From Solirubrobacterales bacterium (GTDB lineage: Bacteria > Actinomycetota > Thermoleophilia > Solirubrobacterales > 70-9), in assembly GCA_021155855.1 (NCBI GenBank), contig JAJNAZ010000001.1:1-64000 (forward strand): a stretch of 64,000 nt of DNA. Direction: 5' to 3'. Both the position numbers and the translations under genes were made by a program. The notes under the pieces were generated by a model that worked only from the letters and a program-made list of their open reading frames with translations, did no database searches and was not told where the DNA came from. Every line of letters begins with the position of its first letter. Position 1 is the stretch's first letter. Positions 1 through 64,000 of the stretch are shown here, piece by piece.

Positions 1-170
1 ATCAGCGTCCCGGCGACGTCGGCCTCGAACACCATGTTCGCCTTGTCGGTCTCGATCTCCACCAGCTCGTCGCCGAGCGCGACCTCGTCGCCGACCGCCC
101 TCATCCACTTGAGGATCGTCCCCTCCTCCATCGAGTCCGAGAGCCGGGGCATGACGATCTCCTCGGCCAT
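1..170 (-). CDS. 2-oxoacid dehydrogenase E2 component, lipoyl domain (partial)
   Basis: The gene starts at ATG 170 and runs off the left edge, so only about 56 residues are visible. They form the first part of a biotinyl/lipoyl domain, with the typical opening MPRLSDSMEEGTI and the lipoylation motif ETDKAN (lysine at about residue 43). In this family the lipoyl-lysine arm carries the acyl group from E1 to the E2 acyltransferase core. It lies 58 bp after the E1beta gene in the same direction, so it should be the E2 subunit of the complex encoded by the next two genes. The catalytic core is outside the window, so the acyl specificity cannot be judged. Confidence 0.88.
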   Translation of the reverse strand, partial: MAEEIVMPRLSDSMEEGTILKWMRAVGDEVALGDELVEIETDKANMVFEADVAGTL

Positions 171-228
171 GGCTAGACCGCCACGTGCTCGACCGCGGGC
201 CGGTCCTCGACTCCCCCGCCGATGACCG

Positions 229-1221
229 TCACGCCCCGGTCTCCACACCGGTCCTCAGCCGCGCGCGCACCGATTCGACGATCGTCTCGGCGTTCGGCAG
301 GAACTCGTCCTCGAGGCTCGGGCTATAGGGGATCGGGGTCTCCTCGGTGGCGACGATCCAGGCGTCGTCGAGGTCGTGGAGCCCCTGCTCGGCGATCGAC
401 CCGAGCAGCCCGGTCGCCCAGCCGCCGACCCGCGGGCCCTCCTCGACCGCGAGCACCCGGTTGGTCTTTGCGACCGAAGTGAGCACGGTCGCGAGGTCGA
501 GCGGGCGCAGTGCGCGCAGGTCGATGACCTCGATTTCGAGCCCGTCGCCGGCGAGCGTGTCCGCCGCCTGCAGGGCGTCGCGAACCCCCTTCGAGATCGA
601 GACGATGGTCAGGTCGCCGCCCTCACGCACGACCGCGGCCTCCTCCAGCGGAACCGTCTCGGAGTCGGGCTCCGGGCCCTTGATCGAGTAGAGGCGCTTG
701 TGCTCGAGGAAGATCACCGGGTTGTCGTCGCGGATCGCCGACTTCAACAGCCCCTTCGCGTCGGCCGGCGAGGACGGTGCGACGACCTTGAGCCCCGGGA
801 TGCCCTGAAGCCAGGTTCCCGGGTTCTGCGAGTGCATTGCCCCGAACCGCCCTCCGGCGCCGACCGCCGAGCGGATCACCAGCGGCGCGCTTCCCTGCTC
901 GTTGGAGACGAACCAGAGCTTTGCCGCCTGGTTGACCAGCGAGTCCATCGGCAGCGCCATGAAGTCGCCGAACATGATCTCGATCACGGGCCTCGTCCCG
1001 GTCGCCGCCGCCCCGAAGGCGGCGCCGGCCAGGGCGAGCTCGGAGATCGGGGTGTCGAAGACCCGATTTGCGCCGAAGCGCTCCTGGAGGCCTGGGGTGA
1101 CCGCGAACACCCCACCCTGCTCCGCGGCGACGTCCTCGCCGAAGAAGAGCACCGACTCGTCGCGCTCGAGCTCCTCGGCGAGCGCGTCGCGGATCGCGAC
1201 CCTGAACTCGAGCTCGCTCAT
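229..1221 (-). CDS. 2-oxoacid dehydrogenase E1 component, beta subunit
   Basis: A 330-residue transketolase-like beta subunit of a TPP-dependent 2-oxoacid (pyruvate, acetoin or branched-chain type) dehydrogenase. Visible family features are the opening MSELEFRVAIRDAL, FFGEDV, the pyrimidine-domain stretch FDTPISELALAGAA and the C-terminal segment VLAVEEGPRVGGW. The ATG at 1221 overlaps the E1alpha stop by 4 bp (ATGA), which fixes the start and implies translational coupling. E1 forms an alpha2beta2 tetramer that decarboxylates a 2-oxoacid and passes the acyl group to E2. The gene is third in an operon led by a hydroxyisobutyrate-dehydrogenase-like gene and preceded by a LacI-type operator. 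An AcoB-like acetoin enzyme and a BkdB/PdhB-like enzyme cannot be told apart by eye. Confidence 0.92.
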   Translation of the reverse strand: MSELEFRVAIRDALAEELERDESVLFFGEDVAAEQGGVFAVTPGLQERFGANRVFDTPISELALAGAAFGAAATGTRPVIEIMFGDFMALPMDSLVNQAAKLWFVSNEQGSAPLVIRSAVGAGGRFGAMHSQNPGTWLQGIPGLKVVAPSSPADAKGLLKSAIRDDNPVIFLEHKRLYSIKGPEPDSETVPLEEAAVVREGGDLTIVSISKGVRDALQAADTLAGDGLEIEVIDLRALRPLDLATVLTSVAKTNRVLAVEEGPRVGGWATGLLGSIAEQGLHDLDDAWIVATEETPIPYSPSLEDEFLPNAETIVESVRARLRTGVETGA

Positions 1222-2228
1222 CCGCTGAACTCCGATCCGGGGCGCTCGCGGGGATCCGGATAGGGAGCGGCGAGCGCGGCCTGCGTCGCGCGCTCCATCT
1301 CCTCCCGGCCCTCGGTCTCGACCGCGGTGACCTCGTCCTCGCCGATCCCGTCCGCGAGCAGGCGCTCGCGGGCGATCGTCAGCGGGTCGCGCGCCAACCA
1401 GCGCTCGAGCTCGTCGTCGGGCCGGTACTTCGCGGGATCGGACTTCGAGTGCCCGTAGTGACGGTAGGTCTGACACTCGAGCAGCGTCGGGCCGCCCTCG
1501 GACCGCGCCCGCTCGACCGCCTCGGTCGCGGCGTCGCGCACAGCCCACAGGTCGTTGCCGTCGACGACCGTGAAGGGGATCTTGTAGGCGCCCGCGCGGG
1601 CGGCGATCTCTCCGCCCGCAGTGACGTTCTCCATCGGCGTGAACTCGCCGTAGAAGTTGTTCTCGCACACGTAGACGACCGGCAGCTCCAGCACCCGGGC
1701 GAAGTTGAGGCACTCGTGGAAGTAGGCCTGGTTTGTGGCGCCGTCGCCGAAGAAGGCGACCGAGACCCGGCCCTGGCGCCGGGCCGAGAGCGCGGCACCC
1801 GTCGCCGCGGCGATGCTGCCGCCGACGATCCCGAAGCAGCCGACCAGCCCGTGCTCGAGGTCGACCACGTTCATCGAGCCGGCGCGACCGCCGCAGACGC
1901 CGCTCGCGCGCCCGAGCATCTCGGCCGCGAGCGCCTCCGGTGCGGTGCCCTTGGCGAGCGCGTGTCCATGGCCGCGATAGGTGCCGCTGACGTAGTCGTC
2001 GGCGTCGAGCGCCATGCAGACCCCGACCGGCACCGCCTCCTGCCCGGCGGAGAGGTGGGTGGTGCCGTGCACCTCGCCCTTCAGGAACAGCCGGTGGATC
2101 GCCTGCTCGAACTCGCGGATCAGCACCATCCGTGCGTAGGCGTCGAGGAAGGCGCCCGGATCGTGCTCGCGCTCAAGCCCTGCGGGCTCCGGCGCCCGCT
2201 CTGTCTCCTGGGCCGGGCGGGCGCTCAA
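1218..2228 (-). CDS. 2-oxoacid dehydrogenase E1 component, alpha subunit
   Basis: A 336-residue TPP-binding E1 alpha subunit. The thiamine-diphosphate motif is seen as GDGATNQAYFHECLNFA, followed by VVYVCENNFYGEFTP, and the N-terminal half has the family segments MVLIREFEQAIHRLF and HLSAGQEAVPVG. The proposed start is TTG at 2228, overlapping the preceding stop as TTGA. The next in-frame ATG would cut into the conserved helix. With E1beta it catalyses TPP-dependent decarboxylation of a 2-oxoacid and reductive acylation of lipoyl-E2. The length and the GDGA...NN pattern fit the AcoA/PdhA-type two-subunit family rather than the single-chain AceE. Its place under the local LacI-type operator suggests a catabolic 2-oxoacid or acetoin dehydrogenase, not the housekeeping enzyme. 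Confidence 0.93.
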   Translation of the reverse strand: MSARPAQETERAPEPAGLEREHDPGAFLDAYARMVLIREFEQAIHRLFLKGEVHGTTHLSAGQEAVPVGVCMALDADDYVSGTYRGHGHALAKGTAPEALAAEMLGRASGVCGGRAGSMNVVDLEHGLVGCFGIVGGSIAAATGAALSARRQGRVSVAFFGDGATNQAYFHECLNFARVLELPVVYVCENNFYGEFTPMENVTAGGEIAARAGAYKIPFTVVDGNDLWAVRDAATEAVERARSEGGPTLLECQTYRHYGHSKSDPAKYRPDDELERWLARDPLTIARERLLADGIGEDEVTAVETEGREEMERATQAALAAPYPDPRERPGSEFSG

Positions 2229-3205
2229 CGGTCGGAGCCCGCGGTCGTCCGGGTCGCGGCCGCGAGCTCGCCGAGCCCGTCGCTGACCTCGGCGTCCTCG
2301 GGCTCGAGCTCGACGCCCGAGGAGCGGGCCTGCTGGTCGAGGAGGGCGGCGAAGTCCTCCTCGGTGCGCCCCTGCGCGATCAGCGCCTGAACCAGCTCTC
2401 GCGCCGCGGCCGCGACCGGCATCGGCACCCCGAGCTCGTCCGCGAGGTCGAAGCCGAGGTCGAAGTCCTTGCGCAGCAGCACCGGCGTGAACGTCGGCGA
2501 GTAGTCGAGCTTGACGAAGGCCGGGGTCTTGTAGCGGCTGAACATCGAGCCCATGACGCTGCGGTTGATGAACTCGAGCAGGTCGGCGCGGGCGATCCCG
2601 CCCTTCTCGGCGAGCACGGTGATCTCCGCCAGCGATTGGGCGACGACGCCGAGCAGCAGGTTGTGGCAGATCTTCGCCAGCCGGGCGCGCTCGCCCTCGC
2701 CGACGTAGGTCGCTCCCTGACCGAGCAGCTCAAGGTACGGGGACACCTGCTCGTAGGCCGCCGCCGGCCCGGAGACGACGATCGTCAACAGCCCGGCGTC
2801 GACGACCTTGGGGTTGCCGCTCACCGGGGCGGCGAGCAGCGCGACGTCGCGCTCCGCAAGCTGGCTGCGAACCTGCGCCGACGCCTCGGGAGAGACCGTG
2901 GTCAGATCGACGATGATCTGCGGGCTCGTCGCCGGGGTCGAGAGCAGCCCCGACGGCCCGACGACGACCTGCTTGAAGTCCTCGGAGCCGGCGACCATCG
3001 TGAAGACGATCTCGCGATCGGCGAGCTCGGCGGGCGAGTCGACCACCGTGGCCCCGAACTCGCGCAGCGGCTCGGCCTTCGCCCGCGTGCGGTTGTAGGC
3101 GGCGACGTCGCAACCCGCTTCGAGCAATCGGCGGGCCAAGCTGTAGCCCATCCGGCCCGTGCCGACCCATCCGAGCCGCCTCCCCGCCAGATCGCCGTCC
3201 TGCAT
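2225..3205 (-). CDS. NAD(P)-dependent beta-hydroxyacid dehydrogenase (3-hydroxyisobutyrate dehydrogenase family)
   Basis: A 326-residue member of the 3-hydroxyisobutyrate / tartronate-semialdehyde reductase family. The N-terminal Rossmann loop is GWVGTGRMGYSLARRL. The substrate loop reads AAPVSGN, with the usual Asp replaced by Ala, and the catalytic-lysine segment reads RLAKICHNLLLG. ATG 3205 is chosen because AGGGAG lies just upstream, and a longer reading would cross the operator. It leads the operon with E1alpha and E1beta (4-bp overlap). Such enzymes interconvert a 3-hydroxyacid and its semialdehyde, so it may supply the oxo-intermediate oxidised further by the 2-oxoacid dehydrogenase. 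A paralogue lies at 31422-32333, under the same type of operator. Confidence 0.88.
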   Translation of the reverse strand: MQDGDLAGRRLGWVGTGRMGYSLARRLLEAGCDVAAYNRTRAKAEPLREFGATVVDSPAELADREIVFTMVAGSEDFKQVVVGPSGLLSTPATSPQIIVDLTTVSPEASAQVRSQLAERDVALLAAPVSGNPKVVDAGLLTIVVSGPAAAYEQVSPYLELLGQGATYVGEGERARLAKICHNLLLGVVAQSLAEITVLAEKGGIARADLLEFINRSVMGSMFSRYKTPAFVKLDYSPTFTPVLLRKDFDLGFDLADELGVPMPVAAAARELVQALIAQGRTEEDFAALLDQQARSSGVELEPEDAEVSDGLGELAAATRTTAGSDR

Positions 3206-3244
3206 CGAAAGTCTCCCTAGTTCGTCGTAGTTGCGGGGCCCGTC

Positions 3245-3258
3245 TGCAATCGTTTGCA
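3245..3258. promoter_or_regulatory. LacI-family operator O1
   Basis: TGCAATCGTTTGCA, a near-perfect inverted repeat around a central CG, as is typical of LacI/PurR-type repressors. It begins 5 bp downstream of the -10 of the leftward promoter (-35 TTGACG, -10 TAGGCT), so a bound repressor would cover the start site of the dehydrogenase/E1 operon. Confidence 0.85.
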
Positions 3259-3263
3259 CCCGT

Positions 3264-3293
3264 AGCCTAACCAAAGCTGCCGGGGCCCGTCAA
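3264..3293 (-). promoter_or_regulatory. Sigma70-type promoter of the hydroxyacid dehydrogenase-E1-E2 operon
   Basis: Read on the minus strand: -35 TTGACG (3288-3293), 18-bp spacer, -10 TAGGCT (3264-3269). The operator 3245-3258 follows within 5 bp, at the expected transcription start. Confidence 0.65.
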
Positions 3294-3326
3294 GCGGCCC
3301 TTTGATGATCGTCCGGGTACACTAGC

Positions 3327-3340
3327 TGCAAACGATTGCG
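3327..3340. promoter_or_regulatory. LacI-family operator O2
   Basis: TGCAAACGATTGCG, the same pseudopalindrome as the other sites. It lies between a TACACT -10-like hexamer (3318-3323) and the ribosome-binding GGAGG (3340-3344) of the rightward M24-M24-aldehyde dehydrogenase operon, sharing one base with the GGAGG. No good -35 box was found for this direction. Confidence 0.8.
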
Positions 3341-3349
3341 GAGGTTGCG

Positions 3350-4756
3350 ATGGGACTCCCCACATACGGGCTGATGGGCGTCGACTGGGAGCAGCGAGTG
3401 CAGCTCGACCGGCTGCGCTCAGAGCGCCTGGGGCGGATCTCGAGGCTGCTCGCCGACTCCGAGCTCGGGGCACTCCTGTGCTTCGACATGACCAACATCC
3501 GCTACATCACCGCGACCCACATCGGCACCTGGGCCCAGGACAAGCTCAACCGCTTCTGTCTCTTGCCCCAGAGCGACCAGCCGATCATGTGGGATTTCGG
3601 TTCCGCCGCCCGCCACCACCAGCTCTACAACCCGTGGCTGGGCGAGGAGCGCTCGCGGGCCGGGATCTCGACCCTGCGAGGGGCGATGGCGCCGGAGGCC
3701 GGGCGGGCCGAGAACGTGGCCGAGAAGATCCGCGTCGAGCTCGCCGAGCGCGACCTGCTCTCGGAGCCGATCGGCGTCGACGCGGTCGAGCCCGCCGTCC
3801 TGTTCGCGCTCCAGGCCGCCGGGATCGAGGTCGTCGACGGCCAGCAGCTGATGCAGGAGGCGCGGGTGATCAAGAGCGAGGACGAGGTCACGCTGCTGAA
3901 CACCGCCTGCATGATGGTCGACGCGGCATACGAGGAGCTCTATCGCCAGATGCGCCCCGGGATGCGCGAGAACGAGTGCGTCGGCCTGGTCAACAAGGTC
4001 CTCTACGACATGGGCTCGGAGTTCGTCGAGGGGGTGAACGCGATCTCCGGCGAGCGCTGCAACCCCCACCCCCACGTCTACACCGACCGCACTTTGCGCC
4101 CGGGCGACCCCGCCTACTTCGACATCCTGCACAGCTTCATGGGCTACCGGACCTGCTATTACCGCACCTTCGCGGTCGGTAGCGCCTCGCGCAGCCTGGT
4201 CGACGCCTACAAGCGCTGTCGCTTCCATCTCGACGCCGCGATCGAGCTGATCCGCCCCGGGGTCACCACGGCCGATGTGGTCCAGGTCTGGCCGCGGGCC
4301 GAGGAGTTCGGCTTTGCCGACGAGGAGGCCGCGTTCGCGCTCCAGTTCGGCCACGGTGTCGGGCTCGCGATCTGGGAGAAGCCGATCTTCTCGCGGCTCG
4401 TCTCGCTCGACCATCCGGAGGAGATCCGGGAGGGGATGGTGTTTGCGCTCGAGACGTTCTGGCCGGCGTCCGACGGCTGGTCGGCAGCACGGATCGAGGA
4501 GCAACTCGTGGTCACCAAAGACGGCTGCGAGGTGATCACCCGCTTTCCGGCCGAGGACCTGGTGATCGCCGGCCGGCCCTATTACACGGTTGGCGGCTCG
4601 CTGCCGCTGCAGCGGGAAACGCAGTCGAATCTCAACACGCGACTCGACGCCGACAGCCAGGAGGCGATCCCGGCCGCCGGCCAGCCGCCGATCGGGGACG
4701 GGCGCGGGGCCGATCGGCTGCCGAGCGGCGACCGCGGCGCCGCATCGATCCGTTGA
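3350..4756 (+). CDS. M24-family (creatinase/DddP-like) hydrolase with degenerate metal site
   Basis: A 468-residue pita-bread-fold protein: creatinase-N-like domain (about 20-165), M24 catalytic domain (about 175-425), and a polar low-complexity tail. Phrases such as GALLCFDMTNIRYIT and GERCNPHPH resemble the creatinase/DddP branch more than true aminopeptidase P. Of the five M24 metal ligands, Asp258, His335, Glu368 and Glu383 are present, but the second Asp is Cys269 (GYRTCYYRTF against the usual GY-S-D--TRTF). A dinuclear-metal peptidase is therefore unlikely. A creatinase-like C-N hydrolase or an unusual mononuclear enzyme is possible. ATG 3350 follows GGAGG. The stop overlaps the start of the next M24 gene, so the pair may form a hetero-oligomer. 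Confidence 0.82.
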   Translation: MGLPTYGLMGVDWEQRVQLDRLRSERLGRISRLLADSELGALLCFDMTNIRYITATHIGTWAQDKLNRFCLLPQSDQPIMWDFGSAARHHQLYNPWLGEERSRAGISTLRGAMAPEAGRAENVAEKIRVELAERDLLSEPIGVDAVEPAVLFALQAAGIEVVDGQQLMQEARVIKSEDEVTLLNTACMMVDAAYEELYRQMRPGMRENECVGLVNKVLYDMGSEFVEGVNAISGERCNPHPHVYTDRTLRPGDPAYFDILHSFMGYRTCYYRTFAVGSASRSLVDAYKRCRFHLDAAIELIRPGVTTADVVQVWPRAEEFGFADEEAAFALQFGHGVGLAIWEKPIFSRLVSLDHPEEIREGMVFALETFWPASDGWSAARIEEQLVVTKDGCEVITRFPAEDLVIAGRPYYTVGGSLPLQRETQSNLNTRLDADSQEAIPAAGQPPIGDGRGADRLPSGDRGAASIR

Positions 4757-5952
4757 GCGCACCCGCAGCCACAGCCGGCGCCACGTTCGCCGAGGGCTAC
4801 CCCCGGTTCAGCGACGGGGAGATGGCGGCGCGGGCAGCGCGGCTCGATGCGGTGCTCGCCGAGCACGACGCCGAGCACGCGCTCGTCTACGGCGCCAACC
4901 GCTTCGGATCCGGGGTCGGCTGGCTGACCGGCTGGCCGGTGACCCGCGAAGCGCTGGTCGTCCACTCGCCTGGCGATCAGGACCTGCTGCTGGTCAACTT
5001 CTACAACCACGTGCCCAACGCGCGCCGGATCGCAGCCCGGGCGCGGGTCGAGTGGGCCGGCGAGGACGCGGTCGAGACCGCGACCGCCGAGCTGCGCCGC
5101 CGGGGCGCCTCCGCCGCGACGACGATCGCGGCGATCGGGCCACTGAGCCACGGGGCGTTCGAGCGCCTCGGCGAGCTCGCGACGACGATCGACCTCGGGC
5201 GCGAGTACGCGCGCGCTCGCCTGGTGAAGTCCGAGGAGGAGATCGAGTGGACGCGGATCGCCGCCGCGATGACCGACGATGCGGTGGCTGCGGTGCGCGA
5301 TCGCGCCGTCCCCGGGACCAGCGAGCCTGAGCTCGCCGACGCGGTCGAGCGTGCCTACGTCGCCCGCGGCGGGGCCACCCACATCCACTACTTCGGCGCC
5401 ACGCCGATGGCCGAGCCCGGCATCTGCGCCCCGGCCCAGTGGCCGTCGACGCGCGAGCTGTGCAGCGGCGACGCGCTCAGCTGCGAGATCAGCGCCTCGT
5501 GGTGGGGCTATGCGGCGCAGCTGCTGCGCACGTTCGCCGTCGACGCCGAGCCGACCCCGCTCTATCGCGAGCTGCACCAGGTCGCCGAGGCCGCCTTCGA
5601 AGCGATCGTCTCGGTGCTGCGACCCGGCGCCACGGCGGCCGAGCTGATCGAGGCCTCCGGCGTGATCGAGGACGCCGGCGACACGATCCGCGACGACCTC
5701 GTGCACGGCTTCGTCGGCGGATATCTGCCACCGGTCCTCGGCTCGCGCAGCCGCGCGCTGGCCGCGGTGCCGGCGTTCGAGTTCGAGGCCGGGATGATGG
5801 TCGTGGTGCAGCCGAACGTGGTCACCACCGACGAGAGCGCCGGCGTGCAGACCGGCGAACTGATGCTGGTGACCGAGCACGGCGCGGAGTCGATGCACGA
5901 CTTCGAGCGCGGACTGCTCGCCGCCGGCGCCCAGCAACGACGAGGAGGATGA
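4753..5952 (+). CDS. M24-family (creatinase-like) protein lacking the metal ligands
   Basis: A 399-residue second M24-fold protein, starting at TTG 4753, which overlaps the previous stop as TTGA. It keeps the two-domain creatinase/aminopeptidase-P layout. At the canonical ligand positions it has Glu245 for the first Asp, Gln256 for the second (GYAAQLLRTF), Gln353 for a Glu (VVQPN) and Gly368 for the last Glu. Only His318 (VHGFVGGY) is retained. In this superfamily creatinase works without metal, so this is probably a metal-independent hydrolase or a non-catalytic partner of the upstream M24 protein. The aldehyde dehydrogenase gene follows after 1 bp. The substrate is unknown. Confidence 0.82.
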   Translation: MSAPAATAGATFAEGYPRFSDGEMAARAARLDAVLAEHDAEHALVYGANRFGSGVGWLTGWPVTREALVVHSPGDQDLLLVNFYNHVPNARRIAARARVEWAGEDAVETATAELRRRGASAATTIAAIGPLSHGAFERLGELATTIDLGREYARARLVKSEEEIEWTRIAAAMTDDAVAAVRDRAVPGTSEPELADAVERAYVARGGATHIHYFGATPMAEPGICAPAQWPSTRELCSGDALSCEISASWWGYAAQLLRTFAVDAEPTPLYRELHQVAEAAFEAIVSVLRPGATAAELIEASGVIEDAGDTIRDDLVHGFVGGYLPPVLGSRSRALAAVPAFEFEAGMMVVVQPNVVTTDESAGVQTGELMLVTEHGAESMHDFERGLLAAGAQQRRGG

Positions 5953-5953
5953 G

Positions 5954-7474
5954 ATGCCCGCAGACGGAGCGGCCACCGAGACCCTGACCGAGCCAGTGAC
6001 CGGCGCCCCGGCGCGCGGCGCCTTCGTCGACGGCGCCTGGCTGGCGCCCGCGGGCAAGGAGACATTCGCGGTCGTCGAGCCGGCGACCGCGACCGAGCTC
6101 GCCCGCGTCGCCGCCTGCGGCCCGGCCGAGGTCGACGCGGCGGTTGCGAGCGCCGCGCGCCGCTTCGCCGAGGACTGGCGCTGGCGCTCCCCGCGCGAGC
6201 GCGGGGCCCTGATGCGGGAGGTCGCGGCCCTAATCCGCGAGCACGTCAACGAGCTCGCCGAGCTCGAGGCGCGCGAGGTCGGAAAGCCCCGGCGCGACGC
6301 CCTGCGCTTCGACGTCTCCTTCAGCCACGCCGGCTTCGACTACTTCGCCGGGCTCGCCGACACCCTGCACGGCGAGATCCTCGACCAGGGGCCGATCGAG
6401 GCGCGGGTGATCTACGAGCCCTACGGCGTGGTGGCCGCGATCCTGCCCTTCAACTGGCCGCCGATCCACTTCACGAAGAAGTGCGCGCCGGCGATCGCCG
6501 CCGGTAACACGGTGGTGATCAAGCCCGGCGAGCAGGCTCCGCTGAGCGTCCTGCGCCTGGTCGAGATCGCGAACGAGGTGCTGCCTCCGGGCGTAATCAA
6601 CGCGGTCTCGGGGATGGCCGCCGGGGCGACGCTCGCCGGCCATCCGGGCGTCAGCCGGATCACCTTCACCGGCTCCACCGCCACCGGGCGCCGAGTGCTG
6701 GAGACGGCGGCCCAGAACCTGACCTTCGCGACCATGGAGCTCGGCGGCAAGAACGCGCTGTTGGTGCTCGAGGACGCCGATCTCGACGTCGCGATCGACG
6801 TCGCGCTCGAGGGCATGTACTACAACCAGGGCGAGGCCTGCACCTCGACCGCCCGCATCCTCGTCCACGACTCGATCCACGACGAGTTCTGCGCGCGCTT
6901 CGCGCGGGCGACCGAGCGGCTCGTCGTCGGCGACCCGCTCGATCCGAGCACCGACGTCGGCCCGATGGTCGACGAGCGCCAGCGCGATCGGGTGCTCGAC
7001 TACCTGCGGATCGGCCTCGACGAGGGCGCGCGGATGGTCACCCAGGGCGAGCTCCCCGACGACGAGCGGCTCGGCGACGGCTACTGGGTCGCGCCGACGG
7101 TGCTCGCCGATGTGCGCCCCGAGATGCGGATCGCCCGGGAGGAGATCTTCGGGCCGATCGCCTGCCTGATCCGCTTCGGTGACGAAGAGGAGGCCTTGGC
7201 GATCGCCAACGGCACCGAATACGGCCTCACGGCGGCGATCTGCACCCGCGACGAGGCCCGCGCCGCGCGCATCGCGGCGCGGCTAGAGGCGGGGATGGTG
7301 TTCGTCAACAACTACATGCGACGGGCGTTCCTCGGCTCGCCCTTCGGGGGCGTGAAGGCGAGCGGCTTCGGGCGCGAGAACGCGGCCGAGACGCTGTACG
7401 AGTTCGTGCGCTCGAAGAACGTCCGCTTCCCCTCTGGGCGGGGGCAGATCCCGACCTGGCCCCCGCGCGACTGA
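5954..7474 (+). CDS. NAD(P)-dependent aldehyde dehydrogenase
   Basis: A 506-residue aldehyde dehydrogenase superfamily enzyme. Seen in order: PFNWPPIHF (about 165), the nucleotide-loop FTGSTATG (about 238), catalytic Glu262 in MELGGKNA, catalytic Cys296 in NQGEACTS, and EEIFGPI. It oxidises an aldehyde or semialdehyde to the acid in the cytoplasm. The overall pattern is like betaine-aldehyde, aminomuconate-semialdehyde and other catabolic ALDHs, and the exact substrate cannot be assigned. It is the third gene of the operator-controlled M24-M24-ALDH operon, which suggests it oxidises a semialdehyde released by the hydrolases. It ends 4 bp before the converging alpha/beta hydrolase gene. An AGGAGG upstream supports ATG 5954. 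Confidence 0.93.
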   Translation: MPADGAATETLTEPVTGAPARGAFVDGAWLAPAGKETFAVVEPATATELARVAACGPAEVDAAVASAARRFAEDWRWRSPRERGALMREVAALIREHVNELAELEAREVGKPRRDALRFDVSFSHAGFDYFAGLADTLHGEILDQGPIEARVIYEPYGVVAAILPFNWPPIHFTKKCAPAIAAGNTVVIKPGEQAPLSVLRLVEIANEVLPPGVINAVSGMAAGATLAGHPGVSRITFTGSTATGRRVLETAAQNLTFATMELGGKNALLVLEDADLDVAIDVALEGMYYNQGEACTSTARILVHDSIHDEFCARFARATERLVVGDPLDPSTDVGPMVDERQRDRVLDYLRIGLDEGARMVTQGELPDDERLGDGYWVAPTVLADVRPEMRIAREEIFGPIACLIRFGDEEEALAIANGTEYGLTAAICTRDEARAARIAARLEAGMVFVNNYMRRAFLGSPFGGVKASGFGRENAAETLYEFVRSKNVRFPSGRGQIPTWPPRD

Positions 7475-7478
7475 GTGC

Positions 7479-8534
7479 TCAGCCGAGTTGCTCGCCGAGC
7501 CAATCGGCGAGCAGCGGCCGGTAGCGGTAGGCGACGTTGTTGCAGACGTGGTTGCCCTCCTCATAGAGGACGAAGGAGGCGTTGGGGGCGTCCTCGGCAA
7601 CCCGCTTGGTCGAGGCCCACGGGATCACCCGGTCGAGCTTGCCGGTGACCACCAGCAGAGGCTGTGAGATCCGCTCCGCGACCCCGGCGAGGTCGAGCTC
7701 CCGCGCGCGCTCGCGGGCGGTTTCGAGGTCGGGTGAGCGCGAGTAGTGAGCGAAGGACTCCCGGGTCAGGATCGGAAGCTCGTCCCAGAGCTCGCCGAAA
7801 TTGCGCGGCCCAGAGACACCGGCGACCGCGCGCAGCCTCGGCTCGAAGGCCGCGGCGCGCGGGGCGTAATAGCCGCCGAGGCTGACGCCGGCGGCGCCGA
7901 CCCGATGGAGGTCGAGATCGTCGCGGCGCTCGAGCACGTCGAGCATCGACGCGACCGCGACCTCATAGTCGGGGCGGATCGGGTTCTCGAAGCCTCCCTC
8001 GCCCTGGCCGGGCCCGTCGATCGACAGGGTCGCGAGGCCGCGGTCGAGGAAGACGCGCTCGAAGTTGAAGAACTCCTCCTTGGTCGAGTCGAGCCCCGGG
8101 ATGAGGAGGACGAGCGGCGGACGCGCAAGCTCCTGCGGACGCCGCAGGTTGCCGATCACGGCCGTGCGCTCGAGTGGCGCCTCGATCCGCTCCGCGGTCG
8201 AGTCGAGCAGCCGGTGCGCCGCGTAGAGGGCGTCGCGGGCCCTGACCGTGGTCTCGCGATTGCGGTCGGGATCGACGACCCAGACGTACTTGGCGAAGTG
8301 GAAGCAGAGCGCCGCGCGCACGAACGCCTCGCCGGCGGTGCGCTCGCGACCGGCTGACTCGGCCTCGCCGGCGAGCCGCAGGTGCAACTCGGCCGTCCTG
8401 CACCAGGCATCCAGCCAGTCGTCCCAGCGCTCGATCTGTGCCGTCGTGCGGACGAAATCGTTGTAATCGACCCCCTGGGTGACCATCCGCGGCGCCCAGT
8501 TGTCGATCGCCGCCTGGACCCGCGCGTCAGGCAT
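7479..8534 (-). CDS. Alpha/beta hydrolase, 2,6-dihydroxypseudooxynicotine hydrolase-like
   Basis: A 351-residue alpha/beta hydrolase with a long N-terminal helical part (about 1-125) and the core behind it. The nucleophile Ser218 is in GVSLGGYYA, Asp301 in TGKLDRVIP and His329 in EEGNHVCNN. Glu248 sits in NFGELW. This Ser/Glu/Asp/His set lies at almost the positions I recall for the C-C bond hydrolase of nicotine catabolism, 2,6-dihydroxypseudooxynicotine hydrolase, and the overall layout agrees. FrsA/DUF1100-type esterases share the fold, so substrate identity is inference. It is the last gene of the nine-gene ABC-importer/oxidoreductase operon and overlaps the amidohydrolase gene by 8 bp. 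Confidence 0.85.
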   Translation of the reverse strand: MPDARVQAAIDNWAPRMVTQGVDYNDFVRTTAQIERWDDWLDAWCRTAELHLRLAGEAESAGRERTAGEAFVRAALCFHFAKYVWVVDPDRNRETTVRARDALYAAHRLLDSTAERIEAPLERTAVIGNLRRPQELARPPLVLLIPGLDSTKEEFFNFERVFLDRGLATLSIDGPGQGEGGFENPIRPDYEVAVASMLDVLERRDDLDLHRVGAAGVSLGGYYAPRAAAFEPRLRAVAGVSGPRNFGELWDELPILTRESFAHYSRSPDLETARERARELDLAGVAERISQPLLVVTGKLDRVIPWASTKRVAEDAPNASFVLYEEGNHVCNNVAYRYRPLLADWLGEQLG

Positions 8535-9528
8535 CGACCGTGCTCATGACCAGGCGCTCGGCGTTGGCGCCGAGAATCGCCGCCTCGTCGTCGCGGGGGA
8601 GCCCCAGCGACCTGACCGTCGCCGCCGGGTCGGGGTCGGCCATGTCGAACGGGTAGTCGGAGCCGAGCAGAACGCGGTCGGCGCCGGCCCAGTCGATCAG
8701 CGCCCGCAGCAGCTCGCGGTCGTGGGTGACGGTGTCGAAGCGAAAGCGCCTGATCGACGCGAGCGGCGACTCCGACAGCTCGGAACGGGCGTCGGGTTGG
8801 AAGCTGTGCGCGTGGCGCAACCGGCCGCGCAGCGCGAGCAGGGCGCCGCCGCCGTGGGCGAGGACGACGCGCAGCCCCCGATGGCGCTCGAGCACCCCCG
8901 CCATCGTCATCTGCGCCGCGGCGATCGTCGTCTCGAGCGGGTTGCCGACCGCGTTCCAAAGGTAGTGGCGTCCGAACACCGGCGCGTCGAAGCCGCGCGT
9001 CGTCGGGTGCACGAAGACCAGCGCCTCGGTGCGCTCGGCCGCCGCCCAGAAGGGCCCGAAGCGCGGATCACCGATGTAGACGCCCCCGACGCTGGCGCTG
9101 ACCTCGACCCCGGCCAGCGCCCCGGCGGACCGCAGCGCGCCGAGCTCGGCGGCGGCGAGCTCGGGGTCCTGAAGCGGCACCGCTCCGAGCGCCGAGATCC
9201 GGTCCGGCACCGCCGTCACGATCCCGGCCAGCGCCTGGTTCTGGATCCGGCAACGCTCGAGGCACGCCGCGGGCTCGACCTCGGGGTAAAGCAGCGGCAC
9301 CCAGGGCGAGAGCAGCACGCGATCAATTCCGAGCCGCGCCTGGCAGGCGAGGATCGTCTCGACGTCGACCACCTCCCGGGTCATCGAGCGCACCTCGCGG
9401 CCGTCGAGCTCGACCAGCTGCTCGCCGCCCACGCGCCGCACGCGTGGGCGCCAGCCCTCGCCGCCGTTGCGGCCCTTGCGCAGGATCTCCGGGACGATCA
9501 CGTGCGCATGGACGTCGGTGACGGTGAC
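8527..9528 (-). CDS. Amidohydrolase-2 family (ACMSD-like) metal-dependent hydrolase or decarboxylase
   Basis: A TIM-barrel amidohydrolase of the PF04909 type, about 333 residues. The metal-binding HxH is in TDVHAHVI at the very N-terminus, a later ligand is in VLAHGGGAL and the catalytic Asp in LLGSDYPFD. Family members hydrolyse or non-oxidatively decarboxylate ring-cleavage and aromatic acids (aminocarboxymuconate-semialdehyde decarboxylase, gamma-resorcylate decarboxylase). The start is odd: no ATG, GTG or TTG lies in frame close upstream of the HxH. A near-perfect Shine-Dalgarno (AGGAGGTGATC) ends 2 nt before an in-frame GTC at 9526-9528, used here as provisional start. The GTG at 9501 would lose the metal motif, and the next upstream start, at 9675, lies 178 bp inside the FAD gene. 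Confidence 0.8.
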   Translation of the reverse strand, partial: VTVTDVHAHVIVPEILRKGRNGGEGWRPRVRRVGGEQLVELDGREVRSMTREVVDVETILACQARLGIDRVLLSPWVPLLYPEVEPAACLERCRIQNQALAGIVTAVPDRISALGAVPLQDPELAAAELGALRSAGALAGVEVSASVGGVYIGDPRFGPFWAAAERTEALVFVHPTTRGFDAPVFGRHYLWNAVGNPLETTIAAAQMTMAGVLERHRGLRVVLAHGGGALLALRGRLRHAHSFQPDARSELSESPLASIRRFRFDTVTHDRELLRALIDWAGADRVLLGSDYPFDMADPDPAATVRSLGLPRDDEAAILGANAERLVMSTVDA

Positions 9529-11102
9529 GCGATCACCTCCTCGAGGTGGCGATTGCGATCGGCCAGAGCGACGATCGCCGCGTTGCGGCCCGGAGCCCCG
9601 GTGATCGAGCCGCCGGGGTGAGTGGTGCCGCCGGTCTGGTAGAGGCCCTCGATCGGCATCCGATGCTGCCCCCACCCCGGCACCGGGCGCGTGCCCCCGA
9701 TCTGGCCCGGACCGCGGTGGCCGCCGTGGAAGGTGCCGTGGATCATGTGGCGGTTCGAGCGCTCGATGTCCTCGGGGCTCTTCACCAGCCGGGCGACGAT
9801 CGCCTCGTCCTCGAGGCCTTCGGCCACCGCCCGGACCCGCTCCAGCTGTCGATCCGCCTGGCGCAGCTTGAGCTCGTCCCAGCCTCGCTCGCCCGCGGGC
9901 GGTCGCCAGGCCTGGCCGCTGAGCAGCTTGACCGTGTGATGACCCGCCGGCGCCCGGGAGGGATCGGCGAGGGTCGGCGTCGCGACCAGCAGCCAGGCCG
10001 GGTCGGGGTCATAGACGCCGTCGCGAAGCCGGCGCCCGTGATCGAGCATCTGCTGAGGCCAGCCCGCGAGGCCGGCCGAGACCGCGTTGCGGGCCCCGTC
10101 GGGGGTGCGGAAGCTCGGCGGGCTCGTCGTCGCCAGATAGACGGCGAAGCCCGAGAGACCGAGGTCGTAGGTGCGAACGCCGTAGAGAAAGTCCTCGCCC
10201 CAGGCCTCCGCCGGGGCCATCTCGACCAGGTGCTTGACGTGGATCGTCGAGACGACGCCTTCCCGGGCGCGGAAGCGCTCACCGTCCTCGGTCTCCACCC
10301 CGACGCAGCGCCCGCCCTCGAGCAGCAGCCGCGACACCGTTCGATCGCAGAGCACGCTGCCGCCGTCGTCGACGATCGAGCGCACGAGCGCGTCGGTGAG
10401 CCGTCCGGAGCCCCCCTCGGGCAGGGTCCAGCCGCGGCGCTGGCGCCCGAAGACGATCGAGTAGGCGAGCGGGCCTGAGCCCGTCGCGTCGACCGGGACC
10501 AGGGTCTGAAACGCCTGCCAGAGCATGAACGCCTGCACGTGGGGACTCTCGAACTCGGTGCGAACGACGTCCCAGGCGCTCATCATCCGCCGCCGCTCCC
10601 AGCGGCGTCCGTCGGGATGCTCGGCGAGCATCCGCTCGAGCGAGGGCCCGAACCCCGGCGGCGTGAACCTGCTGGCGCCGAACAGGTGCTTGACCGCGTC
10701 GTAGTCGGCGATCAGCCGCCGGTAGGCGTCGGCGTCGCGGCGCGAGAACCGTTCGAGCTCCTCGCAGCTGCGCTCGAGATCGAGCCACATCGTCAGCTGG
10801 CGGCCGTCGGGGAAGGCAACGTGCGCGAACGGGTCGGGCTCGATGTAGGCGAGCCCGTAGCGCTCCCGCAGCCCGAGCTCGTCCTCGCGCAGCAGCGGGT
10901 TGGTCTGGATCAGCGTATGGCCGGTCGAGCACGAGTCGATCAGATACCCGGGCTCGAGCATCTCTTCCGAGGCCGCGCCGCCGCCGGGGATCGGGCGCGC
11001 ATCGAGCACCACCACCTCGTAGCCCGCCCGGGCGAGATAGGCCGCGGTGATCAGGCTGTTGTGGCCCGCCCCGGCGACCACGAAGTCGGCGCTCGCGGAC
11101 AT
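9498..11102 (-). CDS. FAD-dependent oxidoreductase, phytoene desaturase/PYROXD2-like
   Basis: A 534-residue flavoprotein. The ADP-binding loop is VVAGAGHNSLITAAYLARAG at residues 7-26, and the C-terminal FAD signature is GLYQTGGTTHPGGSITGAP. This is the amine-oxidase/phytoene-dehydrogenase fold (CrtI-like), but carotenoid genes are absent, so it more likely oxidises or desaturates the substrate of this locus. ATG 11102 shares one base with the preceding stop (TGATG). The gene lies mid-operon after the HAAT importer, EamA transporter and MDR oxidoreductase and before the amidohydrolase. The electron acceptor and true substrate cannot be read from the sequence. Confidence 0.88.
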   Translation of the reverse strand: MSASADFVVAGAGHNSLITAAYLARAGYEVVVLDARPIPGGGAASEEMLEPGYLIDSCSTGHTLIQTNPLLREDELGLRERYGLAYIEPDPFAHVAFPDGRQLTMWLDLERSCEELERFSRRDADAYRRLIADYDAVKHLFGASRFTPPGFGPSLERMLAEHPDGRRWERRRMMSAWDVVRTEFESPHVQAFMLWQAFQTLVPVDATGSGPLAYSIVFGRQRRGWTLPEGGSGRLTDALVRSIVDDGGSVLCDRTVSRLLLEGGRCVGVETEDGERFRAREGVVSTIHVKHLVEMAPAEAWGEDFLYGVRTYDLGLSGFAVYLATTSPPSFRTPDGARNAVSAGLAGWPQQMLDHGRRLRDGVYDPDPAWLLVATPTLADPSRAPAGHHTVKLLSGQAWRPPAGERGWDELKLRQADRQLERVRAVAEGLEDEAIVARLVKSPEDIERSNRHMIHGTFHGGHRGPGQIGGTRPVPGWGQHRMPIEGLYQTGGTTHPGGSITGAPGRNAAIVALADRNRHLEEVIASPSPTSMRT

Positions 11103-12118
11103 CACCGCTCGCTCTCGATCTCGATCACCAGCTTCGCATGCGGGGAGCCCGCCTGGCGCTCCCAGGCCTCGGCGACCGACGCCAGCGGAATTGTCTCGCG
11201 GTCGACCTCGAGCGACCCGGCGAGCGCAAGCTCGAGCACCCGCTCGTAGGCGCGCCGCTTGCGCTCCATCGGAGTCCAGCCCGACGAGAGCCCGATCAGC
11301 GCCGCGCGCCGGTTGCGCAGCGCCGCCAGTGGCGGCGGCGTTTCGGCCCCGGCGGCCTGGCCGACGTTGACCGAGCGGCCGCCGTCGGCGAGGGCCAGCA
11401 CCGCCGCCGCCCCCGGAGTGCCCCAGAGCGGGTCGACGACGACGTCGATCGGCACGCCGGCGGCCTCGCGCAGCCGCTCGGCGAGCTCGGCGGCGTCGTC
11501 CTCGCCGCCGTTGGGCGCCGACGCCAGCTCGACCACCGCGTCGGCCCCGAGCTCGCGCGCGCGCCCGAGGGCGGCGGGATCGCGGGCAACCGCCACCACC
11601 CGTGCGGCGTCGCGGTGCCTGGCGAGCTGGACGGCGATCCTGCCGACGCTGCCGCTCGCCCCGAGCACGAGGACCGTCGAGCCCGCGATCGGCTCGGCCG
11701 CGTCGAGGGCGAGCGCCGCGGTGATCCCGATCACGCCAACCGCGGCGGCGAGCTGCTCGTCGACGCCGTCGGGCAGCTCGACCACCGAGTCGGGCTCGGC
11801 GAGCGCAAACTCGGCGAGCGAGCCGTCCGAGCCGCGGCCCGGCAGCCGGCACTCGAAGCGGACCGCCGGGCCGGCCTCCGGGCGTTCGCCGAAGACGAGC
11901 CGACCGACGCCCTCCATGCCCGGCACGTAGGGAACCTCGGGTGCAGCGCCCTCGCGCCCGGCCGCGATCCGAATCTCGATCGGGTTCAGGGTCGCGTGGC
12001 GCACCGCCACCAGCGCGCGCCCGTCCGCCGGCCCCGGTCGCTCGATCTCGCGCGCCGCGGGCGGCTCGCCGATCTGCTCGACGACGGCCGCCCGCATCGA
12101 TCCCGCGCCTACCGCCAT
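11102..12118 (-). CDS. Medium-chain dehydrogenase/reductase, quinone oxidoreductase-like
   Basis: A 338-residue MDR-family protein: GroES-like N-terminal domain (about 25-125) and a Rossmann domain with VLVLGASGSVGRIAVQLAR. The cysteines and histidines that bind catalytic and structural zinc in alcohol dehydrogenases are not seen, which fits the zinc-free NADPH:quinone reductase/enoyl-reductase branch. It would reduce a C=C bond or a quinone with NAD(P)H. It lies 4 bp after the EamA gene and shares one base with the FAD oxidoreductase gene. Met7 (MRAAVVEQ) is a reasonable alternative start. Confidence 0.87.
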   Translation of the reverse strand: MAVGAGSMRAAVVEQIGEPPAAREIERPGPADGRALVAVRHATLNPIEIRIAAGREGAAPEVPYVPGMEGVGRLVFGERPEAGPAVRFECRLPGRGSDGSLAEFALAEPDSVVELPDGVDEQLAAAVGVIGITAALALDAAEPIAGSTVLVLGASGSVGRIAVQLARHRDAARVVAVARDPAALGRARELGADAVVELASAPNGGEDDAAELAERLREAAGVPIDVVVDPLWGTPGAAAVLALADGGRSVNVGQAAGAETPPPLAALRNRRAALIGLSSGWTPMERKRRAYERVLELALAGSLEVDRETIPLASVAEAWERQAGSPHAKLVIEIESER

Positions 12119-12122
12119 CGCC

Positions 12123-12995
12123 TCATTCCCCGACGATCAACAGCAGCGAGCCGACGATCACCAGCCCTGCCCCGGCCCAGATCTTGGGGGTCACGATTTC
12201 GACGTGACGGCCGGAGATCAGCGGCGCCGCGACCAGCACCACCGGCACCGCGAGCAGCTGCAGGGCGAGCACCGCCCCGACCGACGCGTCGTCGAGCGCC
12301 ACCCAGCGACCCCAGGTGGCGATCCCGACGATCAGGCCGGCGAGCAGCTTCAGGTTGAGCGCGCCCCGGTCGCCGAGCCGGATCGGCTCGGAGGTGAACG
12401 GAAGCAGCGCCCCGTAGGCGACGGTCGAGGCCAGCATGCCGACCGTGACGCCGAGCAACGGCGAGTCGAATCCCTCCAGCCCCTCGACCGTCAGCACCGC
12501 GCTCAGCGCCCACGCGCAGGCCGTGGCCAGGGCGAAGATCGAGTCCGAGAGCGCGGCCCGCTCGCCGGCGCCGGGATCGGCGACCAGGTAGGCGCCGGCG
12601 ATCGTCAACGCGATTCCGACCGCAGCCAGCTCGCCCGGGAGCTGGCTGGCGACCAGCGCCGCAAAGAAGACGCCGAACAGCGGGCTCGTGGAGAGCAGCG
12701 GGCTGGTGCGCGCGGCGCCGATGCGCGCCTGGCTGATGTTCAGGGTCGTCCAGCCGACGAAGAAATGCACCAACCCGGCGAGGGCGAAGGCGATGATCCC
12801 CCAGGCGGTGGCGTCGGCGAGCGCGGAGAGGTCCTCCGTAACCGCCGAGGCGATCGCCAGCACGACGGTCGCCAGCACCAGCTGCAGGAAGGTCGAGAAG
12901 TAGATGCTGTCGAGGTCGCGGACGGCGCGGGCGTTGAGCGCCTGAAAGAGGCCGAATCCCGCTCCCGAGAGGGCCGCCCATCCGGCTCCGCTCAC
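12123..12995 (-). CDS. EamA/DMT-family transporter
   Basis: A 290-residue, strongly hydrophobic protein with about ten predicted membrane helices in two five-helix halves, each resembling an EamA domain. GTG 12995 overlaps the LivF stop by 4 bp (GTGA). Drug/metabolite transporters export or exchange amino acids, nucleobases and other small metabolites. Here the gene is inserted between an ABC importer and catabolic oxidoreductases of the same operon, so it may export a by-product or act as an exchanger. No substrate evidence exists in the sequence. Confidence 0.85.
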   Translation of the reverse strand: MSGAGWAALSGAGFGLFQALNARAVRDLDSIYFSTFLQLVLATVVLAIASAVTEDLSALADATAWGIIAFALAGLVHFFVGWTTLNISQARIGAARTSPLLSTSPLFGVFFAALVASQLPGELAAVGIALTIAGAYLVADPGAGERAALSDSIFALATACAWALSAVLTVEGLEGFDSPLLGVTVGMLASTVAYGALLPFTSEPIRLGDRGALNLKLLAGLIVGIATWGRWVALDDASVGAVLALQLLAVPVVLVAAPLISGRHVEIVTPKIWAGAGLVIVGSLLLIVGE

Positions 12996-13747
12996 GCTCT
13001 CGACGCCGTCGGGGACGGCGCCTTGGTCGGCGTTCCCCCGAAGAACAGATCGGTCATCTCCGGGTTGTTGAGCACCGCGTCGGCGCGATCGTGCATGAGC
13101 ACGCGGCCGCTCTCCATGACCACGCCGTGGGTCGACATCCGGAGGCCGAAGCGGACGTTCTGCTCGACCACCAGCAGCGTCTTGCCGGCCTCGACCATGC
13201 GCTTGATCGCCGCGGCGACCACCTTGAGCGCCTTCGGGTCGAGGCCGACGGAGGGCTCGTCGAGCATCACGAGCGCCGGATCGAGCATCAGCGAACGCGC
13301 GAACTCGACCGAGCGCCGCTGACCGCCCGACAGGTTGCCGGCGCGCTCGTCGGGGCGGTCGCCGACCAGCGGGAACAGCTCGGCCACCTCGGCGTAGCGA
13401 CGCTCGATCAGCTTGCGCTCGCGACGCGCGATGTAGGCGCCCATGAGGACGTTCTCGCGCACCGAGAGGTTCGCGAACAGGCCATCGCTCTGGGGGACCT
13501 GCGTGGCCCCGAGCTCGAGGATCTCCTCCGGCGGCCGGCCATGGATCTCACGGCCCTCGTAGGTGATCGTGCCCTCACGTGGACGGAGCAGGCCGCTGAT
13601 CGCGCGCAGCACGGTGGACTTCCCGGCTCCGTTGGGACCGACGATGCAGGTCACCGAGCCGGCATCGACGGTCAGATCGACGCCCTGGAGGACGTCGCCG
13701 GCGCCGTAGCCGGCCACCACCCCGTCGAGATGCAGCATCGCGGTCAC
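12992..13747 (-). CDS. livF: HAAT-type ABC importer, ATP-binding protein LivF-like (system 1)
   Basis: A 251-residue ATPase. Walker A is GPNGAGKST, the ABC signature LSGGQRRSVEFARSLM, Walker B LVMLDEP, and the H-loop position carries Gln (VVEQN), as is usual for LivF. It pairs with the LivG half of the LivM-LivG fusion to power uptake of branched-chain amino acids, amides, urea or other carboxylates. GTG 13747 overlaps the upstream stop as GTGA. The next candidate start is ATG 13738. The gene is fourth in the operon from the binding protein at 17765. Confidence 0.93.
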   Translation of the reverse strand: MTAMLHLDGVVAGYGAGDVLQGVDLTVDAGSVTCIVGPNGAGKSTVLRAISGLLRPREGTITYEGREIHGRPPEEILELGATQVPQSDGLFANLSVRENVLMGAYIARRERKLIERRYAEVAELFPLVGDRPDERAGNLSGGQRRSVEFARSLMLDPALVMLDEPSVGLDPKALKVVAAAIKRMVEAGKTLLVVEQNVRFGLRMSTHGVVMESGRVLMHDRADAVLNNPEMTDLFFGGTPTKAPSPTASRA

Positions 13748-15564
13748 GGCGCTCCCACCGGTTCCTCGAGCTTGAAGTCGGCGCCGAGGTAGGCGTCGAG
13801 GACCTGCGGGTCCCGCTGGATCTCGTCGGGCGCGCCGGCGCAGATGCACTCTCCGGACGCGAGCACGAGGACGGGGTCGCAGAGGCCGAGCACGAGCGGC
13901 ATGTTGTGCTCGACGATGAGGAAGGTCTTGCCGCGTGCGTTGAGCTCGCGAATCATGTCCGCGATCCGCGCGATCAGCGTCGGGTTGATGCCCCCCGCAG
14001 GCTCGTCGAGGAGGATCAGCTTCGGATCGAGCATCAGCACCTGGGCGAGCTCGACCAGCTTCCGCTGCCCGAACGAGAGCGCTTCGGCGCGCTCGTCGCG
14101 GTACTCCGCCATGCCGGCGAACGCGAGCAGGTCATCCGCCCGGGCAGCCTCCTCCCCGCTCACGGCGCCGGCGCGAAGCTGGCGCCAGGAGAAGCTGCGC
14201 AGCGGGGCGACGACGTTCTCGAGCACCGTCATGTCGGTGAACACGCGGGTGATCTGGAAGGTCCGCCCGAGGCCCGCGTAGGCGCGGCGCCACGGTGGCA
14301 GCCGGTCGATCCGCTCGCCGTCGAACCAGACCTCGCCGGCGTCCGCGCCCATCGTGCCGCCGATCAGGTTGAAGGCGGTGGTCTTGCCGGATCCGTTGGG
14401 CCCGATCAGGCCGGTGATAGTCCCCGCCTCGACCGCGAACGAGCACCCGTCGAGCGCTCGCACGCCCTCGAAGTGCTTGTGCAGGCCCCTGACCTCGAGC
14501 AGGTTCTGACCGGTGCCTCCCGTCGCCGTCGCCGGTTTTCCGTCGAGGGCCCGCCGCTCGCCCAGGCGACCACCGACGAGCGCCGCCCTGCCCCGCTTCG
14601 CGCGCCGCTCCAAGAAGTCGCGGACCGACGGGATGATGCCCTTCGGCAGCAGCAGGATCGTCAGCACCAGCAGCCCGCCGAAGATCAACAGTCGCGAGTT
14701 GCCGCCCCCGAACTCCTGGTTTGCGAGCTCGTTCAGCGGCTCGATCGTCGCCGCGCCGAGCACCGGGCCCCAGAGCGTCCCGCGCCCGCCGAGAATCACC
14801 GCGAGGATGATCTGGACGCTGATCACGATGTCGAACATCGCGATCGGGTCGATGAAGGCGATGTAGTACCCGTAGACGCCGCCGGCCATGCCGAGGAAGA
14901 CGGCACTGGCCATGAAGCCGATGATCTTGTAGACGGGGGTATCGATGCCGACGGTCGCCGCCTTGTCCTCGTCCTCGCGGATCGCGAGCAGGCCGGTGCC
15001 GATCTTTGTCCGACGGATCCACCAGGAGAGCAGAAGAGAGGCGCCGAGCAGGGCGATGAGCGTGTAGTAGAAGGGCCAGTTTTGGATCGAGATGTCCCAC
15101 GTCGGCAGGGGCACGGTGATCCCGCTCGTGCCCTGGGTGAGCGAGTCCCAGTTGATCGCGACGATCTGGAGGATGAACAGCGCCGCGATCGTGATGATCA
15201 CGAACGCGAAGCCGCGGGTTCGCATCGCGATCACTCCGAGCAGCGCGGCGAACAGCGCCGCGATCACCCCCGCGAGCGGGATCCAGACGAACGGGTCGCC
15301 GCCGATCCGCGTCGAGGCGATGCCAACCGTGTAGGCGCCGAGGCCGATGAATGCGCTCTGGCCAAGCGAGATGTACCCCGCGTAGCCCATGATGATGTTG
15401 AGCCCCACCGCGCCGATCGCCAGGATCAGCGAGAGGATGATCATGTTCTGGTAGAAGAGGTCGTCGAAGAACAGGGGGTAGGTGACCAGCAGCAGCGCGG
15501 CGACCGCGATCAGCCCGCGCCAGAGCCTGCGATCGAGGCCGGTGCGCTCGAGCGCACCGGTCAT
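13744..15564 (-). CDS. HAAT-type ABC importer, LivM permease-LivG ATPase fusion (system 1)
   Basis: A 606-residue fusion. Residues about 15-320 are a LivM-type permease with 8-10 membrane helices (GYAGYISLGQSAFIGLGAY, later LAVILGGRGTLWGP). Residues about 355-600 are a LivG ATPase with Walker A GPNGSGKT, the LivG hallmark GLGRTFQITRVF, signature LSFGQRKLVELAQ, LLDEPAGGINP and H-loop VEHNM. A charged linker of about 35 residues joins them in one uninterrupted frame. ATG 15564 overlaps the LivH stop by 4 bp. In the second system (21118-24556) LivM and LivG are separate genes. Such fusions are known in this family, but here the two arrangements coexist. Confidence 0.93.
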   Translation of the reverse strand: MTGALERTGLDRRLWRGLIAVAALLLVTYPLFFDDLFYQNMIILSLILAIGAVGLNIIMGYAGYISLGQSAFIGLGAYTVGIASTRIGGDPFVWIPLAGVIAALFAALLGVIAMRTRGFAFVIITIAALFILQIVAINWDSLTQGTSGITVPLPTWDISIQNWPFYYTLIALLGASLLLSWWIRRTKIGTGLLAIREDEDKAATVGIDTPVYKIIGFMASAVFLGMAGGVYGYYIAFIDPIAMFDIVISVQIILAVILGGRGTLWGPVLGAATIEPLNELANQEFGGGNSRLLIFGGLLVLTILLLPKGIIPSVRDFLERRAKRGRAALVGGRLGERRALDGKPATATGGTGQNLLEVRGLHKHFEGVRALDGCSFAVEAGTITGLIGPNGSGKTTAFNLIGGTMGADAGEVWFDGERIDRLPPWRRAYAGLGRTFQITRVFTDMTVLENVVAPLRSFSWRQLRAGAVSGEEAARADDLLAFAGMAEYRDERAEALSFGQRKLVELAQVLMLDPKLILLDEPAGGINPTLIARIADMIRELNARGKTFLIVEHNMPLVLGLCDPVLVLASGECICAGAPDEIQRDPQVLDAYLGADFKLEEPVGAP

Positions 15565-16442
15565 ACGGCGACGTCCTCTCGCAGCCTGGTCCCCATCAGA
15601 CCCTGGGGACGGAAGAAGAGGACGAGGAAGATCAGCACGTAGGGGACCGCGGTCGCCCAGGCCGTGGAGATGTACGTCTGCGTGTAGACCTCGGCGAGGC
15701 CGAGCAGCATCGCGCCGATCACCGCCCCTTGGAGGCTGCCGAGCCCGCCGAGCACGATGATGCTCAGCACGCGGGCGATCCAAATGTAGTGGGAGCCGGG
15801 CAGGAACGGATAGAGGACCGAGACCATCGAGCCGGCGGCGCCGACGGTCGCGATCCCGACCGCGAAGGTGAGCGCGCTCACCTTCGCGATGTTGACCCCG
15901 ACAAGGGCCGCCCCCTGCACGTTGGCCGATGCGGCCCGGATCGCGCGGCCGGTCCAGGTCCGGTTCAGGAACAGCCAGAGCAGGGCGAGGACGAGGACCG
16001 CGACGATGCTGGCGTACACCTGCGCCTTCGGCAGGACGATGCCCGAGAGGTCGAAGGACTGGTCGAAGTACGACGGTCGCGCGGAGCGCGAGTTGTTGCC
16101 CCAGGCGAGCCCCATCACCGCTTCGCAAACGAGCGCCAGGCCGAAGGTGAGCAGCACCGTCGACGAGAGCGGGGCCGAGCGCAGCGGCCCGATCATCGTC
16201 CGGTAGATGAGCCAGCCGAGCACGAACATTGCCGGGGTCGTGATCACGATCGACGCCAGCGGATCGATGCCGAGCTGCTCCCACAGGGTGAAGGCGAGGA
16301 AGGCGCCGAGGATCAGCAGCGCCCCGTGAGCGATGTTGATCACCTTCATCACTCCGAAGATCAGCGTCAGCCCGGAGGCGAACAGGGCGTAGACGCCGCC
16401 GATCAGGAGGCCGAACGCCGTGGCTTGGATGAACTCGGTCAT
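15561..16442 (-). CDS. livH: HAAT-type ABC importer, permease LivH-like (system 1)
   Basis: A 293-residue integral membrane protein with about eight helices. It has the LivH opening pattern FGLLIGGVYALFASGLTL followed by VMKVINIAHGALLILGAF, and the loop IVLGGLGSLQGAVIGA near the C-terminus. It forms the translocation pore with the LivM half of the fusion. The start ATG 16442 is 75 bp after the binding-protein gene. That gap holds a strong stem-loop (16467-16504) likely to lower permease expression relative to the binding protein. Confidence 0.93.
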   Translation of the reverse strand: MTEFIQATAFGLLIGGVYALFASGLTLIFGVMKVINIAHGALLILGAFLAFTLWEQLGIDPLASIVITTPAMFVLGWLIYRTMIGPLRSAPLSSTVLLTFGLALVCEAVMGLAWGNNSRSARPSYFDQSFDLSGIVLPKAQVYASIVAVLVLALLWLFLNRTWTGRAIRAASANVQGAALVGVNIAKVSALTFAVGIATVGAAGSMVSVLYPFLPGSHYIWIARVLSIIVLGGLGSLQGAVIGAMLLGLAEVYTQTYISTAWATAVPYVLIFLVLFFRPQGLMGTRLREDVAV

Positions 16443-16466
16443 CGCTGCGGCCGTGCTTGAGGCTCA

Positions 16467-16504
16467 GCGGCGACCGCGGGGTGCTCGTACCCCGCGGTCG
16501 CCGC
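16467..16504 (-). terminator. Strong intercistronic stem-loop after binding protein 1
   Basis: A perfect 15-bp GC-rich stem (16467-16481 with 16490-16504) with an 8-nt loop, located between the binding-protein stop and livH. There is no T-tract. In ABC-importer operons such hairpins act as partial terminators or 3' stabilisers that keep the binding protein in excess. Confidence 0.75.
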
Positions 16505-16517
16505 CTCCATGCCTTCC

Positions 16518-17765
16518 CTACTCCGCCTGCGGCCGCGCGGCGATGATCTCGTCGCTGGTGGCCGCGTCCTCGGGCAGGACGATCTCGGCGTTGCCGTTCT
16601 GCCACTGGCCGATCAGGAACTCACCGATCGGTGCGCCCGTGTCCTCCCACTCGAGCGGCCCGAGGATCGTTTCGACGTTGTTCTCGCGCAGCCAGTCGGC
16701 GAGCGCGAGCTGATCGTCGATGCTGCCGACTCCCTCGACCGCCGCCTGGAGTACCTGGCCCGCCGCGTAGGCGTCGGCCGCGTCCTCCGCCGGCGGCTCA
16801 CCGAACTCTTGCTCGAACGCGTCGACGAACTCGGCGTTGCCCGGCGTGTCGGCCTCGGGGGTGTGGCTGATCGCGAAGAACGTGCCCTCGGTGTTCTCGA
16901 CTCCGACGCCGTCCGAGTACTGCTTCCCGAACGACGGCGCGTTGGTCTGGAACAGGATCTTCGGCTCGAAGCCGACCTTGGTCAACGAGCGGCGGAAGCC
17001 GATCCCGTCCTCGAACTGGGAGCCGTTGACGACCATGTCCGGGTTCGCGGACTTGACCGAGTTGGCGATGCTGTCGAAGTTCGACGTGCTGACCGGATAG
17101 GTCTCGTCGTAGACGGTCTCGATTCCGGCCTCCTCGAACGTCGCCCTGAGCGCGTCGACCACCGGCACCGTGAACGGATCGTCGAGCACGGCGTAGGCGA
17201 CCGTCTTCGGCCGCTCGTTCTCCGGCAGCGCCAGCACCCACTCGGCGAACAGGTCACCCTGGTGATCGGCGGTCGCCTGCTGGGTGAAGAACGGCCCGTA
17301 CTGGAAATCGCGCTCGAAGATCTCGGGCGCCCCGCCGGCGGGCTCGATGTAGAGCATCCGGTTGCGCTCCGCGGCCGCGGAGGCCGGCAGGTTGAGCAGC
17401 GAGGAGAACGTGCCCAGCAGCAGGTCGACGTCATCCTTCTGGATCAGCGCGTTGTAGTCGGCGACGACCGTGTTCTGATCGCTGGCGTCGTCGCGGACGA
17501 TCAGCTCCACCTGACGGCCGAGCAACCCGCCCTCGTCGTTGACCGTGTCGCGCCAGACCTCGTAGCCCTGCTCGGCTGCCTTGCCCGGCTGCGAGAACTC
17601 GCCCGTCAGCGGCAACGAGAGCCCGACCGTGATCGGCTCGTCGCTGTCGGCGCCGCCGTCGCTCTCGTCATCGCCGCATCCGGCGGCGATGAGCGCTGTC
17701 GCCGCCAGCGCGAGAGCCGCGAACCAAACCCGGGGCCGCTCAAGGTGCCCCTTCGATCCTCTCAT
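16518..17765 (-). CDS. HAAT-type ABC importer, substrate-binding lipoprotein (system 1)
   Basis: A 415-residue periplasmic-binding-protein type I (LivJ/AmiC-like). The N-terminal membrane segment ends in the lipobox IAAGC (about residue 27), followed by an acidic linker. The mature protein begins with ITVGLSLPLTGEFSQPGKAAE, typical of HAAT binding proteins. It captures the substrate outside the membrane for LivH, LivM-G and LivF encoded next. ATG 17765 has a good GGGAGG at the proper distance. The gene heads the nine-gene operon and lies just downstream of a TTGACA/TATAAG promoter and tandem operators. Ligands in this family range from amino acids to amides, urea and aromatic acids, and none can be chosen here. 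Confidence 0.92.
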   Translation of the reverse strand: MRGSKGHLERPRVWFAALALAATALIAAGCGDDESDGGADSDEPITVGLSLPLTGEFSQPGKAAEQGYEVWRDTVNDEGGLLGRQVELIVRDDASDQNTVVADYNALIQKDDVDLLLGTFSSLLNLPASAAAERNRMLYIEPAGGAPEIFERDFQYGPFFTQQATADHQGDLFAEWVLALPENERPKTVAYAVLDDPFTVPVVDALRATFEEAGIETVYDETYPVSTSNFDSIANSVKSANPDMVVNGSQFEDGIGFRRSLTKVGFEPKILFQTNAPSFGKQYSDGVGVENTEGTFFAISHTPEADTPGNAEFVDAFEQEFGEPPAEDAADAYAAGQVLQAAVEGVGSIDDQLALADWLRENNVETILGPLEWEDTGAPIGEFLIGQWQNGNAEIVLPEDAATSDEIIAARPQAE

Positions 17766-17854
17766 CACGTACCTCCCAGCACGTCGCGGCCGTTCCCGAT
17801 CGCGGGGCGACCGCTTATCTCCTCCGCTCCGACCCGATCGGGCCGCGAGTCCGT

Positions 17855-17868
17855 TGCAATCGTTTGCT
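17855..17868. promoter_or_regulatory. LacI-family operator O3a (distal of tandem pair)
   Basis: TGCAATCGTTTGCT. It abuts and shares base 17868 with the next site, giving 13-bp centre-to-centre spacing. Both lie between the promoter and the start codon of binding protein 1. Confidence 0.8.
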
Positions 17869-17881
17869 GCAAACGTGTGCA
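17868..17881. promoter_or_regulatory. LacI-family operator O3b (proximal to promoter)
   Basis: TGCAAACGTGTGCA, 3 bp downstream of the -10 hexamer of the leftward promoter. The same sequence recurs at 26449-26462 in the same position relative to its promoter. Confidence 0.8.
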
Positions 17882-17884
17882 AAC

Positions 17885-17912
17885 CTTATAGAAGCCGATC
17901 CTTGTGTGTCAA
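17885..17912 (-). promoter_or_regulatory. Sigma70-type promoter of importer-system-1 operon
   Basis: Minus strand: -35 TTGACA (17907-17912), 16-bp spacer, -10 TATAAG (17885-17890), followed directly by the tandem operators. This is the closest match to consensus in the window. Confidence 0.75.
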
Positions 17913-17947
17913 CCGGCCGGCGATCCTCCCCGGGGGCAGCCGTCCCC

Positions 17948-18088
17948 GGGACGGCCTCGTTGCGCCACTCCTCGGGCACCGCGTCGCGAACGATCGCCTC
18001 GACCACCTCGGGACGTTCGAGCCCGAAGCGGCGATCGCCGCCGCTGCCCACCATCGCGCGCCTCGTCCGTGACGGCCACTCTCCTCAT
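17948..18088 (-). pseudogene. Remnant of a nitrate/taurine-type binding-protein gene
   Basis: The minus strand encodes ERPEVVEAIVRDAVPEEW plus RNEA. This closely matches part of the neighbouring complete binding protein (NPEVVEQIARERVPEEW plus RNEA, gene 18166-19236). At DNA level the stretch from about 17954 to 18020 aligns with about 18413-18479 and begins with 17 identical bases. Upstream, an intact GGGAGG and ATG (18086-18088) resemble the start region of binding protein 1. The matching frame is not in phase with that ATG, and almost the whole mature protein is missing. I read it as a decayed, internally deleted duplicate. It now forms the region upstream of the system-1 promoter. Confidence 0.6.
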
Positions 18089-18124
18089 CTCGTACCTCCC
18101 TGGGATGCCCCCACGCCGCCCAGT

Positions 18125-18151
18125 CGGCGCGGGCGCGCATCGCCCGCGCCG
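18125..18151 (-). terminator. GC-rich stem-loop downstream of binding protein 3
   Basis: An 11-bp perfect stem (18125-18135 with 18141-18151) and a 5-nt loop, about 15 bp after the stop of the last gene of the nitrate/taurine-type ABC operon. No clear T-tract. Likely terminator or 3' stabiliser. Confidence 0.65.
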
Positions 18152-18165
18152 CTCCCAGCTCGGCG

Positions 18166-19236
18166 TCAGCCGCCGGCCGCGTACTCCTCGGCACGCTGCT
18201 CGACCTCTGCCCGATCCCAGTCGTTTATCTCCTCTATCAGCGAGTCGTCGAGGGCCTCCTGTACGTCGATGGTCTGGCCCTCCTCGAGGACGCCCGCGCT
18301 CACCAGCACGTCCTGGCCGGTTTCCCAGACGTCGGGGCGCAGGTCGCCGATCCGCTCCGGGTCGTCCGGCTCCATGTTCGAGATCGCCAGGTCGAGGGCG
18401 GCCTCGCCGCTCGCCTCGTTGCGCCACTCTTCCGGCACCCTCTCGCGCGCAATCTGCTCGACCACCTCGGGGTTGACCTGGCCCACGTACTGACCCTTCG
18501 TCCAGGCGCGCAGGAAGCCGACGATCGCCTCGCGCTTCTCCTCGAGCGTGTCGGGCAGGACCGCCATCGGGTTGCCGTCGATCCTGCCGACATCCTCCGG
18601 CGTGATGTTGCGCAGGGCGACTTCGTTCGCACCGAGCGCCACGAAGTCCGACGCGTTGCCGACGTACGCCTGGATCTCACCGTCTTCGAACAACTGAGCG
18701 ATGAGTCCGCCGCTCGTTCCCACGACCGCGGTCTCGACGTCGTCCTGCGGGACGCCGGCGGTCTCGAGCATGGCGTCGAGGAACCGCGTGCTCTCCTCCG
18801 ACTCGAGCCCGACCTTCTGCCCGGCGACGCCCGAGATGTCCTGGATGTCGCTGTCCTCCGGCACGACGATGCCGGCCGTGTTGGTGTGCTGCGGGCTGAA
18901 GATCACTGTGTGCTCCCCGGCCTGCGAGCGCGCGAGGATGATCTCGTCCACATCGGCGAACGAGACGTCGGCGTCGCCGTTGTCGAGGAACGCCGTGGCG
19001 GACACCTCCTCGCTGGCCGGCGCCAGCTCCGGGCTCACGCCCTCCTCCTCGAAGAACCCGAGCTCCTCGGCCACGAGCGTCGGATAGAACAGCACCGAAG
19101 GAGGTGTTGGCAGGTTGTAGACGACCTCCTGCGTTCCCCCGCCGCCGTCGCCGTCGTCATCGTCGCCGCCGCAGGCCGCCGCGAGCGCGACGATCGCGGC
19201 TGCCATCAGGGCCAGCACGACCTTCAGGTTGAACAT
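18166..19236 (-). CDS. ABC importer substrate-binding lipoprotein, SsuA/TauA/NMT1-like
   Basis: A 356-residue type II binding protein. A signal helix is followed by the lipobox ALAAAC (Cys22) and a D/G-rich linker. The mature N-terminus (YNLPTPPSVLFYPTLVAEE) and LGFFEEEGV are characteristic of the nitrate/taurine/sulfonate/thiamine-precursor-binding group. It feeds the permease and ATPase encoded just upstream. AGGAGG supports ATG 19236. It is the last gene of its operon and is followed by a strong hairpin. A broken copy of its C-terminal half lies at 17948-18088. The family binds sulfonates, nitrate, pyrimidines or aromatic acids, and the ligand is unknown here. Confidence 0.9.
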   Translation of the reverse strand: MFNLKVVLALMAAAIVALAAACGGDDDDGDGGGGTQEVVYNLPTPPSVLFYPTLVAEELGFFEEEGVSPELAPASEEVSATAFLDNGDADVSFADVDEIILARSQAGEHTVIFSPQHTNTAGIVVPEDSDIQDISGVAGQKVGLESEESTRFLDAMLETAGVPQDDVETAVVGTSGGLIAQLFEDGEIQAYVGNASDFVALGANEVALRNITPEDVGRIDGNPMAVLPDTLEEKREAIVGFLRAWTKGQYVGQVNPEVVEQIARERVPEEWRNEASGEAALDLAISNMEPDDPERIGDLRPDVWETGQDVLVSAGVLEEGQTIDVQEALDDSLIEEINDWDRAEVEQRAEEYAAGG

Positions 19237-19256
19237 CCTCGTTTACCTCCTGTTTC

Positions 19257-20153
19257 TCAACGTCGGCCCACCAGGGTCGGACGCGGCTTCGGAGGCACCC
19301 CTCCGTTCCGCGCCAGCTTCTTCTCCGCACGGGCGGCTCGGCGGCGCGAGCGCGCCACCAGCCGGTCGTCATGGAGCCAGAAGACGGTGGTTCGCTCGAG
19401 CCACTCCATCACGCCGTAGAGGAGAAGCCCGAGGAACATCAGCATCAAGATCACCGCGAATGCGTCCGCCATCGCGAGCTGGCTCGCGAACTGCTGGACT
19501 AGCACTCCGAGGCCGCGCTCGGCGGAGATGAACTCGCCGACGACCGCGCCGACGAGCGACAGCCCGGCCGCGGTCTTCAGACCGGCGAACATCACCGGCA
19601 GCGAGCCGGGGACCATCAGGTGCTGGAACGTCTGCCACCTGCTTGCGCCGAGCGACCGGAACATCTCGCGCGCTTCCTCGTCGACCGTGAGGATGCCTGT
19701 CAGCGTGTTCACGTAGACCGGGAAGAAGGCGATGATCGCCGCGATCCAGATCTTCGAGCTGTACCCGAAGCCTGCCCAGGCGATGATCAGCGGGGCGATC
19801 GCGATGCGCGGTGTGACCTGCAACGCCACCGCGTAGGGACCGAGCATTCGGCGCATGACGGGCGAGAGGCCGGAGGGGATCGCGAGCGCGAGGCCGAGCG
19901 CGGCACCGAGCACGAACCCGGCCACCGACTCCCACAGCGTCGCCCCGATGTCGTCCCAGACGAAGTCGCTGCGGATGAGCTCCCAGAACGAGACCGCGAC
20001 GTCCTTCGGGTGCGGGAGGATGCGCTCGGACACGTAGTCCACCTCGATCGCGAGCTCCCAGAGGCCGACCAGGATCGCCAGGAACAGGAGCGGCGGCCAC
20101 AGTCGGCGCGCGAGGCGCATCGGCGAGAGGGCGTGCAGCACCTTACGCGCCAT
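19257..20153 (-). CDS. ABC importer permease, SsuC/TauC-like
   Basis: A permease of 298 residues from ATG 20153 (ATG 20183 is possible and would give 308). About six membrane helices are visible, and the EAA-type cytoplasmic loop is present as EEAREMFRSLGASRWQTF, followed by VPGSLPVMFAGLKTA. This fits the binding-protein-dependent transport inner-membrane family serving nitrate, sulfonate and taurine. It overlaps the end of the ATPase gene by 11 bp and is followed after 20 bp by the binding-protein gene. A basic C-terminal tail of about 40 residues extends beyond the usual family end. Confidence 0.9.
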   Translation of the reverse strand: MARKVLHALSPMRLARRLWPPLLFLAILVGLWELAIEVDYVSERILPHPKDVAVSFWELIRSDFVWDDIGATLWESVAGFVLGAALGLALAIPSGLSPVMRRMLGPYAVALQVTPRIAIAPLIIAWAGFGYSSKIWIAAIIAFFPVYVNTLTGILTVDEEAREMFRSLGASRWQTFQHLMVPGSLPVMFAGLKTAAGLSLVGAVVGEFISAERGLGVLVQQFASQLAMADAFAVILMLMFLGLLLYGVMEWLERTTVFWLHDDRLVARSRRRAARAEKKLARNGGVPPKPRPTLVGRR

Positions 20154-21006
20154 TGACGCCTGCCTGACGGGTGTCGCCCTCATCGACGAGGGGAATCTGC
20201 AGCCCGCTGTAGGCCCTCAGGACCAGCTCCTGGAACTCGGGCTCCGCGAGCATCTCCGGTGCTCGCGGACGCGGGAGCGGGACGTCGATCACGTCCGCGA
20301 TGCGGCCCGGCCTCGGCGTCATCACGATCACGCGATCGGCCAGGAGGGTCGCCTCCTGGATGTTGTGGGTCACGAGCAGCGCGGTGGCGGACAGGCGCTC
20401 GTGGACGCGCAGGAGCTCGAGGTTCAGGCGCTCGCGCGTGAGCTGGTCGACCGCGGCGAATGGCTCGTCGAGCAGCAGCACGTCCACGCCCACCATCAGG
20501 AGGCGGGCGAGCGCCACGCGCTGCTGCATGCCGCCGGAGAGGTGGCGCGGATAGGTGTGCTCGAAGCCGCTCAGGCCGACGAGGTCGAGCAGCTCGTAGG
20601 CCTGGCGCTCGGCGCCCTGGTCGAGATTCTTGCCTAGCTTGGGGGGAAGCAGCACGTTCTGGAGCGCGGTCTGCCAGGGCAGCAGCGTCGGGCGCTGGAA
20701 CATCAGCGCGATGTCCTGGCGTGGCTCGGTCACCTGGCGGCCGTTGACCGTGATCGTCCCGCCGCTCAAGGGAATCAGGCCGGCGATCAGCCGCAGCATC
20801 GTCGACTTGCCGCAACCGCTGGGGCCGACGATCGAGACGAACTCCCCCGGCCGCGCGCTCAAGTCGACATCGTCGAGCGCACGTACGCCCCCTTCGAACT
20901 CCTTCGTCACATTCTCGGCGAGGATCGTGCCCTCGCCTCGCTCGCCGACCGCCGAGGGCCCGCCGCCGAGCCCTGGCTTCGCGAGCGCGCGACTGTCCTC
21001 CTGCAA
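20143..21006 (-). CDS. ABC importer ATP-binding protein, SsuB/TauB-like
   Basis: A 287-residue ATPase. Walker A is GPSGCGKST, the Q-loop MFQRPTLLPW, signature LSGGMQQRVALARLL, Walker B VLLLDEPFAAVD and H-loop VTHNIQEA. These are the nitrate/sulfonate/taurine-type features. TTG 21006 is proposed as start because GAGGAGAG lies 6 nt upstream. A longer reading would begin inside the operator. It is the first gene of the ATPase-permease-binding-protein operon and lies directly downstream of a TTGACA promoter and tandem LacI-type operators. Confidence 0.9.
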   Translation of the reverse strand: MQEDSRALAKPGLGGGPSAVGERGEGTILAENVTKEFEGGVRALDDVDLSARPGEFVSIVGPSGCGKSTMLRLIAGLIPLSGGTITVNGRQVTEPRQDIALMFQRPTLLPWQTALQNVLLPPKLGKNLDQGAERQAYELLDLVGLSGFEHTYPRHLSGGMQQRVALARLLMVGVDVLLLDEPFAAVDQLTRERLNLELLRVHERLSATALLVTHNIQEATLLADRVIVMTPRPGRIADVIDVPLPRPRAPEMLAEPEFQELVLRAYSGLQIPLVDEGDTRQAGVNGA

Positions 21007-21048
21007 GCCGATCTCTCCTCGCCCCCGCCGTCCGGGTGCCCGAACGGG

Positions 21049-21062
21049 TGCAAACGATTGCG
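21049..21062. promoter_or_regulatory. LacI-family operator O4a (distal of tandem pair)
   Basis: TGCAAACGATTGCG, identical to the sites at 3327-3340 and 29034-29047. It shares base 21062 with O4b. Confidence 0.8.
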
Positions 21063-21075
21063 GCAATCGTGTGCA
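21062..21075. promoter_or_regulatory. LacI-family operator O4b (proximal to promoter)
   Basis: GGCAATCGTGTGCA, a weaker match with its first T replaced by G. It touches the -10 of the leftward promoter, at the same 13-bp centre spacing as the other tandem pairs. Confidence 0.7.
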
Positions 21076-21104
21076 GGCTACCTTGCCCGCGCGTCCCGTG
21101 TCAA
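21075..21104 (-). promoter_or_regulatory. Sigma70-type promoter of nitrate/taurine-type ABC operon
   Basis: Minus strand: -35 TTGACA (21099-21104), 18-bp spacer, -10 TAGCCT (21075-21080). The operators start at the last base of the -10. Confidence 0.7.
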
Positions 21105-21117
21105 GCGACGGCGCGGC

Positions 21118-22140
21118 TCAGTCCCAGTCGAGAATCCGGGGCAGCTTCCCCCGGGCCCGCAGGCTGCCGACGATGCCGCCGGGGAAGAACAGCAGCGCCC
21201 CGACCAGCAGCGCGCCGGTGATCGTCAGGTTGAGCTCGCTGGAGCCGAACTCCGACACCGACCACTCGTTGAAGCCGACGATCAAGAGCGCCCCGATCAC
21301 CGGACCCGCCACGGTCCCTCGCCCACCGATGATCGACATCAGCACCATGTCCGCGGCGACGCCGATCGCGAGGAAGATTTCCGGCCGCAGATAGAACAGC
21401 GAGTAGCTCCAGAGCGCCCCGCCGATGCCGATGAACACGGCGCTGAGCGCGAAGGCGGCGACCTTGTAGGAGCGCGTGTCGATGCCCGCGGCCTCGGCCT
21501 TGACCTCGTCCTGGGCGATCGCCCGCAGCCCGAGGCCGAAGCGCGAGTGGCGGATCCGGTAGGAGAGGTACACAGCGCCGACCGCGACCGCGAGCATCGC
21601 GTAATAGAACGGCACCTTGACCAGGGCCGGCTCCGACATCTGCAGCGGCGGCACCGCGATCCCGCTCGAGCCACCCAGCCACATCCAGTTGTCGAAGCCG
21701 ATCTGCGCGATCAGCATCAGCGCGATCGTCGCGATGATGAACGCGTCGCCCCGGGTGCGCAGGGTGATCAGGCCGACGCCGACACCGAGCGCCGCGCACA
21801 CCAGCCCGGCCCCCAGCGCGGTGGCGAACGGCGAGATGTCGGCGTAGACGAACAGCGCCGCCGAGAAGTAGGCGCCGACGGCGACGAAGACGTTGTGTCC
21901 GAGCGAGATGTAGCCGGTGTAGCCGCCGATGATGTTCCAGCTCGACGCGAACGCCACCCACATGAACGCACCGGTCATCAGCTGGAGCACGTAGGAGTAC
22001 GGGACCAGCACCGGGTACAGCAGCGGCACCGCGAGCAGGGCGAGCATGACCACGAGCAGGAACGCCGCCCGCCCAGAGAGCGGCAGCCGCCGGCGCTCGA
22101 CCGCCCCTCCGATCGGCTCGGTGCCCGCCACGTCGGCCAT
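21118..22140 (-). CDS. livM: HAAT-type ABC importer, permease LivM-like (system 2)
   Basis: A 340-residue permease with about nine to ten membrane helices. LivM signatures are IIGGYTGYISLGHNVFVAVG, ITLRTRGDAFIIATIAL and MSIIGGRGTVAGPVIGALL. ATG 22140 shares one base with the livH stop (TGATG). It is the last gene of the second HAAT operon. Unlike the system-1 homologue it is not fused to an ATPase. Confidence 0.93.
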   Translation of the reverse strand: MADVAGTEPIGGAVERRRLPLSGRAAFLLVVMLALLAVPLLYPVLVPYSYVLQLMTGAFMWVAFASSWNIIGGYTGYISLGHNVFVAVGAYFSAALFVYADISPFATALGAGLVCAALGVGVGLITLRTRGDAFIIATIALMLIAQIGFDNWMWLGGSSGIAVPPLQMSEPALVKVPFYYAMLAVAVGAVYLSYRIRHSRFGLGLRAIAQDEVKAEAAGIDTRSYKVAAFALSAVFIGIGGALWSYSLFYLRPEIFLAIGVAADMVLMSIIGGRGTVAGPVIGALLIVGFNEWSVSEFGSSELNLTITGALLVGALLFFPGGIVGSLRARGKLPRILDWD

Positions 22141-23012
22141 CAGATGGTCTCCGCCTTGCCGAACAGGCCTTGGGGGCGAACCAGCAGGATCACGAACAGG
22201 AGCACGTAGAAGGTCAGGTAGGACCACTCCGGCCCGAGCTGGTCGATCGCGAAGGCGGCGATCAGGCTGAGGCCGATGGCGCCGACGAAGGCGCCGGCGA
22301 GGCTGCCGAGCCCGCCGACCACGATCAACGCCAGCAGCAGACCGATCCACTGCAGGTGCGAGCCGGGGAAGAAGGTGAACAGGTAGGAGAGCAGCGACCC
22401 CGCCACTCCGGCGAGCCCGACGCCGATGCCGAAGGCGAGCGCCGAGATCCGATCGACGTTGACGCCGACGATCTGCGCCGCAGCGCGATCCTGCATCGTC
22501 GCCCGGATCGCGTAGCCGGGCCGGGTGTAGTAAAGAAACGCCCACAGCGCCGCCAGCAGGACCAGGCTGGCGATGAACCCGTAGAGTTGGCCGGTGGGAA
22601 TGAAGACCGAGCCGAGGTCGATGGTCCCGGTGGCGTAGGAGGGCTCGGTCGAGTGGTAGATGTTGCTGAAGATCGAGCCGAGGATTCCCTCGATCGCGAG
22701 TGCGAGGCCGAAGGTGAGCAGGACCGTCATCTCCGTGAACCGGGGGTTGTCGGCGATCCGCTTGAACAGCAGCTGGTAGAGGAGGACGCCGACGACGAAC
22801 AGGGCCGGCCCCGTGACCACCATCGAGAGCAGTGGGTCGATGCCGAAATCGCGGAAGAGCACGAAGGCGATGTAGGCGCCGACGATCATGAAGGCGGCGT
22901 GGGCGAGATTGATCACCCGCATCACCCCGTAGAGCATCGTCAGGCCGGTGGCCATGAGCGCATAGACGCCGCCGAGCAGGATGCCGAGGATCGCGATCTG
23001 GAGGACGTCCAC
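22140..23012 (-). CDS. livH: HAAT-type ABC importer, permease LivH-like (system 2)
   Basis: A 290-residue membrane protein with about eight helices. It shows the LivH pattern LLGGVYALMATGLTMLYG, VMRVINLAHAAFM and VVGGLGSLAGAFVGA. GTG 23012 lies 2 nt after the livF stop. An upstream reading would run through livF and is rejected. It forms the pore together with LivM. Confidence 0.92.
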   Translation of the reverse strand: MDVLQIAILGILLGGVYALMATGLTMLYGVMRVINLAHAAFMIVGAYIAFVLFRDFGIDPLLSMVVTGPALFVVGVLLYQLLFKRIADNPRFTEMTVLLTFGLALAIEGILGSIFSNIYHSTEPSYATGTIDLGSVFIPTGQLYGFIASLVLLAALWAFLYYTRPGYAIRATMQDRAAAQIVGVNVDRISALAFGIGVGLAGVAGSLLSYLFTFFPGSHLQWIGLLLALIVVGGLGSLAGAFVGAIGLSLIAAFAIDQLGPEWSYLTFYVLLFVILLVRPQGLFGKAETI

Positions 23013-23014
23013 GC

Positions 23015-23761
23015 TCAGCCGTCGCTCGCGCTGCCGTTGCCGTTCGCCTGCCGGCCGAGGTACAGCTCGTGGATCTCCGGATTTGCCAGGATCGAGTCCG
23101 CCGGTCCGTCGAAGCGCTTCGCGCCGAGATCGAGCACGCATCCCCACTGCGAGCACTCGAGGCCCTTGCGCGCGTTCTGCTCCACCAGCAGGACCGTCAT
23201 CCCGGTCTCACGGAAGCCGCGGATCACGTCGAAGACCTGCTCGGTGACCTGCGGGGCGAGGCCCATGCTCGGCTCGTCGACCATCAGCACCCGCGGTCGC
23301 ACGATCCAGGCCCGCGCCAGGGTGGCCATCTGCTGCTGACCGCCCGAGAGCGTGCGGGCGCGTTCGGAGCGCCGCTCGGCGAGCACCGGGAACATCTCCA
23401 GCACCTCGTCGATCCGCGAACCGAGCAGCGCCTTGTCGTCGATCGAGTAGCCGGCCATGACGAGGTTCTCGCGCACGGACATCTCCGGGAAGAGGCTGCG
23501 ATCGGTGGGCACGAAACAGACGCCGCGATCGAGGATCTGATCCGGGCGCAGGTCGTTGAGCCGCTGCCCGTCGAGGCGCACCTCGCCGGAGCGGACGCGG
23601 ACCAGGCCGACGATCGCCTTCAACATCGTCGACTTGCCGGCGCCGTTAGGACCGATCACACACGTGGTCGCGCCCTCGTCGACGTCGAGGGTGATCCCGG
23701 TCAGGATGTCGGGCCCCGATCCGTAGCCGGCGTGGACGTCGCGAAGCTCGAGCAGCGCCAT
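23015..23761 (-). CDS. livF: HAAT-type ABC importer, ATP-binding protein LivF-like (system 2)
   Basis: A 248-residue ATPase with Walker A GPNGAGKST, LivF-type FVPTDRSLFPEMSVRENL, signature LSGGQQQMATLARAW, LMVDEPSMGLAP and the LivF-specific VEQN in place of the usual H-loop. It works with the LivG encoded 6 bp upstream. ATG 23761. Confidence 0.93.
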   Translation of the reverse strand: MALLELRDVHAGYGSGPDILTGITLDVDEGATTCVIGPNGAGKSTMLKAIVGLVRVRSGEVRLDGQRLNDLRPDQILDRGVCFVPTDRSLFPEMSVRENLVMAGYSIDDKALLGSRIDEVLEMFPVLAERRSERARTLSGGQQQMATLARAWIVRPRVLMVDEPSMGLAPQVTEQVFDVIRGFRETGMTVLLVEQNARKGLECSQWGCVLDLGAKRFDGPADSILANPEIHELYLGRQANGNGSASDG

Positions 23762-23767
23762 CGCGGC

Positions 23768-24556
23768 TCACGCCCTGCCGAGGTACGCATCGAGAACCGC
23801 GGCGTCCGACTGCACGTCCTCCGGACTGCCCTGTCGCAACACCTCGCCATGAGCCATGACGATCACCGAATCGGACAGCCCCATGACGACGTCCATGTTG
23901 TGCTCCACGATCAGGAAGGTGATCCCGCCGCGATTGAGCTCGCGGATGCGTTCCGCGATGTCGTCGATCAGGCGCGGGTTGACCCCGCCCGCCGGCTCGT
24001 CGAGCATCATCAGCCGTGGCTCGGACATCAGCGCGCCGGCCAGCTCGACCAGCTTGCGCTGCCCGTAGGAGAGCTCGGAAGCCGGATTCTCGGCGAGCTT
24101 GGCGAGCCCGAAGAACTCGAGCAGCTCGAATCCCCGGGCACGCTCGCGCTCCAGCATGCTGCCGCCAAGCAACCGCCGCAGGCCCCGTGCCGGAGAGCAG
24201 AGGACGACGTTCTCGAGCACGGTCAGGTCGCCGAGCACGCGGGTGATCTGGAAGGTCCGTGCGATCCCGGCACGGGTGATCCGGTGCGGGCGCTGGGCGG
24301 TGATCTCACGGCCCTCGAACGTCACCCGTCCCGCGCTCGGGCGCAGCAGTCCGCCGATCAGGTTGAACGCGGTCGTCTTGCCGGCGCCGTTGGGGCCGAT
24401 CAGGCTGGTGATGCTGCCGGGCGCGACCGCGAACGAGCAGTCGCGGACCGCGTGCACGCCGCCGAAGTTGCGGCCGAGGTCGTGGACCGCCAGCACCGGC
24501 TCGCCCTCGGCCGGCCCCGGGGCGGCGGCAGTCGAGGAGGGGGCGGGACCGGCCAT
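23768..24556 (-). CDS. livG: HAAT-type ABC importer, ATP-binding protein LivG-like (system 2)
   Basis: A 262-residue ATPase with Walker A GPNGAGKT, LivG hallmark GIARTFQITRVLG, signature LSYGQRKLVELAGALM, MMLDEPAGGVNP and H-loop VEHNM. About 20 N-terminal residues are Pro/Ala-rich. It partners LivF, LivH and LivM. The gene follows the RidA-like gene after 17 bp in the same operon. Confidence 0.93.
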   Translation of the reverse strand: MAGPAPSSTAAAPGPAEGEPVLAVHDLGRNFGGVHAVRDCSFAVAPGSITSLIGPNGAGKTTAFNLIGGLLRPSAGRVTFEGREITAQRPHRITRAGIARTFQITRVLGDLTVLENVVLCSPARGLRRLLGGSMLERERARGFELLEFFGLAKLAENPASELSYGQRKLVELAGALMSEPRLMMLDEPAGGVNPRLIDDIAERIRELNRGGITFLIVEHNMDVVMGLSDSVIVMAHGEVLRQGSPEDVQSDAAVLDAYLGRA

Positions 24557-24573
24557 CGGCGCAGACGCCCGGC

Positions 24574-25020
24574 TCAGGCGGTCGACGGTGGACCGACGGC
24601 GATCAAATCGAGCTCGACCCTCGCCCCGGGCGAGCTCAGGTTGTTGACGCAGATCATCGTGCTCGCGGGCTGCCAGTCGCCGAAGTACTCGCGCCAGACC
24701 TCGTGCATCGCATCCGCCTCGCGCATGTCGGTCAGGTACTTGGTCGCCTTGACCACGTGGCGCCAGTCGAGCCCGCGGGCGTCGAGCACGAGCTTGATGC
24801 TGTCGAGCGCCCGCCGGGTCTGCTCGCGGATGTCGTCCGGCTGTACGTGCTCGGCCGGAACGTGCGGGTGCTGGTGATAAAGCGGCGAGGCGGTCGCGCC
24901 GGAGATGAACACGATCACGCCCCCGGCCGGCACCTCGACCGCGGGCGCGTAGGGCATCTCGCTCGCTCGCGCCGGATCGGGATGGAGCGCCTGTGGCTGG
25001 GTGGCCGTCGCCTGCTCCAT
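24574..25020 (-). CDS. RidA/YjgF-family protein
   Basis: A 148-residue RidA-type protein. Visible landmarks are VFISGATASP, RRALDSIKLVLDARGL, VVKATKYLTDM and the C-terminal PGARVELDLIAVG, where family enzymes place the key Arg and terminal acidic residue. RidA homologues deaminate enamines or imines, and pathway-specific members act in aminophenol and pyrimidine catabolism (aminomuconate deaminase, RutC). Here it lies between a binding-protein gene and the LivGFHM genes under a LacI-type operator, which suggests a catabolic enamine/imine deaminase rather than the housekeeping copy. GAGGAGGAG upstream supports ATG 25020. Confidence 0.88.
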   Translation of the reverse strand: MEQATATQPQALHPDPARASEMPYAPAVEVPAGGVIVFISGATASPLYHQHPHVPAEHVQPDDIREQTRRALDSIKLVLDARGLDWRHVVKATKYLTDMREADAMHEVWREYFGDWQPASTMICVNNLSSPGARVELDLIAVGPPSTA

Positions 25021-25044
25021 GTTCTCCTCCTCTCGGTTCGGTTG

Positions 25045-25065
25045 CCCGGGGCCGCTAGCCCCGGG
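25045..25065 (-). terminator. Stem-loop at the stop codon of binding protein 2
   Basis: A perfect 8-bp stem (25045-25052 with 25058-25065) with a 5-nt loop that holds the TAG stop of the binding-protein gene. Probably a partial terminator or mRNA 3'-stabiliser before the RidA-like gene. Confidence 0.6.
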
Positions 25066-26398
25066 TCGGATACTGGATCTTCGCCTGGTCCGGATACTCC
25101 TCCCCCTGCGGGAAGATGTGCTTGAGCTCGCCGTCCTGCCACTGGCGCAGCAACACGTCGCGCTCGGCAGTGAGCCCATCCTCGTCGAAGAAGTAATCAC
25201 CCTGGATCGTGGGGATCGGATCCTCGGCGGTGCGCTCGTCGAGCCAGGTCTTGATCTCGGTGTTGTCGATCGTCCCGGCCTCCTCGGCCGCGTAGGCCAT
25301 CGCCTGACAGACCGCGAACGACTGCGCGTTGTCCTCGTTCGGTTCCTTGTTGAACTTCGCCTTGAAGTCGGCGACGAAGTCCTGGTTCGAGTAGGGCTGA
25401 CCATGCAGCTCACCCTCCCAGGTCACCTCCGGGCCCCAGGTGCTCCAGACGATCAGGCCGTCTGCGGCATCACCGACGGAGTCCGCGAACTCGGGATACG
25501 TGCCCTGGGCGAAGAAGGCGGCCTTGGGCTCGTAGCCGACGGTCTTCATCGCCTTCGCGATGTCGACCTCCGCCGGCGCCTGCATCAGCCCAAAGAAGTA
25601 CTCGGCGCCCGAATCCTTGACCCGGTTGAGCAGCCCGGTCCAGTCATTGAAACTCTTCGGCACCTGCTGCTCGAGGACGAGCTCCATGTCGCGCTCCGCG
25701 AGATAGCCCTCGCCGAAATCGATCGGATCGACCCCAGGGACCTCGAGGACGCCGCCGATCAGCCCGCGCGCCATCGCGTTGGTGAAGAAGTCGTCGGTGT
25801 AGACGACCGCTGCGCTCGTCGGCAGCTCATTCTCGGGGATATCGCCGGCCTCGGCGAGCTCGAACACCGCGTCGGTCGGCGTCTCGCCGATGTAGTCGAT
25901 CGGCTTCAGGGTGAACCCGTAGTTGTACTCGAACCCTCTGGAGTGCGACTGTACCGAGCTGTCGGAAGGCTCCCAGTAGATCTTCTGGTTCTGCTCGGTG
26001 ATCGCGCTCGCCGGGAACGAGAGCAGGGTCGAGAAGGTCCCAAGCACCATGTCGACGTCGTCGACGCTGAGGAAGCGCTCGGTCTGGTTGACGACGGTTT
26101 CGGTGTCGGAGCGGTTGTCGGAGGTCTTCAGCTCGACCTCGCGGTCGAGGATCCCGCCGCCCTCGTTGAGCTTCTCGGCGCAGAGCTCGTAACCCTCGAC
26201 GTGCCCCTGACCGGGAACCGAGAGCGGGCCGGTGAGCGGCAGCGACGCCCCGACCACGACCGGTTCGTCAGACTCGGCGCTTTCATCGTCGTCGCCGGCG
26301 CCCTCACAGGCGGCGAATGTGAGCGCCAGCGAGAGCGCCGCCACAACGGCGATCCAGCGGCGGGAATGAGTCCTGCGGTTGCGCTTCGAGCCGATCAC
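25055..26398 (-). CDS. HAAT-type ABC importer, substrate-binding lipoprotein (system 2)
   Basis: A 447-residue type I binding protein. After a basic N-terminus and a hydrophobic helix comes a lipobox ending FAAC (about residue 29), an acidic linker, and then VVVGASLPLTGPLSVPGQGH, the usual HAAT start. It delivers substrate to the LivHMGF proteins encoded downstream. GTG 26398 follows a purine-rich GGGAGGGAGAGG. It has tandem operators and a promoter immediately upstream. It resembles binding protein 1 in its opening and length, but the bodies differ, so the two systems probably differ in ligand range. Confidence 0.9.
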   Translation of the reverse strand: MIGSKRNRRTHSRRWIAVVAALSLALTFAACEGAGDDDESAESDEPVVVGASLPLTGPLSVPGQGHVEGYELCAEKLNEGGGILDREVELKTSDNRSDTETVVNQTERFLSVDDVDMVLGTFSTLLSFPASAITEQNQKIYWEPSDSSVQSHSRGFEYNYGFTLKPIDYIGETPTDAVFELAEAGDIPENELPTSAAVVYTDDFFTNAMARGLIGGVLEVPGVDPIDFGEGYLAERDMELVLEQQVPKSFNDWTGLLNRVKDSGAEYFFGLMQAPAEVDIAKAMKTVGYEPKAAFFAQGTYPEFADSVGDAADGLIVWSTWGPEVTWEGELHGQPYSNQDFVADFKAKFNKEPNEDNAQSFAVCQAMAYAAEEAGTIDNTEIKTWLDERTAEDPIPTIQGDYFFDEDGLTAERDVLLRQWQDGELKHIFPQGEEYPDQAKIQYPTRG

Positions 26399-26435
26399 GA
26401 GCCTCTCCCTCCCACGCGCGCTCCCGCGCGCGTGC

Positions 26436-26449
26436 TGCAATCGATTGCT
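26436..26449. promoter_or_regulatory. LacI-family operator O5a (distal of tandem pair)
   Basis: TGCAATCGATTGCT, a perfect palindrome except the last base. It shares base 26449 with O5b. Confidence 0.82.
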
Positions 26450-26462
26450 GCAAACGTGTGCA
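26449..26462. promoter_or_regulatory. LacI-family operator O5b (proximal to promoter)
   Basis: TGCAAACGTGTGCA, identical to O3b. It touches the -10 of the leftward promoter. Confidence 0.8.
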
Positions 26463-26491
26463 GGGTATCCAAACGCGCCGAGGAATGTCAA
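26462..26491 (-). promoter_or_regulatory. Sigma70-type promoter of importer-system-2 operon
   Basis: Minus strand: -35 TTGACA (26486-26491), 18-bp spacer, -10 TACCCT (26462-26467), followed directly by operators O5b and O5a. Confidence 0.7.
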
Positions 26492-26537
26492 GCGTTCGAG
26501 CCCCTGGACGGTCGCTACGAGTGCCGCCGCACGACCC

Positions 26538-27965
26538 TCAAACGATCGCGTCGAGCGCCGCCCGTCCCTCGGCCCGGCGAGCGGCCGCCGGGACGTCGGC
26601 ACGCTGCAGCAGCTCGTCGGCGCGCCGGCGCGCCTCGGCGAGGATCTCGCCGACCTCGTCCGCGGTGGTGCGGGTTAGCGCGCCGTCGCGAACCAGCTCC
26701 TCGCCCTCGACCAGCAATGAGCGCAGCCGGCCGTGCGAGTGAACGAGCGCAACGACCGGGTCGTGCCAGACCGCGCAGGCGGGGTTCTCGAGGTCGAAGA
26801 CCGCGATGTCGGCGCGTTTGCCCGGCTCGAGCGAGCCGAGCGAGTCGGCGAGGCCGAGCGCCTCGGCTGCGTCGCTGGTCGCCATCGCCAGCGCATCCTC
26901 CGGTGTCAGCGCCAACGGGTCGCGATGGAGCTGATTCTGAAACAGGATCACAGCCTTCATCTGCTCGACCATGTCAACGCTCGTGTCAACCATCGGGCCA
27001 TCGGAACCGAGGCTGACGAGGATGCCCGCGTCGCGAAAGCGCTTGACCGGGGTGATCCCACCCCCGCGAGAGGACTCGCTGGTCGGCGTGTGCGCGACAC
27101 TGGCGCCAGCGGTCGCGATCAGCTCGATATCGCGATCGCGGGCGTGGATCGCGTGCGCGAGCACCCACCTGCGATCGAGCACCCCGAGCTGCTGCAGGAA
27201 CTCGATGTCGGTGCGGCCCATCTCGAGCACGAATCGCAGGTACCCCGACTCGCGCGACATCGTCCCGCCGGCGACATGGTCGCTGATCCGGCACCCCAGC
27301 CGAATGGCGAGCTCATTGCCGCGCGCGATCAGCTCCTCGGAGGAAGTCCCCATCGCGACCCAATGCGCCGTGCTCTCGAGCACCAGGCCGACCGTGATCC
27401 GTCCCTCGCCGGCCCCATGCCACCGTCGGTGGACCTCCTCGGCCAGCGCGAGCTGGTGCTCGAGATCGTGCGGACGCACCTCCTTCGCGAACAGCTGGCG
27501 CGTCCCCGAGTGGAGGACGGGGGAAAGGGTCGCGGCGACGGTCTCGTGATCGCTCGCGGTGACCGAGTGATTGAGGCAGGTTGTGGTACCGGTGAGCAGC
27601 ATCTCCAGGCAGGCGAGTCTGCTTGCGATCTCGATCTCGACCGGCGTAATCGCCTCCGCGGTCGGCCGCAGCAGGTTCTGGATCCACTGCTCCAGCCGCA
27701 TCCCGCCACCGAGACCCTTGAAAAGGTTGTACCAGTGGTGCTGATGGGTGTTGATCAGCCCGGGGACGATCACGCAGCCCGCGGCGTCGATTCGGATCGC
27801 CCCTGCGACCTCGTCGGCGGTCAGCTCTGACCGTGGGCCGACGGCGGCGATCTCGCCGTCGCGAACCAGTACGTAGCCGTCGTCATAACGGCTGCGCGCC
27901 GCGTCCATCGTCACCACGGTCCCGCCCTCGACCAGGACCGGCGATGCCGGAAGGTCAGCGCTCAT
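26538..27965 (-). CDS. Amidohydrolase, chlorohydrolase/8-oxoguanine deaminase-like
   Basis: A 475-residue metal-dependent amidohydrolase of the AtzA/TrzA/cytosine-deaminase type. The N-terminal beta-sandwich begins VLVEGGTVVTMDAAR. Metal ligands are His74 and His76 (NTHQHHW), a His in LAHAIHARD and an Asp in SLGSDGPM. The strand-5 His is in SDHVAGGT, where the usual HxxE glutamate of deaminases is Gly. ATG 27965 overlaps the repressor stop by 4 bp, so repressor and enzyme are co-expressed. Members hydrolyse C-N or C-Cl bonds of purine, pyrimidine or triazine-like rings, and the substrate here is unknown. Confidence 0.88.
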   Translation of the reverse strand: MSADLPASPVLVEGGTVVTMDAARSRYDDGYVLVRDGEIAAVGPRSELTADEVAGAIRIDAAGCVIVPGLINTHQHHWYNLFKGLGGGMRLEQWIQNLLRPTAEAITPVEIEIASRLACLEMLLTGTTTCLNHSVTASDHETVAATLSPVLHSGTRQLFAKEVRPHDLEHQLALAEEVHRRWHGAGEGRITVGLVLESTAHWVAMGTSSEELIARGNELAIRLGCRISDHVAGGTMSRESGYLRFVLEMGRTDIEFLQQLGVLDRRWVLAHAIHARDRDIELIATAGASVAHTPTSESSRGGGITPVKRFRDAGILVSLGSDGPMVDTSVDMVEQMKAVILFQNQLHRDPLALTPEDALAMATSDAAEALGLADSLGSLEPGKRADIAVFDLENPACAVWHDPVVALVHSHGRLRSLLVEGEELVRDGALTRTTADEVGEILAEARRRADELLQRADVPAAARRAEGRAALDAIV

Positions 27966-29017
27966 GCGGGCTGCCCGTCCCGTGCCAGCGGCGCTGCGGT
28001 CGAGCCGCGAACGACGAGCTCCGGCTCGAGCAGCACCTGGGCCGGCTCGATCTCGGGATCGCGGAGCTGGTCGAGCAGCAGCCCCGCCGCGCGGGCGCCG
28101 ATCTCGTAGTGCGGCAAATGGACCGTAGTCAGGGGCGGCGAGAACCAGCCCACGAACGGCATGTCGTTGTAGCCGACCACCGAGATCTCGCCCGGGCAGT
28201 CGATGCCGCGCTCGACGAAAACGTCGTAGCAGCCGACCGCCATCAAATCGTTGCCGGCGACGATCGCGGTGACCTCCAACTCGCGGTCGAGGAGCTCGTT
28301 GCATAAGCGCTCGCCCTCGCTCTCGATGAACGCCGTGCCGACCAGCACCAGCTCCGGATCGGGATCGATCCCGGCGGCGCGCATCGCCTCGATGAACCCG
28401 TCGTGGCGCAGGTGGCCGGTCGAGAGCTCCTGCGGGCCCGCGAGGTGGGCGATCCGCCGGTGCCCGAGCGAGAGCAGATGTTCGACCGCCAGTCCGATCC
28501 CCTTGCGGTCGTCGGCGACCACCGACGGACGAGCGCCGTCCTCGAGCCGGCGGTTGACGAGGACGACCGGCAGCGACAGCCGCTCGAGGCCCGCCGGCAG
28601 GCCCTGGTCCCGACGCGCGGTGGCCGTGATCAGCCCGTCGACCTGCCGCGCCCGCATCGCCTCGATGTCGGCGCGCTCGCGATCGGGGTCGTTGTCGGTG
28701 TTCACGATCAGCGGCGTGTACGCGGCCTCCTCGAGCCGGTCCTGGATCCCGCGCACGATCGGCGGAAAGAGCGGGTTGGTGAGGTCGGGGATTAGCACGC
28801 CGACGGTGTAGGAACGGCTCGTCTTCAGCCCGCGAGCGATCGGATTCGGCCGGTAGCCGAGCTCCTCGGCCGCCGCCAGCACCCGCTCCGCGGTCTCGCC
28901 GTTGACCAACTCCCGGGTCTCGGCGTTCAGCGCGCGCGAGGCGGTGCCGGGGTGGACACCCGCGCGCCGAGCCACGTCCTTGAGCGTCACTCGATCGCCA
29001 GGGTCGGCATTCGCCAT
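27962..29017 (-). CDS. LacI-family transcriptional repressor (predicted master regulator of the locus)
   Basis: A 351-residue LacI/GalR regulator. Residues about 10-31 are the helix-turn-helix (VTLKDVARRAGVHPGTASRA). The hinge-helix region (PNPIARGLKTSRS) is at about 56-68, and the periplasmic-binding-like effector domain starts with VGVLIPDLTNPLFPPI. It should bind the 14-bp CG-centred palindromes found at ten places in this window and release on binding a pathway metabolite. One site (29034-29047) lies just 17 bp upstream of its own ATG, so autorepression is expected. ATG 29017 follows GAGGAGAG. A longer reading would begin within the operator. The link to the sites is inference from co-location and operator type. 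Confidence 0.92.
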   Translation of the reverse strand: MANADPGDRVTLKDVARRAGVHPGTASRALNAETRELVNGETAERVLAAAEELGYRPNPIARGLKTSRSYTVGVLIPDLTNPLFPPIVRGIQDRLEEAAYTPLIVNTDNDPDRERADIEAMRARQVDGLITATARRDQGLPAGLERLSLPVVLVNRRLEDGARPSVVADDRKGIGLAVEHLLSLGHRRIAHLAGPQELSTGHLRHDGFIEAMRAAGIDPDPELVLVGTAFIESEGERLCNELLDRELEVTAIVAGNDLMAVGCYDVFVERGIDCPGEISVVGYNDMPFVGWFSPPLTTVHLPHYEIGARAAGLLLDQLRDPEIEPAQVLLEPELVVRGSTAAPLARDGQPA

Positions 29018-29033
29018 CAGCTCTCCTCGATCC

Positions 29034-29047
29034 TGCAAACGATTGCG
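29034..29047. promoter_or_regulatory. LacI-family operator O6 (autoregulatory)
   Basis: TGCAAACGATTGCG, 6 bp downstream of the -10 and just upstream of the ribosome-binding site of the repressor gene. Confidence 0.83.
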
Positions 29048-29053
29048 AGGCCG

Positions 29054-29082
29054 ACTCTAGGCAGCCGGCCGGAGCGCGTCAA
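29054..29082 (-). promoter_or_regulatory. Sigma70-type promoter of the repressor-amidohydrolase unit
   Basis: Minus strand: -35 TTGACG (29077-29082), 17-bp spacer, -10 TAGAGT (29054-29059). A second TTGACT lies 5 bp further upstream. Confidence 0.65.
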
Positions 29083-29090
29083 GTCAACCG

Positions 29091-30326
29091 TCATTCGAGC
29101 ACGATCTCGCCCGTGTCCTCCGCCCTGCGCCCGGGGCGCGGCGCCTCCGTGACCCAGGCCGCGGCCGCGATCGCCGCGATCGCGAACACCGCGGCGGTTG
29201 CGAGGCCGGCGAGCCGGGGGCCGGAGGCCTCGTAGATGAAGCCGGCGACGATCGGTCCGATCACCAGCCCGAGGTCGCCGACGAGCCGAAACAGGCCCAG
29301 CTCGCGGCCCAGCTCGTGCGCGGGCACGCGGTCGGCAACCGCCGCCGCCGCGACCGAGATCCCCGACGAGCCGAGCGCGATCAGCATGATCGACGCGCTC
29401 CAGGTGACGATGCTGGAGCCGAGCGCCAGGACGGCGCCGGCGGCGGCCATCAACGCGAGGCTCGGTACGAGCACGACCCGGCGCGAGAGCCGGTCCGAGG
29501 CCACCCCCGCGACCCAGGCGCTGACGAAGCGAAGCGCGGCTCCGGCGCCGATCGCGAGGCCGATCATCGAGGCCGAGAGGTCGAGCTCGCCGTCGCCGAT
29601 CAGCGGGATCAGGGTCTGGGTCAGCCCGGCCATGCCGAAGAAGGTCGCGAAGGGTGCCAGCGCGAGCGCGAACAGCTCGCGCCGCGGGGCGCGGACGGGG
29701 GCCGGGGCATCCGGCGAACCGCCGGCCTCGGCCTCGGCGCCGATCCTCGGCTGTGCCCGACCCCGCCACCAGAGTCCGCCGCAGGTGGCCGCGACGCCGA
29801 CCCCGATCGCCGCCGAGACCCCCATCGCGGGGCGCCAGCCGGCGAGCGAGCCGATCGCCCCGCCGAGCGCCGGCCCCGCCATCTGCCCCGACATCAGGGC
29901 AGTGACGTAGATCGCCATGCTGGCCCCGCGCCGATGCGCGTCGGCGCCGGCGGCGAACGCGTACATGCCGGTCGTGTTCGTGAGCGCCGACGCGCAGCCG
30001 ATCAGCGCCGAGGCCACCAGCGCCTCACCGAGCGAGCCGGCGGCGGCGAGCATGCCGCAGGCGAGCGCGAGCAGCACCCCTGCCCCGGTCATCGCGACGG
30101 TCGGCGCGATCACGTCGGCGAGCCGTCCCGCGGGCAGGTCGGTGGCCAGACGGCCGAGCCCGAAGGCGGTGGTCATCAGGCCGATCTCCCCCGCGGTCAG
30201 GGAGAGGTCGCGACCGATGTCGGGCAGCAGTGGGATGCGGGCGAAGGCGGCGACCGCGACCGCGAAGATGACCGCGGCGATCACGGTCATCGACGGTCCG
30301 CCGGCGAGCCTCGGCATCGAGCGCAC
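29091..30326 (-). CDS. MFS transporter
   Basis: A 411-residue, twelve-helix major-facilitator protein. The loop between helices 2 and 3 reads LPAGRLADVIAP (MFS motif A-like), and the equivalent in the second half is AGVASDRLSRRVV. GTG 30326 is used, with ATG 30317 as an alternative. It is the last gene of the unit hydroxyisobutyrate-dehydrogenase-like, cupin, hydratase, MFS and could import the substrate or export an intermediate. Nothing in the sequence sets its specificity. Confidence 0.87.
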   Translation of the reverse strand: MRSMPRLAGGPSMTVIAAVIFAVAVAAFARIPLLPDIGRDLSLTAGEIGLMTTAFGLGRLATDLPAGRLADVIAPTVAMTGAGVLLALACGMLAAAGSLGEALVASALIGCASALTNTTGMYAFAAGADAHRRGASMAIYVTALMSGQMAGPALGGAIGSLAGWRPAMGVSAAIGVGVAATCGGLWWRGRAQPRIGAEAEAGGSPDAPAPVRAPRRELFALALAPFATFFGMAGLTQTLIPLIGDGELDLSASMIGLAIGAGAALRFVSAWVAGVASDRLSRRVVLVPSLALMAAAGAVLALGSSIVTWSASIMLIALGSSGISVAAAAVADRVPAHELGRELGLFRLVGDLGLVIGPIVAGFIYEASGPRLAGLATAAVFAIAAIAAAAWVTEAPRPGRRAEDTGEIVLE

Positions 30327-30338
30327 AGCGTCGACGCT

Positions 30339-31049
30339 CTAGGTGACCCGGAGCGAGATCGCGCCGACCGGATCGAGTCGATAGGCGACCTCGTCGCCCG
30401 CGGAGACACTGATCGGGGGCACGATCGAGCCGCAGATCACGATTTCGCCCGGGCGCAGCGAGGATCCGAATTCGCCCAGCAGATCGGCGACGTGGCGGAC
30501 GAGGCCGACGAGCTCGCCGGTGGCCGCCTGGGGGTCGGCGACCGGGCGCTCGTCGCCGTTGACGACGACAAGCGCACGCAGCGAGGCGAATCGCCCCGGG
30601 TCGATCTCCGCCTCCGGGGCGAGCACGACCCAGCGGTGAAAGATGTTGCCGGCGAGGATCGCCCGGACGTCGCGAGGTGGGGGATCGACGTCGACGAGCT
30701 CGTAGGCGGGCGAGATCGCGGCGATCGCGCGGGTAACAGCCTCGGGACGCCCGCCGGGAGGCAGATCGGCGCCGAGCCGGACCGCGATCTCGGGCTCGAG
30801 CGCGGGATGCGTCCAACCGTCGACCGACGCCGGGCGGCCCGGCTCGAGCCGCGAACGATCGGTGAGGAAGCCGACCAGGGGTGCGGGGATCCTCAATCGC
30901 TCCCTCGCCTCCGTCGATCCGAAGCCGAGCTTCCACCCCAGCGACCGCTCCCCGGACGCGAGGCGGCGGTCGCGCTCGGCCAGCTGCGCCTCCATCCCCA
31001 GGCGGACGCGCGGGTCGGCGGCGAGCTCAGCGGTCCGCCGGGAGCTCAT
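30339..31049 (-). CDS. 2-keto-4-pentenoate hydratase-like enzyme (FAH superfamily)
   Basis: A protein of 236 residues from ATG 31049, which overlaps the cupin gene by 23 bp (ATG 31079 is the alternative). Family marks are SLGWKLGFGS near the N-terminus, metal-binding HPALEPEIAVRL in the middle, AGNIFHRWVVLAP, and the C-terminal PGEIVICGSIVPP. MhpD/DmpE-type enzymes add water to 2-hydroxypenta-2,4-dienoate, and DmpH decarboxylates oxalocrotonate. Both act after ring cleavage. Its presence in the regulon supports degradation of an unsaturated dicarboxylate or ring-derived chain, but no ring-cleavage dioxygenase is seen in the window. Confidence 0.82.
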   Translation of the reverse strand: MSSRRTAELAADPRVRLGMEAQLAERDRRLASGERSLGWKLGFGSTEARERLRIPAPLVGFLTDRSRLEPGRPASVDGWTHPALEPEIAVRLGADLPPGGRPEAVTRAIAAISPAYELVDVDPPPRDVRAILAGNIFHRWVVLAPEAEIDPGRFASLRALVVVNGDERPVADPQAATGELVGLVRHVADLLGEFGSSLRPGEIVICGSIVPPISVSAGDEVAYRLDPVGAISLRVT

Positions 31050-31425
31050 AGCCGGCAGCCGCCAATGAGCCGGCGCCACGCCAGCCCCAGATCAGCAGCA
31101 CGTCCTCGTCGGAGGTGTTGTCGAAGCCGTGCCAGTGCCCGGCAGGGGTGAAGATCACGTCGCCCGCGGCGGCCGGCTCTCGCCCTTCGTCGGTGTAGAT
31201 CTCGCCGCTGCCGGCGATCACGACGAGGAATTCGTCGCAATTCGGATGGCGGTGGCGCTCGTGGCGGGCCCCGGGTGGCAGCAGCGTGCGCCCCACGACC
31301 AGCTGCGAGGTGCCGGCGGCACGCTCGTCGATCAGGAACTGCACCTGCATCTCGACCCAACCCTCCTCCTCGCGCAGGCCGGTCTCCAGTGGCGCCTCGT
31401 GGATGTTGGTCCGATAGGGCCTCAT
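31027..31425 (-). CDS. Cupin-domain protein
   Basis: A 132-residue single cupin. Motif 1 is visible as RHRHPNCDEFLVVIAGSG (His, His and Glu metal ligands) and motif 2 as DVIFTPAGHWHGFDN with a further His. All four usual metal-ligand positions are occupied, so it is probably a metal-binding enzyme (isomerase, dioxygenase or decarboxylase type) or a sensor. ATG 31425 overlaps the preceding stop by 4 bp. The family is too diverse for a function call. Confidence 0.85.
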   Translation of the reverse strand: MRPYRTNIHEAPLETGLREEEGWVEMQVQFLIDERAAGTSQLVVGRTLLPPGARHERHRHPNCDEFLVVIAGSGEIYTDEGREPAAAGDVIFTPAGHWHGFDNTSDEDVLLIWGWRGAGSLAAAGYELPADR

Positions 31426-32333
31426 CCCACGACCCCCTGCTCGATCCCGGCGAGGCGCCGGTAGACGTCGTAGACGACGACGAAATCGTGGTGGGTGAGG
31501 CCGAGGCCGCGGCAGGCGTTGAGCAGTTCGTTCGAGGCCGCGGCGGTCGGCAGCGGGACCCCGAGCCGGCGCCCCAGCTCGAGGGCCAGGAGCAGGTCCT
31601 TCTGTTGCAAATCAACGTCCGCGGGCGGCTCCTCGGGCATCCGGCCCTCGAGGATTAGCGGGCCGCGGTAGTTGAGCACCGGCGAGGAGACGACGCTGTT
31701 CAGCATCGCCTCGACCACGGCCTCGCGCGCCACCCCTCCCCGCTCGGCCAGCGCCACGCCCTCGCAGAAGCCGACCACCTGGACGACCAGGGCGAGGTTG
31801 ATCGCGACCTTCACCTGGAGCGCTTCACCGTTGGCGCCGACCCGGGTCACCTTCGGGCCGATCGCCAGCAGCACCGGCTTCACTTGCTCGAAGGCCGGCT
31901 CGCTGCCGCCGGCCATGATCGCGAGCTGGCCCTGCTCGAGCGTGGTCAGGCTGCCGGAGACGGGCGCGTCGAGCATCGCCGCCCCGGCGTCGTCGACCCG
32001 CGCGGCGATCGCGCGGCTCGCCTCGGGGGAGATCGTCGACATGTCGGCCCAGACCGAGCCCGGGCCGAGGCCGGCGATGATCCCGTCGGGGCCCGCGGCA
32101 ACCTCCTCGACGGCGGCGGTGTCGGTGACCATCGAGAGCAGAACGTCGGAGCCGGCAGCGCACTCGCGCGGCGTCGACGCCACCTCCATCCCATGCCCGG
32201 CGAGGGCCTCGGCCTTGGCCGCCGTCCGGTTCCAGCCGGTGACGGGATGGCCGGCGGCGAGCAGCCGCTCGACGATCCGGCCGCCCATCGAACCGAGCCC
32301 GACGAATCCGATCGAAAGGCGCTGCGCGCTCAT
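31422..32333 (-). CDS. NAD(P)-dependent beta-hydroxyacid dehydrogenase, second paralogue
   Basis: A 303-residue 3-hydroxyisobutyrate-dehydrogenase-family enzyme. The nucleotide loop is GFVGLGSMGGRIVERL, the substrate loop DAPVSGSL (complete, unlike the paralogue at 2225-3205), and the catalytic-lysine segment LQVKVAINLALV. ATG 32333 has GAGGAGGGA directly upstream. It leads the unit with the cupin, hydratase and MFS genes and has a perfect palindromic operator 53 bp upstream. It would interconvert a hydroxyacid and its semialdehyde. Relatives include tartronate-semialdehyde reductase and hydroxymethylglutarate dehydrogenase. Confidence 0.9.
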   Translation of the reverse strand: MSAQRLSIGFVGLGSMGGRIVERLLAAGHPVTGWNRTAAKAEALAGHGMEVASTPRECAAGSDVLLSMVTDTAAVEEVAAGPDGIIAGLGPGSVWADMSTISPEASRAIAARVDDAGAAMLDAPVSGSLTTLEQGQLAIMAGGSEPAFEQVKPVLLAIGPKVTRVGANGEALQVKVAINLALVVQVVGFCEGVALAERGGVAREAVVEAMLNSVVSSPVLNYRGPLILEGRMPEEPPADVDLQQKDLLLALELGRRLGVPLPTAAASNELLNACRGLGLTHHDFVVVYDVYRRLAGIEQGVVG

Positions 32334-32385
32334 GCTCCCTCCTCGAACGCCGCGACGGGCGAGGCGGAGGTGCCGCCCGGCGACC

Positions 32386-32399
32386 TGCAATCGATTGCA
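32386..32399. promoter_or_regulatory. LacI-family operator O7
   Basis: TGCAATCGATTGCA, a perfect 14-bp palindrome, upstream of the second hydroxyacid-dehydrogenase unit. The promoter is less clear than at the other sites: TAAGGT (32410-32415, minus strand) may be the -10, with no convincing -35 at standard spacing. Confidence 0.82.
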
Positions 32400-32650
32400 C
32401 CGGCCGCGAACCTTACACGCCGCTTCCCCTCGGCGCACCAACAGCCAAAGGCGATGCCCTCGACCTGATCGGCTGATGCGTCGTCGCCGTGGGGGCGCGC
32501 ACCATCGGCGGGCCAGGACCGGCTCCGCCGCCCGTACCCTCGTGACACGCGTTTTCGTCGGCCGCGTGATTCTCGGCGAGCCGGGGGGTTGAAGGGGGTG
32601 ACGTGCGTCGTTGCACCCGCCACCCCGGTGGGTCACAGTTCAAGGAGCGA
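32400..32650. other. Intergenic boundary between catabolic locus and sigma-factor gene
   Basis: About 250 bp upstream of operator O7 and of the divergent sigma-factor gene. I see no credible gene, repeat or tRNA. The right end must carry the sigma-factor promoter, but no confident -35/-10 pair was found. AAGGAG at 32642-32647 is the sigma gene's ribosome-binding site. Confidence 0.5.
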
Positions 32651-34000
32651 ATGACGAGAGGATCGAGACTGCGGCCGCTCGCGCGGGCGGTGCTCCGAAC
32701 ACAATCGGATGAGCGTCTCGTCGCCCTGTCGAGGGAGGGACGCGAGGCGGCGTTCGAGGAGATCGTGCGCCGCTACCGCCCCGGCCTGGTCGCGTTTGCG
32801 GCCGCCTATGCACCCGCGGAGCAGGCCGAGGACGTCGTCCAGGAGAGCTTCGTCCGCTCCTGGGATGCGCTGCGCAGTTCGACCGAGGAGATTCGCTTGA
32901 AGCCGTGGCTGTACACGATCGTTCGCAACCGGGCGCTGAACGCGCGCCGCGATGCGCGCCCGCACGCACCGCTCTCCGACGAGCTCGACGGCGTCCGCGA
33001 GCCGGCCGAGATCGCGCTCACGAACGAGGAGCTGGCGCGCGTGGTGGGCGCGGTGTCAGCGCTGCCGGACCCGCAGCGCGAGGCGCTGGTGCGCAGCGCG
33101 GTCGAGGGCCACACCCACGAGCAGATCGCCGCCTCGATCGGTTCCAGCCCGGGCGCCGTCCGCCAGCTGATCTATCGCGCGCGGCTCAGCGTCCGCGAGG
33201 GCTTCGGCTTCGTGATCCCGCTGCCGCTGGTGCGGGTCCTCGCCGAGATGGGCTCGGGCGAGGCAATCGCGTCCGGCGCCGTGGCGGGCGGAGCCGCGGT
33301 CGCGGGTACCGCCGGAGGCACATCGGTGCTCACCAAGGCAACGGTCGCCGCGGTGGTCGGCACGATCGCGGCCGCCTCGGGTGTGGCGATCAAGCGGTCT
33401 GACGACGTGCGCGGCCACGCCGACTCGCCCGCCACGGCGGTTACCGCGGGCAGGGATGGAGCGCCGGGCGGCGAGGGCCGAGGGACCGCGGACGTGGACG
33501 GCGAGGGCTCGAGCGGACCCTCGAAGAGCGCCGGGCCCGGCTCCGGCGGGGGCCATGGCTCCTCGGACTCCTCCGGGCCCGGGCCGGGCGGCGAGGGCGG
33601 AGACGATCGCTCGGGGCCGGGGGACGGCTCCGACGACGCCGACGGCAACAGCGGACCGAGCGCCAGCTCGGGATCGGGGTCGGGCGCGGCGGACCCCGAC
33701 GAGGACAACAGCGGCCCCGGCGGCGGCGGCGATCCGCGCGAGGTCGAGGACGAGCTCGAGAGCGACAGCTCGGGGCCGGGAAGCGGTTCGAGCGGCTCCG
33801 GCTCGTCGGGGTCGAGCGGCTCCGGGTCCTCGGGCTCGGGGTCGAGCGGCTCGGGGTCCTCGGGCTCGGGCTCAACCGAGCTCGAGCCCGATGACGGCAG
33901 CTCCGGCTCGTCGGGCTCGAGTGACTCGGGGTCCAGCAGCTCGGGGTCCGATGGCGAGCTCGCGCTGAATGCCGACGACGCCCTCGAGCTCGACGACTGA
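32651..34000 (+). CDS. ECF sigma factor with membrane segment and Ser/Gly/Asp-rich tail
   Basis: A 449-residue protein. Residues about 30-105 are sigma70 region 2 (FEEIVRRYRPGLVAFAA, AEDVVQESFVRSWDALR) and about 125-180 region 4 (LPDPQREALVRSAVEGHTHE). Next comes an Ala/Gly-rich hydrophobic stretch (about 205-250) that could cross the membrane, then some 200 residues of low-complexity acidic Ser/Gly/Pro sequence built of SSGSGSSG-like repeats. ECF factors normally end after region 4 at about 180 residues. ATG 32651 follows AAGGAG. No anti-sigma gene is adjacent. The fused tail may itself hold the factor at the membrane. The targets are unknown. Confidence 0.85.
   Translation: MTRGSRLRPLARAVLRTQSDERLVALSREGREAAFEEIVRRYRPGLVAFAAAYAPAEQAEDVVQESFVRSWDALRSSTEEIRLKPWLYTIVRNRALNARRDARPHAPLSDELDGVREPAEIALTNEELARVVGAVSALPDPQREALVRSAVEGHTHEQIAASIGSSPGAVRQLIYRARLSVREGFGFVIPLPLVRVLAEMGSGEAIASGAVAGGAAVAGTAGGTSVLTKATVAAVVGTIAAASGVAIKRSDDVRGHADSPATAVTAGRDGAPGGEGRGTADVDGEGSSGPSKSAGPGSGGGHGSSDSSGPGPGGEGGDDRSGPGDGSDDADGNSGPSASSGSGSGAADPDEDNSGPGGGGDPREVEDELESDSSGPGSGSSGSGSSGSSGSGSSGSGSSGSGSSGSGSTELEPDDGSSGSSGSSDSGSSSSGSDGELALNADDALELDD
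33776..33890 (+). repeat. In-gene tandem Ser/Gly coding repeats
   Basis: Imperfect tandem units of the type GGCTCCGGGTCCTCG/GGCTCGGGGTCGAGC inside the tail of the sigma-factor gene, encoding repeated GSGSSGS. The repeats are prone to slippage, so the tail length may vary among strains. Confidence 0.75.
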
Positions 34001-34013
34001 GACCCGACGCGAA

Positions 34014-34040
34014 CGGGCGGAGCGATCAGCGCCCCGCCCG
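34014..34040. terminator. Bidirectional terminator-like stem-loop
   Basis: An 11-bp stem with one A-C mismatch (34014-34024 with 34030-34040) and a 5-nt loop, between the converging sigma-factor and small secreted-protein genes. No T-tract is present on either side. Confidence 0.55.
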
Positions 34041-34066
34041 CTCAGCGACGCAGCAGACGTATGTGC

Positions 34067-34477
34067 TCAGCGCCCCCGGGTGCGCGTGCCGGTCGCGGTG
34101 TTCCGGGTGTTGGTGTTGCTCGCGCCGGTCCCCCGTGTGGTGCCGGTCGCGGTATCGCCGCCGCTCTGCGTGTTCGTCCCGCTCTGTGTCTTCGTCCCGG
34201 TCGGGGTGTCGTTGGTGGCGGTGTTGCTCGGCCCCGTGCCGGTCGTGGTGCCGGTCGCGGTGTCGTCGCCTCCGCTGCCCGGACCGGAGCTGTCGTCGTC
34301 CTCCTCGTCCTCGTCGCCGTCGTGACCGGGGCCCGAATCGCGCTTGGCGACCATCTTGTCGCTGTCGTCGGCGCTCGCCGCGACGACGCTCACGGCGCTG
34401 AAGCAGAACGCCGCCAGCAGTAGGAGCACGAACGCGAAGCTGACGCGGTTGAGCAGCGTCGGCCTTGTCCCTTCCAT
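34067..34477 (-). CDS. Small secreted or membrane-anchored Thr/Gly-repeat protein
   Basis: A 136-residue protein not assigned to a family. Residues 12-36 form a hydrophobic signal peptide or anchor (VSFAFVLLLLAAF). Residues 37-72 are very acidic with SSGPGSGG. Residues 72-136 hold two related copies, about 36 residues apart, of a unit beginning DTATGTT-GTG-SNT. It is probably an extracellular, disordered, Thr-rich domain open to O-glycosylation (inference). GAGGAGG upstream supports ATG 34477. It converges with the sigma-factor gene, whose tail shares the acidic SSGPG composition, so the two may be functionally linked. Confidence 0.7.
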   Translation of the reverse strand: MEGTRPTLLNRVSFAFVLLLLAAFCFSAVSVVAASADDSDKMVAKRDSGPGHDGDEDEEDDDSSGPGSGGDDTATGTTTGTGPSNTATNDTPTGTKTQSGTNTQSGGDTATGTTRGTGASNTNTRNTATGTRTRGR

Positions 34478-34556
34478 CTTGATCCTCCTCGTCTGGTGTC
34501 GAGGGCGGAATGCCCGTCTGGACCAAGAACCCGTCCCGGGGACGATGATCACGCCC

Positions 34557-37178
34557 CTACTTCGCCGCCAGCCAGTCGGGGCCGACGCCGATCTCGACCG
34601 CCAGCGGCGGGTCGAGGGCGAAGGCCTCGACCATCTCGCGCCTCGCGATCTCGGCGGCGGCGTCGATCTCCACGGTCGGACCCTCGAACAGCAGCTCGTC
34701 GTGGATCTGGAGCACGAGCTCGGTCTCGAGCCCGGCGTCGTCGAGCGCGCGCCGGGCGCGCACCATCGCCACCTTGATGATGTCGGCGGCGGTGCCCTGG
34801 ATCACCGTGTTGACCGCCAGGCGCTCACCGAGCAAACGCCGCTGGCGCTGACCGGAGCGAAGCTCGGGCACGTTGCGGCGCCGGCCCATGAGCGTTGTCA
34901 CATAGCCCTGCTTCTCCGCCCCGGCGATCGTCTCGTCGATGAACCGCTTCACCGCCGGGAAGCGCTCGAAGTAGCGCTCGATGTAGGTGGCGGCCTCCTC
35001 GCGGTCGATGTTGAGGCGATCGGCGAGGCCGAAGGCGGAGAGCCCATACGCGATCCCGTAGTTGACCATCTTCGCCTTCGACCGCTCCGCCGGTGTGATC
35101 GCGTTCGGATCGGCGGCGCCGACGATCCCGGCCGCGGTCGCGGCATGCACGTCCTCGCCCGAGGCGAAGATCTCGCGCAGCACGTCCTCGCCCGCGACGT
35201 GGGCGAGCACCCGCAACTCGACCTGGTTGTAATCGCAGGAGAGCAACCGCCGCCCGCGACCGGCGACGAAGCAGGCGCGGACCGGGCGCCCGACCTCGGA
35301 CCGGATCGGAATGTTCTGCAGGTTCGGATTCGTGCTCGAGAGGCGGCCGGTCGTGGTCGCGACCTGGTTGAAGGTGGTGTGGATGCGACCGTTGTCGTCG
35401 ACGAGGGCGGGGAGCGCGTCGAGGTAGGTGCTCTTGAGCTTGGTCAGCTCCCGCCAGCGCTCGACCTTCTCGACGATCGGGTGCTCGTCGCGAAGCTGGC
35501 CCAGCACCCGGGCGTCGGTCGAGAAGCCGGTCTTGCCGCGGCGCTTCTTGGTCAGCCCGAGCTCGTCGAAGAACACCGTCGCGAGCTGCTGCGGGGAGCC
35601 GATCGTGAACTCGTGGCCGGCGAGCTCGTAGATCTCGCGCTCCAGCTCGGCGATCTGGTCCGCCATCCCGGCGCCGATCTCGGCCAGTCGCTCGGTGTCG
35701 AGCCCGAGGCCGATCCGCTCCATCTCGGCCAAGACCTCGATCAACGGCATCTCGACCTCGTTCAGGAGTCGCTCGACCCCGAACTCGGTCAGCCGCTGGC
35801 GCTGGCGCCGCGCCAGCTCGCCCGCGAGGCGTGCGTCGACGGCCGGGTCGCCGGCGACGTCGCCCTCCTCTGCGGCCAGCGACATCTGACCCTCCTCCAC
35901 GCCCGCGGGCGCCGCCGCCAGCCCCGCGTCGGCCGCGAGCTCGTGTAGGTCGTAGGTGCGCCGCGCAGGGTCGATCAGATAGGCGGCGACCATCGTGTCG
36001 TGGGCCAGGTCCAGCCCCTGGGGGCCGGCGGCGGCGAGCAGGCTCTCGGGCCCGTGGCCGCCGAGCGACTTCGTGTCGTGGGCGATCAGGGGCCGCTCGC
36101 GAAGCTGCCCGGCGAGCGCGGCGAGATCGGTGGCGTCGCCGGCAACCACCCGTTCGCCGTCGCTGGCCGCCCAGCACCCGGCCACGATCGCGACCGAGAT
36201 CGCGCCCTCGGCAAGATCGGCCGGGCTCCCCTCCTCCGCCTCGACCTCGATCATCTCCTCGACCGTGCGCCCGGGGACGACCTCGTCCCACTCCTCGTCG
36301 AGGCGCTGGATCACCGCCCTCAGCTCGAACTCGTTCGCCGCATCGCGCAGCTTCGAGCGATCGGGGACCGCGCGCAGCTCCTCGGTCACCGCGATCGGCA
36401 CGTCGACATCGACCACCATCGTCGCCAGTTGCTTCGAGACTCGAGCGTCGTCGGCGTGCTCGGTGAGGTTCTGCTTGCGCTTCGCGCCCGCGATCTCGTC
36501 GACCGATTCGAGCACCTTCTCCAGCGACCCATACTCCTGCAGCAGCTGGGCGGCGGTCTTGTCGCCGATCCCGGGGACACCGGGGATGTTGTCGGAGCTG
36601 TCGCCCTTGAGGCCGATGAAATCGGTGACCAGGTCCGGCGGCACGCCGTAGCGCTCGATCACCCCGTCGTGGTCGTAGACCTTGGTGTCGGTGACCCCGC
36701 GGGAGGTGGTCATCACCCGGACCCCGTCACCGACGAGCTGATAGACATCACGGTCGCCGGAGACGATCATCACCGGCACCCCTGCCTCGCTCGCCTGCCG
36801 GGTCAGGGTTGCGATCACGTCGTCGGCCTCGAAGCCCTCGACCGCGACGTTGCGAAATCCAAACGCCTCGGCCAGCGGTGCCAGGTGCGGCCACTGCTCG
36901 CGCAGCAGGTCGGGCCGCGACTTGCGCTGCGATTTGTACTCGGGGTAGACCTCCTCGCGCCCGGACCAGCCCTTGTCCCAGGCGACGATCACCGCCTTCG
37001 GCGAATGGTCGATGAGGATCTTCGCCAGCATCGAGGCGAAGCCGTAGATCGCATTGGTGGGCCGCCCGTCGGCGGTCGCGATCGACTCCGGCAGGGCGAA
37101 GAACGCCCGGTAGGCGAGGCTGTTCCCGTCGATCAAGAACACCTCGTCGTCGCGCTTCTTCCCCTTCACAGGAGGCAC
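34557..37178 (-). CDS. polA: DNA polymerase I, proofreading-deficient type
   Basis: An 873-residue family A polymerase. The 5'-nuclease domain (about 10-300) shows LIDGNSLAYRAFFALP, VEGFEADDVIATL and GLKGDSSDNIPGVPGIGDKT. The central 3'-5' exonuclease-like domain (about 310-480) lacks the DxE motif. The polymerase domain has TTGRLSSTNPNLQNIPIR, LLSCDYNQVELRVLAH (motif A), KMVNYGIAYGLS (motif B/O-helix) and LQIHDELLFE (motif C). It would fill gaps and remove primers in repair and replication but probably cannot proofread. GTG 37178 is proposed as start, 9 bp after the stop of the DUF559-type gene. No clear Shine-Dalgarno is seen. Confidence 0.96.
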   Translation of the reverse strand: MPPVKGKKRDDEVFLIDGNSLAYRAFFALPESIATADGRPTNAIYGFASMLAKILIDHSPKAVIVAWDKGWSGREEVYPEYKSQRKSRPDLLREQWPHLAPLAEAFGFRNVAVEGFEADDVIATLTRQASEAGVPVMIVSGDRDVYQLVGDGVRVMTTSRGVTDTKVYDHDGVIERYGVPPDLVTDFIGLKGDSSDNIPGVPGIGDKTAAQLLQEYGSLEKVLESVDEIAGAKRKQNLTEHADDARVSKQLATMVVDVDVPIAVTEELRAVPDRSKLRDAANEFELRAVIQRLDEEWDEVVPGRTVEEMIEVEAEEGSPADLAEGAISVAIVAGCWAASDGERVVAGDATDLAALAGQLRERPLIAHDTKSLGGHGPESLLAAAGPQGLDLAHDTMVAAYLIDPARRTYDLHELAADAGLAAAPAGVEEGQMSLAAEEGDVAGDPAVDARLAGELARRQRQRLTEFGVERLLNEVEMPLIEVLAEMERIGLGLDTERLAEIGAGMADQIAELEREIYELAGHEFTIGSPQQLATVFFDELGLTKKRRGKTGFSTDARVLGQLRDEHPIVEKVERWRELTKLKSTYLDALPALVDDNGRIHTTFNQVATTTGRLSSTNPNLQNIPIRSEVGRPVRACFVAGRGRRLLSCDYNQVELRVLAHVAGEDVLREIFASGEDVHAATAAGIVGAADPNAITPAERSKAKMVNYGIAYGLSAFGLADRLNIDREEAATYIERYFERFPAVKRFIDETIAGAEKQGYVTTLMGRRRNVPELRSGQRQRRLLGERLAVNTVIQGTAADIIKVAMVRARRALDDAGLETELVLQIHDELLFEGPTVEIDAAAEIARREMVEAFALDPPLAVEIGVGPDWLAAK

Positions 37179-37187
37179 ACCGTGATC

Positions 37188-38069
37188 TTATGGACGTGAT
37201 GGGCGAGTTTTCGGCGCCCCTGCGCCGATACCTCGCCCCTCGAGCCGTGCGCGCACCAGGGCCGCGACCGCATGGGGCTCCTGCATAACCTCCCGGCGGC
37301 CGAATCGAAGGATCTCGAAGCCGAACGCGCGCAGCTGATCGTCGCGGGCGCGATCCTCAGCGGCCGCGAGCTCGCCGCGGTGAAACCGTTCACCGTCGGT
37401 TTCGACCACGAGCCGCTGGCTTCGCCAGAGGAAATCGACCAGATATGGGCCGACGCGAACATTGATCTCGGGCTCGGGAAGACGCCGACGCCGAACCAGG
37501 TATAGAAAGCGGAGCTTGAGCTCACTGCGCGTGCGCTCGGTGAGCTTCGCGTAGTCGCCGATCGGCATGCCCGCGATCTCTGCCGCGCGGATCGCGTCGC
37601 GGAGCTCATCCGCTGCGACGACGCGGCGAAGGTCGGTAAGCGTGCGCTGCGGCCTCGTGACCGCGATCCCGTCGCGCAGGGTCGTCACCGCGCCGGTCAA
37701 CGAGAACGAACGGTGCAGCCGGATCCCGGCGCGCCTCGCCCGCCCTGTTCGCGACCGGACGGTCACATCGATCGAGCCCGACCGCGGCGCGAACATGCCC
37801 CAGAGCTCGGCGGCGCTGCGGTGACTCAGGGCGGCGCCGTCGCCGAGCGCCAACGTGGCCGCCTTCCATCTCCCCTTCAGTGTCAGCTCGGCCCGCCCGA
37901 GCGCATAGACACCTCGATGAATGCGGTGAAGACGCCCGGACCGAACCCGATGCTTGACCGCGTCGGGCGTCAGTCCGGCACGGTAGAGCTGGTCAAGCCC
38001 AACAACCGCGTGCTGCCGCGCGGCGACGAGCGCCACGCGTTGGTCCGGATGGGCGAGCTTTGGGCGCAT
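37188..38069 (-). CDS. AbiEi-like N-terminal/DUF559 C-terminal protein
   Basis: A 293-residue protein. The N-terminal part (about 10-60: RVALVAARQHAVVGLDQLYR, then AVKHRVRSGRLHRIHRGVY) resembles the winged-helix region of type IV antitoxin AbiEi proteins. The C-terminal part (about 205-290: PYLVDFLWRSQRLVVETDGE, LRAFGFEILRF) matches the DUF559/Vsr-like endonuclease fold, with VETDG where these nucleases place catalytic Glu/Asp. No cognate AbiEii-type toxin gene is adjacent. ATG 38069 is chosen over a longer reading. An imperfect 37-bp direct repeat overlaps both ends of the gene. Function unknown. Confidence 0.78.
   Translation of the reverse strand: MRPKLAHPDQRVALVAARQHAVVGLDQLYRAGLTPDAVKHRVRSGRLHRIHRGVYALGRAELTLKGRWKAATLALGDGAALSHRSAAELWGMFAPRSGSIDVTVRSRTGRARRAGIRLHRSFSLTGAVTTLRDGIAVTRPQRTLTDLRRVVAADELRDAIRAAEIAGMPIGDYAKLTERTRSELKLRFLYLVRRRRLPEPEINVRVGPYLVDFLWRSQRLVVETDGERFHRGELAAAEDRARDDQLRAFGFEILRFGRREVMQEPHAVAALVRARLEGRGIGAGAPKTRPSRP
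37199..37235. repeat. Direct repeat copy 1 at the 3' end of the DUF559-type gene
   Basis: The plus-strand sequence starting ATGGGCGAG and continuing to GCGCCGATA matches copy 2 (38049-38085) at about 30 of 37 positions. On the minus strand it encodes the C-terminal IGAGAPKTRPS. Confidence 0.6.
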
Positions 38070-38085
38070 CCGCGCCGATAAGTCG
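38049..38085. repeat. Direct repeat copy 2 at the 5' end of the DUF559-type gene
   Basis: An imperfect copy of 37199-37235 in the same orientation. On the minus strand, upstream of the gene's ATG, it reads IGADAPKARPS, nearly the same peptide as the gene's own C-terminus. It may be the trace of a lost tandem copy. Confidence 0.6.
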
Positions 38086-38113
38086 CTCGGCCGGCCGGTC
38101 TCGCCCCCCTGCG

Positions 38114-38119
38114 TAGAAT
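38114..38119 (+). promoter_or_regulatory. Putative -10 element of malic enzyme gene
   Basis: TAGAAT ends 11 nt before the ATG at 38131, and no Shine-Dalgarno lies between. Transcription would start within a few bases of the start codon, suggesting a leaderless or nearly leaderless mRNA. Confidence 0.45.
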
Positions 38120-38130
38120 CGCGGCCCCTG

Positions 38131-39585
38131 ATGACGTCCGTCTCCGCCCAGTTCTCGGTCACCGTGCGGGTCGAGCTCGATGCGCGTCAGGAGCCGCTGG
38201 GCAAGCTCACCGCGTCGATTGCGGAGGCGGGCGGGGCGCTTCAGGGGGTCGACCTGGTCCCGGGGGCCGGAAGCGAGGGCAAGCGGGTGCGCGAGTTCAC
38301 GATCGACGCTCGCGACCAGCGGCATTGGGAGGAGATCCTGCGGGCGATCGGCTCGACCCGGGGAGCGCGGGTGATCGACTACGTCGACCGGACGTTGGCG
38401 ATGCATCGCGGGGGGAAGATCGAGCAGCACAACAAGTACCCGCTGAAGACCCGCGACGACCTCTCGATGGCCTACACCCCGGGCGTCGCGCGGGTCTGCA
38501 TGGAGATCGCCGGGGATCGCTCGAAGGCGTTCGACTACACGATCAAGAAGAACACGGTCGCCGTGGTCTCCGACGGCTCGGCCGTGCTCGGTTTGGGCGA
38601 CATCGGGCCCGAGGCCGCGATGCCCGTGATGGAGGGCAAGGCGATGCTGTTCAAGGAATTCGCCGACATCGACGCCTTCCCGATCTGCCTCGACACGCAC
38701 GACCCCGGGCGGATCATCGACGCGGTGAAGCTGCTCGCGCCGACCTTCGGTGGGATCAACCTCGAGGACATCTCGGCGCCCCGTTGCTTCGCGATCGAGG
38801 AAGCGCTGAAGGAGGAGATCGACATCCCGGTCTTCCACGACGACCAGCACGGCACCGCCGTGGTAACGATGGCGGCGCTCTTCAACGCGCTGAAGATCGT
38901 CGGCAAGCCGATCGCCGAGCTGAACGTGCTCATGCTCGGCCTCGGCGCCGCCGGCGTCGCGGTGACCAAGATGATGCTCGCCTCGGGGATCAGCAAGATC
39001 ATCGGCTGCGACCGCCAGGGCGCGCTCTCGACGCAGCGCGAGGACTACCTCGACGGGGGGATGACGGCGATCAAGCGCTGGTACTCGGAGCACTCGAACC
39101 CCGAGGGCCGCCTCGGCCCCCCGGAAGAGGTGATCGAGGGCGCAGACCTGTTCGTCGGCGTCTCCGGGCCGGGACTGATCGAGGCCTCGGCGCTGGAGCG
39201 GATGGCCGACGACGCGATCGTCTTCGCGATGGCTAACCCGACCCCGGAGGTGATGCCCGAGGATGCCAAGCCCTACGTGCGGATCATGGCCACCGGGCGC
39301 TCGGATTACCCGAACCAGATCAACAACGTGCTCTGCTTCCCGGGGATCTTCCGCGGCGCGCTCGATGCCGGGGCGCCTCGGATCACCGAGGAGATGAAGC
39401 TGGCCGCGGCCAAGGGAATCGCCGAGGTGGTCGCCGACGAGGACCTCTCCGAGGACTACATCATCCCCTCGGTCTTCAATCGCGACGTCGCCCCGGCGGT
39501 GGCCAAGGCGGTGGTCGAGGAGGCCCGGCGCGAGGGCATCGCCCGGGTCTCCGAGGAAACCGGCACGTTCTCGACCATCGAGTAG
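38131..39585 (+). CDS. NAD-dependent malic enzyme with N-terminal ACT domain
   Basis: A 484-residue enzyme that oxidatively decarboxylates malate to pyruvate. Residues about 5-90 look like an ACT regulatory domain. The malic domain follows with YPLKTRDDLSMAYTPGVARV, SDGSAVLGLGDIGPEAAMP, GGINLEDISAPRCFAIE (metal-binding) and PVFHDDQHGTAVV. The NAD(P) domain has MLGLGAAGVAVTKM. In gene length and domain order it fits bacterial short malic enzymes with an ACT extension. The ACT domain suggests control by a small ligand such as an amino acid (inference). It is divergent from the DUF559-type/polA unit. Confidence 0.95.
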   Translation: MTSVSAQFSVTVRVELDARQEPLGKLTASIAEAGGALQGVDLVPGAGSEGKRVREFTIDARDQRHWEEILRAIGSTRGARVIDYVDRTLAMHRGGKIEQHNKYPLKTRDDLSMAYTPGVARVCMEIAGDRSKAFDYTIKKNTVAVVSDGSAVLGLGDIGPEAAMPVMEGKAMLFKEFADIDAFPICLDTHDPGRIIDAVKLLAPTFGGINLEDISAPRCFAIEEALKEEIDIPVFHDDQHGTAVVTMAALFNALKIVGKPIAELNVLMLGLGAAGVAVTKMMLASGISKIIGCDRQGALSTQREDYLDGGMTAIKRWYSEHSNPEGRLGPPEEVIEGADLFVGVSGPGLIEASALERMADDAIVFAMANPTPEVMPEDAKPYVRIMATGRSDYPNQINNVLCFPGIFRGALDAGAPRITEEMKLAAAKGIAEVVADEDLSEDYIIPSVFNRDVAPAVAKAVVEEARREGIARVSEETGTFSTIE

Positions 39586-39616
39586 GCCGGGGCGCGCGGG
39601 GTAGAGAGTCAACGCT

Positions 39617-40528
39617 GTGCGTGTGCTGATCACCGGAGCGAGCGGGCTGATCGGATCGGCGGTCGGCGACGCGCTGCTCGCGCGCGGGGACGAGGTCGCG
39701 GGCCTGTCCCGCGCCCCCGCCCGGGCCCGAACCGCCAATCCGACCGTCTCCTGGCATGCCTGGGACCCGGTCCACGAGCGCCCGCCCGAAGCCGCCTTCG
39801 AGGGCGTCGACGCGGTCGTCAATCTGATCGGCGAGAACATCAACCAACGGCTCACCCCCGCGGCCAAGCAGCGGATACGCGACAGCCGGGTGCGGGCGAC
39901 CAAGAACCTGGTCGACGGGATGCTCGCCGCCGCGGCGACGCCGGGCGTGCTGGTGAGCCAGTGCGCGGTCGGCTACTACGGCGAGCGCGGCGAGGAGATG
40001 GTGGACGAGTCGACGCCGCCGGGCGAAGACTGGACCGCCCGGCTCTGCCGCGAGTGGCAGGACGAGGCGCTGGCGGCCGCCGGCTCCGGCGTCCGCGTCG
40101 CCGTTCTGCGCAGCGCGCCGGTGCTCGACCCCGACGGCGGGCTGTTGAAGGAGCTCTTGCTCCCGTTCAGGCTCGGAGTCGGCGGCCCGCTGGCGGGCGG
40201 GCACCAGTACATGCCCTGGATCCATCGCGATGATCAGGCCGGGCTGATCGTCTGGGCGCTCGACAACAACGCGGTGGAGGGGGCGCTGAACGCGGGCGCG
40301 CCCAACCCGGTCACCAATCGCGAGTTCTCGAAGACGCTCGGCACGGTCCTCGGCCGCCCCGCGGTGATGCCCGTGCCGCGCCTCGTTGTCGTCGCGATGC
40401 GCGGCGAGGAGCTCACCGATCAGGTCCTGGCGAGCATCCGGGTGATCCCACGGCGGGCGCTTGACCTCGGTTACCGGTTCCGCTTCGGTGAGCTCGAGCC
40501 GGCGCTGCGCGATCTGCTGGGGCGCTAG
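39617..40528 (+). CDS. TIGR01777-family NAD-dependent epimerase/dehydratase-like protein
   Basis: A 303-residue extended SDR-like protein (YfcH/SDR39U1 group). The N-terminal nucleotide loop is MRVLITGASGLIGSAVGDAL. Family signatures are NLIGENIN--LTPAAKQRI, SQCAVGYYGERGEE, WQDEA and FRLGVGGPLAGGHQYMPW plus IHRDD. The biological role of the family is not established, although links to cell division have been proposed. GTG 39617 starts the gene 31 bp after the malic enzyme. Its TAG stop and the TAG stop of the opposite gene share the palindrome CTAG at 40525-40528. Confidence 0.9.
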   Translation: MRVLITGASGLIGSAVGDALLARGDEVAGLSRAPARARTANPTVSWHAWDPVHERPPEAAFEGVDAVVNLIGENINQRLTPAAKQRIRDSRVRATKNLVDGMLAAAATPGVLVSQCAVGYYGERGEEMVDESTPPGEDWTARLCREWQDEALAAAGSGVRVAVLRSAPVLDPDGGLLKELLLPFRLGVGGPLAGGHQYMPWIHRDDQAGLIVWALDNNAVEGALNAGAPNPVTNREFSKTLGTVLGRPAVMPVPRLVVVAMRGEELTDQVLASIRVIPRRALDLGYRFRFGELEPALRDLLGR

Positions 40529-41604
40529 CCGGCGGCCGAGAGCTCGACCGCCGGCTCGGGCCGACCGGCCCCGAGCTCATAGCCCGTGACCCGGTCGAGG
40601 CTCGTGTCGCCGAGCTCGTCGATCGAGTATGTGCCGAGCACCGAATCGCGCCCGGAGGTCTCGAAGAAGGCGTCGATCACCGCCGTGCGGTCGAGCGGGT
40701 TCGAGGCGCGCTCAATCGAATCGAGGATCAGCGCCATGGCCTCATAGCCGTATGCGGCGTAGCGGCCCGGAGGGCGTCCGAACTCGCCCTCAAACTCGGC
40801 GGCGAACCGGCGTCCCGCGGTCGGTAGCTGCGACGGGTCGAGCGCCGCCGAGGTGACCCGAGCCGGCCGCGGCCCCCCGGTGGCCAGATACGCGTCGCTG
40901 CCGATCGCCTCGCCACCCGACACCGGCGCTGTGCCGGCGAGGTAGGCCAACCGAGCATCGCGACGCAGATCGAGCCCGATGCGCTCGGCCGCGATCGAGA
41001 ACGCGTCAGCCAGCCGGCGACCGAACGGCGTGCCGTCCGACTCGACAGCGGCCGCGCGCCAGCCGAGATCGACCGCCCACCGAGCGGCCGCCGCCGCCTG
41101 GACGTCGTCGGCCGGGATCACGCGGCCAAAGCTGCGCTGCCCGCTGGGCTGGGTCTCGGGCACCTGGTCCGTGCCGGGGAACGGGGCGACAAGATCGACC
41201 GCGGCGCTCGCCGGCGAGACGTGGAGCAGACGCGCTTCGTTGGTGACCGGGAGCGAGGCACGGGTGGCGCCGGACTCGAAATCACCGAGGTAGGCGATCG
41301 CGGTCGAGTCCTGAGCCGCCGCGCGGGCGTTCGCCGCCGCCCGTTCCGGGGTCCAGCCGGGATCGGGCCCCCCGGTGTCGTCGAGCACCACGGCCTCGAT
41401 CGCCACCCCGCCCGCCTCCTCACCGGCATCGGCTAGCGCCAGCCGCGCCCCGTCGGCCGCGTCGCGCCCGTCCGCGCCGGTCGAGCCGCGAAGCGGGAGG
41501 CTGGCATAGACGCGGAGGACGGCGTCGCCACTCTGCTCTGCCGAACCGCCGCAACCGACGACGAGGATCGCGACGATCAGGCTAGCCCAGAAACGGTTCC
41601 GCAA
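40525..41604 (-). CDS. Orphan HAAT-type substrate-binding lipoprotein
   Basis: A 359-residue type I periplasmic-binding protein. TTG 41604 is proposed as start (AGAGGA upstream). A short signal helix leads to the lipobox VVGC (about residue 18). Mature-domain features are VYASLPLRGSTGADGRDAAD, AIAYLGDFESGATRAS and GRYAAYGYEAMALILDSI. No permease or ATPase genes are nearby, so it may serve a distant transporter or a sensor. It overlaps the phosphofructokinase gene by 23 bp, suggesting co-expression downstream of it. Confidence 0.82.
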   Translation of the reverse strand: MRNRFWASLIVAILVVGCGGSAEQSGDAVLRVYASLPLRGSTGADGRDAADGARLALADAGEEAGGVAIEAVVLDDTGGPDPGWTPERAAANARAAAQDSTAIAYLGDFESGATRASLPVTNEARLLHVSPASAAVDLVAPFPGTDQVPETQPSGQRSFGRVIPADDVQAAAAARWAVDLGWRAAAVESDGTPFGRRLADAFSIAAERIGLDLRRDARLAYLAGTAPVSGGEAIGSDAYLATGGPRPARVTSAALDPSQLPTAGRRFAAEFEGEFGRPPGRYAAYGYEAMALILDSIERASNPLDRTAVIDAFFETSGRDSVLGTYSIDELGDTSLDRVTGYELGAGRPEPAVELSAAG

Positions 41605-42613
41605 CCGCGTATTCCTCTGGACTGACGGTGCGCAGCTCGGCGACCGCCTCGGCCAGCGGCACGAGCTCGATCCGGGTCCCGCGCAGGGCCGGCATCGTTC
41701 CCCAGCGGCCATCGTGCGCGGCGTCGATCGCGGCGATGCCGAAGCGGGTTGCAAGCACCCGGTCATAGGCGGTCGGCGTACCGCCGCGCTGGATGTGACC
41801 GAGCACCGTGGCCCGGGTCTCGAAACCGGTGCGATCCTCGATCTCGCGCTCGAGCCGGTGGCCGATGCCACCGAGGCGGACGTGGCCGAACTCGTCCGTG
41901 TCGCCGTCGGTGATCTCCATCGTCCCCTCCTTCGGCGTCGCGCCCTCGGCGACGACGACGATCGAGAACACGCGCCCGCGCGAGTGGCGCCGGCCGATCA
42001 GCCGGCACACGTGCTCGATGTCGAAGGGCTGTTCGGGGATCAGGATCACGTCGCCGCCCCCGGCGACCCCCGAGTAGAGCGCGATCCAGCCGGCGTGGCG
42101 GCCCATCACCTCGACCACCATCACCCGGTGGTGCGACTCGGCGGTCGTATGCAGCCGGTCGATCGCCTCGGTGGCAACCTGGAGCGCGGTGTCGAAGCCG
42201 AAGGTGACGTCGGTGGCCCCGATGTCGTTGTCGATCGTCTTCGGCACCCCGAGCACGCTGAGGCCGTGCTCGGCGTGCAGCCGGTTCGCCGCCCCGAGCG
42301 TGTCCTCACCGCCGATCGCGATCAGCCCGTCGAGGTGCAGGCTCTCCATGTTCTCGCCGATCTGCTCGGGCCCGCCCTCACGCTTGAACGGGTTCGTACG
42401 CGAGGTGCCGAGAATCGTTCCGCCCCGCGGCAGGATCCCCCGCGTGGACTCGATCGTCAGCTCCTCGTGCTGGTTCAACAGCGGCCCGCGCCAGCCGTCG
42501 CGGAAGCCGACGATCGCGTGACCGTAGTGGTCGATGCCCTTGCGGACGATCGCGCGGATGACCGCGTTCAAGCCCGGGCAGTCCCCGCCCCCGGTGAGCA
42601 CGCCGAGTCGCAC
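41582..42613 (-). CDS. 6-phosphofructokinase, predicted pyrophosphate-dependent
   Basis: A 343-residue PfkA-superfamily enzyme that phosphorylates fructose 6-phosphate. Motifs: TGGGDCPGLNAVIR, GGEDT at 101-105, PKTIDND at 124-130, MGRHAGW, and LGHIQRGG. In ATP enzymes the phosphate-donor site has Gly104 (GGDGS) and Gly124 (PGTIDND). Here the equivalents are Asp and Lys, the pair known to mark pyrophosphate-dependent enzymes. It would therefore run reversibly in glycolysis and gluconeogenesis with PPi. GTG 42613 starts the gene. The binding-lipoprotein gene overlaps its 3' end. Confidence 0.93.
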   Translation of the reverse strand: MRLGVLTGGGDCPGLNAVIRAIVRKGIDHYGHAIVGFRDGWRGPLLNQHEELTIESTRGILPRGGTILGTSRTNPFKREGGPEQIGENMESLHLDGLIAIGGEDTLGAANRLHAEHGLSVLGVPKTIDNDIGATDVTFGFDTALQVATEAIDRLHTTAESHHRVMVVEVMGRHAGWIALYSGVAGGGDVILIPEQPFDIEHVCRLIGRRHSRGRVFSIVVVAEGATPKEGTMEITDGDTDEFGHVRLGGIGHRLEREIEDRTGFETRATVLGHIQRGGTPTAYDRVLATRFGIAAIDAAHDGRWGTMPALRGTRIELVPLAEAVAELRTVSPEEYAVAEPFLG

Positions 42614-42696
42614 CCGCCCAACATACCCGTCGTGCGCAGCCGGGAGCGGCGCTGCGAATCAGGCGGGCGCGAGGAGCGGCGGGCGAGCGCGCCGGG

Positions 42697-42858
42697 TCAG
42701 GATCGGATCCACTCCAGCAACGGCCGGGCCCAGCGATCGAGCACGCCGTTGAAGAGGATGAAGAGGAAGATCAGCGCCGCGACCGTGCCGCCGAGCGAGA
42801 AGGCGTACGCGATCACGAGCGCGATCAGGCCGACGACGGTGAAGACGAGCAGGCGCAC
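42697..42858 (-). CDS. Small hydrophobic membrane protein
   Basis: A 53-residue protein from GTG 42858 (ATG 42897, inside trpA, would give 66). It has two closely spaced hydrophobic segments (VFTVVGLIALVIAYAFSLGG and VAALIFLFILFNGVL) followed by an amphipathic WARPLLEW end. It lies 10 bp after trpA in the same direction and may be the last gene of the trpFBA unit. The family is not recognised. The start is uncertain because no clear Shine-Dalgarno is present. Confidence 0.55.
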   Translation of the reverse strand: MRLLVFTVVGLIALVIAYAFSLGGTVAALIFLFILFNGVLDRWARPLLEWIRS

Positions 42859-42868
42859 CGGCGCAAGC

Positions 42869-43673
42869 CTATTGAACGGCGCGCCCGGCGGCCGCAATCG
42901 CCTGCCTGGCTTCGCCGATGAAACCCGCTACCGCCGCGGTCGCCGCGTCGCGACCGCCGGCCTCGTCCACCGCCCGCACGAGCCGCGAGCCGACGATCAC
43001 GCCGTCGGCGATCGCGCCCACCGCGGCCACCTGTTCCGGGGTCCCGATGCCGAAGCCGACCGCGACCGGAACGGGCGATTCCGCCCGGGTCGCCTCGACC
43101 AGGTCGGCGAGCCCGGAGGGCAGCGCCTCGCGCTCGCCCGTGGTCCGTGTGTCCGAGACGAGGTAGACGAAGCCCTCGGCCGCGGCGCAGAGCCGCGCGC
43201 GGCGCTCGGGATCCGTGGTCGGCGCGACCAGGGGCACCAGCGCGAGCCCGGCCGCACGCAGCGCCGCGGCAACGTCCCCGCCCTCCTCGGGCGGCAGGTC
43301 CGGGACGATTGCGCCCGCGGCGCCGGCGTCGGCGAGCGCGCGGGCGAAGCGCTCCGGGCCGCGGGCGAGCGCCATGTTCGCGTACGTCATCGCCACGACC
43401 GGGACCCTCGAGGCGAGCCGCTCGCAGATCGTGAGCGCGGAGTCGAGCGTCGCCCCCGCCGCCAGCGCCCGCGTCGCCGCAGCGTGGATCACCGGCCCGT
43501 CGGCGAGCGGGTCCGAGTAGGGGATTCCGAGCTCGACCAGATCGGCGCCCGCATCGGCGTAGGCGTCGGCGATGGCCAACGAGGTCTCGTGGTCGGGAAA
43601 GCCGCCCATCATGTAGGGCATCAGCGCCGCGCACCCCTGCGCCCGTGCCGCGGCGAAGGCGGCGGCGATCCGA

Positions 43674-43681
<8 letters not shown>
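42869..43681 (-). CDS. trpA: Tryptophan synthase alpha chain
   Basis: A 270-residue TIM-barrel lyase that cleaves indole-3-glycerol phosphate to indole and glyceraldehyde 3-phosphate. The catalytic Glu and Asp are in [15 protein letters not shown]. Other marks are MMGGFPD near the N-terminus, [10 protein letters not shown] in loop 6, and [11 protein letters not shown]. It forms the alpha2beta2 complex with TrpB. ATG 43681 overlaps the trpB end by 8 bp. Confidence 0.96.
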
Positions 43682-44926
<1,245 letters not shown>

Positions 44927-44930
<4 letters not shown>

Positions 44931-45574
44931 CGCGCCGCCACCCGTGCTCGCGGGGCGGCGAGCCCGGCGTTGCGCGCGAATGCCGCCATCAGCGCGTGGT
45001 CCTTGATCCCGGCGCTCGCCTCGACGCCGCTGGCGACATCGACGGCGTCGGGCTTCGCGACCGAGATCGCCTCGGCGACATTTACGGGCGTCAATCCCCC
45101 GGCGAGCAGCGCCGGCACCGCGGAACGGCGGCGCCCGACCAGCTCCCAGTCCAAGCTCTCGCCGGTGCCCCCCGGCGTCTCCGGTCGGTGGGCGTCGAAG
45201 AGGTGGTAGTCGGTCCGAAACGCCTCCGCGGCGAGCACGTCGGCGGCGCTGCGGACGCGCACCGCCTTGATCACCTTGCAGCCGGTGCGCCGGGCCGCCT
45301 CGCGACAGAAGTCCGGGCCCTCGTCGCCATGGAGCTGGAGCATCGTCAGCGACTCGTCCTCGGACGCGCGGGCAAGATCGCCGAGGGTCGCGTTGACGAA
45401 CACGCCCACGATCTCGATCGCCCGGCGCAGCTCGGCGCTGATCTCGACCGCGGTGCCGGAGTCGCAGCGGCGCGGGCTGTGCTCCCAGTGGTTGAGCCCG
45501 ATCGCCCAGGCGCCGAGGCGCACGGCCTCGCGCGCATCCTCGATCCTGGTGATGCCACAGAACTTCACCTTCAT
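44927..45574 (-). CDS. trpF: Phosphoribosylanthranilate isomerase
   Basis: A 215-residue TIM barrel. The catalytic Cys is in [14 protein letters not shown] and the Asp in [29 protein letters not shown] and [15 protein letters not shown] are the phosphate-binding segments. It opens the rings in the fourth step of tryptophan synthesis. ATG 45574 is used, since the upstream extension has no homologous content. It heads the trpF-trpB-trpA unit and is divergent from the proline dehydrogenase gene, 47 bp away. Confidence 0.95.
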
Positions 45575-45621
45575 GCGCGAAACAGGTTGGCAGAATGGCC
45601 CGGTGTGAGAGGCCCCACCGG

Positions 45622-46965
45622 ATGACCCGCGACGTGGCGCTGGAGGCCGAGGTTCAGCGGATCGGCCGCGCGCTTGCGCAGCGCTTCCCCTCGCCCGCCC
45701 GTCACCCGCTGCGGGCCCTCGATCAACGGGCCATGCGGCTCGCCTCCGAGGACGAGCAGATCCGCGCCGCACTGTTTCGGCTCGTCGATGTCACTCCGGC
45801 CACCCATTCGGTCGACGACCTGGCCCGCCACCTGATCGGCTACCTGGAGGAGATCTCGGAGCGTCCGCCGTCGCTGGATACCGCGCTGAAGATCAGCGAC
45901 ACCGCGCCGGGGCGCGCGGCGCTCGGCACCGCCACGACGGCGGCCGTGCGCCACATGGCGCACCGGTTCATCGTCGGCGAGTCCCCAAGCGCGGCGTTGG
46001 CGGACATCGCCGCGCTGTGGCGCCATGGCATCGCGGTCTCCGTCGACCTGCTCGGCGAGGCAACCGTCACCCCCGACGAGGCCGACCGCTACGCCGAGCG
46101 CTGCCACGACGCGCTCGAGACGCTCGCCGAGGCGGCTGGCCGCTGGCCCGAGCGCCGGTGGCTCGAGCGCGACTCCGCGGGGCCCGTGCCGCGGGTCAAC
46201 CTGTCGGTCAAGGTCACCGCGCTGACGCCGTTGATGCGGCCACAGGCTCCGCATCTCGGTCGCGACGACGCCGCCGGGCGAATGCGGCCGCTGCTGCGGC
46301 GCGCGCGCGAGCTCGATGCTCATCTGCACGTCGACATGGAGTCGCTCGACTCGCTCGAGACGACGATCGAGCTCGTGCTCGGGCTGCTCGCCGAGCCGGA
46401 GTTCCGCCGCGGGCCATCGGCGGGCGTCGTCGTGCAGGCGTACCTACGCGACTCGCCGGCGCAGCTCGACCGCCTGCTCGAATGGGCCGCCGCGACCGAG
46501 CGCGGGTCGCCGCTCGTGGTGCGCCTGGTCAAAGGCGCCTACTGGGACCAGGAGGTGATCGAGGCGCGCCAGCACGGGTGGCGCCCGCCGGTGTTCGAGC
46601 GCAAGTCCGAGTGCGATCGCAACTTCGAGCTGCTCACCCGGCGGCTGCTCGATGCCCGCCCGCTGGTGCGGGTCAAGGTCGGCTCTCACAATTTGCGCTC
46701 TGTCGCCCACGCGATCGCCTACAGCCGGCTCGGCGGCGGTGCCGACGCAGACCTCGAGCTGCAGGTGCTCCGCGGGCTCGGCGACGAGCTCGCGGAGGCG
46801 CTGCGGGCGGAGCGCCTACGGGTGCGCTCCTACTGCCCGGTCGGCGACCTGGTTGCGGGGATGGCCTACCTGGTCCGCCGCCTGCTCGAGAACACGTCGA
46901 ACGACTCGTTCTTGCGCGCCCACGCCCACGGCGCCCCGGTCGAGGAGCTTCTGGCGGCGCCGTGA
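45622..46965 (+). CDS. Proline dehydrogenase
   Basis: A protein of 447 residues from ATG 45622 (456 from ATG 45595). The FAD-binding TIM barrel of monofunctional or PutA-type proline dehydrogenase is seen through [49 protein letters not shown], the key [11 protein letters not shown], and [16 protein letters not shown]. It oxidises proline to pyrroline-5-carboxylate at the membrane. The next gene, 55 bp downstream, encodes P5C dehydrogenase, so the two domains of PutA are separate proteins here. GAGAGG lies upstream. Confidence 0.93.
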
Positions 46966-47020
46966 GCCGGACGCCGACAGGCCGAAGCCGGGCCGCGCCG
47001 CCGTTGAGGCGCGTGATTCC

Positions 47021-48604
47021 GTGAGCTTCGCCAACGAGCCCACGCTCGAGCTGCGCCGCGCCGACGCCCGCGATCGCCTGCTCGTCGCCCTCGACGACCT
47101 CGACAATCGGCTGCCGCTGCGGGTGGCGCCGGTGATCGGGGGCGAGCGAGGGGCGAGCGAGGGCTTCGAGTCGACCGACCCCGGGATGCCGGCGCGCGTC
47201 ATCGCCACCGCCGGTCGCGCCGACGAAACCGATGCCCGAGAGGCGGTCGAGGCGGCGGCGCGCGGGTTTCGCGAGTGGGGGCGGCGACCCGCGGCCCGGC
47301 GCGCCGAGTGCCTGCGCGCCGCGGCGGCGAGCTTGCGCGAGCGCCGACCCGAGCTCGCCGCGCTCCAGGTTCGCGAGTGCGCGAAGCCCTGGCAGGAGGC
47401 CGATGCCGACGTCTGCGAAGCGATCGACTTCCTCGAGTACTACGGGGCGGGCGCGGTCGAGCTCGAGCGCGGCCCAAAGCTGACCCAGGTCCCGGGCGAG
47501 CGCAACTCGATGCGTCACGAGCCGCGCGGGGTGGCCGCGGTGATCGCCCCGTGGAACTTCCCGCTCGCGATCCCGACGGGGATGACCGCGGCGGCGCTGG
47601 CGGCGGGAAACGCGGTCGTGCTGAAGCCCGCCGAGCAGTCGCCCGCGAGCGCCTTCGCGCTGGTCGAGGCGCTCCACGAGGCGGACGTGCCGGCGAACGC
47701 GCTCAACCTGCTGCCCGGGTTCGGCGACGCCGGCGCGGCGCTGGTCCGCGATCCGCGAGTGCACCTGATCGCGTTCACCGGGTCGAGCGCGGTCGGGCTC
47801 GAGATCGTGCGTGCGGCCGCCGAGACGCCCGCGGACCAGGCGCACGTCAAGCGCGTGATCGCGGAGATGGGGGGCAAGAACTGCATCCTTGTCGATTCCG
47901 ACGCCGACCTCGACGATGCGATCCCGGCGATCGTCGCCTCGGGCTTCAACTACGCGGGCCAGAAGTGCTCGGCCGCCTCGCGAGTGCTCGTCCACGAGGC
48001 GGTCGCCGAGGCGCTGCTCGAGCGGCTCGCCGGCGCGGTCGAGGCGCTCGTGGTCTGCCAGGCGGAGCGGTTCGAGACCGACGTGCCGCCGCTGATCGAG
48101 CGCGAGGCTCAGGAACGGCTGCGTCGTTGCGAGCAGCGGGCCGAGCGCGACGGCAGGCTCGTCACCCGGCGCTCCGAGCTCCCGGCGCCAGGCTGGTTCG
48201 CGGCGCCCGGGGTGGCGACCGACCTGCCGCCGGACTCGGCCCTGCTGCGGGAGGAGCTCTTCGGCCCCCTGGTCACTGTCGAGGCGGTGGGGAGCATCGA
48301 GGCGGCGCTGGAGATCGTCGACTCGCTCCCGTTCGCACTCACCGGCGGATTGTTCTCCCGCAACCCGGCGACGATCGAGCGGGTGGTCGGGAGGGCGCCG
48401 GTCGGCAACCTCTACGTCAACCGGGCGATCACCGGGGCGATGGTCGCCCGCCAGCCGTTCGGCGGCAACCGGCGCTCGGGCACGGGCACCCAGGCCGGCG
48501 GGCCGGGCTACCTGCAGCAGTTCGCCGAGCCGCGAGTTGTGAGCGAGAACACGATGCGCCACGGCCTCGTGACCGAGCCCGGGACCGGATCGGACGGGGG
48601 CTGA
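47021..48604 (+). CDS. 1-Pyrroline-5-carboxylate dehydrogenase
   Basis: A 527-residue aldehyde dehydrogenase of the P5CDH group. In order: VIAPWNFPLAIPTGMT, FTGSSAVG, the catalytic Glu in AEMGGKN, the catalytic Cys in NYAGQKCSAASR, EELFGPL, and the C-terminal ARQPFGGNRRSGTGTQAGGP. It converts glutamate semialdehyde to glutamate with NAD, completing proline catabolism. The provisional start is GTG 47021 (SFANEPTLELRRADAR follows). The region between the proline dehydrogenase stop and here has no better start. Confidence 0.94.
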   Translation: MSFANEPTLELRRADARDRLLVALDDLDNRLPLRVAPVIGGERGASEGFESTDPGMPARVIATAGRADETDAREAVEAAARGFREWGRRPAARRAECLRAAAASLRERRPELAALQVRECAKPWQEADADVCEAIDFLEYYGAGAVELERGPKLTQVPGERNSMRHEPRGVAAVIAPWNFPLAIPTGMTAAALAAGNAVVLKPAEQSPASAFALVEALHEADVPANALNLLPGFGDAGAALVRDPRVHLIAFTGSSAVGLEIVRAAAETPADQAHVKRVIAEMGGKNCILVDSDADLDDAIPAIVASGFNYAGQKCSAASRVLVHEAVAEALLERLAGAVEALVVCQAERFETDVPPLIEREAQERLRRCEQRAERDGRLVTRRSELPAPGWFAAPGVATDLPPDSALLREELFGPLVTVEAVGSIEAALEIVDSLPFALTGGLFSRNPATIERVVGRAPVGNLYVNRAITGAMVARQPFGGNRRSGTGTQAGGPGYLQQFAEPRVVSENTMRHGLVTEPGTGSDGG

Positions 48605-48624
48605 GCCAGCGGCTCGCCGTGCGA

Positions 48625-49818
48625 CTACTGCCGCGCCGACGCCGGGCGTTCGTCGAGCTCGACGCTCACCGTGCGCTCCTCGTCACCGCGCAACAGGGTG
48701 AGCTCGATCTCGTCACCGGGCTGCTTCGCGTCGACGGCGGCGATCACGTCGGTCATCCCGGTGACCGCCTCGCCCTCGGCGGCGATAATCAGATCGCCGC
48801 CCGCCCGCAGCGGCTGACCCTCGACCGTGAGCTCGGCGTCGCCGGCCTCGATCCCTGCCTCGTCGGCGGGACTGTCGGGGACGACCGACTGCACCAGCGC
48901 GCCGCCGTCGGCGTCGAGATTGAGCGCGTCGACGATCTCCGGGGTGAGGTCGGTGGCGCTGACGCCGAGGAAGGCGTGCTCGACCTCGCCGTCGTCGATC
49001 AGCTGCTGGGCGACTTCGCGCGCGGTGTTGACCGGCACCGCGAAGCCGATTCCGACGTTGCCCTGGCCGCCGGCGGACTCGATCTGCGAGTTGACGCCGA
49101 TCACGCGCCCGGCGGCATCGAGCAGCGGGCCGCCGGAGTTGCCGGGATTGATCGGCGCGTCGGTCTGGATCGCGTCCTGGATCACGAAGCCATTCGGCGC
49201 GTTGATCTCCCGCTGCACGGCGGAGATGATGCCGGCCGTAGCCGTGCGGTCGAGGCCGAACGGGTTGCCGATCGCGACCGCGGCATCCCCGACCTCGACC
49301 TGCGACGAATCGCCGAAGGTCAGCGGCTCGAGCACGTCGCCCGGCGCCTCGACCTCGATCACCGCGATGTCTGTCGATGGGTCCGTCCCGAGCACCTCGG
49401 CGGAGTAGGACTCGCCGTCTTCGCCGAGGGTGACCTCGATCTGGTCCGCGCCCGCGACCACATGGGCGTTGGTGAGGATCCTCCCCTGTTCGTCGATCAC
49501 GAAGCCCGAGCCCGTCGCGGTTCCGCCGCCCTGCGGCGGGATCCCGAACGGACCCGGCTGCGTGGACTCGGCACCCGCGTCGGCGCTGATGAAGGCGACG
49601 CCGGGAGCGGCGTCGTCGTAGATCTCGTTCACGGTCGTGCCGCGCCCACCGCTCTCGTCGGCGGCCGGCTCGGTGAGCGGCGTCGGCACGGCGGCCGGGG
49701 CGGCGCCGTCATCGCCGGCCTCAACCCATCCGGCGGCGATCGCCACCCAGCCGAGCAGGCCGACCACGAGGCCACCGGCGAGGGCAGAGGCAAAGGGAGT
49801 CCGCGGAAAGCTCTTCAT
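48625..49818 (-). CDS. HtrA/DegP-like serine protease with PDZ domain
   Basis: A 397-residue envelope protease. An N-terminal membrane anchor (about 8-32), a Pro/Ala-rich linker, then a trypsin-like domain with His in LTNAHVVAGA, Asp in PSTDIAVIEV and Ser in INPGNSGGPLLDAAG, so the triad is complete. A C-terminal PDZ domain (about 300-390) follows. It would degrade or sense misfolded proteins outside the membrane. The gene converges with P5C dehydrogenase. The 168 bp upstream, to trpC, contain an AT-richer patch near 49865-49885 but no confident promoter. Confidence 0.94.
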   Translation of the reverse strand: MKSFPRTPFASALAGGLVVGLLGWVAIAAGWVEAGDDGAAPAAVPTPLTEPAADESGGRGTTVNEIYDDAAPGVAFISADAGAESTQPGPFGIPPQGGGTATGSGFVIDEQGRILTNAHVVAGADQIEVTLGEDGESYSAEVLGTDPSTDIAVIEVEAPGDVLEPLTFGDSSQVEVGDAAVAIGNPFGLDRTATAGIISAVQREINAPNGFVIQDAIQTDAPINPGNSGGPLLDAAGRVIGVNSQIESAGGQGNVGIGFAVPVNTAREVAQQLIDDGEVEHAFLGVSATDLTPEIVDALNLDADGGALVQSVVPDSPADEAGIEAGDAELTVEGQPLRAGGDLIIAAEGEAVTGMTDVIAAVDAKQPGDEIELTLLRGDEERTVSVELDERPASARQ

Positions 49819-49986
49819 CCCGGCAAGGCTGACCCGGTCTGGTAAAGCCTCCGTAACGAGCCGCGAAAATGAATCTAAGAACGCGTATCCGGCTAGCCGC
49901 CCTGCGCGCGAGCTGCCTGTCGCGCGCGCGAAGCAGCAGCAACTACCAACTCCTGGTCTTAGAAGGGCCGTCGCGTGGCCCGCGGA

Positions 49987-50808
49987 TCAGTGCTCCGAGG
50001 CCCGGTCGAGGTAGTGCTCTCGCGTGGCTTCCTCGTCCATGGTCAGCTCGCGAACCGCACCCTCCGGATCGCCGGAGCGCATCAGCACCTCGCCGATCAG
50101 GACCGCGTCACAGCCGATTCGCTCGAGCTCCTCGAGCTGCTCCCAACTGCCGTACCCGGACTCCGAGACCACGGTCTTGCCGGCCGGAACGTCGGTGAGC
50201 AGGCGCGGCGTGGTCTCCAGATCGAGCGTCAGCTCGCCGAGATCTCGGTTGTTGATTCCGATCACCTCGGCGCCGATTTCGAGCGCGCGCTCGAGGTCGG
50301 CCTCGTCGTGGACCTCGACCAGACAGTCGAGGTCGAGCAGCCTCGCCTCCTCGTGGAGCAACGACAGCGCCTCGTCGTCGAGTGCGGCGACGATCAACAG
50401 CACCGCGTCGGCGCCGTTCGCGGCGGCCTCGTAGAGCTGGTAGACGTCGACGATGAAGTCCTTGCGCAAGATCGGCAGGCTCGATGCCGCCCGCGCCGCC
50501 CGCAGGTCGTCGAGCGAGCCGCCGAAATGCGGCCCGTCGGTGAGCACAGAGAGGGCGGCGGCCCCGCCGCGCTCATACGCGGCGCAGACTTCGGCGACGG
50601 TCGCCCCCGAGGCGATCTCGCCCGCGCTCGGAGAGCGGCGCTTGAACTCCCCGATCAGCGACAGGCCCGGCCGCACCAGCGCCTCGTTGAACGGGCGCGA
50701 TCCGCTCAGGGTGCCGACCGCGTCGCGCAGGGTCTCGATCGAGACCGCCCCCTTGCGGCGCTCGACCTCAACCCGCGCTGCCCCCACGAGCTCCTCGAGC
50801 TTGCTCAT
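49987..50808 (-). CDS. trpC: Indole-3-glycerol phosphate synthase
   Basis: A 273-residue TIM barrel that closes the indole ring. Marks: LSLIGEFKRRSPSAGEI (substrate Lys), LSVLTDGPHFGGSLDDL, LPILRKDFIVDVYQL (catalytic Lys), VIGINNRDLGELTLDL, and VVSESGYGSWEQLEEL. It is the last gene of the hisIE-trpE-trpG-trpD-trpC series and starts at ATG 50808, 28 bp after trpD. Confidence 0.96.
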   Translation of the reverse strand: MSKLEELVGAARVEVERRKGAVSIETLRDAVGTLSGSRPFNEALVRPGLSLIGEFKRRSPSAGEIASGATVAEVCAAYERGGAAALSVLTDGPHFGGSLDDLRAARAASSLPILRKDFIVDVYQLYEAAANGADAVLLIVAALDDEALSLLHEEARLLDLDCLVEVHDEADLERALEIGAEVIGINNRDLGELTLDLETTPRLLTDVPAGKTVVSESGYGSWEQLEELERIGCDAVLIGEVLMRSGDPEGAVRELTMDEEATREHYLDRASEH

Positions 50809-50836
50809 CCTCGCAGCAGGGTAGTGCAGGCGCTCG

Positions 50837-51865
50837 TCAGGCTGCGAGTTCGCCCGTGAGTCGGATCAACCGCTCGAGCACGCCCTCGGCGGCCCCCGAG
50901 TCGATCGAATCGTGGGCGCGCTCGATCCCGGCGCCGAGATCGTGAGCGGCATCGGCGGCGAGGATCGCCGCGCCGGCGTTGATGCAGACGACGTCGCGCG
51001 CCGGCCCGCGCTCGCCACCAAGCACGGCGCGCACGGTCGCCGCGTTGTGCTCCGGCTCGCCGCCGGCGATCGTGGCGAGCTCGACGCGCGCGATCCCGAG
51101 GTCCTCGGGAGCGACGAACCACTCCTCCGTGCCGCCGTCCGCGACCTCGACCACACGGGTGCGCTCCGAGATGCTGATCTCGTCGACGCCGTCGTCGGCG
51201 CAGACGACCAGCGCCCGCTCGCAGCCGAGCCCGACGAGCGCCTCGGCGATCGTCTCCTGGTAGAGCCGATCGGAGACCCCGAGCAGCTGGCGGCTGGCGC
51301 CCGCGGGGTTCGTCAGCGGCCCGAGGAAGTTGAAGATCGTCCGCACGGCGAGCTCCCTGCGCACCGGTGCAACGTGCTTCATCGCCGCGTGATGGCGGGG
51401 AGCGAACATGAACCCGAAGCCGACCTCCGCGACGCAGCGGGCGACCGCTTCCGGGTCGAGCTCGATCCTCACGTCGAGCGCCTCGAGCAGGTCCGCCGAG
51501 CCGCAGCGGCTGGTGCTCGACCGGTTGCCATGCTTGGCGACCGCGCAGCCGGCGCCGGCGGCGACGAGCGCGGCGGCGGTCGAGATGTTGAAGGTCGAGG
51601 GCCCGCCGCCGGTTCCGGCCGTGTCGACGAGATCGTCGCGGCGAACCTCGACCGAGGCGGCAAGGCGGCGCATGGTGCGCGCCAGGCCGACCAGCTCAGC
51701 CACGGTCTCGCCCTTGGCGCGCAGGGCGATCAAGAAGGCGGCGGCCTGCACGTCGCCGGCGCGGCCCTCCATCACCTCGTCGAGCACCGCCGAGGCGTGA
51801 TCGGCGGTCAGGTGGCGGCCGTCGGCGACCGCGTCGATCGCTCGGGTGAGAATCTCGTTGGGCAT
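50837..51865 (-). CDS. trpD: Anthranilate phosphoribosyltransferase
   Basis: A 342-residue enzyme transferring the phosphoribosyl group of PRPP to anthranilate. The PRPP loop is VDTAGTGGGPSTFNIST, and KHGNRSSTSRCGSADLLEA and FNFLGPLTNPAG are typical. ATG 51865 shares one base with the trpG stop. Confidence 0.96.
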   Translation of the reverse strand: MPNEILTRAIDAVADGRHLTADHASAVLDEVMEGRAGDVQAAAFLIALRAKGETVAELVGLARTMRRLAASVEVRRDDLVDTAGTGGGPSTFNISTAAALVAAGAGCAVAKHGNRSSTSRCGSADLLEALDVRIELDPEAVARCVAEVGFGFMFAPRHHAAMKHVAPVRRELAVRTIFNFLGPLTNPAGASRQLLGVSDRLYQETIAEALVGLGCERALVVCADDGVDEISISERTRVVEVADGGTEEWFVAPEDLGIARVELATIAGGEPEHNAATVRAVLGGERGPARDVVCINAGAAILAADAAHDLGAGIERAHDSIDSGAAEGVLERLIRLTGELAA

Positions 51866-52452
51866 CAGGCAGGTTGCTCGTTGCTCGTTGACGGTTGCTC
51901 GAGGAAGTTGCGGAGGAGCTGCTTGCCGTCGGGGGTGAGCACCGACTCCGGGTGGAACTGGACGCCGACGGCGGCAAGCTCCCGGTGGCGAACGGCCATC
52001 ACGACGTCCTCGTAGGCCGCCGTGCGCTCGAGCTCGCCGGGAAGCTCGGGGTCGGCGACGAGCGAGTGGTAGCGGCCGCCCCGCAACGGGTTCGGCAGGC
52101 CCGCGAAGAGGCCGGCGCCATCGTGATCGATCTCGGCGTCCTTACCGTGGATCGGCTCGCCGCGGATCGTGCGACCGCCGAACGCCTCGACCAGGGCCTG
52201 GTGGCCGAGGCAGACGCCCAGCGTGGCGATGCCCGCCTCGGGGAAGGCGCGCGCGGCATCGATCGAGATCCCCGCATCGGCCGGCGTGCACGGGCCGGGC
52301 GAGATCACCAGCCGGTCGGGCCGCCGCTCGAGCAGCTCGGCGACGCTGGCGGCGTCGTTGCGGACGACGTCGATTGACGCCCCGAGCTCGCCGAGATAGT
52401 CGACCAGGTTGTAGGTGAAGCTGTCGTAATTGTCGAGAACCAGGACACGCAT
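51865..52452 (-). CDS. trpG: Anthranilate synthase component II (glutamine amidotransferase)
   Basis: A 195-residue class I amidotransferase. The nucleophile Cys is in LGVCLGHQAL, the oxyanion segment is VISPGPCTPADAG, and the His/Glu pair is in VGVQFHPESVLT. It releases ammonia from glutamine for TrpE. ATG 52452 opens with MRVLVLDNYDSFTYN, the classic start. An ATG at 52509 is less likely. The gene lies 47 bp after trpE. Confidence 0.95.
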   Translation of the reverse strand: MRVLVLDNYDSFTYNLVDYLGELGASIDVVRNDAASVAELLERRPDRLVISPGPCTPADAGISIDAARAFPEAGIATLGVCLGHQALVEAFGGRTIRGEPIHGKDAEIDHDGAGLFAGLPNPLRGGRYHSLVADPELPGELERTAAYEDVVMAVRHRELAAVGVQFHPESVLTPDGKQLLRNFLEQPSTSNEQPA

Positions 52453-52499
52453 ATCAGGCGCCTCAACGGCGGCGCGGCTCGGCTTCGCTTCGCTCTGCC

Positions 52500-54014
52500 T
52501 CACGGCCACTCCGGCTGAGCCACCGCCGTCTCGATCGCCTTGAACATCGCCTCCGCCTTGTCAAGGGACTCCTGGTACTCGCGCTCGGGCCGCGCGTCGG
52601 CGACCGTCCCGCCGCCCGACTGGATGTGGACCAGCCCGTCCTTGACCACCGCGGTGCGGATGTGGATCGCCGTGTCGAGGTCGCCGGTGAAGCTCAGGTA
52701 ACCGATCGCGCCGCCGTAGGAGCAGCGCTTGTGGGGCTCGAGCTCGTCGATGATCTCCATCGCCCGAACCTTCGGCGCTCCCGAGAGCGTGCCCGCCGGA
52801 AGCGAGGCGCGCAGCACGTCGATCGCCGTCAGACCGCCGCGAAGGGTGCCCGAGACCTGGCTCACGATGTGGAGCACGTGCGAATAGGTCTCGACCACCA
52901 TGAACTCGTCGACGGCGACGCTGCCGTACTCGCTCACCCGGCCGAGGTCGTTGCGAGCGAGATCGACCAGCATCACGTGCTCGGCGCGCTCCTTCGGGTC
53001 GGCGAGCAACGCCTCGGCACGGCGCCGGTCGTCCTCCTCCGACTCCGCGCGCGGATAGGTGCCGGCGATCGGCCGCGCCTCGACCCGCCGACCGCTCACC
53101 TTCACCAGCGGCTCGGGCGAGGCGCCGGCGATCTGGAGGTCACCGAACTCGAGGAAGTACATGTACGGAGAGGGGTTGACCGTCCGCAGTCCGCGATAGA
53201 TCGAGAACGCCTCGACCGGCGCCGGGCCGGAGAACCGCTGCGAGGGGACGACCTGGTAGGCGTCGCCGGCGCGGATGTACTCGATGATCCGCGCGACGTT
53301 GGCCTCGAACTGCTCCCGGCTGAGATTGGATTCGTATCGCGGCGGCGCCGGCTGGGAGCGCGGCTGCTCGACCGGGGGTACCGGGCTGCGAAGCGCGGCG
53401 CGCGCCTCGTCGATCAGGCTCGCGCTGCGCTCGTAGGCAGCGTCGACCTCCTCGGGGCCGTCGACCCGGGCGTAGGCGAGCATCGTCACCTCATGCTTGA
53501 GGTGATCGAAGGCGAGCATCAGCTCGCAGACCATCAGCGCCAGGTCCGGGATCCCGAGCGGGTCCGAGTTCGGGGGGCCGAGGCGCTCGACCGTGCGCAC
53601 GAGGTCGTAGCCGAAATAGCCGACGGCACCGCCGGCGAACGGCGGCAGGCGCTCGGGCTCGGCGACCCGGTACTCGGCGAGCCGCTCGGCGACCGCTGCG
53701 TAGGGATCGGCGACCTCGCTGCGGACAGGGCCACGATCACCGAGCTCGGTCAGGGTCCCCTCCGCCCAGCGCAGCTCGACCCGCGGCCGGAAGCCGAGGA
53801 ACGAGTGGCGGCCGAGCCGGCCCTGCTCGGCGGACTCGAGCAAGAAACTTGGCCCCGCGAACGCGGCGCGCAGCTTCAGGAAGGCCGACACCGGGGTCTC
53901 GCAGTCGTCGACGAACCGATGAGCGATCGGGATCACGTTCGCCTGGCTCGCGAGCTCGCGGGCGCGCTCGATGTCGGGCTCGAGCGCCGGGACGCGTTCA
54001 GCGGCGACGGCCAT
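52500..54014 (-). CDS. trpE: Anthranilate synthase component I
   Basis: A 504-residue chorismate-using enzyme. The N-terminal SFLLES segment (about residue 57) is the family's tryptophan feedback site. The catalytic region shows NPSPYMYFLEFGDLQIAGAS, SPEPLVKV, PIAGTYPRA, ERAEHVMLVDLARNDLGRV and SGAPKVRAMEIIDELE. ATG 54014 has GGAGGAG just upstream and overlaps the hisIE gene by 17 bp. Feedback inhibition by tryptophan is expected from the LLES motif. Confidence 0.96.
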   Translation of the reverse strand: MAVAAERVPALEPDIERARELASQANVIPIAHRFVDDCETPVSAFLKLRAAFAGPSFLLESAEQGRLGRHSFLGFRPRVELRWAEGTLTELGDRGPVRSEVADPYAAVAERLAEYRVAEPERLPPFAGGAVGYFGYDLVRTVERLGPPNSDPLGIPDLALMVCELMLAFDHLKHEVTMLAYARVDGPEEVDAAYERSASLIDEARAALRSPVPPVEQPRSQPAPPRYESNLSREQFEANVARIIEYIRAGDAYQVVPSQRFSGPAPVEAFSIYRGLRTVNPSPYMYFLEFGDLQIAGASPEPLVKVSGRRVEARPIAGTYPRAESEEDDRRRAEALLADPKERAEHVMLVDLARNDLGRVSEYGSVAVDEFMVVETYSHVLHIVSQVSGTLRGGLTAIDVLRASLPAGTLSGAPKVRAMEIIDELEPHKRCSYGGAIGYLSFTGDLDTAIHIRTAVVKDGLVHIQSGGGTVADARPEREYQESLDKAEAMFKAIETAVAQPEWP

Positions 54015-54672
54015 TGAGCTCCTCCAAGGCGGCGGCGAGCGGCACCTCGCGCGACAGCAGCAGCACCTCGAGGTGGTACAGCAGGTCGGCGGCCTCGGCG
54101 GCGACGCGCCGATCCGACTCCGCGGCCGCCGCCCTGGCGACCTCGTCGGCCTCCTCGCGCACCTTGTCTCCGATCCGCCCTGGATCGGCGAGCAGCTCCA
54201 TCGTGTAGGAGCCGTCGGGCCGCTCGCGCCGCCGGCGCCCGAGCGTGCGCGCGAGCTCCGCGAGCGCCTCGTGGGCGGCGGGCGCGGGCTCGCCCTCGAC
54301 GGCGTCCGCCTCGGGCGCGGTGTCCGCGGCGCCGCCGAGCTCGCGATAAAAGCACGAGCGCTCGCCGGTGTGGCAGGCCGGACCCGCCGGCTCAACCAGG
54401 GCGACGAGAGCGTCGCAGTCGCAGTCGTAGCGCAGCTGGCGCAACCGCTGGAGGTTCCCCGACGTCTCGCCCTTGCGCCACAGCTCGCCCCGCGAGCGAC
54501 TGAACAAGTGGATCTCTCCGGTCTCGCGAGTGCGGCGGAGCGCATCGGCATTCATGTAGGCGAGCGTCAGCACCTCGCCGGTGCGCCAGTCCTGCAGCAC
54601 GCACGGGACAATCCCGTTCGCGTCGAAGCGGATTGCATCCTCGCCGGCGTCCGCGGCCCGTTCGCCCGTCAT
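53998..54672 (-). CDS. hisI: Bifunctional phosphoribosyl-AMP cyclohydrolase/phosphoribosyl-ATP pyrophosphatase
   Basis: A 224-residue HisI-HisE fusion (hisIE). The HisI half (about 10-115) has LTLAYMNADALRRTRETGE, WRKGETSGN and the metal-binding DCDCDALVALV with ACHTGERSCF. The HisE half (about 135-220) has the pyrophosphohydrolase signature KVREEADEVARAA and DLLYHLEVLL. It carries out steps two and three of histidine synthesis. ATG 54672. It leads the trpEGDC series here, apart from any other his gene. Confidence 0.94.
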   Translation of the reverse strand: MTGERAADAGEDAIRFDANGIVPCVLQDWRTGEVLTLAYMNADALRRTRETGEIHLFSRSRGELWRKGETSGNLQRLRQLRYDCDCDALVALVEPAGPACHTGERSCFYRELGGAADTAPEADAVEGEPAPAAHEALAELARTLGRRRRERPDGSYTMELLADPGRIGDKVREEADEVARAAAAESDRRVAAEAADLLYHLEVLLLSREVPLAAALEELNGRRR

Positions 54673-54814
54673 TGCAGGGAGTCTACGAGCCGTCTCACGG
54701 CCCTCGGGCCGGCGCCCGGCGCCGACCACCTTCACCGCCCTCGCAGCCGCCGGACTGCGCGAGTAGCGGCAGGCGCGATTAGGATCAGCGCAAGCCCACG
54801 AGGAGGAGAGACCG

Positions 54815-55123
54815 ATGCACGCACGCGTTGTCAGATTCACCGACGTGACCCCGGAGAGAATCTCCGAGATCGTCGCCCGAGTCGAGGAGACCGGACCGCC
54901 GCCGGGGGTGGATCCGATTGGACTCGAGCTCTTCGTCGACGACACGCAGGGCACCGCCATCTTCGTCGGCTATTTCGAGACGGAGGAGAGGTTGCGCGAG
55001 GCGAGCGCGGTCTTCGATCAGATGGACTCCTCAGACACCCCGGGCAGCCGTGCCTCCGTCGACCTGTGTGAAGTCAAACTGCAACGCAGGACCGGCCAGG
55101 ACTCAGCGTCGGCTACTTCCTGA
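54815..55123 (+). CDS. Small conserved-looking protein, possible dimeric alpha/beta-barrel (ABM-like)
   Basis: A 102-residue soluble protein starting MHARVVRFTDVTPERI, with FVDDTQGTAIFVGYFETEE in the middle and VDLCEVKLQRR near the end. The alternation resembles antibiotic-biosynthesis-monooxygenase-like (dimeric ferredoxin-fold) proteins, but no catalytic motif is clear. GAGGAGGAGAG just upstream of ATG 54815 is a strong ribosome-binding site and supports a real gene. It stands alone between hisIE and cydA. Function unknown. Confidence 0.65.
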   Translation: MHARVVRFTDVTPERISEIVARVEETGPPPGVDPIGLELFVDDTQGTAIFVGYFETEERLREASAVFDQMDSSDTPGSRASVDLCEVKLQRRTGQDSASATS

Positions 55124-55192
55124 GCGGGTGGCCTTGCGGCTGACCCGGCTCGGAATGCGATGAAATGACCTAGACGGAGCTTCCGCTCGATT

Positions 55193-55221
55193 CCGCGGTC
55201 GATCCCCGGTACCGACCGCGG
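55193..55221 (+). promoter_or_regulatory. Inverted repeat in the cydA leader
   Basis: A perfect 9-bp inverted repeat CCGCGGTCG/CGACCGCGG (55193-55201 with 55213-55221) with an 11-nt loop, ending 7 nt before the cydA ATG. It occupies the place of the ribosome-binding site, so it may be a translational control hairpin or a protein-binding site. Confidence 0.5.
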
Positions 55222-55228
55222 TGAAAGA

Positions 55229-56623
55229 ATGCCGGCGATGCCGGCGTTGGATCTCCTCGGCGGAGCGCTCTCGGCCCTCGGCCAGGCGAACTTCCCTTCG
55301 GTCGACCAGGATTACCTACTCGAGGCGCGACAGATGCAGGCGCTCTCGCTGGGGGTCCACATCCCGCTGGTCTGCTTCGGGATCTCGTTCCCGGCGATCG
55401 TGCTCTTCGTCGAGGGCCTCTACCTGCGCACCGGCGACCCCGTCTACCACCAGCTCGCCAAGCGCTGGTCGAAGGTGATGCTGATCCTGTTCGCGGTCGG
55501 GGTGGTGACCGGAACGATCCTCTCGTTCGAGCTCGGCCTGCTCTGGCCCGAGTGGATGGCCAAGTTCGGTGACGTCTTCGGTATCGCCTTCGCCCTCGAG
55601 GGCGTCTCGTTCTTCGTCGAGGCGATCTTCATCTCGATCTACGTCTACGGCTGGGATCGGTTGAGCTCTAAGACGCACTTCAAAATGGGGATCCCGATCG
55701 TGATCACCGGCTTCACCGGCTCGATGATGGTGATCGCCGTCAACGGCTGGATGAACCAGCCCACCGGCTTCACGCTTCGGGACGGCGAGGTCGTCGACGT
55801 GCAGCCGTTCGCGGCGCTGTTCAACTCCAACCTCTGGCACGAGCTGATCCACATGTACCTCGCCGGGTTCATCGTCTCCGGCTTCATCGTCGCCGGCGTG
55901 TATGCCCTCGCGCGCCTGCGCGGGCGCCGCGACCGCTATCACCGCGTGGCCCTGATCGTGCCGCTCACCGTCGCCTGCCTGGCGACCCCGGTACAGCTGC
56001 TGGTCGGCGACTGGGCGGCGCGCACCGTGGCCGAGAACCAACCGACCAAGCTGGCGGCGTTCGAGGGCCTCGACGAGACCACCAAGGGTGCCGGCCTGAC
56101 CCTCGGCGGCGTGTACGTCGACGGCGAGACCTACCTCGGGATCACGATTCCTGACCTGCTCTCGCTGCTCGCCTTCCACGACCCGAACGCCACCGTGCAG
56201 GGCCTCGATGCGGTGCCCGAATCCGATCGCCCGCCGGTGGGCCCGGTACGTAACGCGTTCACCGCGATGGTGATGATCGGCAGCGCGCTCGCCGCGCTCG
56301 CGGCGGTCTATCTCTTCGTCTGGTTCCGGCGCTGGCGATTGCCGCGCTCGAAATGGTTCTACCGCGCGGTGGTGATCGCGGGACCGTTGTCCGTCGTCGC
56401 CCTGATCTCCGGCTGGATCGCGACCGAGGTCGGGCGCCAGCCATGGATCGTCTACGAGGTGATGCGCACCTCCGAGGCGGTCACCGGGGCCGACGGGATC
56501 CCGATCGGCTATGCGACCGTCGCCGTGGTCTACCTGACGCTCGCGGCGGTGGTCGTCTGGCTGCTGCGCCGGCTCGCGCGCCAGCCGGTCGAGCGTGAGC
56601 TGCCGGCGGAGGTCGGTCGATGA
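55229..56623 (+). CDS. cydA: Cytochrome bd-type quinol oxidase subunit I
   Basis: A 464-residue membrane subunit with about nine helices carrying the haems. The first helix has the haem-ligand His in LGVHIPLVCFGISFPAI, a further His lies in NLWHELIHMYLAGF, and the quinol-binding loop has ENQPTKLAAFEG, matching the Lys/Glu positions of the E. coli enzyme. GRQPW is near the C-terminus. The Q-loop is of the short type, without the long C-terminal insert. It reduces oxygen with quinol at high affinity. cydB follows with a 4-bp overlap. Confidence 0.95.
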   Translation: MPAMPALDLLGGALSALGQANFPSVDQDYLLEARQMQALSLGVHIPLVCFGISFPAIVLFVEGLYLRTGDPVYHQLAKRWSKVMLILFAVGVVTGTILSFELGLLWPEWMAKFGDVFGIAFALEGVSFFVEAIFISIYVYGWDRLSSKTHFKMGIPIVITGFTGSMMVIAVNGWMNQPTGFTLRDGEVVDVQPFAALFNSNLWHELIHMYLAGFIVSGFIVAGVYALARLRGRRDRYHRVALIVPLTVACLATPVQLLVGDWAARTVAENQPTKLAAFEGLDETTKGAGLTLGGVYVDGETYLGITIPDLLSLLAFHDPNATVQGLDAVPESDRPPVGPVRNAFTAMVMIGSALAALAAVYLFVWFRRWRLPRSKWFYRAVVIAGPLSVVALISGWIATEVGRQPWIVYEVMRTSEAVTGADGIPIGYATVAVVYLTLAAVVVWLLRRLARQPVERELPAEVGR

Positions 56624-57663
56624 CGGTCGATCTGGTGACCGCGGTGCTCGTCATCGGGGTGACGGCCTACGCCGTGCTCGGCGGGGCCGACTTCGGCGCC
56701 GGATTCTGGGACCTGACCGCGGGCGGGGCCCAGCGCGGCGCGCGCGTACGCGGGCTGGTCAAGCGCTCGATGGGACCGGTCTGGGAGGCCAACCACGTGT
56801 GGCTGATCTTCGTTTTGGTGATCTTCTGGACCGGGTTCCCGGAGGCGTTCGGGGCGGTGATGTCGACGCTCTACGTGCCCCTGTTCGCCGCCGCCGTCGG
56901 GATCATCCTGCGCGGCGTCGCCTTCGCCGTCCGCGGCGAGGCGGCGACGATCCGCGAGGCCCGCGGGTTCGGGGCGACCTTCGCCCTCTCCTCGGTGCTG
57001 GTGCCGTTCTTCTTCGGCGCCACGATCGGCGCGATCGCCTCGGGACAGGTCCCCGCACCGCCGGGCGGCGGCGATCCGATCGACAGCTGGACGAACGCGA
57101 CCTCGCTCTACATCGGGGTGCTCGCGGTCGCGACCGGCGCCTACCTGGCGGCCGTCTTCATGGCCGCCGACGCGGTCCGCGCCGGCCTGCCCGACCTCAT
57201 CCGCGCCTTCCGGGCGCGCGCGCTCGGCGCCGCAGCGGTGACCGGGGCGCTTGCGATCGGCGGCATCCTCGTCGTCCGCGAGGACGCTCCCGACCTCTAC
57301 GACGGGCTCACCTCCGGCGCCGGCCTGGTCGCCGTGATCGGCTCGGTGATCGCCGGCTCGGTCACCGCGGCGCTGCTGTGGCGTGGGCGCTTCGGCCCGG
57401 CCCGGTTCACCTCGGCGGTAGCGGTCGGCGCCGTGATCGTCGGGTTTGCGCTGGCGCTGTCGCCGGATCTGCTCCCGGGCGTGCTCAGCCTCGATCAGGC
57501 GGCGGCCGGCGACGACACGTTGATCCCGCTGCTCGCCTGCGTCGTAATCGCGGTCGTGATTTTGGTCCCCTCGCTGACCCTGCTCTACCGCCTCACTTTG
57601 CGCGGCACCCTCGACACCGAATTTCGCCCGATCGTCGCCGCGGACCGTGAGGAGCGACCGTGA
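56620..57663 (+). CDS. cydB: Cytochrome bd-type quinol oxidase subunit II
   Basis: A 347-residue membrane protein with about nine helices. It opens with the CydB signature GVTAYAVLGGADFGAGFWDL and contains MGPVWEANHVWLIFVLVIFW and FWTGFPEAFGAVMSTLYVP. It supports the haem subunit structurally. ATG 56620 follows GGAGG and overlaps the cydA stop (ATGA). No cydDC genes are seen nearby. Confidence 0.95.
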   Translation: MTVDLVTAVLVIGVTAYAVLGGADFGAGFWDLTAGGAQRGARVRGLVKRSMGPVWEANHVWLIFVLVIFWTGFPEAFGAVMSTLYVPLFAAAVGIILRGVAFAVRGEAATIREARGFGATFALSSVLVPFFFGATIGAIASGQVPAPPGGGDPIDSWTNATSLYIGVLAVATGAYLAAVFMAADAVRAGLPDLIRAFRARALGAAAVTGALAIGGILVVREDAPDLYDGLTSGAGLVAVIGSVIAGSVTAALLWRGRFGPARFTSAVAVGAVIVGFALALSPDLLPGVLSLDQAAAGDDTLIPLLACVVIAVVILVPSLTLLYRLTLRGTLDTEFRPIVAADREERP

Positions 57664-57854
57664 GGGCGCGCCCCGGCCGCACCTTCCTCCCCGCGCTCCT
57701 GCTGCTCGCGGGCGCCGGCCTCGTCCTGTTCATCGCCGCGGCGGACTGGCTGCGGCTGACGGCCGCGCTCCTGCTCCTGCTCGGCATCGCCCTCGGCGTC
57801 TTCGCGATCGCGACCCCCGACTACCTCGCGGCCGGCGAGGACGAGGACTCCTAG
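57660..57854 (+). CDS. Small two-helix membrane protein coupled to cydB
   Basis: A 64-residue protein starting at GTG 57660, which overlaps the cydB stop by 4 bp. It has two hydrophobic helices (FLPALLLLAGAGLVLFIAAA and LRLTAALLLLLGIALGVFAI) and an acidic C-terminus. The family is not recognised. Tight coupling to cydB suggests a third, accessory subunit or assembly factor of the oxidase, as CydX/CydS are in other bacteria, although those have one helix. It converges with era, 4 bp away. Confidence 0.6.
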   Translation: MRARPGRTFLPALLLLAGAGLVLFIAAADWLRLTAALLLLLGIALGVFAIATPDYLAAGEDEDS

Positions 57855-57858
57855 CGCC

Positions 57859-58776
57859 TCAGTCGATGCCGAGGCGGTCGAGCAGGCTCTCGTCGCGGCG
57901 CCAGCGCTCGCGGACGCGGACCTGGAGGTCGAGGAAGACCTTGGCGCCGAGCTCGCGCTCGAGCTCCTTGCGGGCTGCGGTGCCGACCTCACGCACCATG
58001 CGCCCTCCCTTGCCGATCAGGATCGCTTTCTGAGAGTCGGTCTCCACCCAGATCTGAGCGCTGATCTCGATCAGCCCGTCCGCGCGCTCGGCGAGCTCGT
58101 CGACGGCGACCTCGACCGCGTGCGGAAGCTCCTCGCGGGTTCGCCGCAGGACCTGCTCGCGGATGAGCTCGGCGAGATGGACCTCGCTCGGCTGGTCGGT
58201 GCGCTCCTCGGGCGCATACAGCAGCGGCCCCACGGGCATCAGCTCGGCGAGCCGGGCGACCAGCGGCCCGACTCCGGTCCCCCGCTTGGCCGACACCGGG
58301 AACACCTCGTCGACGACCTCGAGCTCGGCTGCCTCGACGAGCACCTCGGTCGTGCGTGGCGGATCGAGGCGATCGGTCTTGTTGACCGCGCAGATCACCG
58401 GCGCCTCCGGGTGCGCCGCCAGCAGGTGCCGGCCGATGAAACGGTCGCCGGGACCGATCCCCTGCTCGCCGTTGACCACGAACAGGACCGCGTCGGCGCC
58501 GTCGAGCTCATGCTCGACCCGGCGCTGCATTCGCTGGGTGAGCACGTCGCGGGGCCGCTGCACTCCCGGGAGGTCGACCAGCACGAGCTGCCAGCCCGCG
58601 GCGAGGTCGGTGGCGACTCCACGGCTCGCCCGCCGGGTCGTCTGTGGGCGGTCGGAGATGATCGCCACCTTGGTGCCGACGATCGCGTTCACCAGGGTGG
58701 ACTTGCCCACGTTCGGGCGTCCGGCGAGGCCGATGAAGCCGGCGCGGGTCGTCGCTTGGGGCTCGTCGCCGCTCAT
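57859..58776 (-). CDS. era: GTPase Era
   Basis: A 305-residue GTPase for 16S rRNA/30S maturation. G1 is AGRPNVGKSTLVNAI, G3 VLVDLPGVQ, G4 AVNKTDRL and G5 VSAKRG. The C-terminal KH domain shows AILIGKGGRMVREVGTAAR. ATG 58776 overlaps the ybeY stop by 4 bp. It is the last gene of the phoH-ybeY-era unit. Confidence 0.96.
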   Translation of the reverse strand: MSGDEPQATTRAGFIGLAGRPNVGKSTLVNAIVGTKVAIISDRPQTTRRASRGVATDLAAGWQLVLVDLPGVQRPRDVLTQRMQRRVEHELDGADAVLFVVNGEQGIGPGDRFIGRHLLAAHPEAPVICAVNKTDRLDPPRTTEVLVEAAELEVVDEVFPVSAKRGTGVGPLVARLAELMPVGPLLYAPEERTDQPSEVHLAELIREQVLRRTREELPHAVEVAVDELAERADGLIEISAQIWVETDSQKAILIGKGGRMVREVGTAARKELERELGAKVFLDLQVRVRERWRRDESLLDRLGID

Positions 58777-59138
58777 TCGAGCGAGGCGAGGATCGTCGCC
58801 TGCAAGGCGAGCATCTCGCCGCGGTCGGTTTCGTGGTCATACCCGCAGAGGTGAAGCACTCCGTGGATGGTGGCCTCGACCGGGTCCTCGGTGTGCTCGG
58901 AGCAGATGATCACGTCGCCGAGCTCCCTCGGACCCACGGCCGTGCCGGCGCCGTCGATTGGAAACGCGAGCACGTCGGTAGGCGCGTCTCGCCCGCGGTG
59001 GGCACGGTTGAGCTCGTGGATCCGCCGCTTTCCCACCAGCTCGACCGAGAGGTGGCCGTCGTCGACTCCGGCGGCAGCGAGCGTTGCGCTGACCGCCTCG
59101 CGCAGCTCCGCCGGAACGTCGGACAGGTCCAGGGTCAA
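58773..59138 (-). CDS. ybeY: Endoribonuclease YbeY
   Basis: A 121-residue rRNA-maturation nuclease. The zinc site HGVLHLCGYDHETD carries the H-x3-H-x5-H pattern, preceded by TDVLAFPID. The start is TTG 59138, overlapping the phoH stop as TTGA. It processes 16S rRNA ends together with Era, encoded next. The protein is slightly shorter than the E. coli one, as is usual for the family. Confidence 0.94.
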   Translation of the reverse strand: MTLDLSDVPAELREAVSATLAAAGVDDGHLSVELVGKRRIHELNRAHRGRDAPTDVLAFPIDGAGTAVGPRELGDVIICSEHTEDPVEATIHGVLHLCGYDHETDRGEMLALQATILASLE

Positions 59139-59968
59139 GGCCCCTTCTCGCGCTCGGCGTACTCGCCGTAGGCGGCGACGATCCGCTGCACGAGCTGGTG
59201 GCGGACGACGTCCTCGCCCCCGAAGCGGACGAAGGCGATGTCCTCGACCGCAGACAGGATCTCGCCGACCACGACGAGCCCGGAGCGCTGATCGCGCGGG
59301 AGGTCGATCTGGGTGATGTCGCCGGTGACCACCATCCGCGAGCCGAACCCGAGCCTGGTGAGGAACATCTTCATCTGCTCGGGGCTCGTGTTCTGCGCCT
59401 CGTCGAGGATCACGAACGAGTCGTTGAGCGTCCGGCCGCGCATGAACGCGAGCGGCGCGACCTCGATGATCCCGCGATCGAAGTATGTGAGTACGCGCTC
59501 GGGGTCGAGCATGTCGTAGAGCGCGTCGAACAGGGGACGCAGATAGGGGTCCACCTTTGCCTGGATGTCGCCGGGCAGAAAGCCGAGGCGCTCGCCGGCC
59601 TCGACCGCCGGCCGGGTGAGGATGATGCGGCTGATCTCGCGAGCGTCGAGTGCCGCCACCGCCATCGCCACCGCGAGGAAGGTCTTGCCCGTCCCCGCCG
59701 GGCCGATGCCAAAGGTGACCGTGTGGCGCCGGATCGAGTCGACGTAGCGCTTCTGATTGACCGTCTTCGGCGCCACCTTGATGTTGCGATGGCGCCAAAC
59801 GAGGTCCTCGAGGATCTCGGCGGGCGCCTCCTGCGCCTCGGTGAGCACGTTGCCGCGCAGGAACAGGTCGCATCCGAGGCGGCCCTCGAGCTCGCGCAGG
59901 ACCGAGTCCTCGGAGCCGGCGAGCTCGGCGGCGACCGTGTTGTCGAGGGTCAGCTGGCGGCGAGCCAT
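59135..59968 (-). CDS. PhoH-like ATPase
   Basis: A 277-residue PhoH-family P-loop ATPase. Walker A is GPAGTGKTFLAVAMAV and Walker B SFVILDEAQNTSPEQMKMF. LTRPAVEAGERLGFLPGD and MVVTGDITQIDLP are typical. The N-terminal RNA-binding-like part is shorter than in many homologues (about 320 residues). The fixed neighbourhood with ybeY and era points to a role in RNA metabolism. ATG 59968. Confidence 0.94.
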   Translation of the reverse strand: MARRQLTLDNTVAAELAGSEDSVLRELEGRLGCDLFLRGNVLTEAQEAPAEILEDLVWRHRNIKVAPKTVNQKRYVDSIRRHTVTFGIGPAGTGKTFLAVAMAVAALDAREISRIILTRPAVEAGERLGFLPGDIQAKVDPYLRPLFDALYDMLDPERVLTYFDRGIIEVAPLAFMRGRTLNDSFVILDEAQNTSPEQMKMFLTRLGFGSRMVVTGDITQIDLPRDQRSGLVVVGEILSAVEDIAFVRFGGEDVVRHQLVQRIVAAYGEYAEREKGP

Positions 59969-60003
59969 CAGCGGCCGGTTGCGTGGTCGCGGGCCACGAC
60001 CCG

Positions 60004-60435
60004 CTACCCGGCGAGTCGCTGGCGGACCATCGTGCTCACGCGCTTGCCGTCCGCGCGGCCGCCCACCTTCGGCATCACAATGCTCATGACCTTGCCGGCC
60101 TCGCCGGGGTCCGAGGCCCCGGACTCGGCGATCGCCTCGTCCACGAGCCTGGCGAGCTCGTGATCGGGCAGCTCCGCGGGCAGGTAGCGCTCGATCTCCC
60201 GCGCCTCGGCTTCCTCGGCCTCTGCGCGCTCACCACTGCCACCCCCGCGGTAGGCCTCGGCCGCCTCGAGGCGGCGCTTGCGTTCGCGGCGCAGGACCGC
60301 GACCTCGTCGCCGCCGCCGCCCTTGATGTCCTTCTGCAGGGCGTCGGCGACCAGGCGCAGAGCGGCAACCCGTTCGCGCTCGCCGGCCTTCATCGCCTCG
60401 CGGGTGTCGGCCTGGACCTGGTCGAGAATCGTCAC
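60004..60435 (-). CDS. GatB/YqeY-domain protein
   Basis: A 143-residue helical protein of the YqeY family, with LRLVADALQKDIKG near the N-terminus, EREIERYLPAELPD-like spacing in the middle and the C-terminal GKVMSIVMPKVGGRADGKRV. The family resembles the tail domain of GatB that contacts tRNA. Its cellular role is not settled. The proposed start is GTG 60435. No strong Shine-Dalgarno is visible. It lies between murI and phoH in the same direction. Confidence 0.88.
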   Translation of the reverse strand: MTILDQVQADTREAMKAGERERVAALRLVADALQKDIKGGGGDEVAVLRRERKRRLEAAEAYRGGGSGERAEAEEAEAREIERYLPAELPDHELARLVDEAIAESGASDPGEAGKVMSIVMPKVGGRADGKRVSTMVRQRLAG

Positions 60436-60466
60436 CGGGATAAGGGTAGTGGCCCGTCGGCGCCAG

Positions 60467-61297
60467 TCAGTCCGCCAGCTCGACCCGTTCGACCTCGCCG
60501 AGCGGCATCTGCAAGAAGCGCGTGCCGAGCTCGCGGAAGGCCGCGGCATCACCGGTACAGATGAAGCGGTACTCGCCCTCCTTCTCGTTCGAGCTCTCAA
60601 GGCCTTCGGCCTCGAGGATCCGTTGCGCGCCGGCGGCGACCGCGTGTCCGGCGGTGACCAGGCGCACCTCCCGGCCCAAGAACCGCTGCAGCATCGGGCG
60701 CACCAGCGGGTAGTGGGTGCAGCCGAGGATCACGGTGTCGACCCGGGCCCGCTTCAGCGGCGCGCAGTACGAGCGAACGGTCTCGACCACGGCTTCTGAG
60801 AAGGGGAAGCCGCGCTGGATGATCGCCGCGAGGTCGGGCGCGGCAACCTGGGTCACGGTCAGCTCGCGGTGCTGGCGGCCGAGGGCGCGCAGGTAGGCGC
60901 CACCGGCCACGGTCGCCGGAGTGGCGAGCACGCCGACGCGGCCCGACTCCGTGATCGCGGCCGCGATCTCGGCCTCCGGCTCGATCACCGCCACGACCTC
61001 CACCCCGCCCGCCGCCGCGAGCTCGCGTGCGGGCTCTATCCCCGCCCCGGCGGCGGAGTTGCAGGCGATCACAATCAGCTTCGCGCCCCGGTCGAGCAAG
61101 AAGGCGGTGTTGCGCCGTACGCACTCGCTCAAATCCTCCGCCGACCTCGCGCCGTAGGGAAAACGGGCGTCGTCGCCGAGGTAGACGTAGTCCTCCTCCG
61201 GCAGCGAGACGAGGCACTCGTGGAGCACGGTGAGCCCGCCGACGCCGGAATCGAAGACGGCGATCGGCAGCGCCGGGTCGGGACCATCGGTGTGCAT
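60467..61297 (-). CDS. murI: Glutamate racemase
   Basis: A 276-residue racemase making D-glutamate for peptidoglycan. Substrate loop AVFDSGVGGLTVL, first catalytic Cys in VIACNSAAG, second in ILGCTHYPLV, and LGDDARFPYG. All key residues are present. ATG 61297. Confidence 0.95.
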   Translation of the reverse strand: MHTDGPDPALPIAVFDSGVGGLTVLHECLVSLPEEDYVYLGDDARFPYGARSAEDLSECVRRNTAFLLDRGAKLIVIACNSAAGAGIEPARELAAAGGVEVVAVIEPEAEIAAAITESGRVGVLATPATVAGGAYLRALGRQHRELTVTQVAAPDLAAIIQRGFPFSEAVVETVRSYCAPLKRARVDTVILGCTHYPLVRPMLQRFLGREVRLVTAGHAVAAGAQRILEAEGLESSNEKEGEYRFICTGDAAAFRELGTRFLQMPLGEVERVELAD

Positions 61298-61344
61298 GCC
61301 TCAGATGATCGCCGCTGCGACACTGAAGTGGTGAACGGTCGCGC

Positions 61345-61560
61345 TCAGACGGGCGATTCCTGGCTCTCTGTGCGGTCGGAGGATTCGGCGCTCTCGATCT
61401 GCTCGAAGTCCTCGTTCCTCTCGATCGGCTCGGTCGGGTCCGCGCTCTCGGTCGGCTCCATCGGCTCGGTCGCCTCCGCGTTCTCGGTCGGCTCGGCGGC
61501 CTCGATCGGCTCGGCGCTCTCGGCCGCCTCGCGCTCGTCGGTGATGTCGGCTACGAGCAA
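61345..61560 (-). CDS. Doubtful small acidic Glu/Pro/Thr-repeat ORF
   Basis: In the 372-bp gap between the DUF2269-like gene and murI, the minus strand can encode about 71 residues rich in EPTE/EAAE-like repeats, with strong GC3. The only start is TTG 61560, without a convincing ribosome-binding site. The opposite strand also stays open from about 61330 to 61654, encoding SVGS/SIGS repeats and an Ala-rich hydrophobic end. The sequence is a degenerate short-period repeat (CTCGGTCGG-like), so open frames on both strands may be by-products. I see no other feature in the gap. Confidence 0.3.
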   Translation of the reverse strand: MLVADITDEREAAESAEPIEAAEPTENAEATEPMEPTESADPTEPIERNEDFEQIESAESSDRTESQESPV

Positions 61561-61669
61561 CGGCTCGGTGATGGGCTCGGAGCACCCGCGCGCGCGGCTG
61601 CTGGCCGCCGCGTCGCTCGCCGCCGCAGCGATCGCGGTCGCGCTGCGCGCCTGACCGGCGCCCCGGGCA

Positions 61670-62164
61670 CTAGAGGAACGGCTTGGCGGCCATCGCGTAG
61701 ATGGTCACGATCACGATCAGGCCGGCGATCGGACCCATGCGAGCGCTCGCCGCGGTCTCGCGGTTGAACTCCTCCCCGAACTCGACCTCACCGCTTCCCG
61801 CCGCTGCGATGTCGCGCTTCGCGGCGGCCAGCGCTCGGCGGTCGTGAGGGAGGAAGAACCCGTGCGTGAGGCCGAGCAGGACGATGATCGCGATCAGGCC
61901 CCAGGTGACGAAGAAGTAGCCGAAGTCCCAGCGATCGGCGGCCAAATAGATCCCGGTGACCAGGACCACGACCGCACCGATCGTGACCATCATGCGATTG
62001 ACCACATTCTGGGCCTCGAGCGCCGCCGGGATGCTGCGCGGGTGGTTGCGTGCGGTCATCGCCTGGTAGATGCCGAAGGCGAAGGTCGGGCCGAAGGCGA
62101 CGACCACGGCGCTCACGTGAAGCCAGACGATCACGTCGTAGAACTGGACGGCGAGCGTGGTCAT
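61670..62164 (-). CDS. DUF2269-like integral membrane protein
   Basis: A 164-residue protein with four hydrophobic helices: WLHVSAVVVAFGPTFAFGIY, MVTIGAVVVLVTGIYLA, FFVTWGLIAIIVLLGLTHGF and a C-terminal one, MGPIAGLIVIVTIYAMAAK. The WLH motif in helix 1 and overall layout fit predicted membrane proteins of the DUF2269 type. Function unknown. ATG 62164. It lies 31 bp downstream of prmA in the same direction. Confidence 0.8.
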   Translation of the reverse strand: MTTLAVQFYDVIVWLHVSAVVVAFGPTFAFGIYQAMTARNHPRSIPAALEAQNVVNRMMVTIGAVVVLVTGIYLAADRWDFGYFFVTWGLIAIIVLLGLTHGFFLPHDRRALAAAKRDIAAAGSGEVEFGEEFNRETAASARMGPIAGLIVIVTIYAMAAKPFL

Positions 62165-62195
62165 GCGCGCACCCTACTTCGCCGCCCGGCCGAAA

Positions 62196-63020
62196 TCACC
62201 TCGCCCGGCAGAGCAGTGCCCCCCATTCGCCGCGCGAGCGCTCGGCAACCGGCTCGATCCCGGCCCGGGCGAGCGCCGCGCGTACGCGTTCGGCCTCGCT
62301 CGCGAGCAGCCCGGAGCAGATCAGCACCCGCGGCGGCACTGCGATTCGCGCCGCGGTCGCCTCCAGCAGGGGCGCGGTGAGGTTGGCGACCAGGGCGCGA
62401 GCGCACGGAGGCGCCTGCTCACGCAGATTCACTCGGTGCAGCTCGAGCTCGACCCCGTTCGCGGCGGAATTCGCTGCGGCCGCCTCCAGGGCCGCCGGCT
62501 CGCTGTCGCAGCCGCTCACAGGAGCGAAGCCGAGCTTCGCCGCCGCGATCGCCAGCACCCCGGAGCCGGTGCCCAGGTCGGCGAGCGGCCCGCTCGCCTC
62601 CCCGGCGTCGGCGAGCGCGAGCAGCAGCTCCAGGCACATCCGCGTGGTCGCGTGCGCGCCGGTGCCGAACGCCTGACCGGGCTCGATGACGATGTCCACC
62701 GCGTCGTCGACCGCCGCACCGTCCTCCCAAGAGGGGCGGACGACGATCCGGCCCCCGGCGATCGAGACCGGCTCGTGAAAGTCCCGCCAGCGGTCGGCCC
62801 AATCGTCGGGAATCTCGGTCGTGCTGATCTCGACCAGGCCGTCGCCGGCGGCGGCCTCGAGCTCGGGCAGCGACGGGATCTCTCCCGGCGGGCCGTAGAT
62901 CGCATATTCCACCCAAGCGCCCCCGCGTTCCTCCTCCACCCCGCCGGGCACGAGCTCGAGCAGGTCGGTGAGCACCCGGTCTGCGAGCTCGGCCCGGCAG
63001 CGGATCGCGAGCCGGATCAC
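62196..63020 (-). CDS. prmA: Ribosomal protein L11 methyltransferase
   Basis: A 274-residue SAM-dependent methyltransferase. The N-terminal substrate-recognition part ([14 protein letters not shown]) is followed by [19 protein letters not shown] and the SAM loop [19 protein letters not shown], with [10 protein letters not shown] as motif IV. GTG 63020 overlaps the dnaJ stop as GTGA. The dnaJ-prmA order is a common bacterial neighbourhood. Confidence 0.94.
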
Positions 63021-64000
63021 TCGCCGAGCGACTCGTGCAGGCGCTCGGCGAGCTTGCGCTGCTCGCGGCTCAGCTTTCGCGGCACGATCACGTCGACGAG
63101 CACGTGCTGGTCGCCGCGGGCCGCGCTCCGCAACGACGGCAGGCCGAGCCCGGCAAGCCTCACCGTGTGGCCGGGCTGCGCGCCCGCCGGAATCTCGACT
63201 TCGCGGTCGCCGTCGAGGGTGGCCGCCGTCACCGTGCCGCCGACCATCGCCAGGGTCGCGGGCACGTGGATGACCGTGACCAGGTCCCGGCCGCGGCGCT
63301 CGAAGCGTTCGTCCTCGGCCACTTCGACCCCGACGTAGAGGTCGCCGGGCGGCGCCCCGCTCTCGCCGGCGTGACCGGCCCCCGCGATCCGAATCCGCTG
63401 ACCGGACTCGATCCCGGAGGGCACGTCCACGTCCCAGGTTCGCGCCCGGACCTCGCGCCCGACACCGTCGCAGCGCTCGCAAGGCTGTTCGGCGACGCGG
63501 CCGTCGCCGCCGCAGGTCGGACAGGCCCCGGTTTGGACCAGCTGTCCGAACGCGGTTCGGCGCACCTGCTGCACCCGACCCGCGCCGCCGCAGGTCTCAC
63601 AGGTGCGGATCGGAGTGCCCGGCTCGGCGCCGTTGCCCCGGCAGCGCTCGCACAGCGAGACCGCCTCGAAGCCGACCTCGCGGGTGACGCCGGTGAGCAC
63701 GTCGGCGAGCGTGATCTCGATCTCGACCGCGATGTCGCCGCCCGGCGCCGGGCCGGCGCGCCGGCCGCCGCCGAAGAGGTCGGCGAACAGCGAATCGCCG
63801 CCGCCGAAGAACGAAGCGAGGATGTCCTCCATGCTCCCCGCGGTGTGCGGCGACCAGCCCCCGGTGCGCAGTCCCTCGTGGCCGAAGGCGTCGTAGGTGC
63901 GGCGCCGGTTCGGGTCCGAGAGCACCTCGTACGCCTCGGCGGCCTGCTTGAACTTCTCCTCGGCGTCGGGGTCGTGGCGGTTGACGTCCGGGTGCAGGTC
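63017..64000 (-). CDS. dnaJ: Chaperone protein DnaJ (partial)
   Basis: The gene enters from the right edge, and about 327 C-terminal residues are visible. Part of the J domain is present with the HPD motif ([17 protein letters not shown]), then a short Gly/Phe-rich part ([16 protein letters not shown]). The zinc domain has four CxxCxGxG units ([32 protein letters not shown]), and the substrate-binding C-terminal domain follows. It stimulates DnaK. The start codon lies outside the window. Confidence 0.95.

Follow-up and report, generated by a model that had tools for sequence, protein, structure and literature searches.

Background

The pita-bread fold of family M24 is found in metallopeptidases with a set of five ligands (Asp, Asp, His, Glu and Glu) and also in enzymes of other chemistry. 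DddP demonstrates that this fold is capable of elimination, while the metal-free members DoeA and creatinase cleave C-N bonds. Creatinase performs C-N hydrolysis without a metal, with His232 as catalytic histidine. The metal-binding residues of DddP are Asp295, Asp297, Asp307, His371, Glu406 and Glu421, and its active sites are formed at the dimer interface (PMC4108388).

Here, two neighbouring M24 genes of a Solirubrobacterales bacterium, termed A and B, are analysed together with their surroundings in a stretch of 64,000 nucleotides (contig JAJNAZ010000001.1, positions 1 to 64,000; the window). No prior description of family A or family B was found in the open-licence literature. Homologues of both proteins came from three sources, namely a sample of genomes representing the order and the phylum, contigs of GTDB, and plasmids. 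Phylogenetic trees were calculated with 46 and with 33 M24 proteins.

Results and discussion

Protein A

Gene A (3350..4756, forward strand) codes for a protein of 468 amino acids belonging to a DddP-side family, as judged from Pfam Peptidase_M24 (PF00557; 121.7 bits, cut-off 23), homologue columns and a fold model. In agreement with the initial annotation, four of the five ligand positions are retained: the M24 ligand columns are occupied by Asp258, Cys269, His335, Glu368 and Glu383 (D-C-H-E-E versus D-D-H-E-E in M24 metallopeptidases), and the catalytic-His column still holds a histidine (His240). All but one of 46 distinct homologues of A, from several phyla, share the D-C-H-E-E pattern, the odd one being a Nitrospinota protein of 30 % identity with the canonical D-D-H-E-E.

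By sequence, the nearest solved relative of A is DddP (RlDddP 4rzy, RdDddP 4b28; E 4e-28). The columns of DddP residues Asp295, His371, Glu406 and Glu421 are kept in A, whereas Asp307 is replaced by Cys269, the Asp297 column does not contain Asp, and Tyr366 and Asp377 (mutated in 4s00/4s01) are not conserved. The NCBIfam DddP model NF043017, with a cut-off of 600 bits, yields 131.9 bits for A and 24 for B. A role of A as DMSP lyase is ruled out by these residues and this score. The fold model of A (pLDDT 60) retrieved DddP 4s00 at rank 1 in Foldseek; VIA-align did not separate DddP from prolidases, probably due to the weakness of the model. In the trees, A groups with DddP-like proteins (support 100/100; 100/96 in the smaller tree). 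Protein A is best read as a DddP-side M24 metalloenzyme in which the metal-bridging Asp is replaced by an invariant Cys and which would still bind metal. Since four ligands and the catalytic-His column are retained, the label "semi-active" given to A in the initial annotation is too weak.

Another DddP-like M24 protein, encoded on pSymA of Sinorhizobium meliloti (L117:3878-5862), possesses the full ligand set and its gene overlaps an isochorismatase-family gene; at 316.6 bits against the DddP cut-off of 600, it is probably a further uncharacterised catabolic enzyme of family M24.

Protein B

Gene B (4753..5952, forward strand) has a TTG start and codes for 399 amino acids, the assignment being based on Pfam Peptidase_M24 (80.8 bits, cut-off 23), conserved columns and a fold model. 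The pita-bread M24 domain is present in A as well as B according to PF00557 and fold searches. Of the metallopeptidase ligands only the His is left in B, as had been noticed initially: the columns read Glu245, Gln256, His318, Gln353 and Gly368 (E-Q-H-Q-G). Glu369, located beside Gly368, was considered as a shifted ligand and ruled out, as homologues have D, S or A at this position. The catalytic-His column is occupied by Ala228, is variable within the family and is followed by the near-invariant Gln229. Homologues of B range over Actinobacteriota, Betaproteobacteria, Nitrospinota and haloarchaea, and E-Q-H-Q-G is found in 16 of the 18 whose sequence extends over the site, the other two displaying E-Q-H-E-G and, in a distant protein, E-L-H-E-G. 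Further near-invariant residues are Pro227, Arg259, His318-Gly319 and Gln353-Pro354-Asn355, as well as Asn85-His86 in homologues having the N-domain. A sequence error behind the ligand changes of A and B is ruled out by their conservation across phyla.

The fold model of B (pLDDT 82, pTM 0.82) was compared by VIA-align and gave DoeA as top structural match (Z 36.7, 2.6 Å over 357 residues) in a near tie with metal-dependent Xaa-Pro dipeptidase (prolidase; Z 36.1) and creatinase (1chm, 7yto; Z 35.2), i.e. metal-free and metal-dependent members rank equally close. B resembles DoeA/EutD in the loss of metal ligand columns, in the Glu of the first column and in the catabolic gene cluster. The DoeA of an annotated ectoine cluster (L118), however, carries E-P-Y-M-T at the ligand columns and hence differs from B in the other four, and B scores only 35.6 and 40.2 bits with the NCBIfam models TIGR02993 and NF038259 (cut-offs 613 and 575, respectively). 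These scores, far under the cut-offs, place B outside the DoeA family. With creatinase, B shares the common fold, and the B profile matches it over the full length (E 2e-16 to 4e-17). The column that probably corresponds to the creatinase His, in contrast, is Ala, Pro or Gly in the B family (Ala228 in B itself) in an alignment of M24 proteins other than creatinase, and creatine-type neighbours are absent around B. As the His column used by creatinase is probably missing, creatinase chemistry cannot be copied directly onto B.

In the trees, B forms a clade of its own (support 100/99-100) outside the DddP-like group, and A and B are not sisters. Grouping of B with DoeA (83/80) is obtained with an Aminobacter protein in the tree and is lost once this long branch is removed. 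The Aminobacter protein itself (L122:2554-3705) has E-T-Y-E-I at the ligand columns and may represent an independent ligand loss. Altogether, B resembles the metal-free C-N hydrolases of the M24 fold while standing outside the DoeA family and probably also outside creatinase, the two known families. Metal-free C-N hydrolysis, brought up in the initial annotation with reference to creatinase, is a sound reading of B.

A catalytically dead B, serving as ligand binder in the sense of a sensor, a carrier or an allosteric partner of a pathway protein, would agree with the retention of one ligand out of five and with the missing catalytic His; moreover, non-enzymatic M24-fold proteins exist, with Spt16 among the fold matches and LmaPA2G4 as a further case. 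Such a role is nevertheless unlikely, considering that the polar pocket columns Glu245, Gln256, His318, Gln353, Asn355 and Arg259 are invariant over phyla, that catabolic enzymes are encoded nearby, and that DoeA is a catalytic example of such a site.

Gene arrangement and co-occurrence of A and B

The stop codon of A and the TTG start of B share TTGA at 4753-4756, resulting in an overlap of 4 nt, and an aldehyde dehydrogenase gene starts at position 5954, 2 nt past the end of B; the overlap and the directly following dehydrogenase were thus correctly described before. The latter (5954..7474, forward strand; Pfam Aldedh, 526 bits) codes for a protein similar to BADH and 2-hydroxymuconate-semialdehyde dehydrogenase, and is located after A also in genome G019.

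Gene A was detected in 30 and gene B in 8 of 396 Actinobacteriota genomes. All eight B genomes also possess A (Fisher p 4e-10 against 30/396, a statistic that ignores phylogeny), and A is found without B in 22 of its 30 genomes. The spread of B outside Actinobacteriota is thin: among 398 genomes of the phylum of the B-containing Betaproteobacterium (G534), B occurs only in this bacterium itself. In G159, a pair of B-family genes was observed at a spacing of about 3 kb (L026:7614-8981 and 11797-13191), with genes for LacI and a spermidine-type importer nearby, possibly reflecting duplication and divergence.

The initial annotation had regarded it as plausible that A and B are the subunits, one semi-active and one inactive, of an obligate heterodimer. 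The gene overlap in this genome, the presence of A in every B genome of the Actinobacteriota sample, and the formation of sites at the dimer interface in M24 enzymes of such size (PMC4108388) are in line with this proposal. The numerous A genomes devoid of B and the position of both proteins in different parts of the tree nevertheless render it very improbable. Among genomes with both genes, the overlap is restricted to the present one: A and B are convergent in the nearest relative, a member of the same genus (G098), separated by the aldehyde dehydrogenase gene in G019 and by a zinc-type dehydrogenase gene in G034, 27-31 kb apart in G159 and G524, and located on separate contigs in G328, G235 and the Betaproteobacterium. 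Furthermore, B of Haladaptatus adjoins an aldehyde dehydrogenase gene and has no close A. The invariant Asn-His of the B N-domain would be anticipated in a homodimer that, like creatinase and DddP, is self-sufficient. Of the initial interpretation, the view of both proteins as conserved but altered members of the M24 fold with a catabolic context is upheld.

LacI-type operators

The pattern GCAANCGNTTGC occurs seven times in the window, where 0.06 occurrences are expected for the 12-mer core. The longer pattern TGCAANCGNTTGC matches the same seven places and none elsewhere in the 2.83-Mb genome, all of them located at 3.2-32.4 kb of the window (3246-32398). Two LacI-type operators, GCAATCGTTTGC (3246-3257) and GCAAACGATTGC (3328-3339), are positioned between the divergent operons of A and a beta-hydroxyacid dehydrogenase (HIBDH) in the region 3244..3342, to which no strand is assigned. 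A further one (29035-29046) lies at the start of the gene for a LacI-family regulator (27962..29038, reverse strand; Pfam LacI and Peripla_BP_3), and the putative site in the form TGCAANCGNTTGCA is a candidate target of this protein, which probably binds the operators of its genome.

Three importers likewise have an operator on their 5' side, two being of the branched-chain type and one of the NMT1 type. Among these operators are the site at 17856 upstream of genes for a liv-type permease, ATPases, a Peripla_BP_6 binding protein and an EamA protein (12123..17882, reverse strand), and that at 21050 upstream of an NMT1/THI5-type ABC importer (18166..21066, reverse strand). The site at 32387 precedes genes for another beta-hydroxyacid dehydrogenase and for a member of the FAA hydrolase family (30339..32636, reverse strand). 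Besides the LacI gene, the regulon outlined by the operators includes an MFS transporter and three ABC importers. Just outside of it, a protein combining an AbiEi-type N-terminal region with a DUF559/endonuclease-like C-terminal region is encoded at 37188-38162.

In other genomes, the operator recurs directly upstream of A (G019, G034, G159, G524 and G282) or directly upstream of B (G207, G235 and G282). It does so even where the two genes are unlinked, namely at both genes in G282, at A in G159 and G524, and at B in G207 and G235. Based on this recurrence and on the confinement of all seven sites to the window, A and B share one regulon. This dedicated common operator also bears on the question whether A and B are broad peptidases or prolidases that have drifted and reside in the cluster by chance, as the M24 fold and the Xaa-Pro annotations of relatives might suggest. 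Both proteins indeed share fold and domain layout with prolidase and aminopeptidase P (M24B), but have lost the five-ligand set, their specific substitutions being fixed across whole clades with no scatter of patterns among orthologues. Neither of them groups with YpdF or PepP in the trees, and no orthologue with a full five-ligand set was found in such an operon; the two observations regarded beforehand as potentially refuting the initial interpretation, i.e. placement among aminopeptidases P and such an orthologue, were therefore not made. Taken together, drift of ordinary peptidases is scarcely credible.

Genomic neighbourhood

Upstream of A, and on the reverse strand, genes are located for the beta-hydroxyacid dehydrogenase of the 3-HIBDH/tartronate-semialdehyde-reductase type (2225..3274; Pfam NAD_binding_2 and NAD_binding_11), which adjoins A in several genomes, and for the alpha (1218..2228; Pfam E1_dh) and beta (229..1263; Pfam Transket_pyr and Transketolase_C) subunits of a TPP-dependent 2-oxoacid dehydrogenase E1. 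These belong to a recurring A module made up of E1 alpha/beta and two further dehydrogenases (succinate-semialdehyde type and beta-hydroxyacid) with changing importers adjacent, which was detected in more than 20 genomes and additionally on plasmids of Rhodobacterales and Streptomyces. Annotated plasmids with the whole or a partial module are those of Phaeobacter, Pacificitalea, Streptomyces and Paenarthrobacter. In the window, the contig ends just past E1 beta (1-229), so that module genes, such as those for the succinate-semialdehyde dehydrogenase and LacI found in G019, may be missing. The Paenarthrobacter plasmids (L048 and L051) carry family A together with flavin reductases, RidA and acyl-CoA-dehydrogenase-like oxidoreductases, the flavin reductase of L051 bearing the annotation SulR (sulfonamide pathway).

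Downstream of the aldehyde dehydrogenase gene, three genes are encoded on the reverse strand. The first (7479..8534) codes for an alpha/beta hydrolase of the FrsA/2,6-dihydroxypseudooxynicotine (DHPON) hydrolase type (closest solved relative 2jbw, E 1e-48), homologues of which are also encoded near B in G019, G207, G328 and G378. The second (8527..9621) codes for an amidohydrolase_2/ACMSD-type decarboxylase (closest solved relatives ACMSD, E 1e-41), and the third (9498..11101, boundaries approximate) for an FAD-dependent oxidase of the CrtI/amine-oxidase type with a homologue (L024:14346-15941) assigned to Pfam Amino_oxidase/DAO. In haloarchaea, B is accompanied by isochorismatase and asparaginase genes besides the aldehyde dehydrogenase gene (Haladaptatus), or by genes for a cyclase and amidohydrolases (Haloarcula), and in the Betaproteobacterium by a gene for a molybdenum-hydroxylase flavoprotein. 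The DHPON-hydrolase-like and ACMSD-like proteins, the FAD oxidase, the haloarchaeal amidohydrolases and the molybdenum-hydroxylase flavoprotein suggest that the compound broken down is an N-heterocycle or an amide.

The same cluster contains a relative of C-C hydrolases, the ACMSD-type decarboxylase and the FAA-hydrolase-family protein, and together with the elimination performed by DddP this could speak for B as a metal-free lyase or C-C hydrolase instead of a C-N hydrolase. In view of the cleavage of C-N bonds by DoeA and creatinase, the known metal-free members, and of the hydrolysis of amides by the haloarchaeal neighbours, we consider a lyase or C-C hydrolase quite unlikely.

Proposed roles of A and B

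With a chance just above even, the full set of observations is explained by A and B acting as separate enzymes, rather than subunits, of one LacI-regulated catabolic regulon. Protein A would be a hydrolase or lyase with Asp258, His335, Glu368, Glu383 and probably Cys269 as metal ligands and with assistance by His240, and may catalyse, within the widespread core module, a step common to several pathways. Protein B would be metal-independent and work like ectoine hydrolase or creatinase, its most likely reaction being the cleavage of a C-N bond, be it amide, lactam or amidine, in a ring-derived intermediate that would be specific to the B-type pathway. Candidate catalytic residues are Glu245, Gln256, His318, Gln353 and Asn355, and in the presumed homodimer the site would be closed by Asn85-His86 from the N-domain of the partner subunit. 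The compound entering the pathway is most likely a small molecule that is N-heterocyclic or carries an amide.

It is conceivable, if somewhat doubtful, that A represents an M24 lineage with a conserved metal-bridging thiolate and B a new metal-free class with a Glu/Gln/His/Gln site, both operating in an undescribed N-heterocycle pathway of Actinobacteriota under a dedicated LacI regulator, with one or both proteins occurring also in other bacteria and haloarchaea.

Conclusions

Public names for A and B such as "Xaa-Pro peptidase family protein" are contradicted by the active sites of both proteins, which represent two routes of the M24 fold away from peptidase chemistry. Should the conserved Cys in the metal-bridging position of A indeed serve as ligand, this would be an uncommon feature among M24-fold proteins. 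The common LacI-type operator bounds the set of genes within which the substrate and the intermediates of the pathway may be sought.
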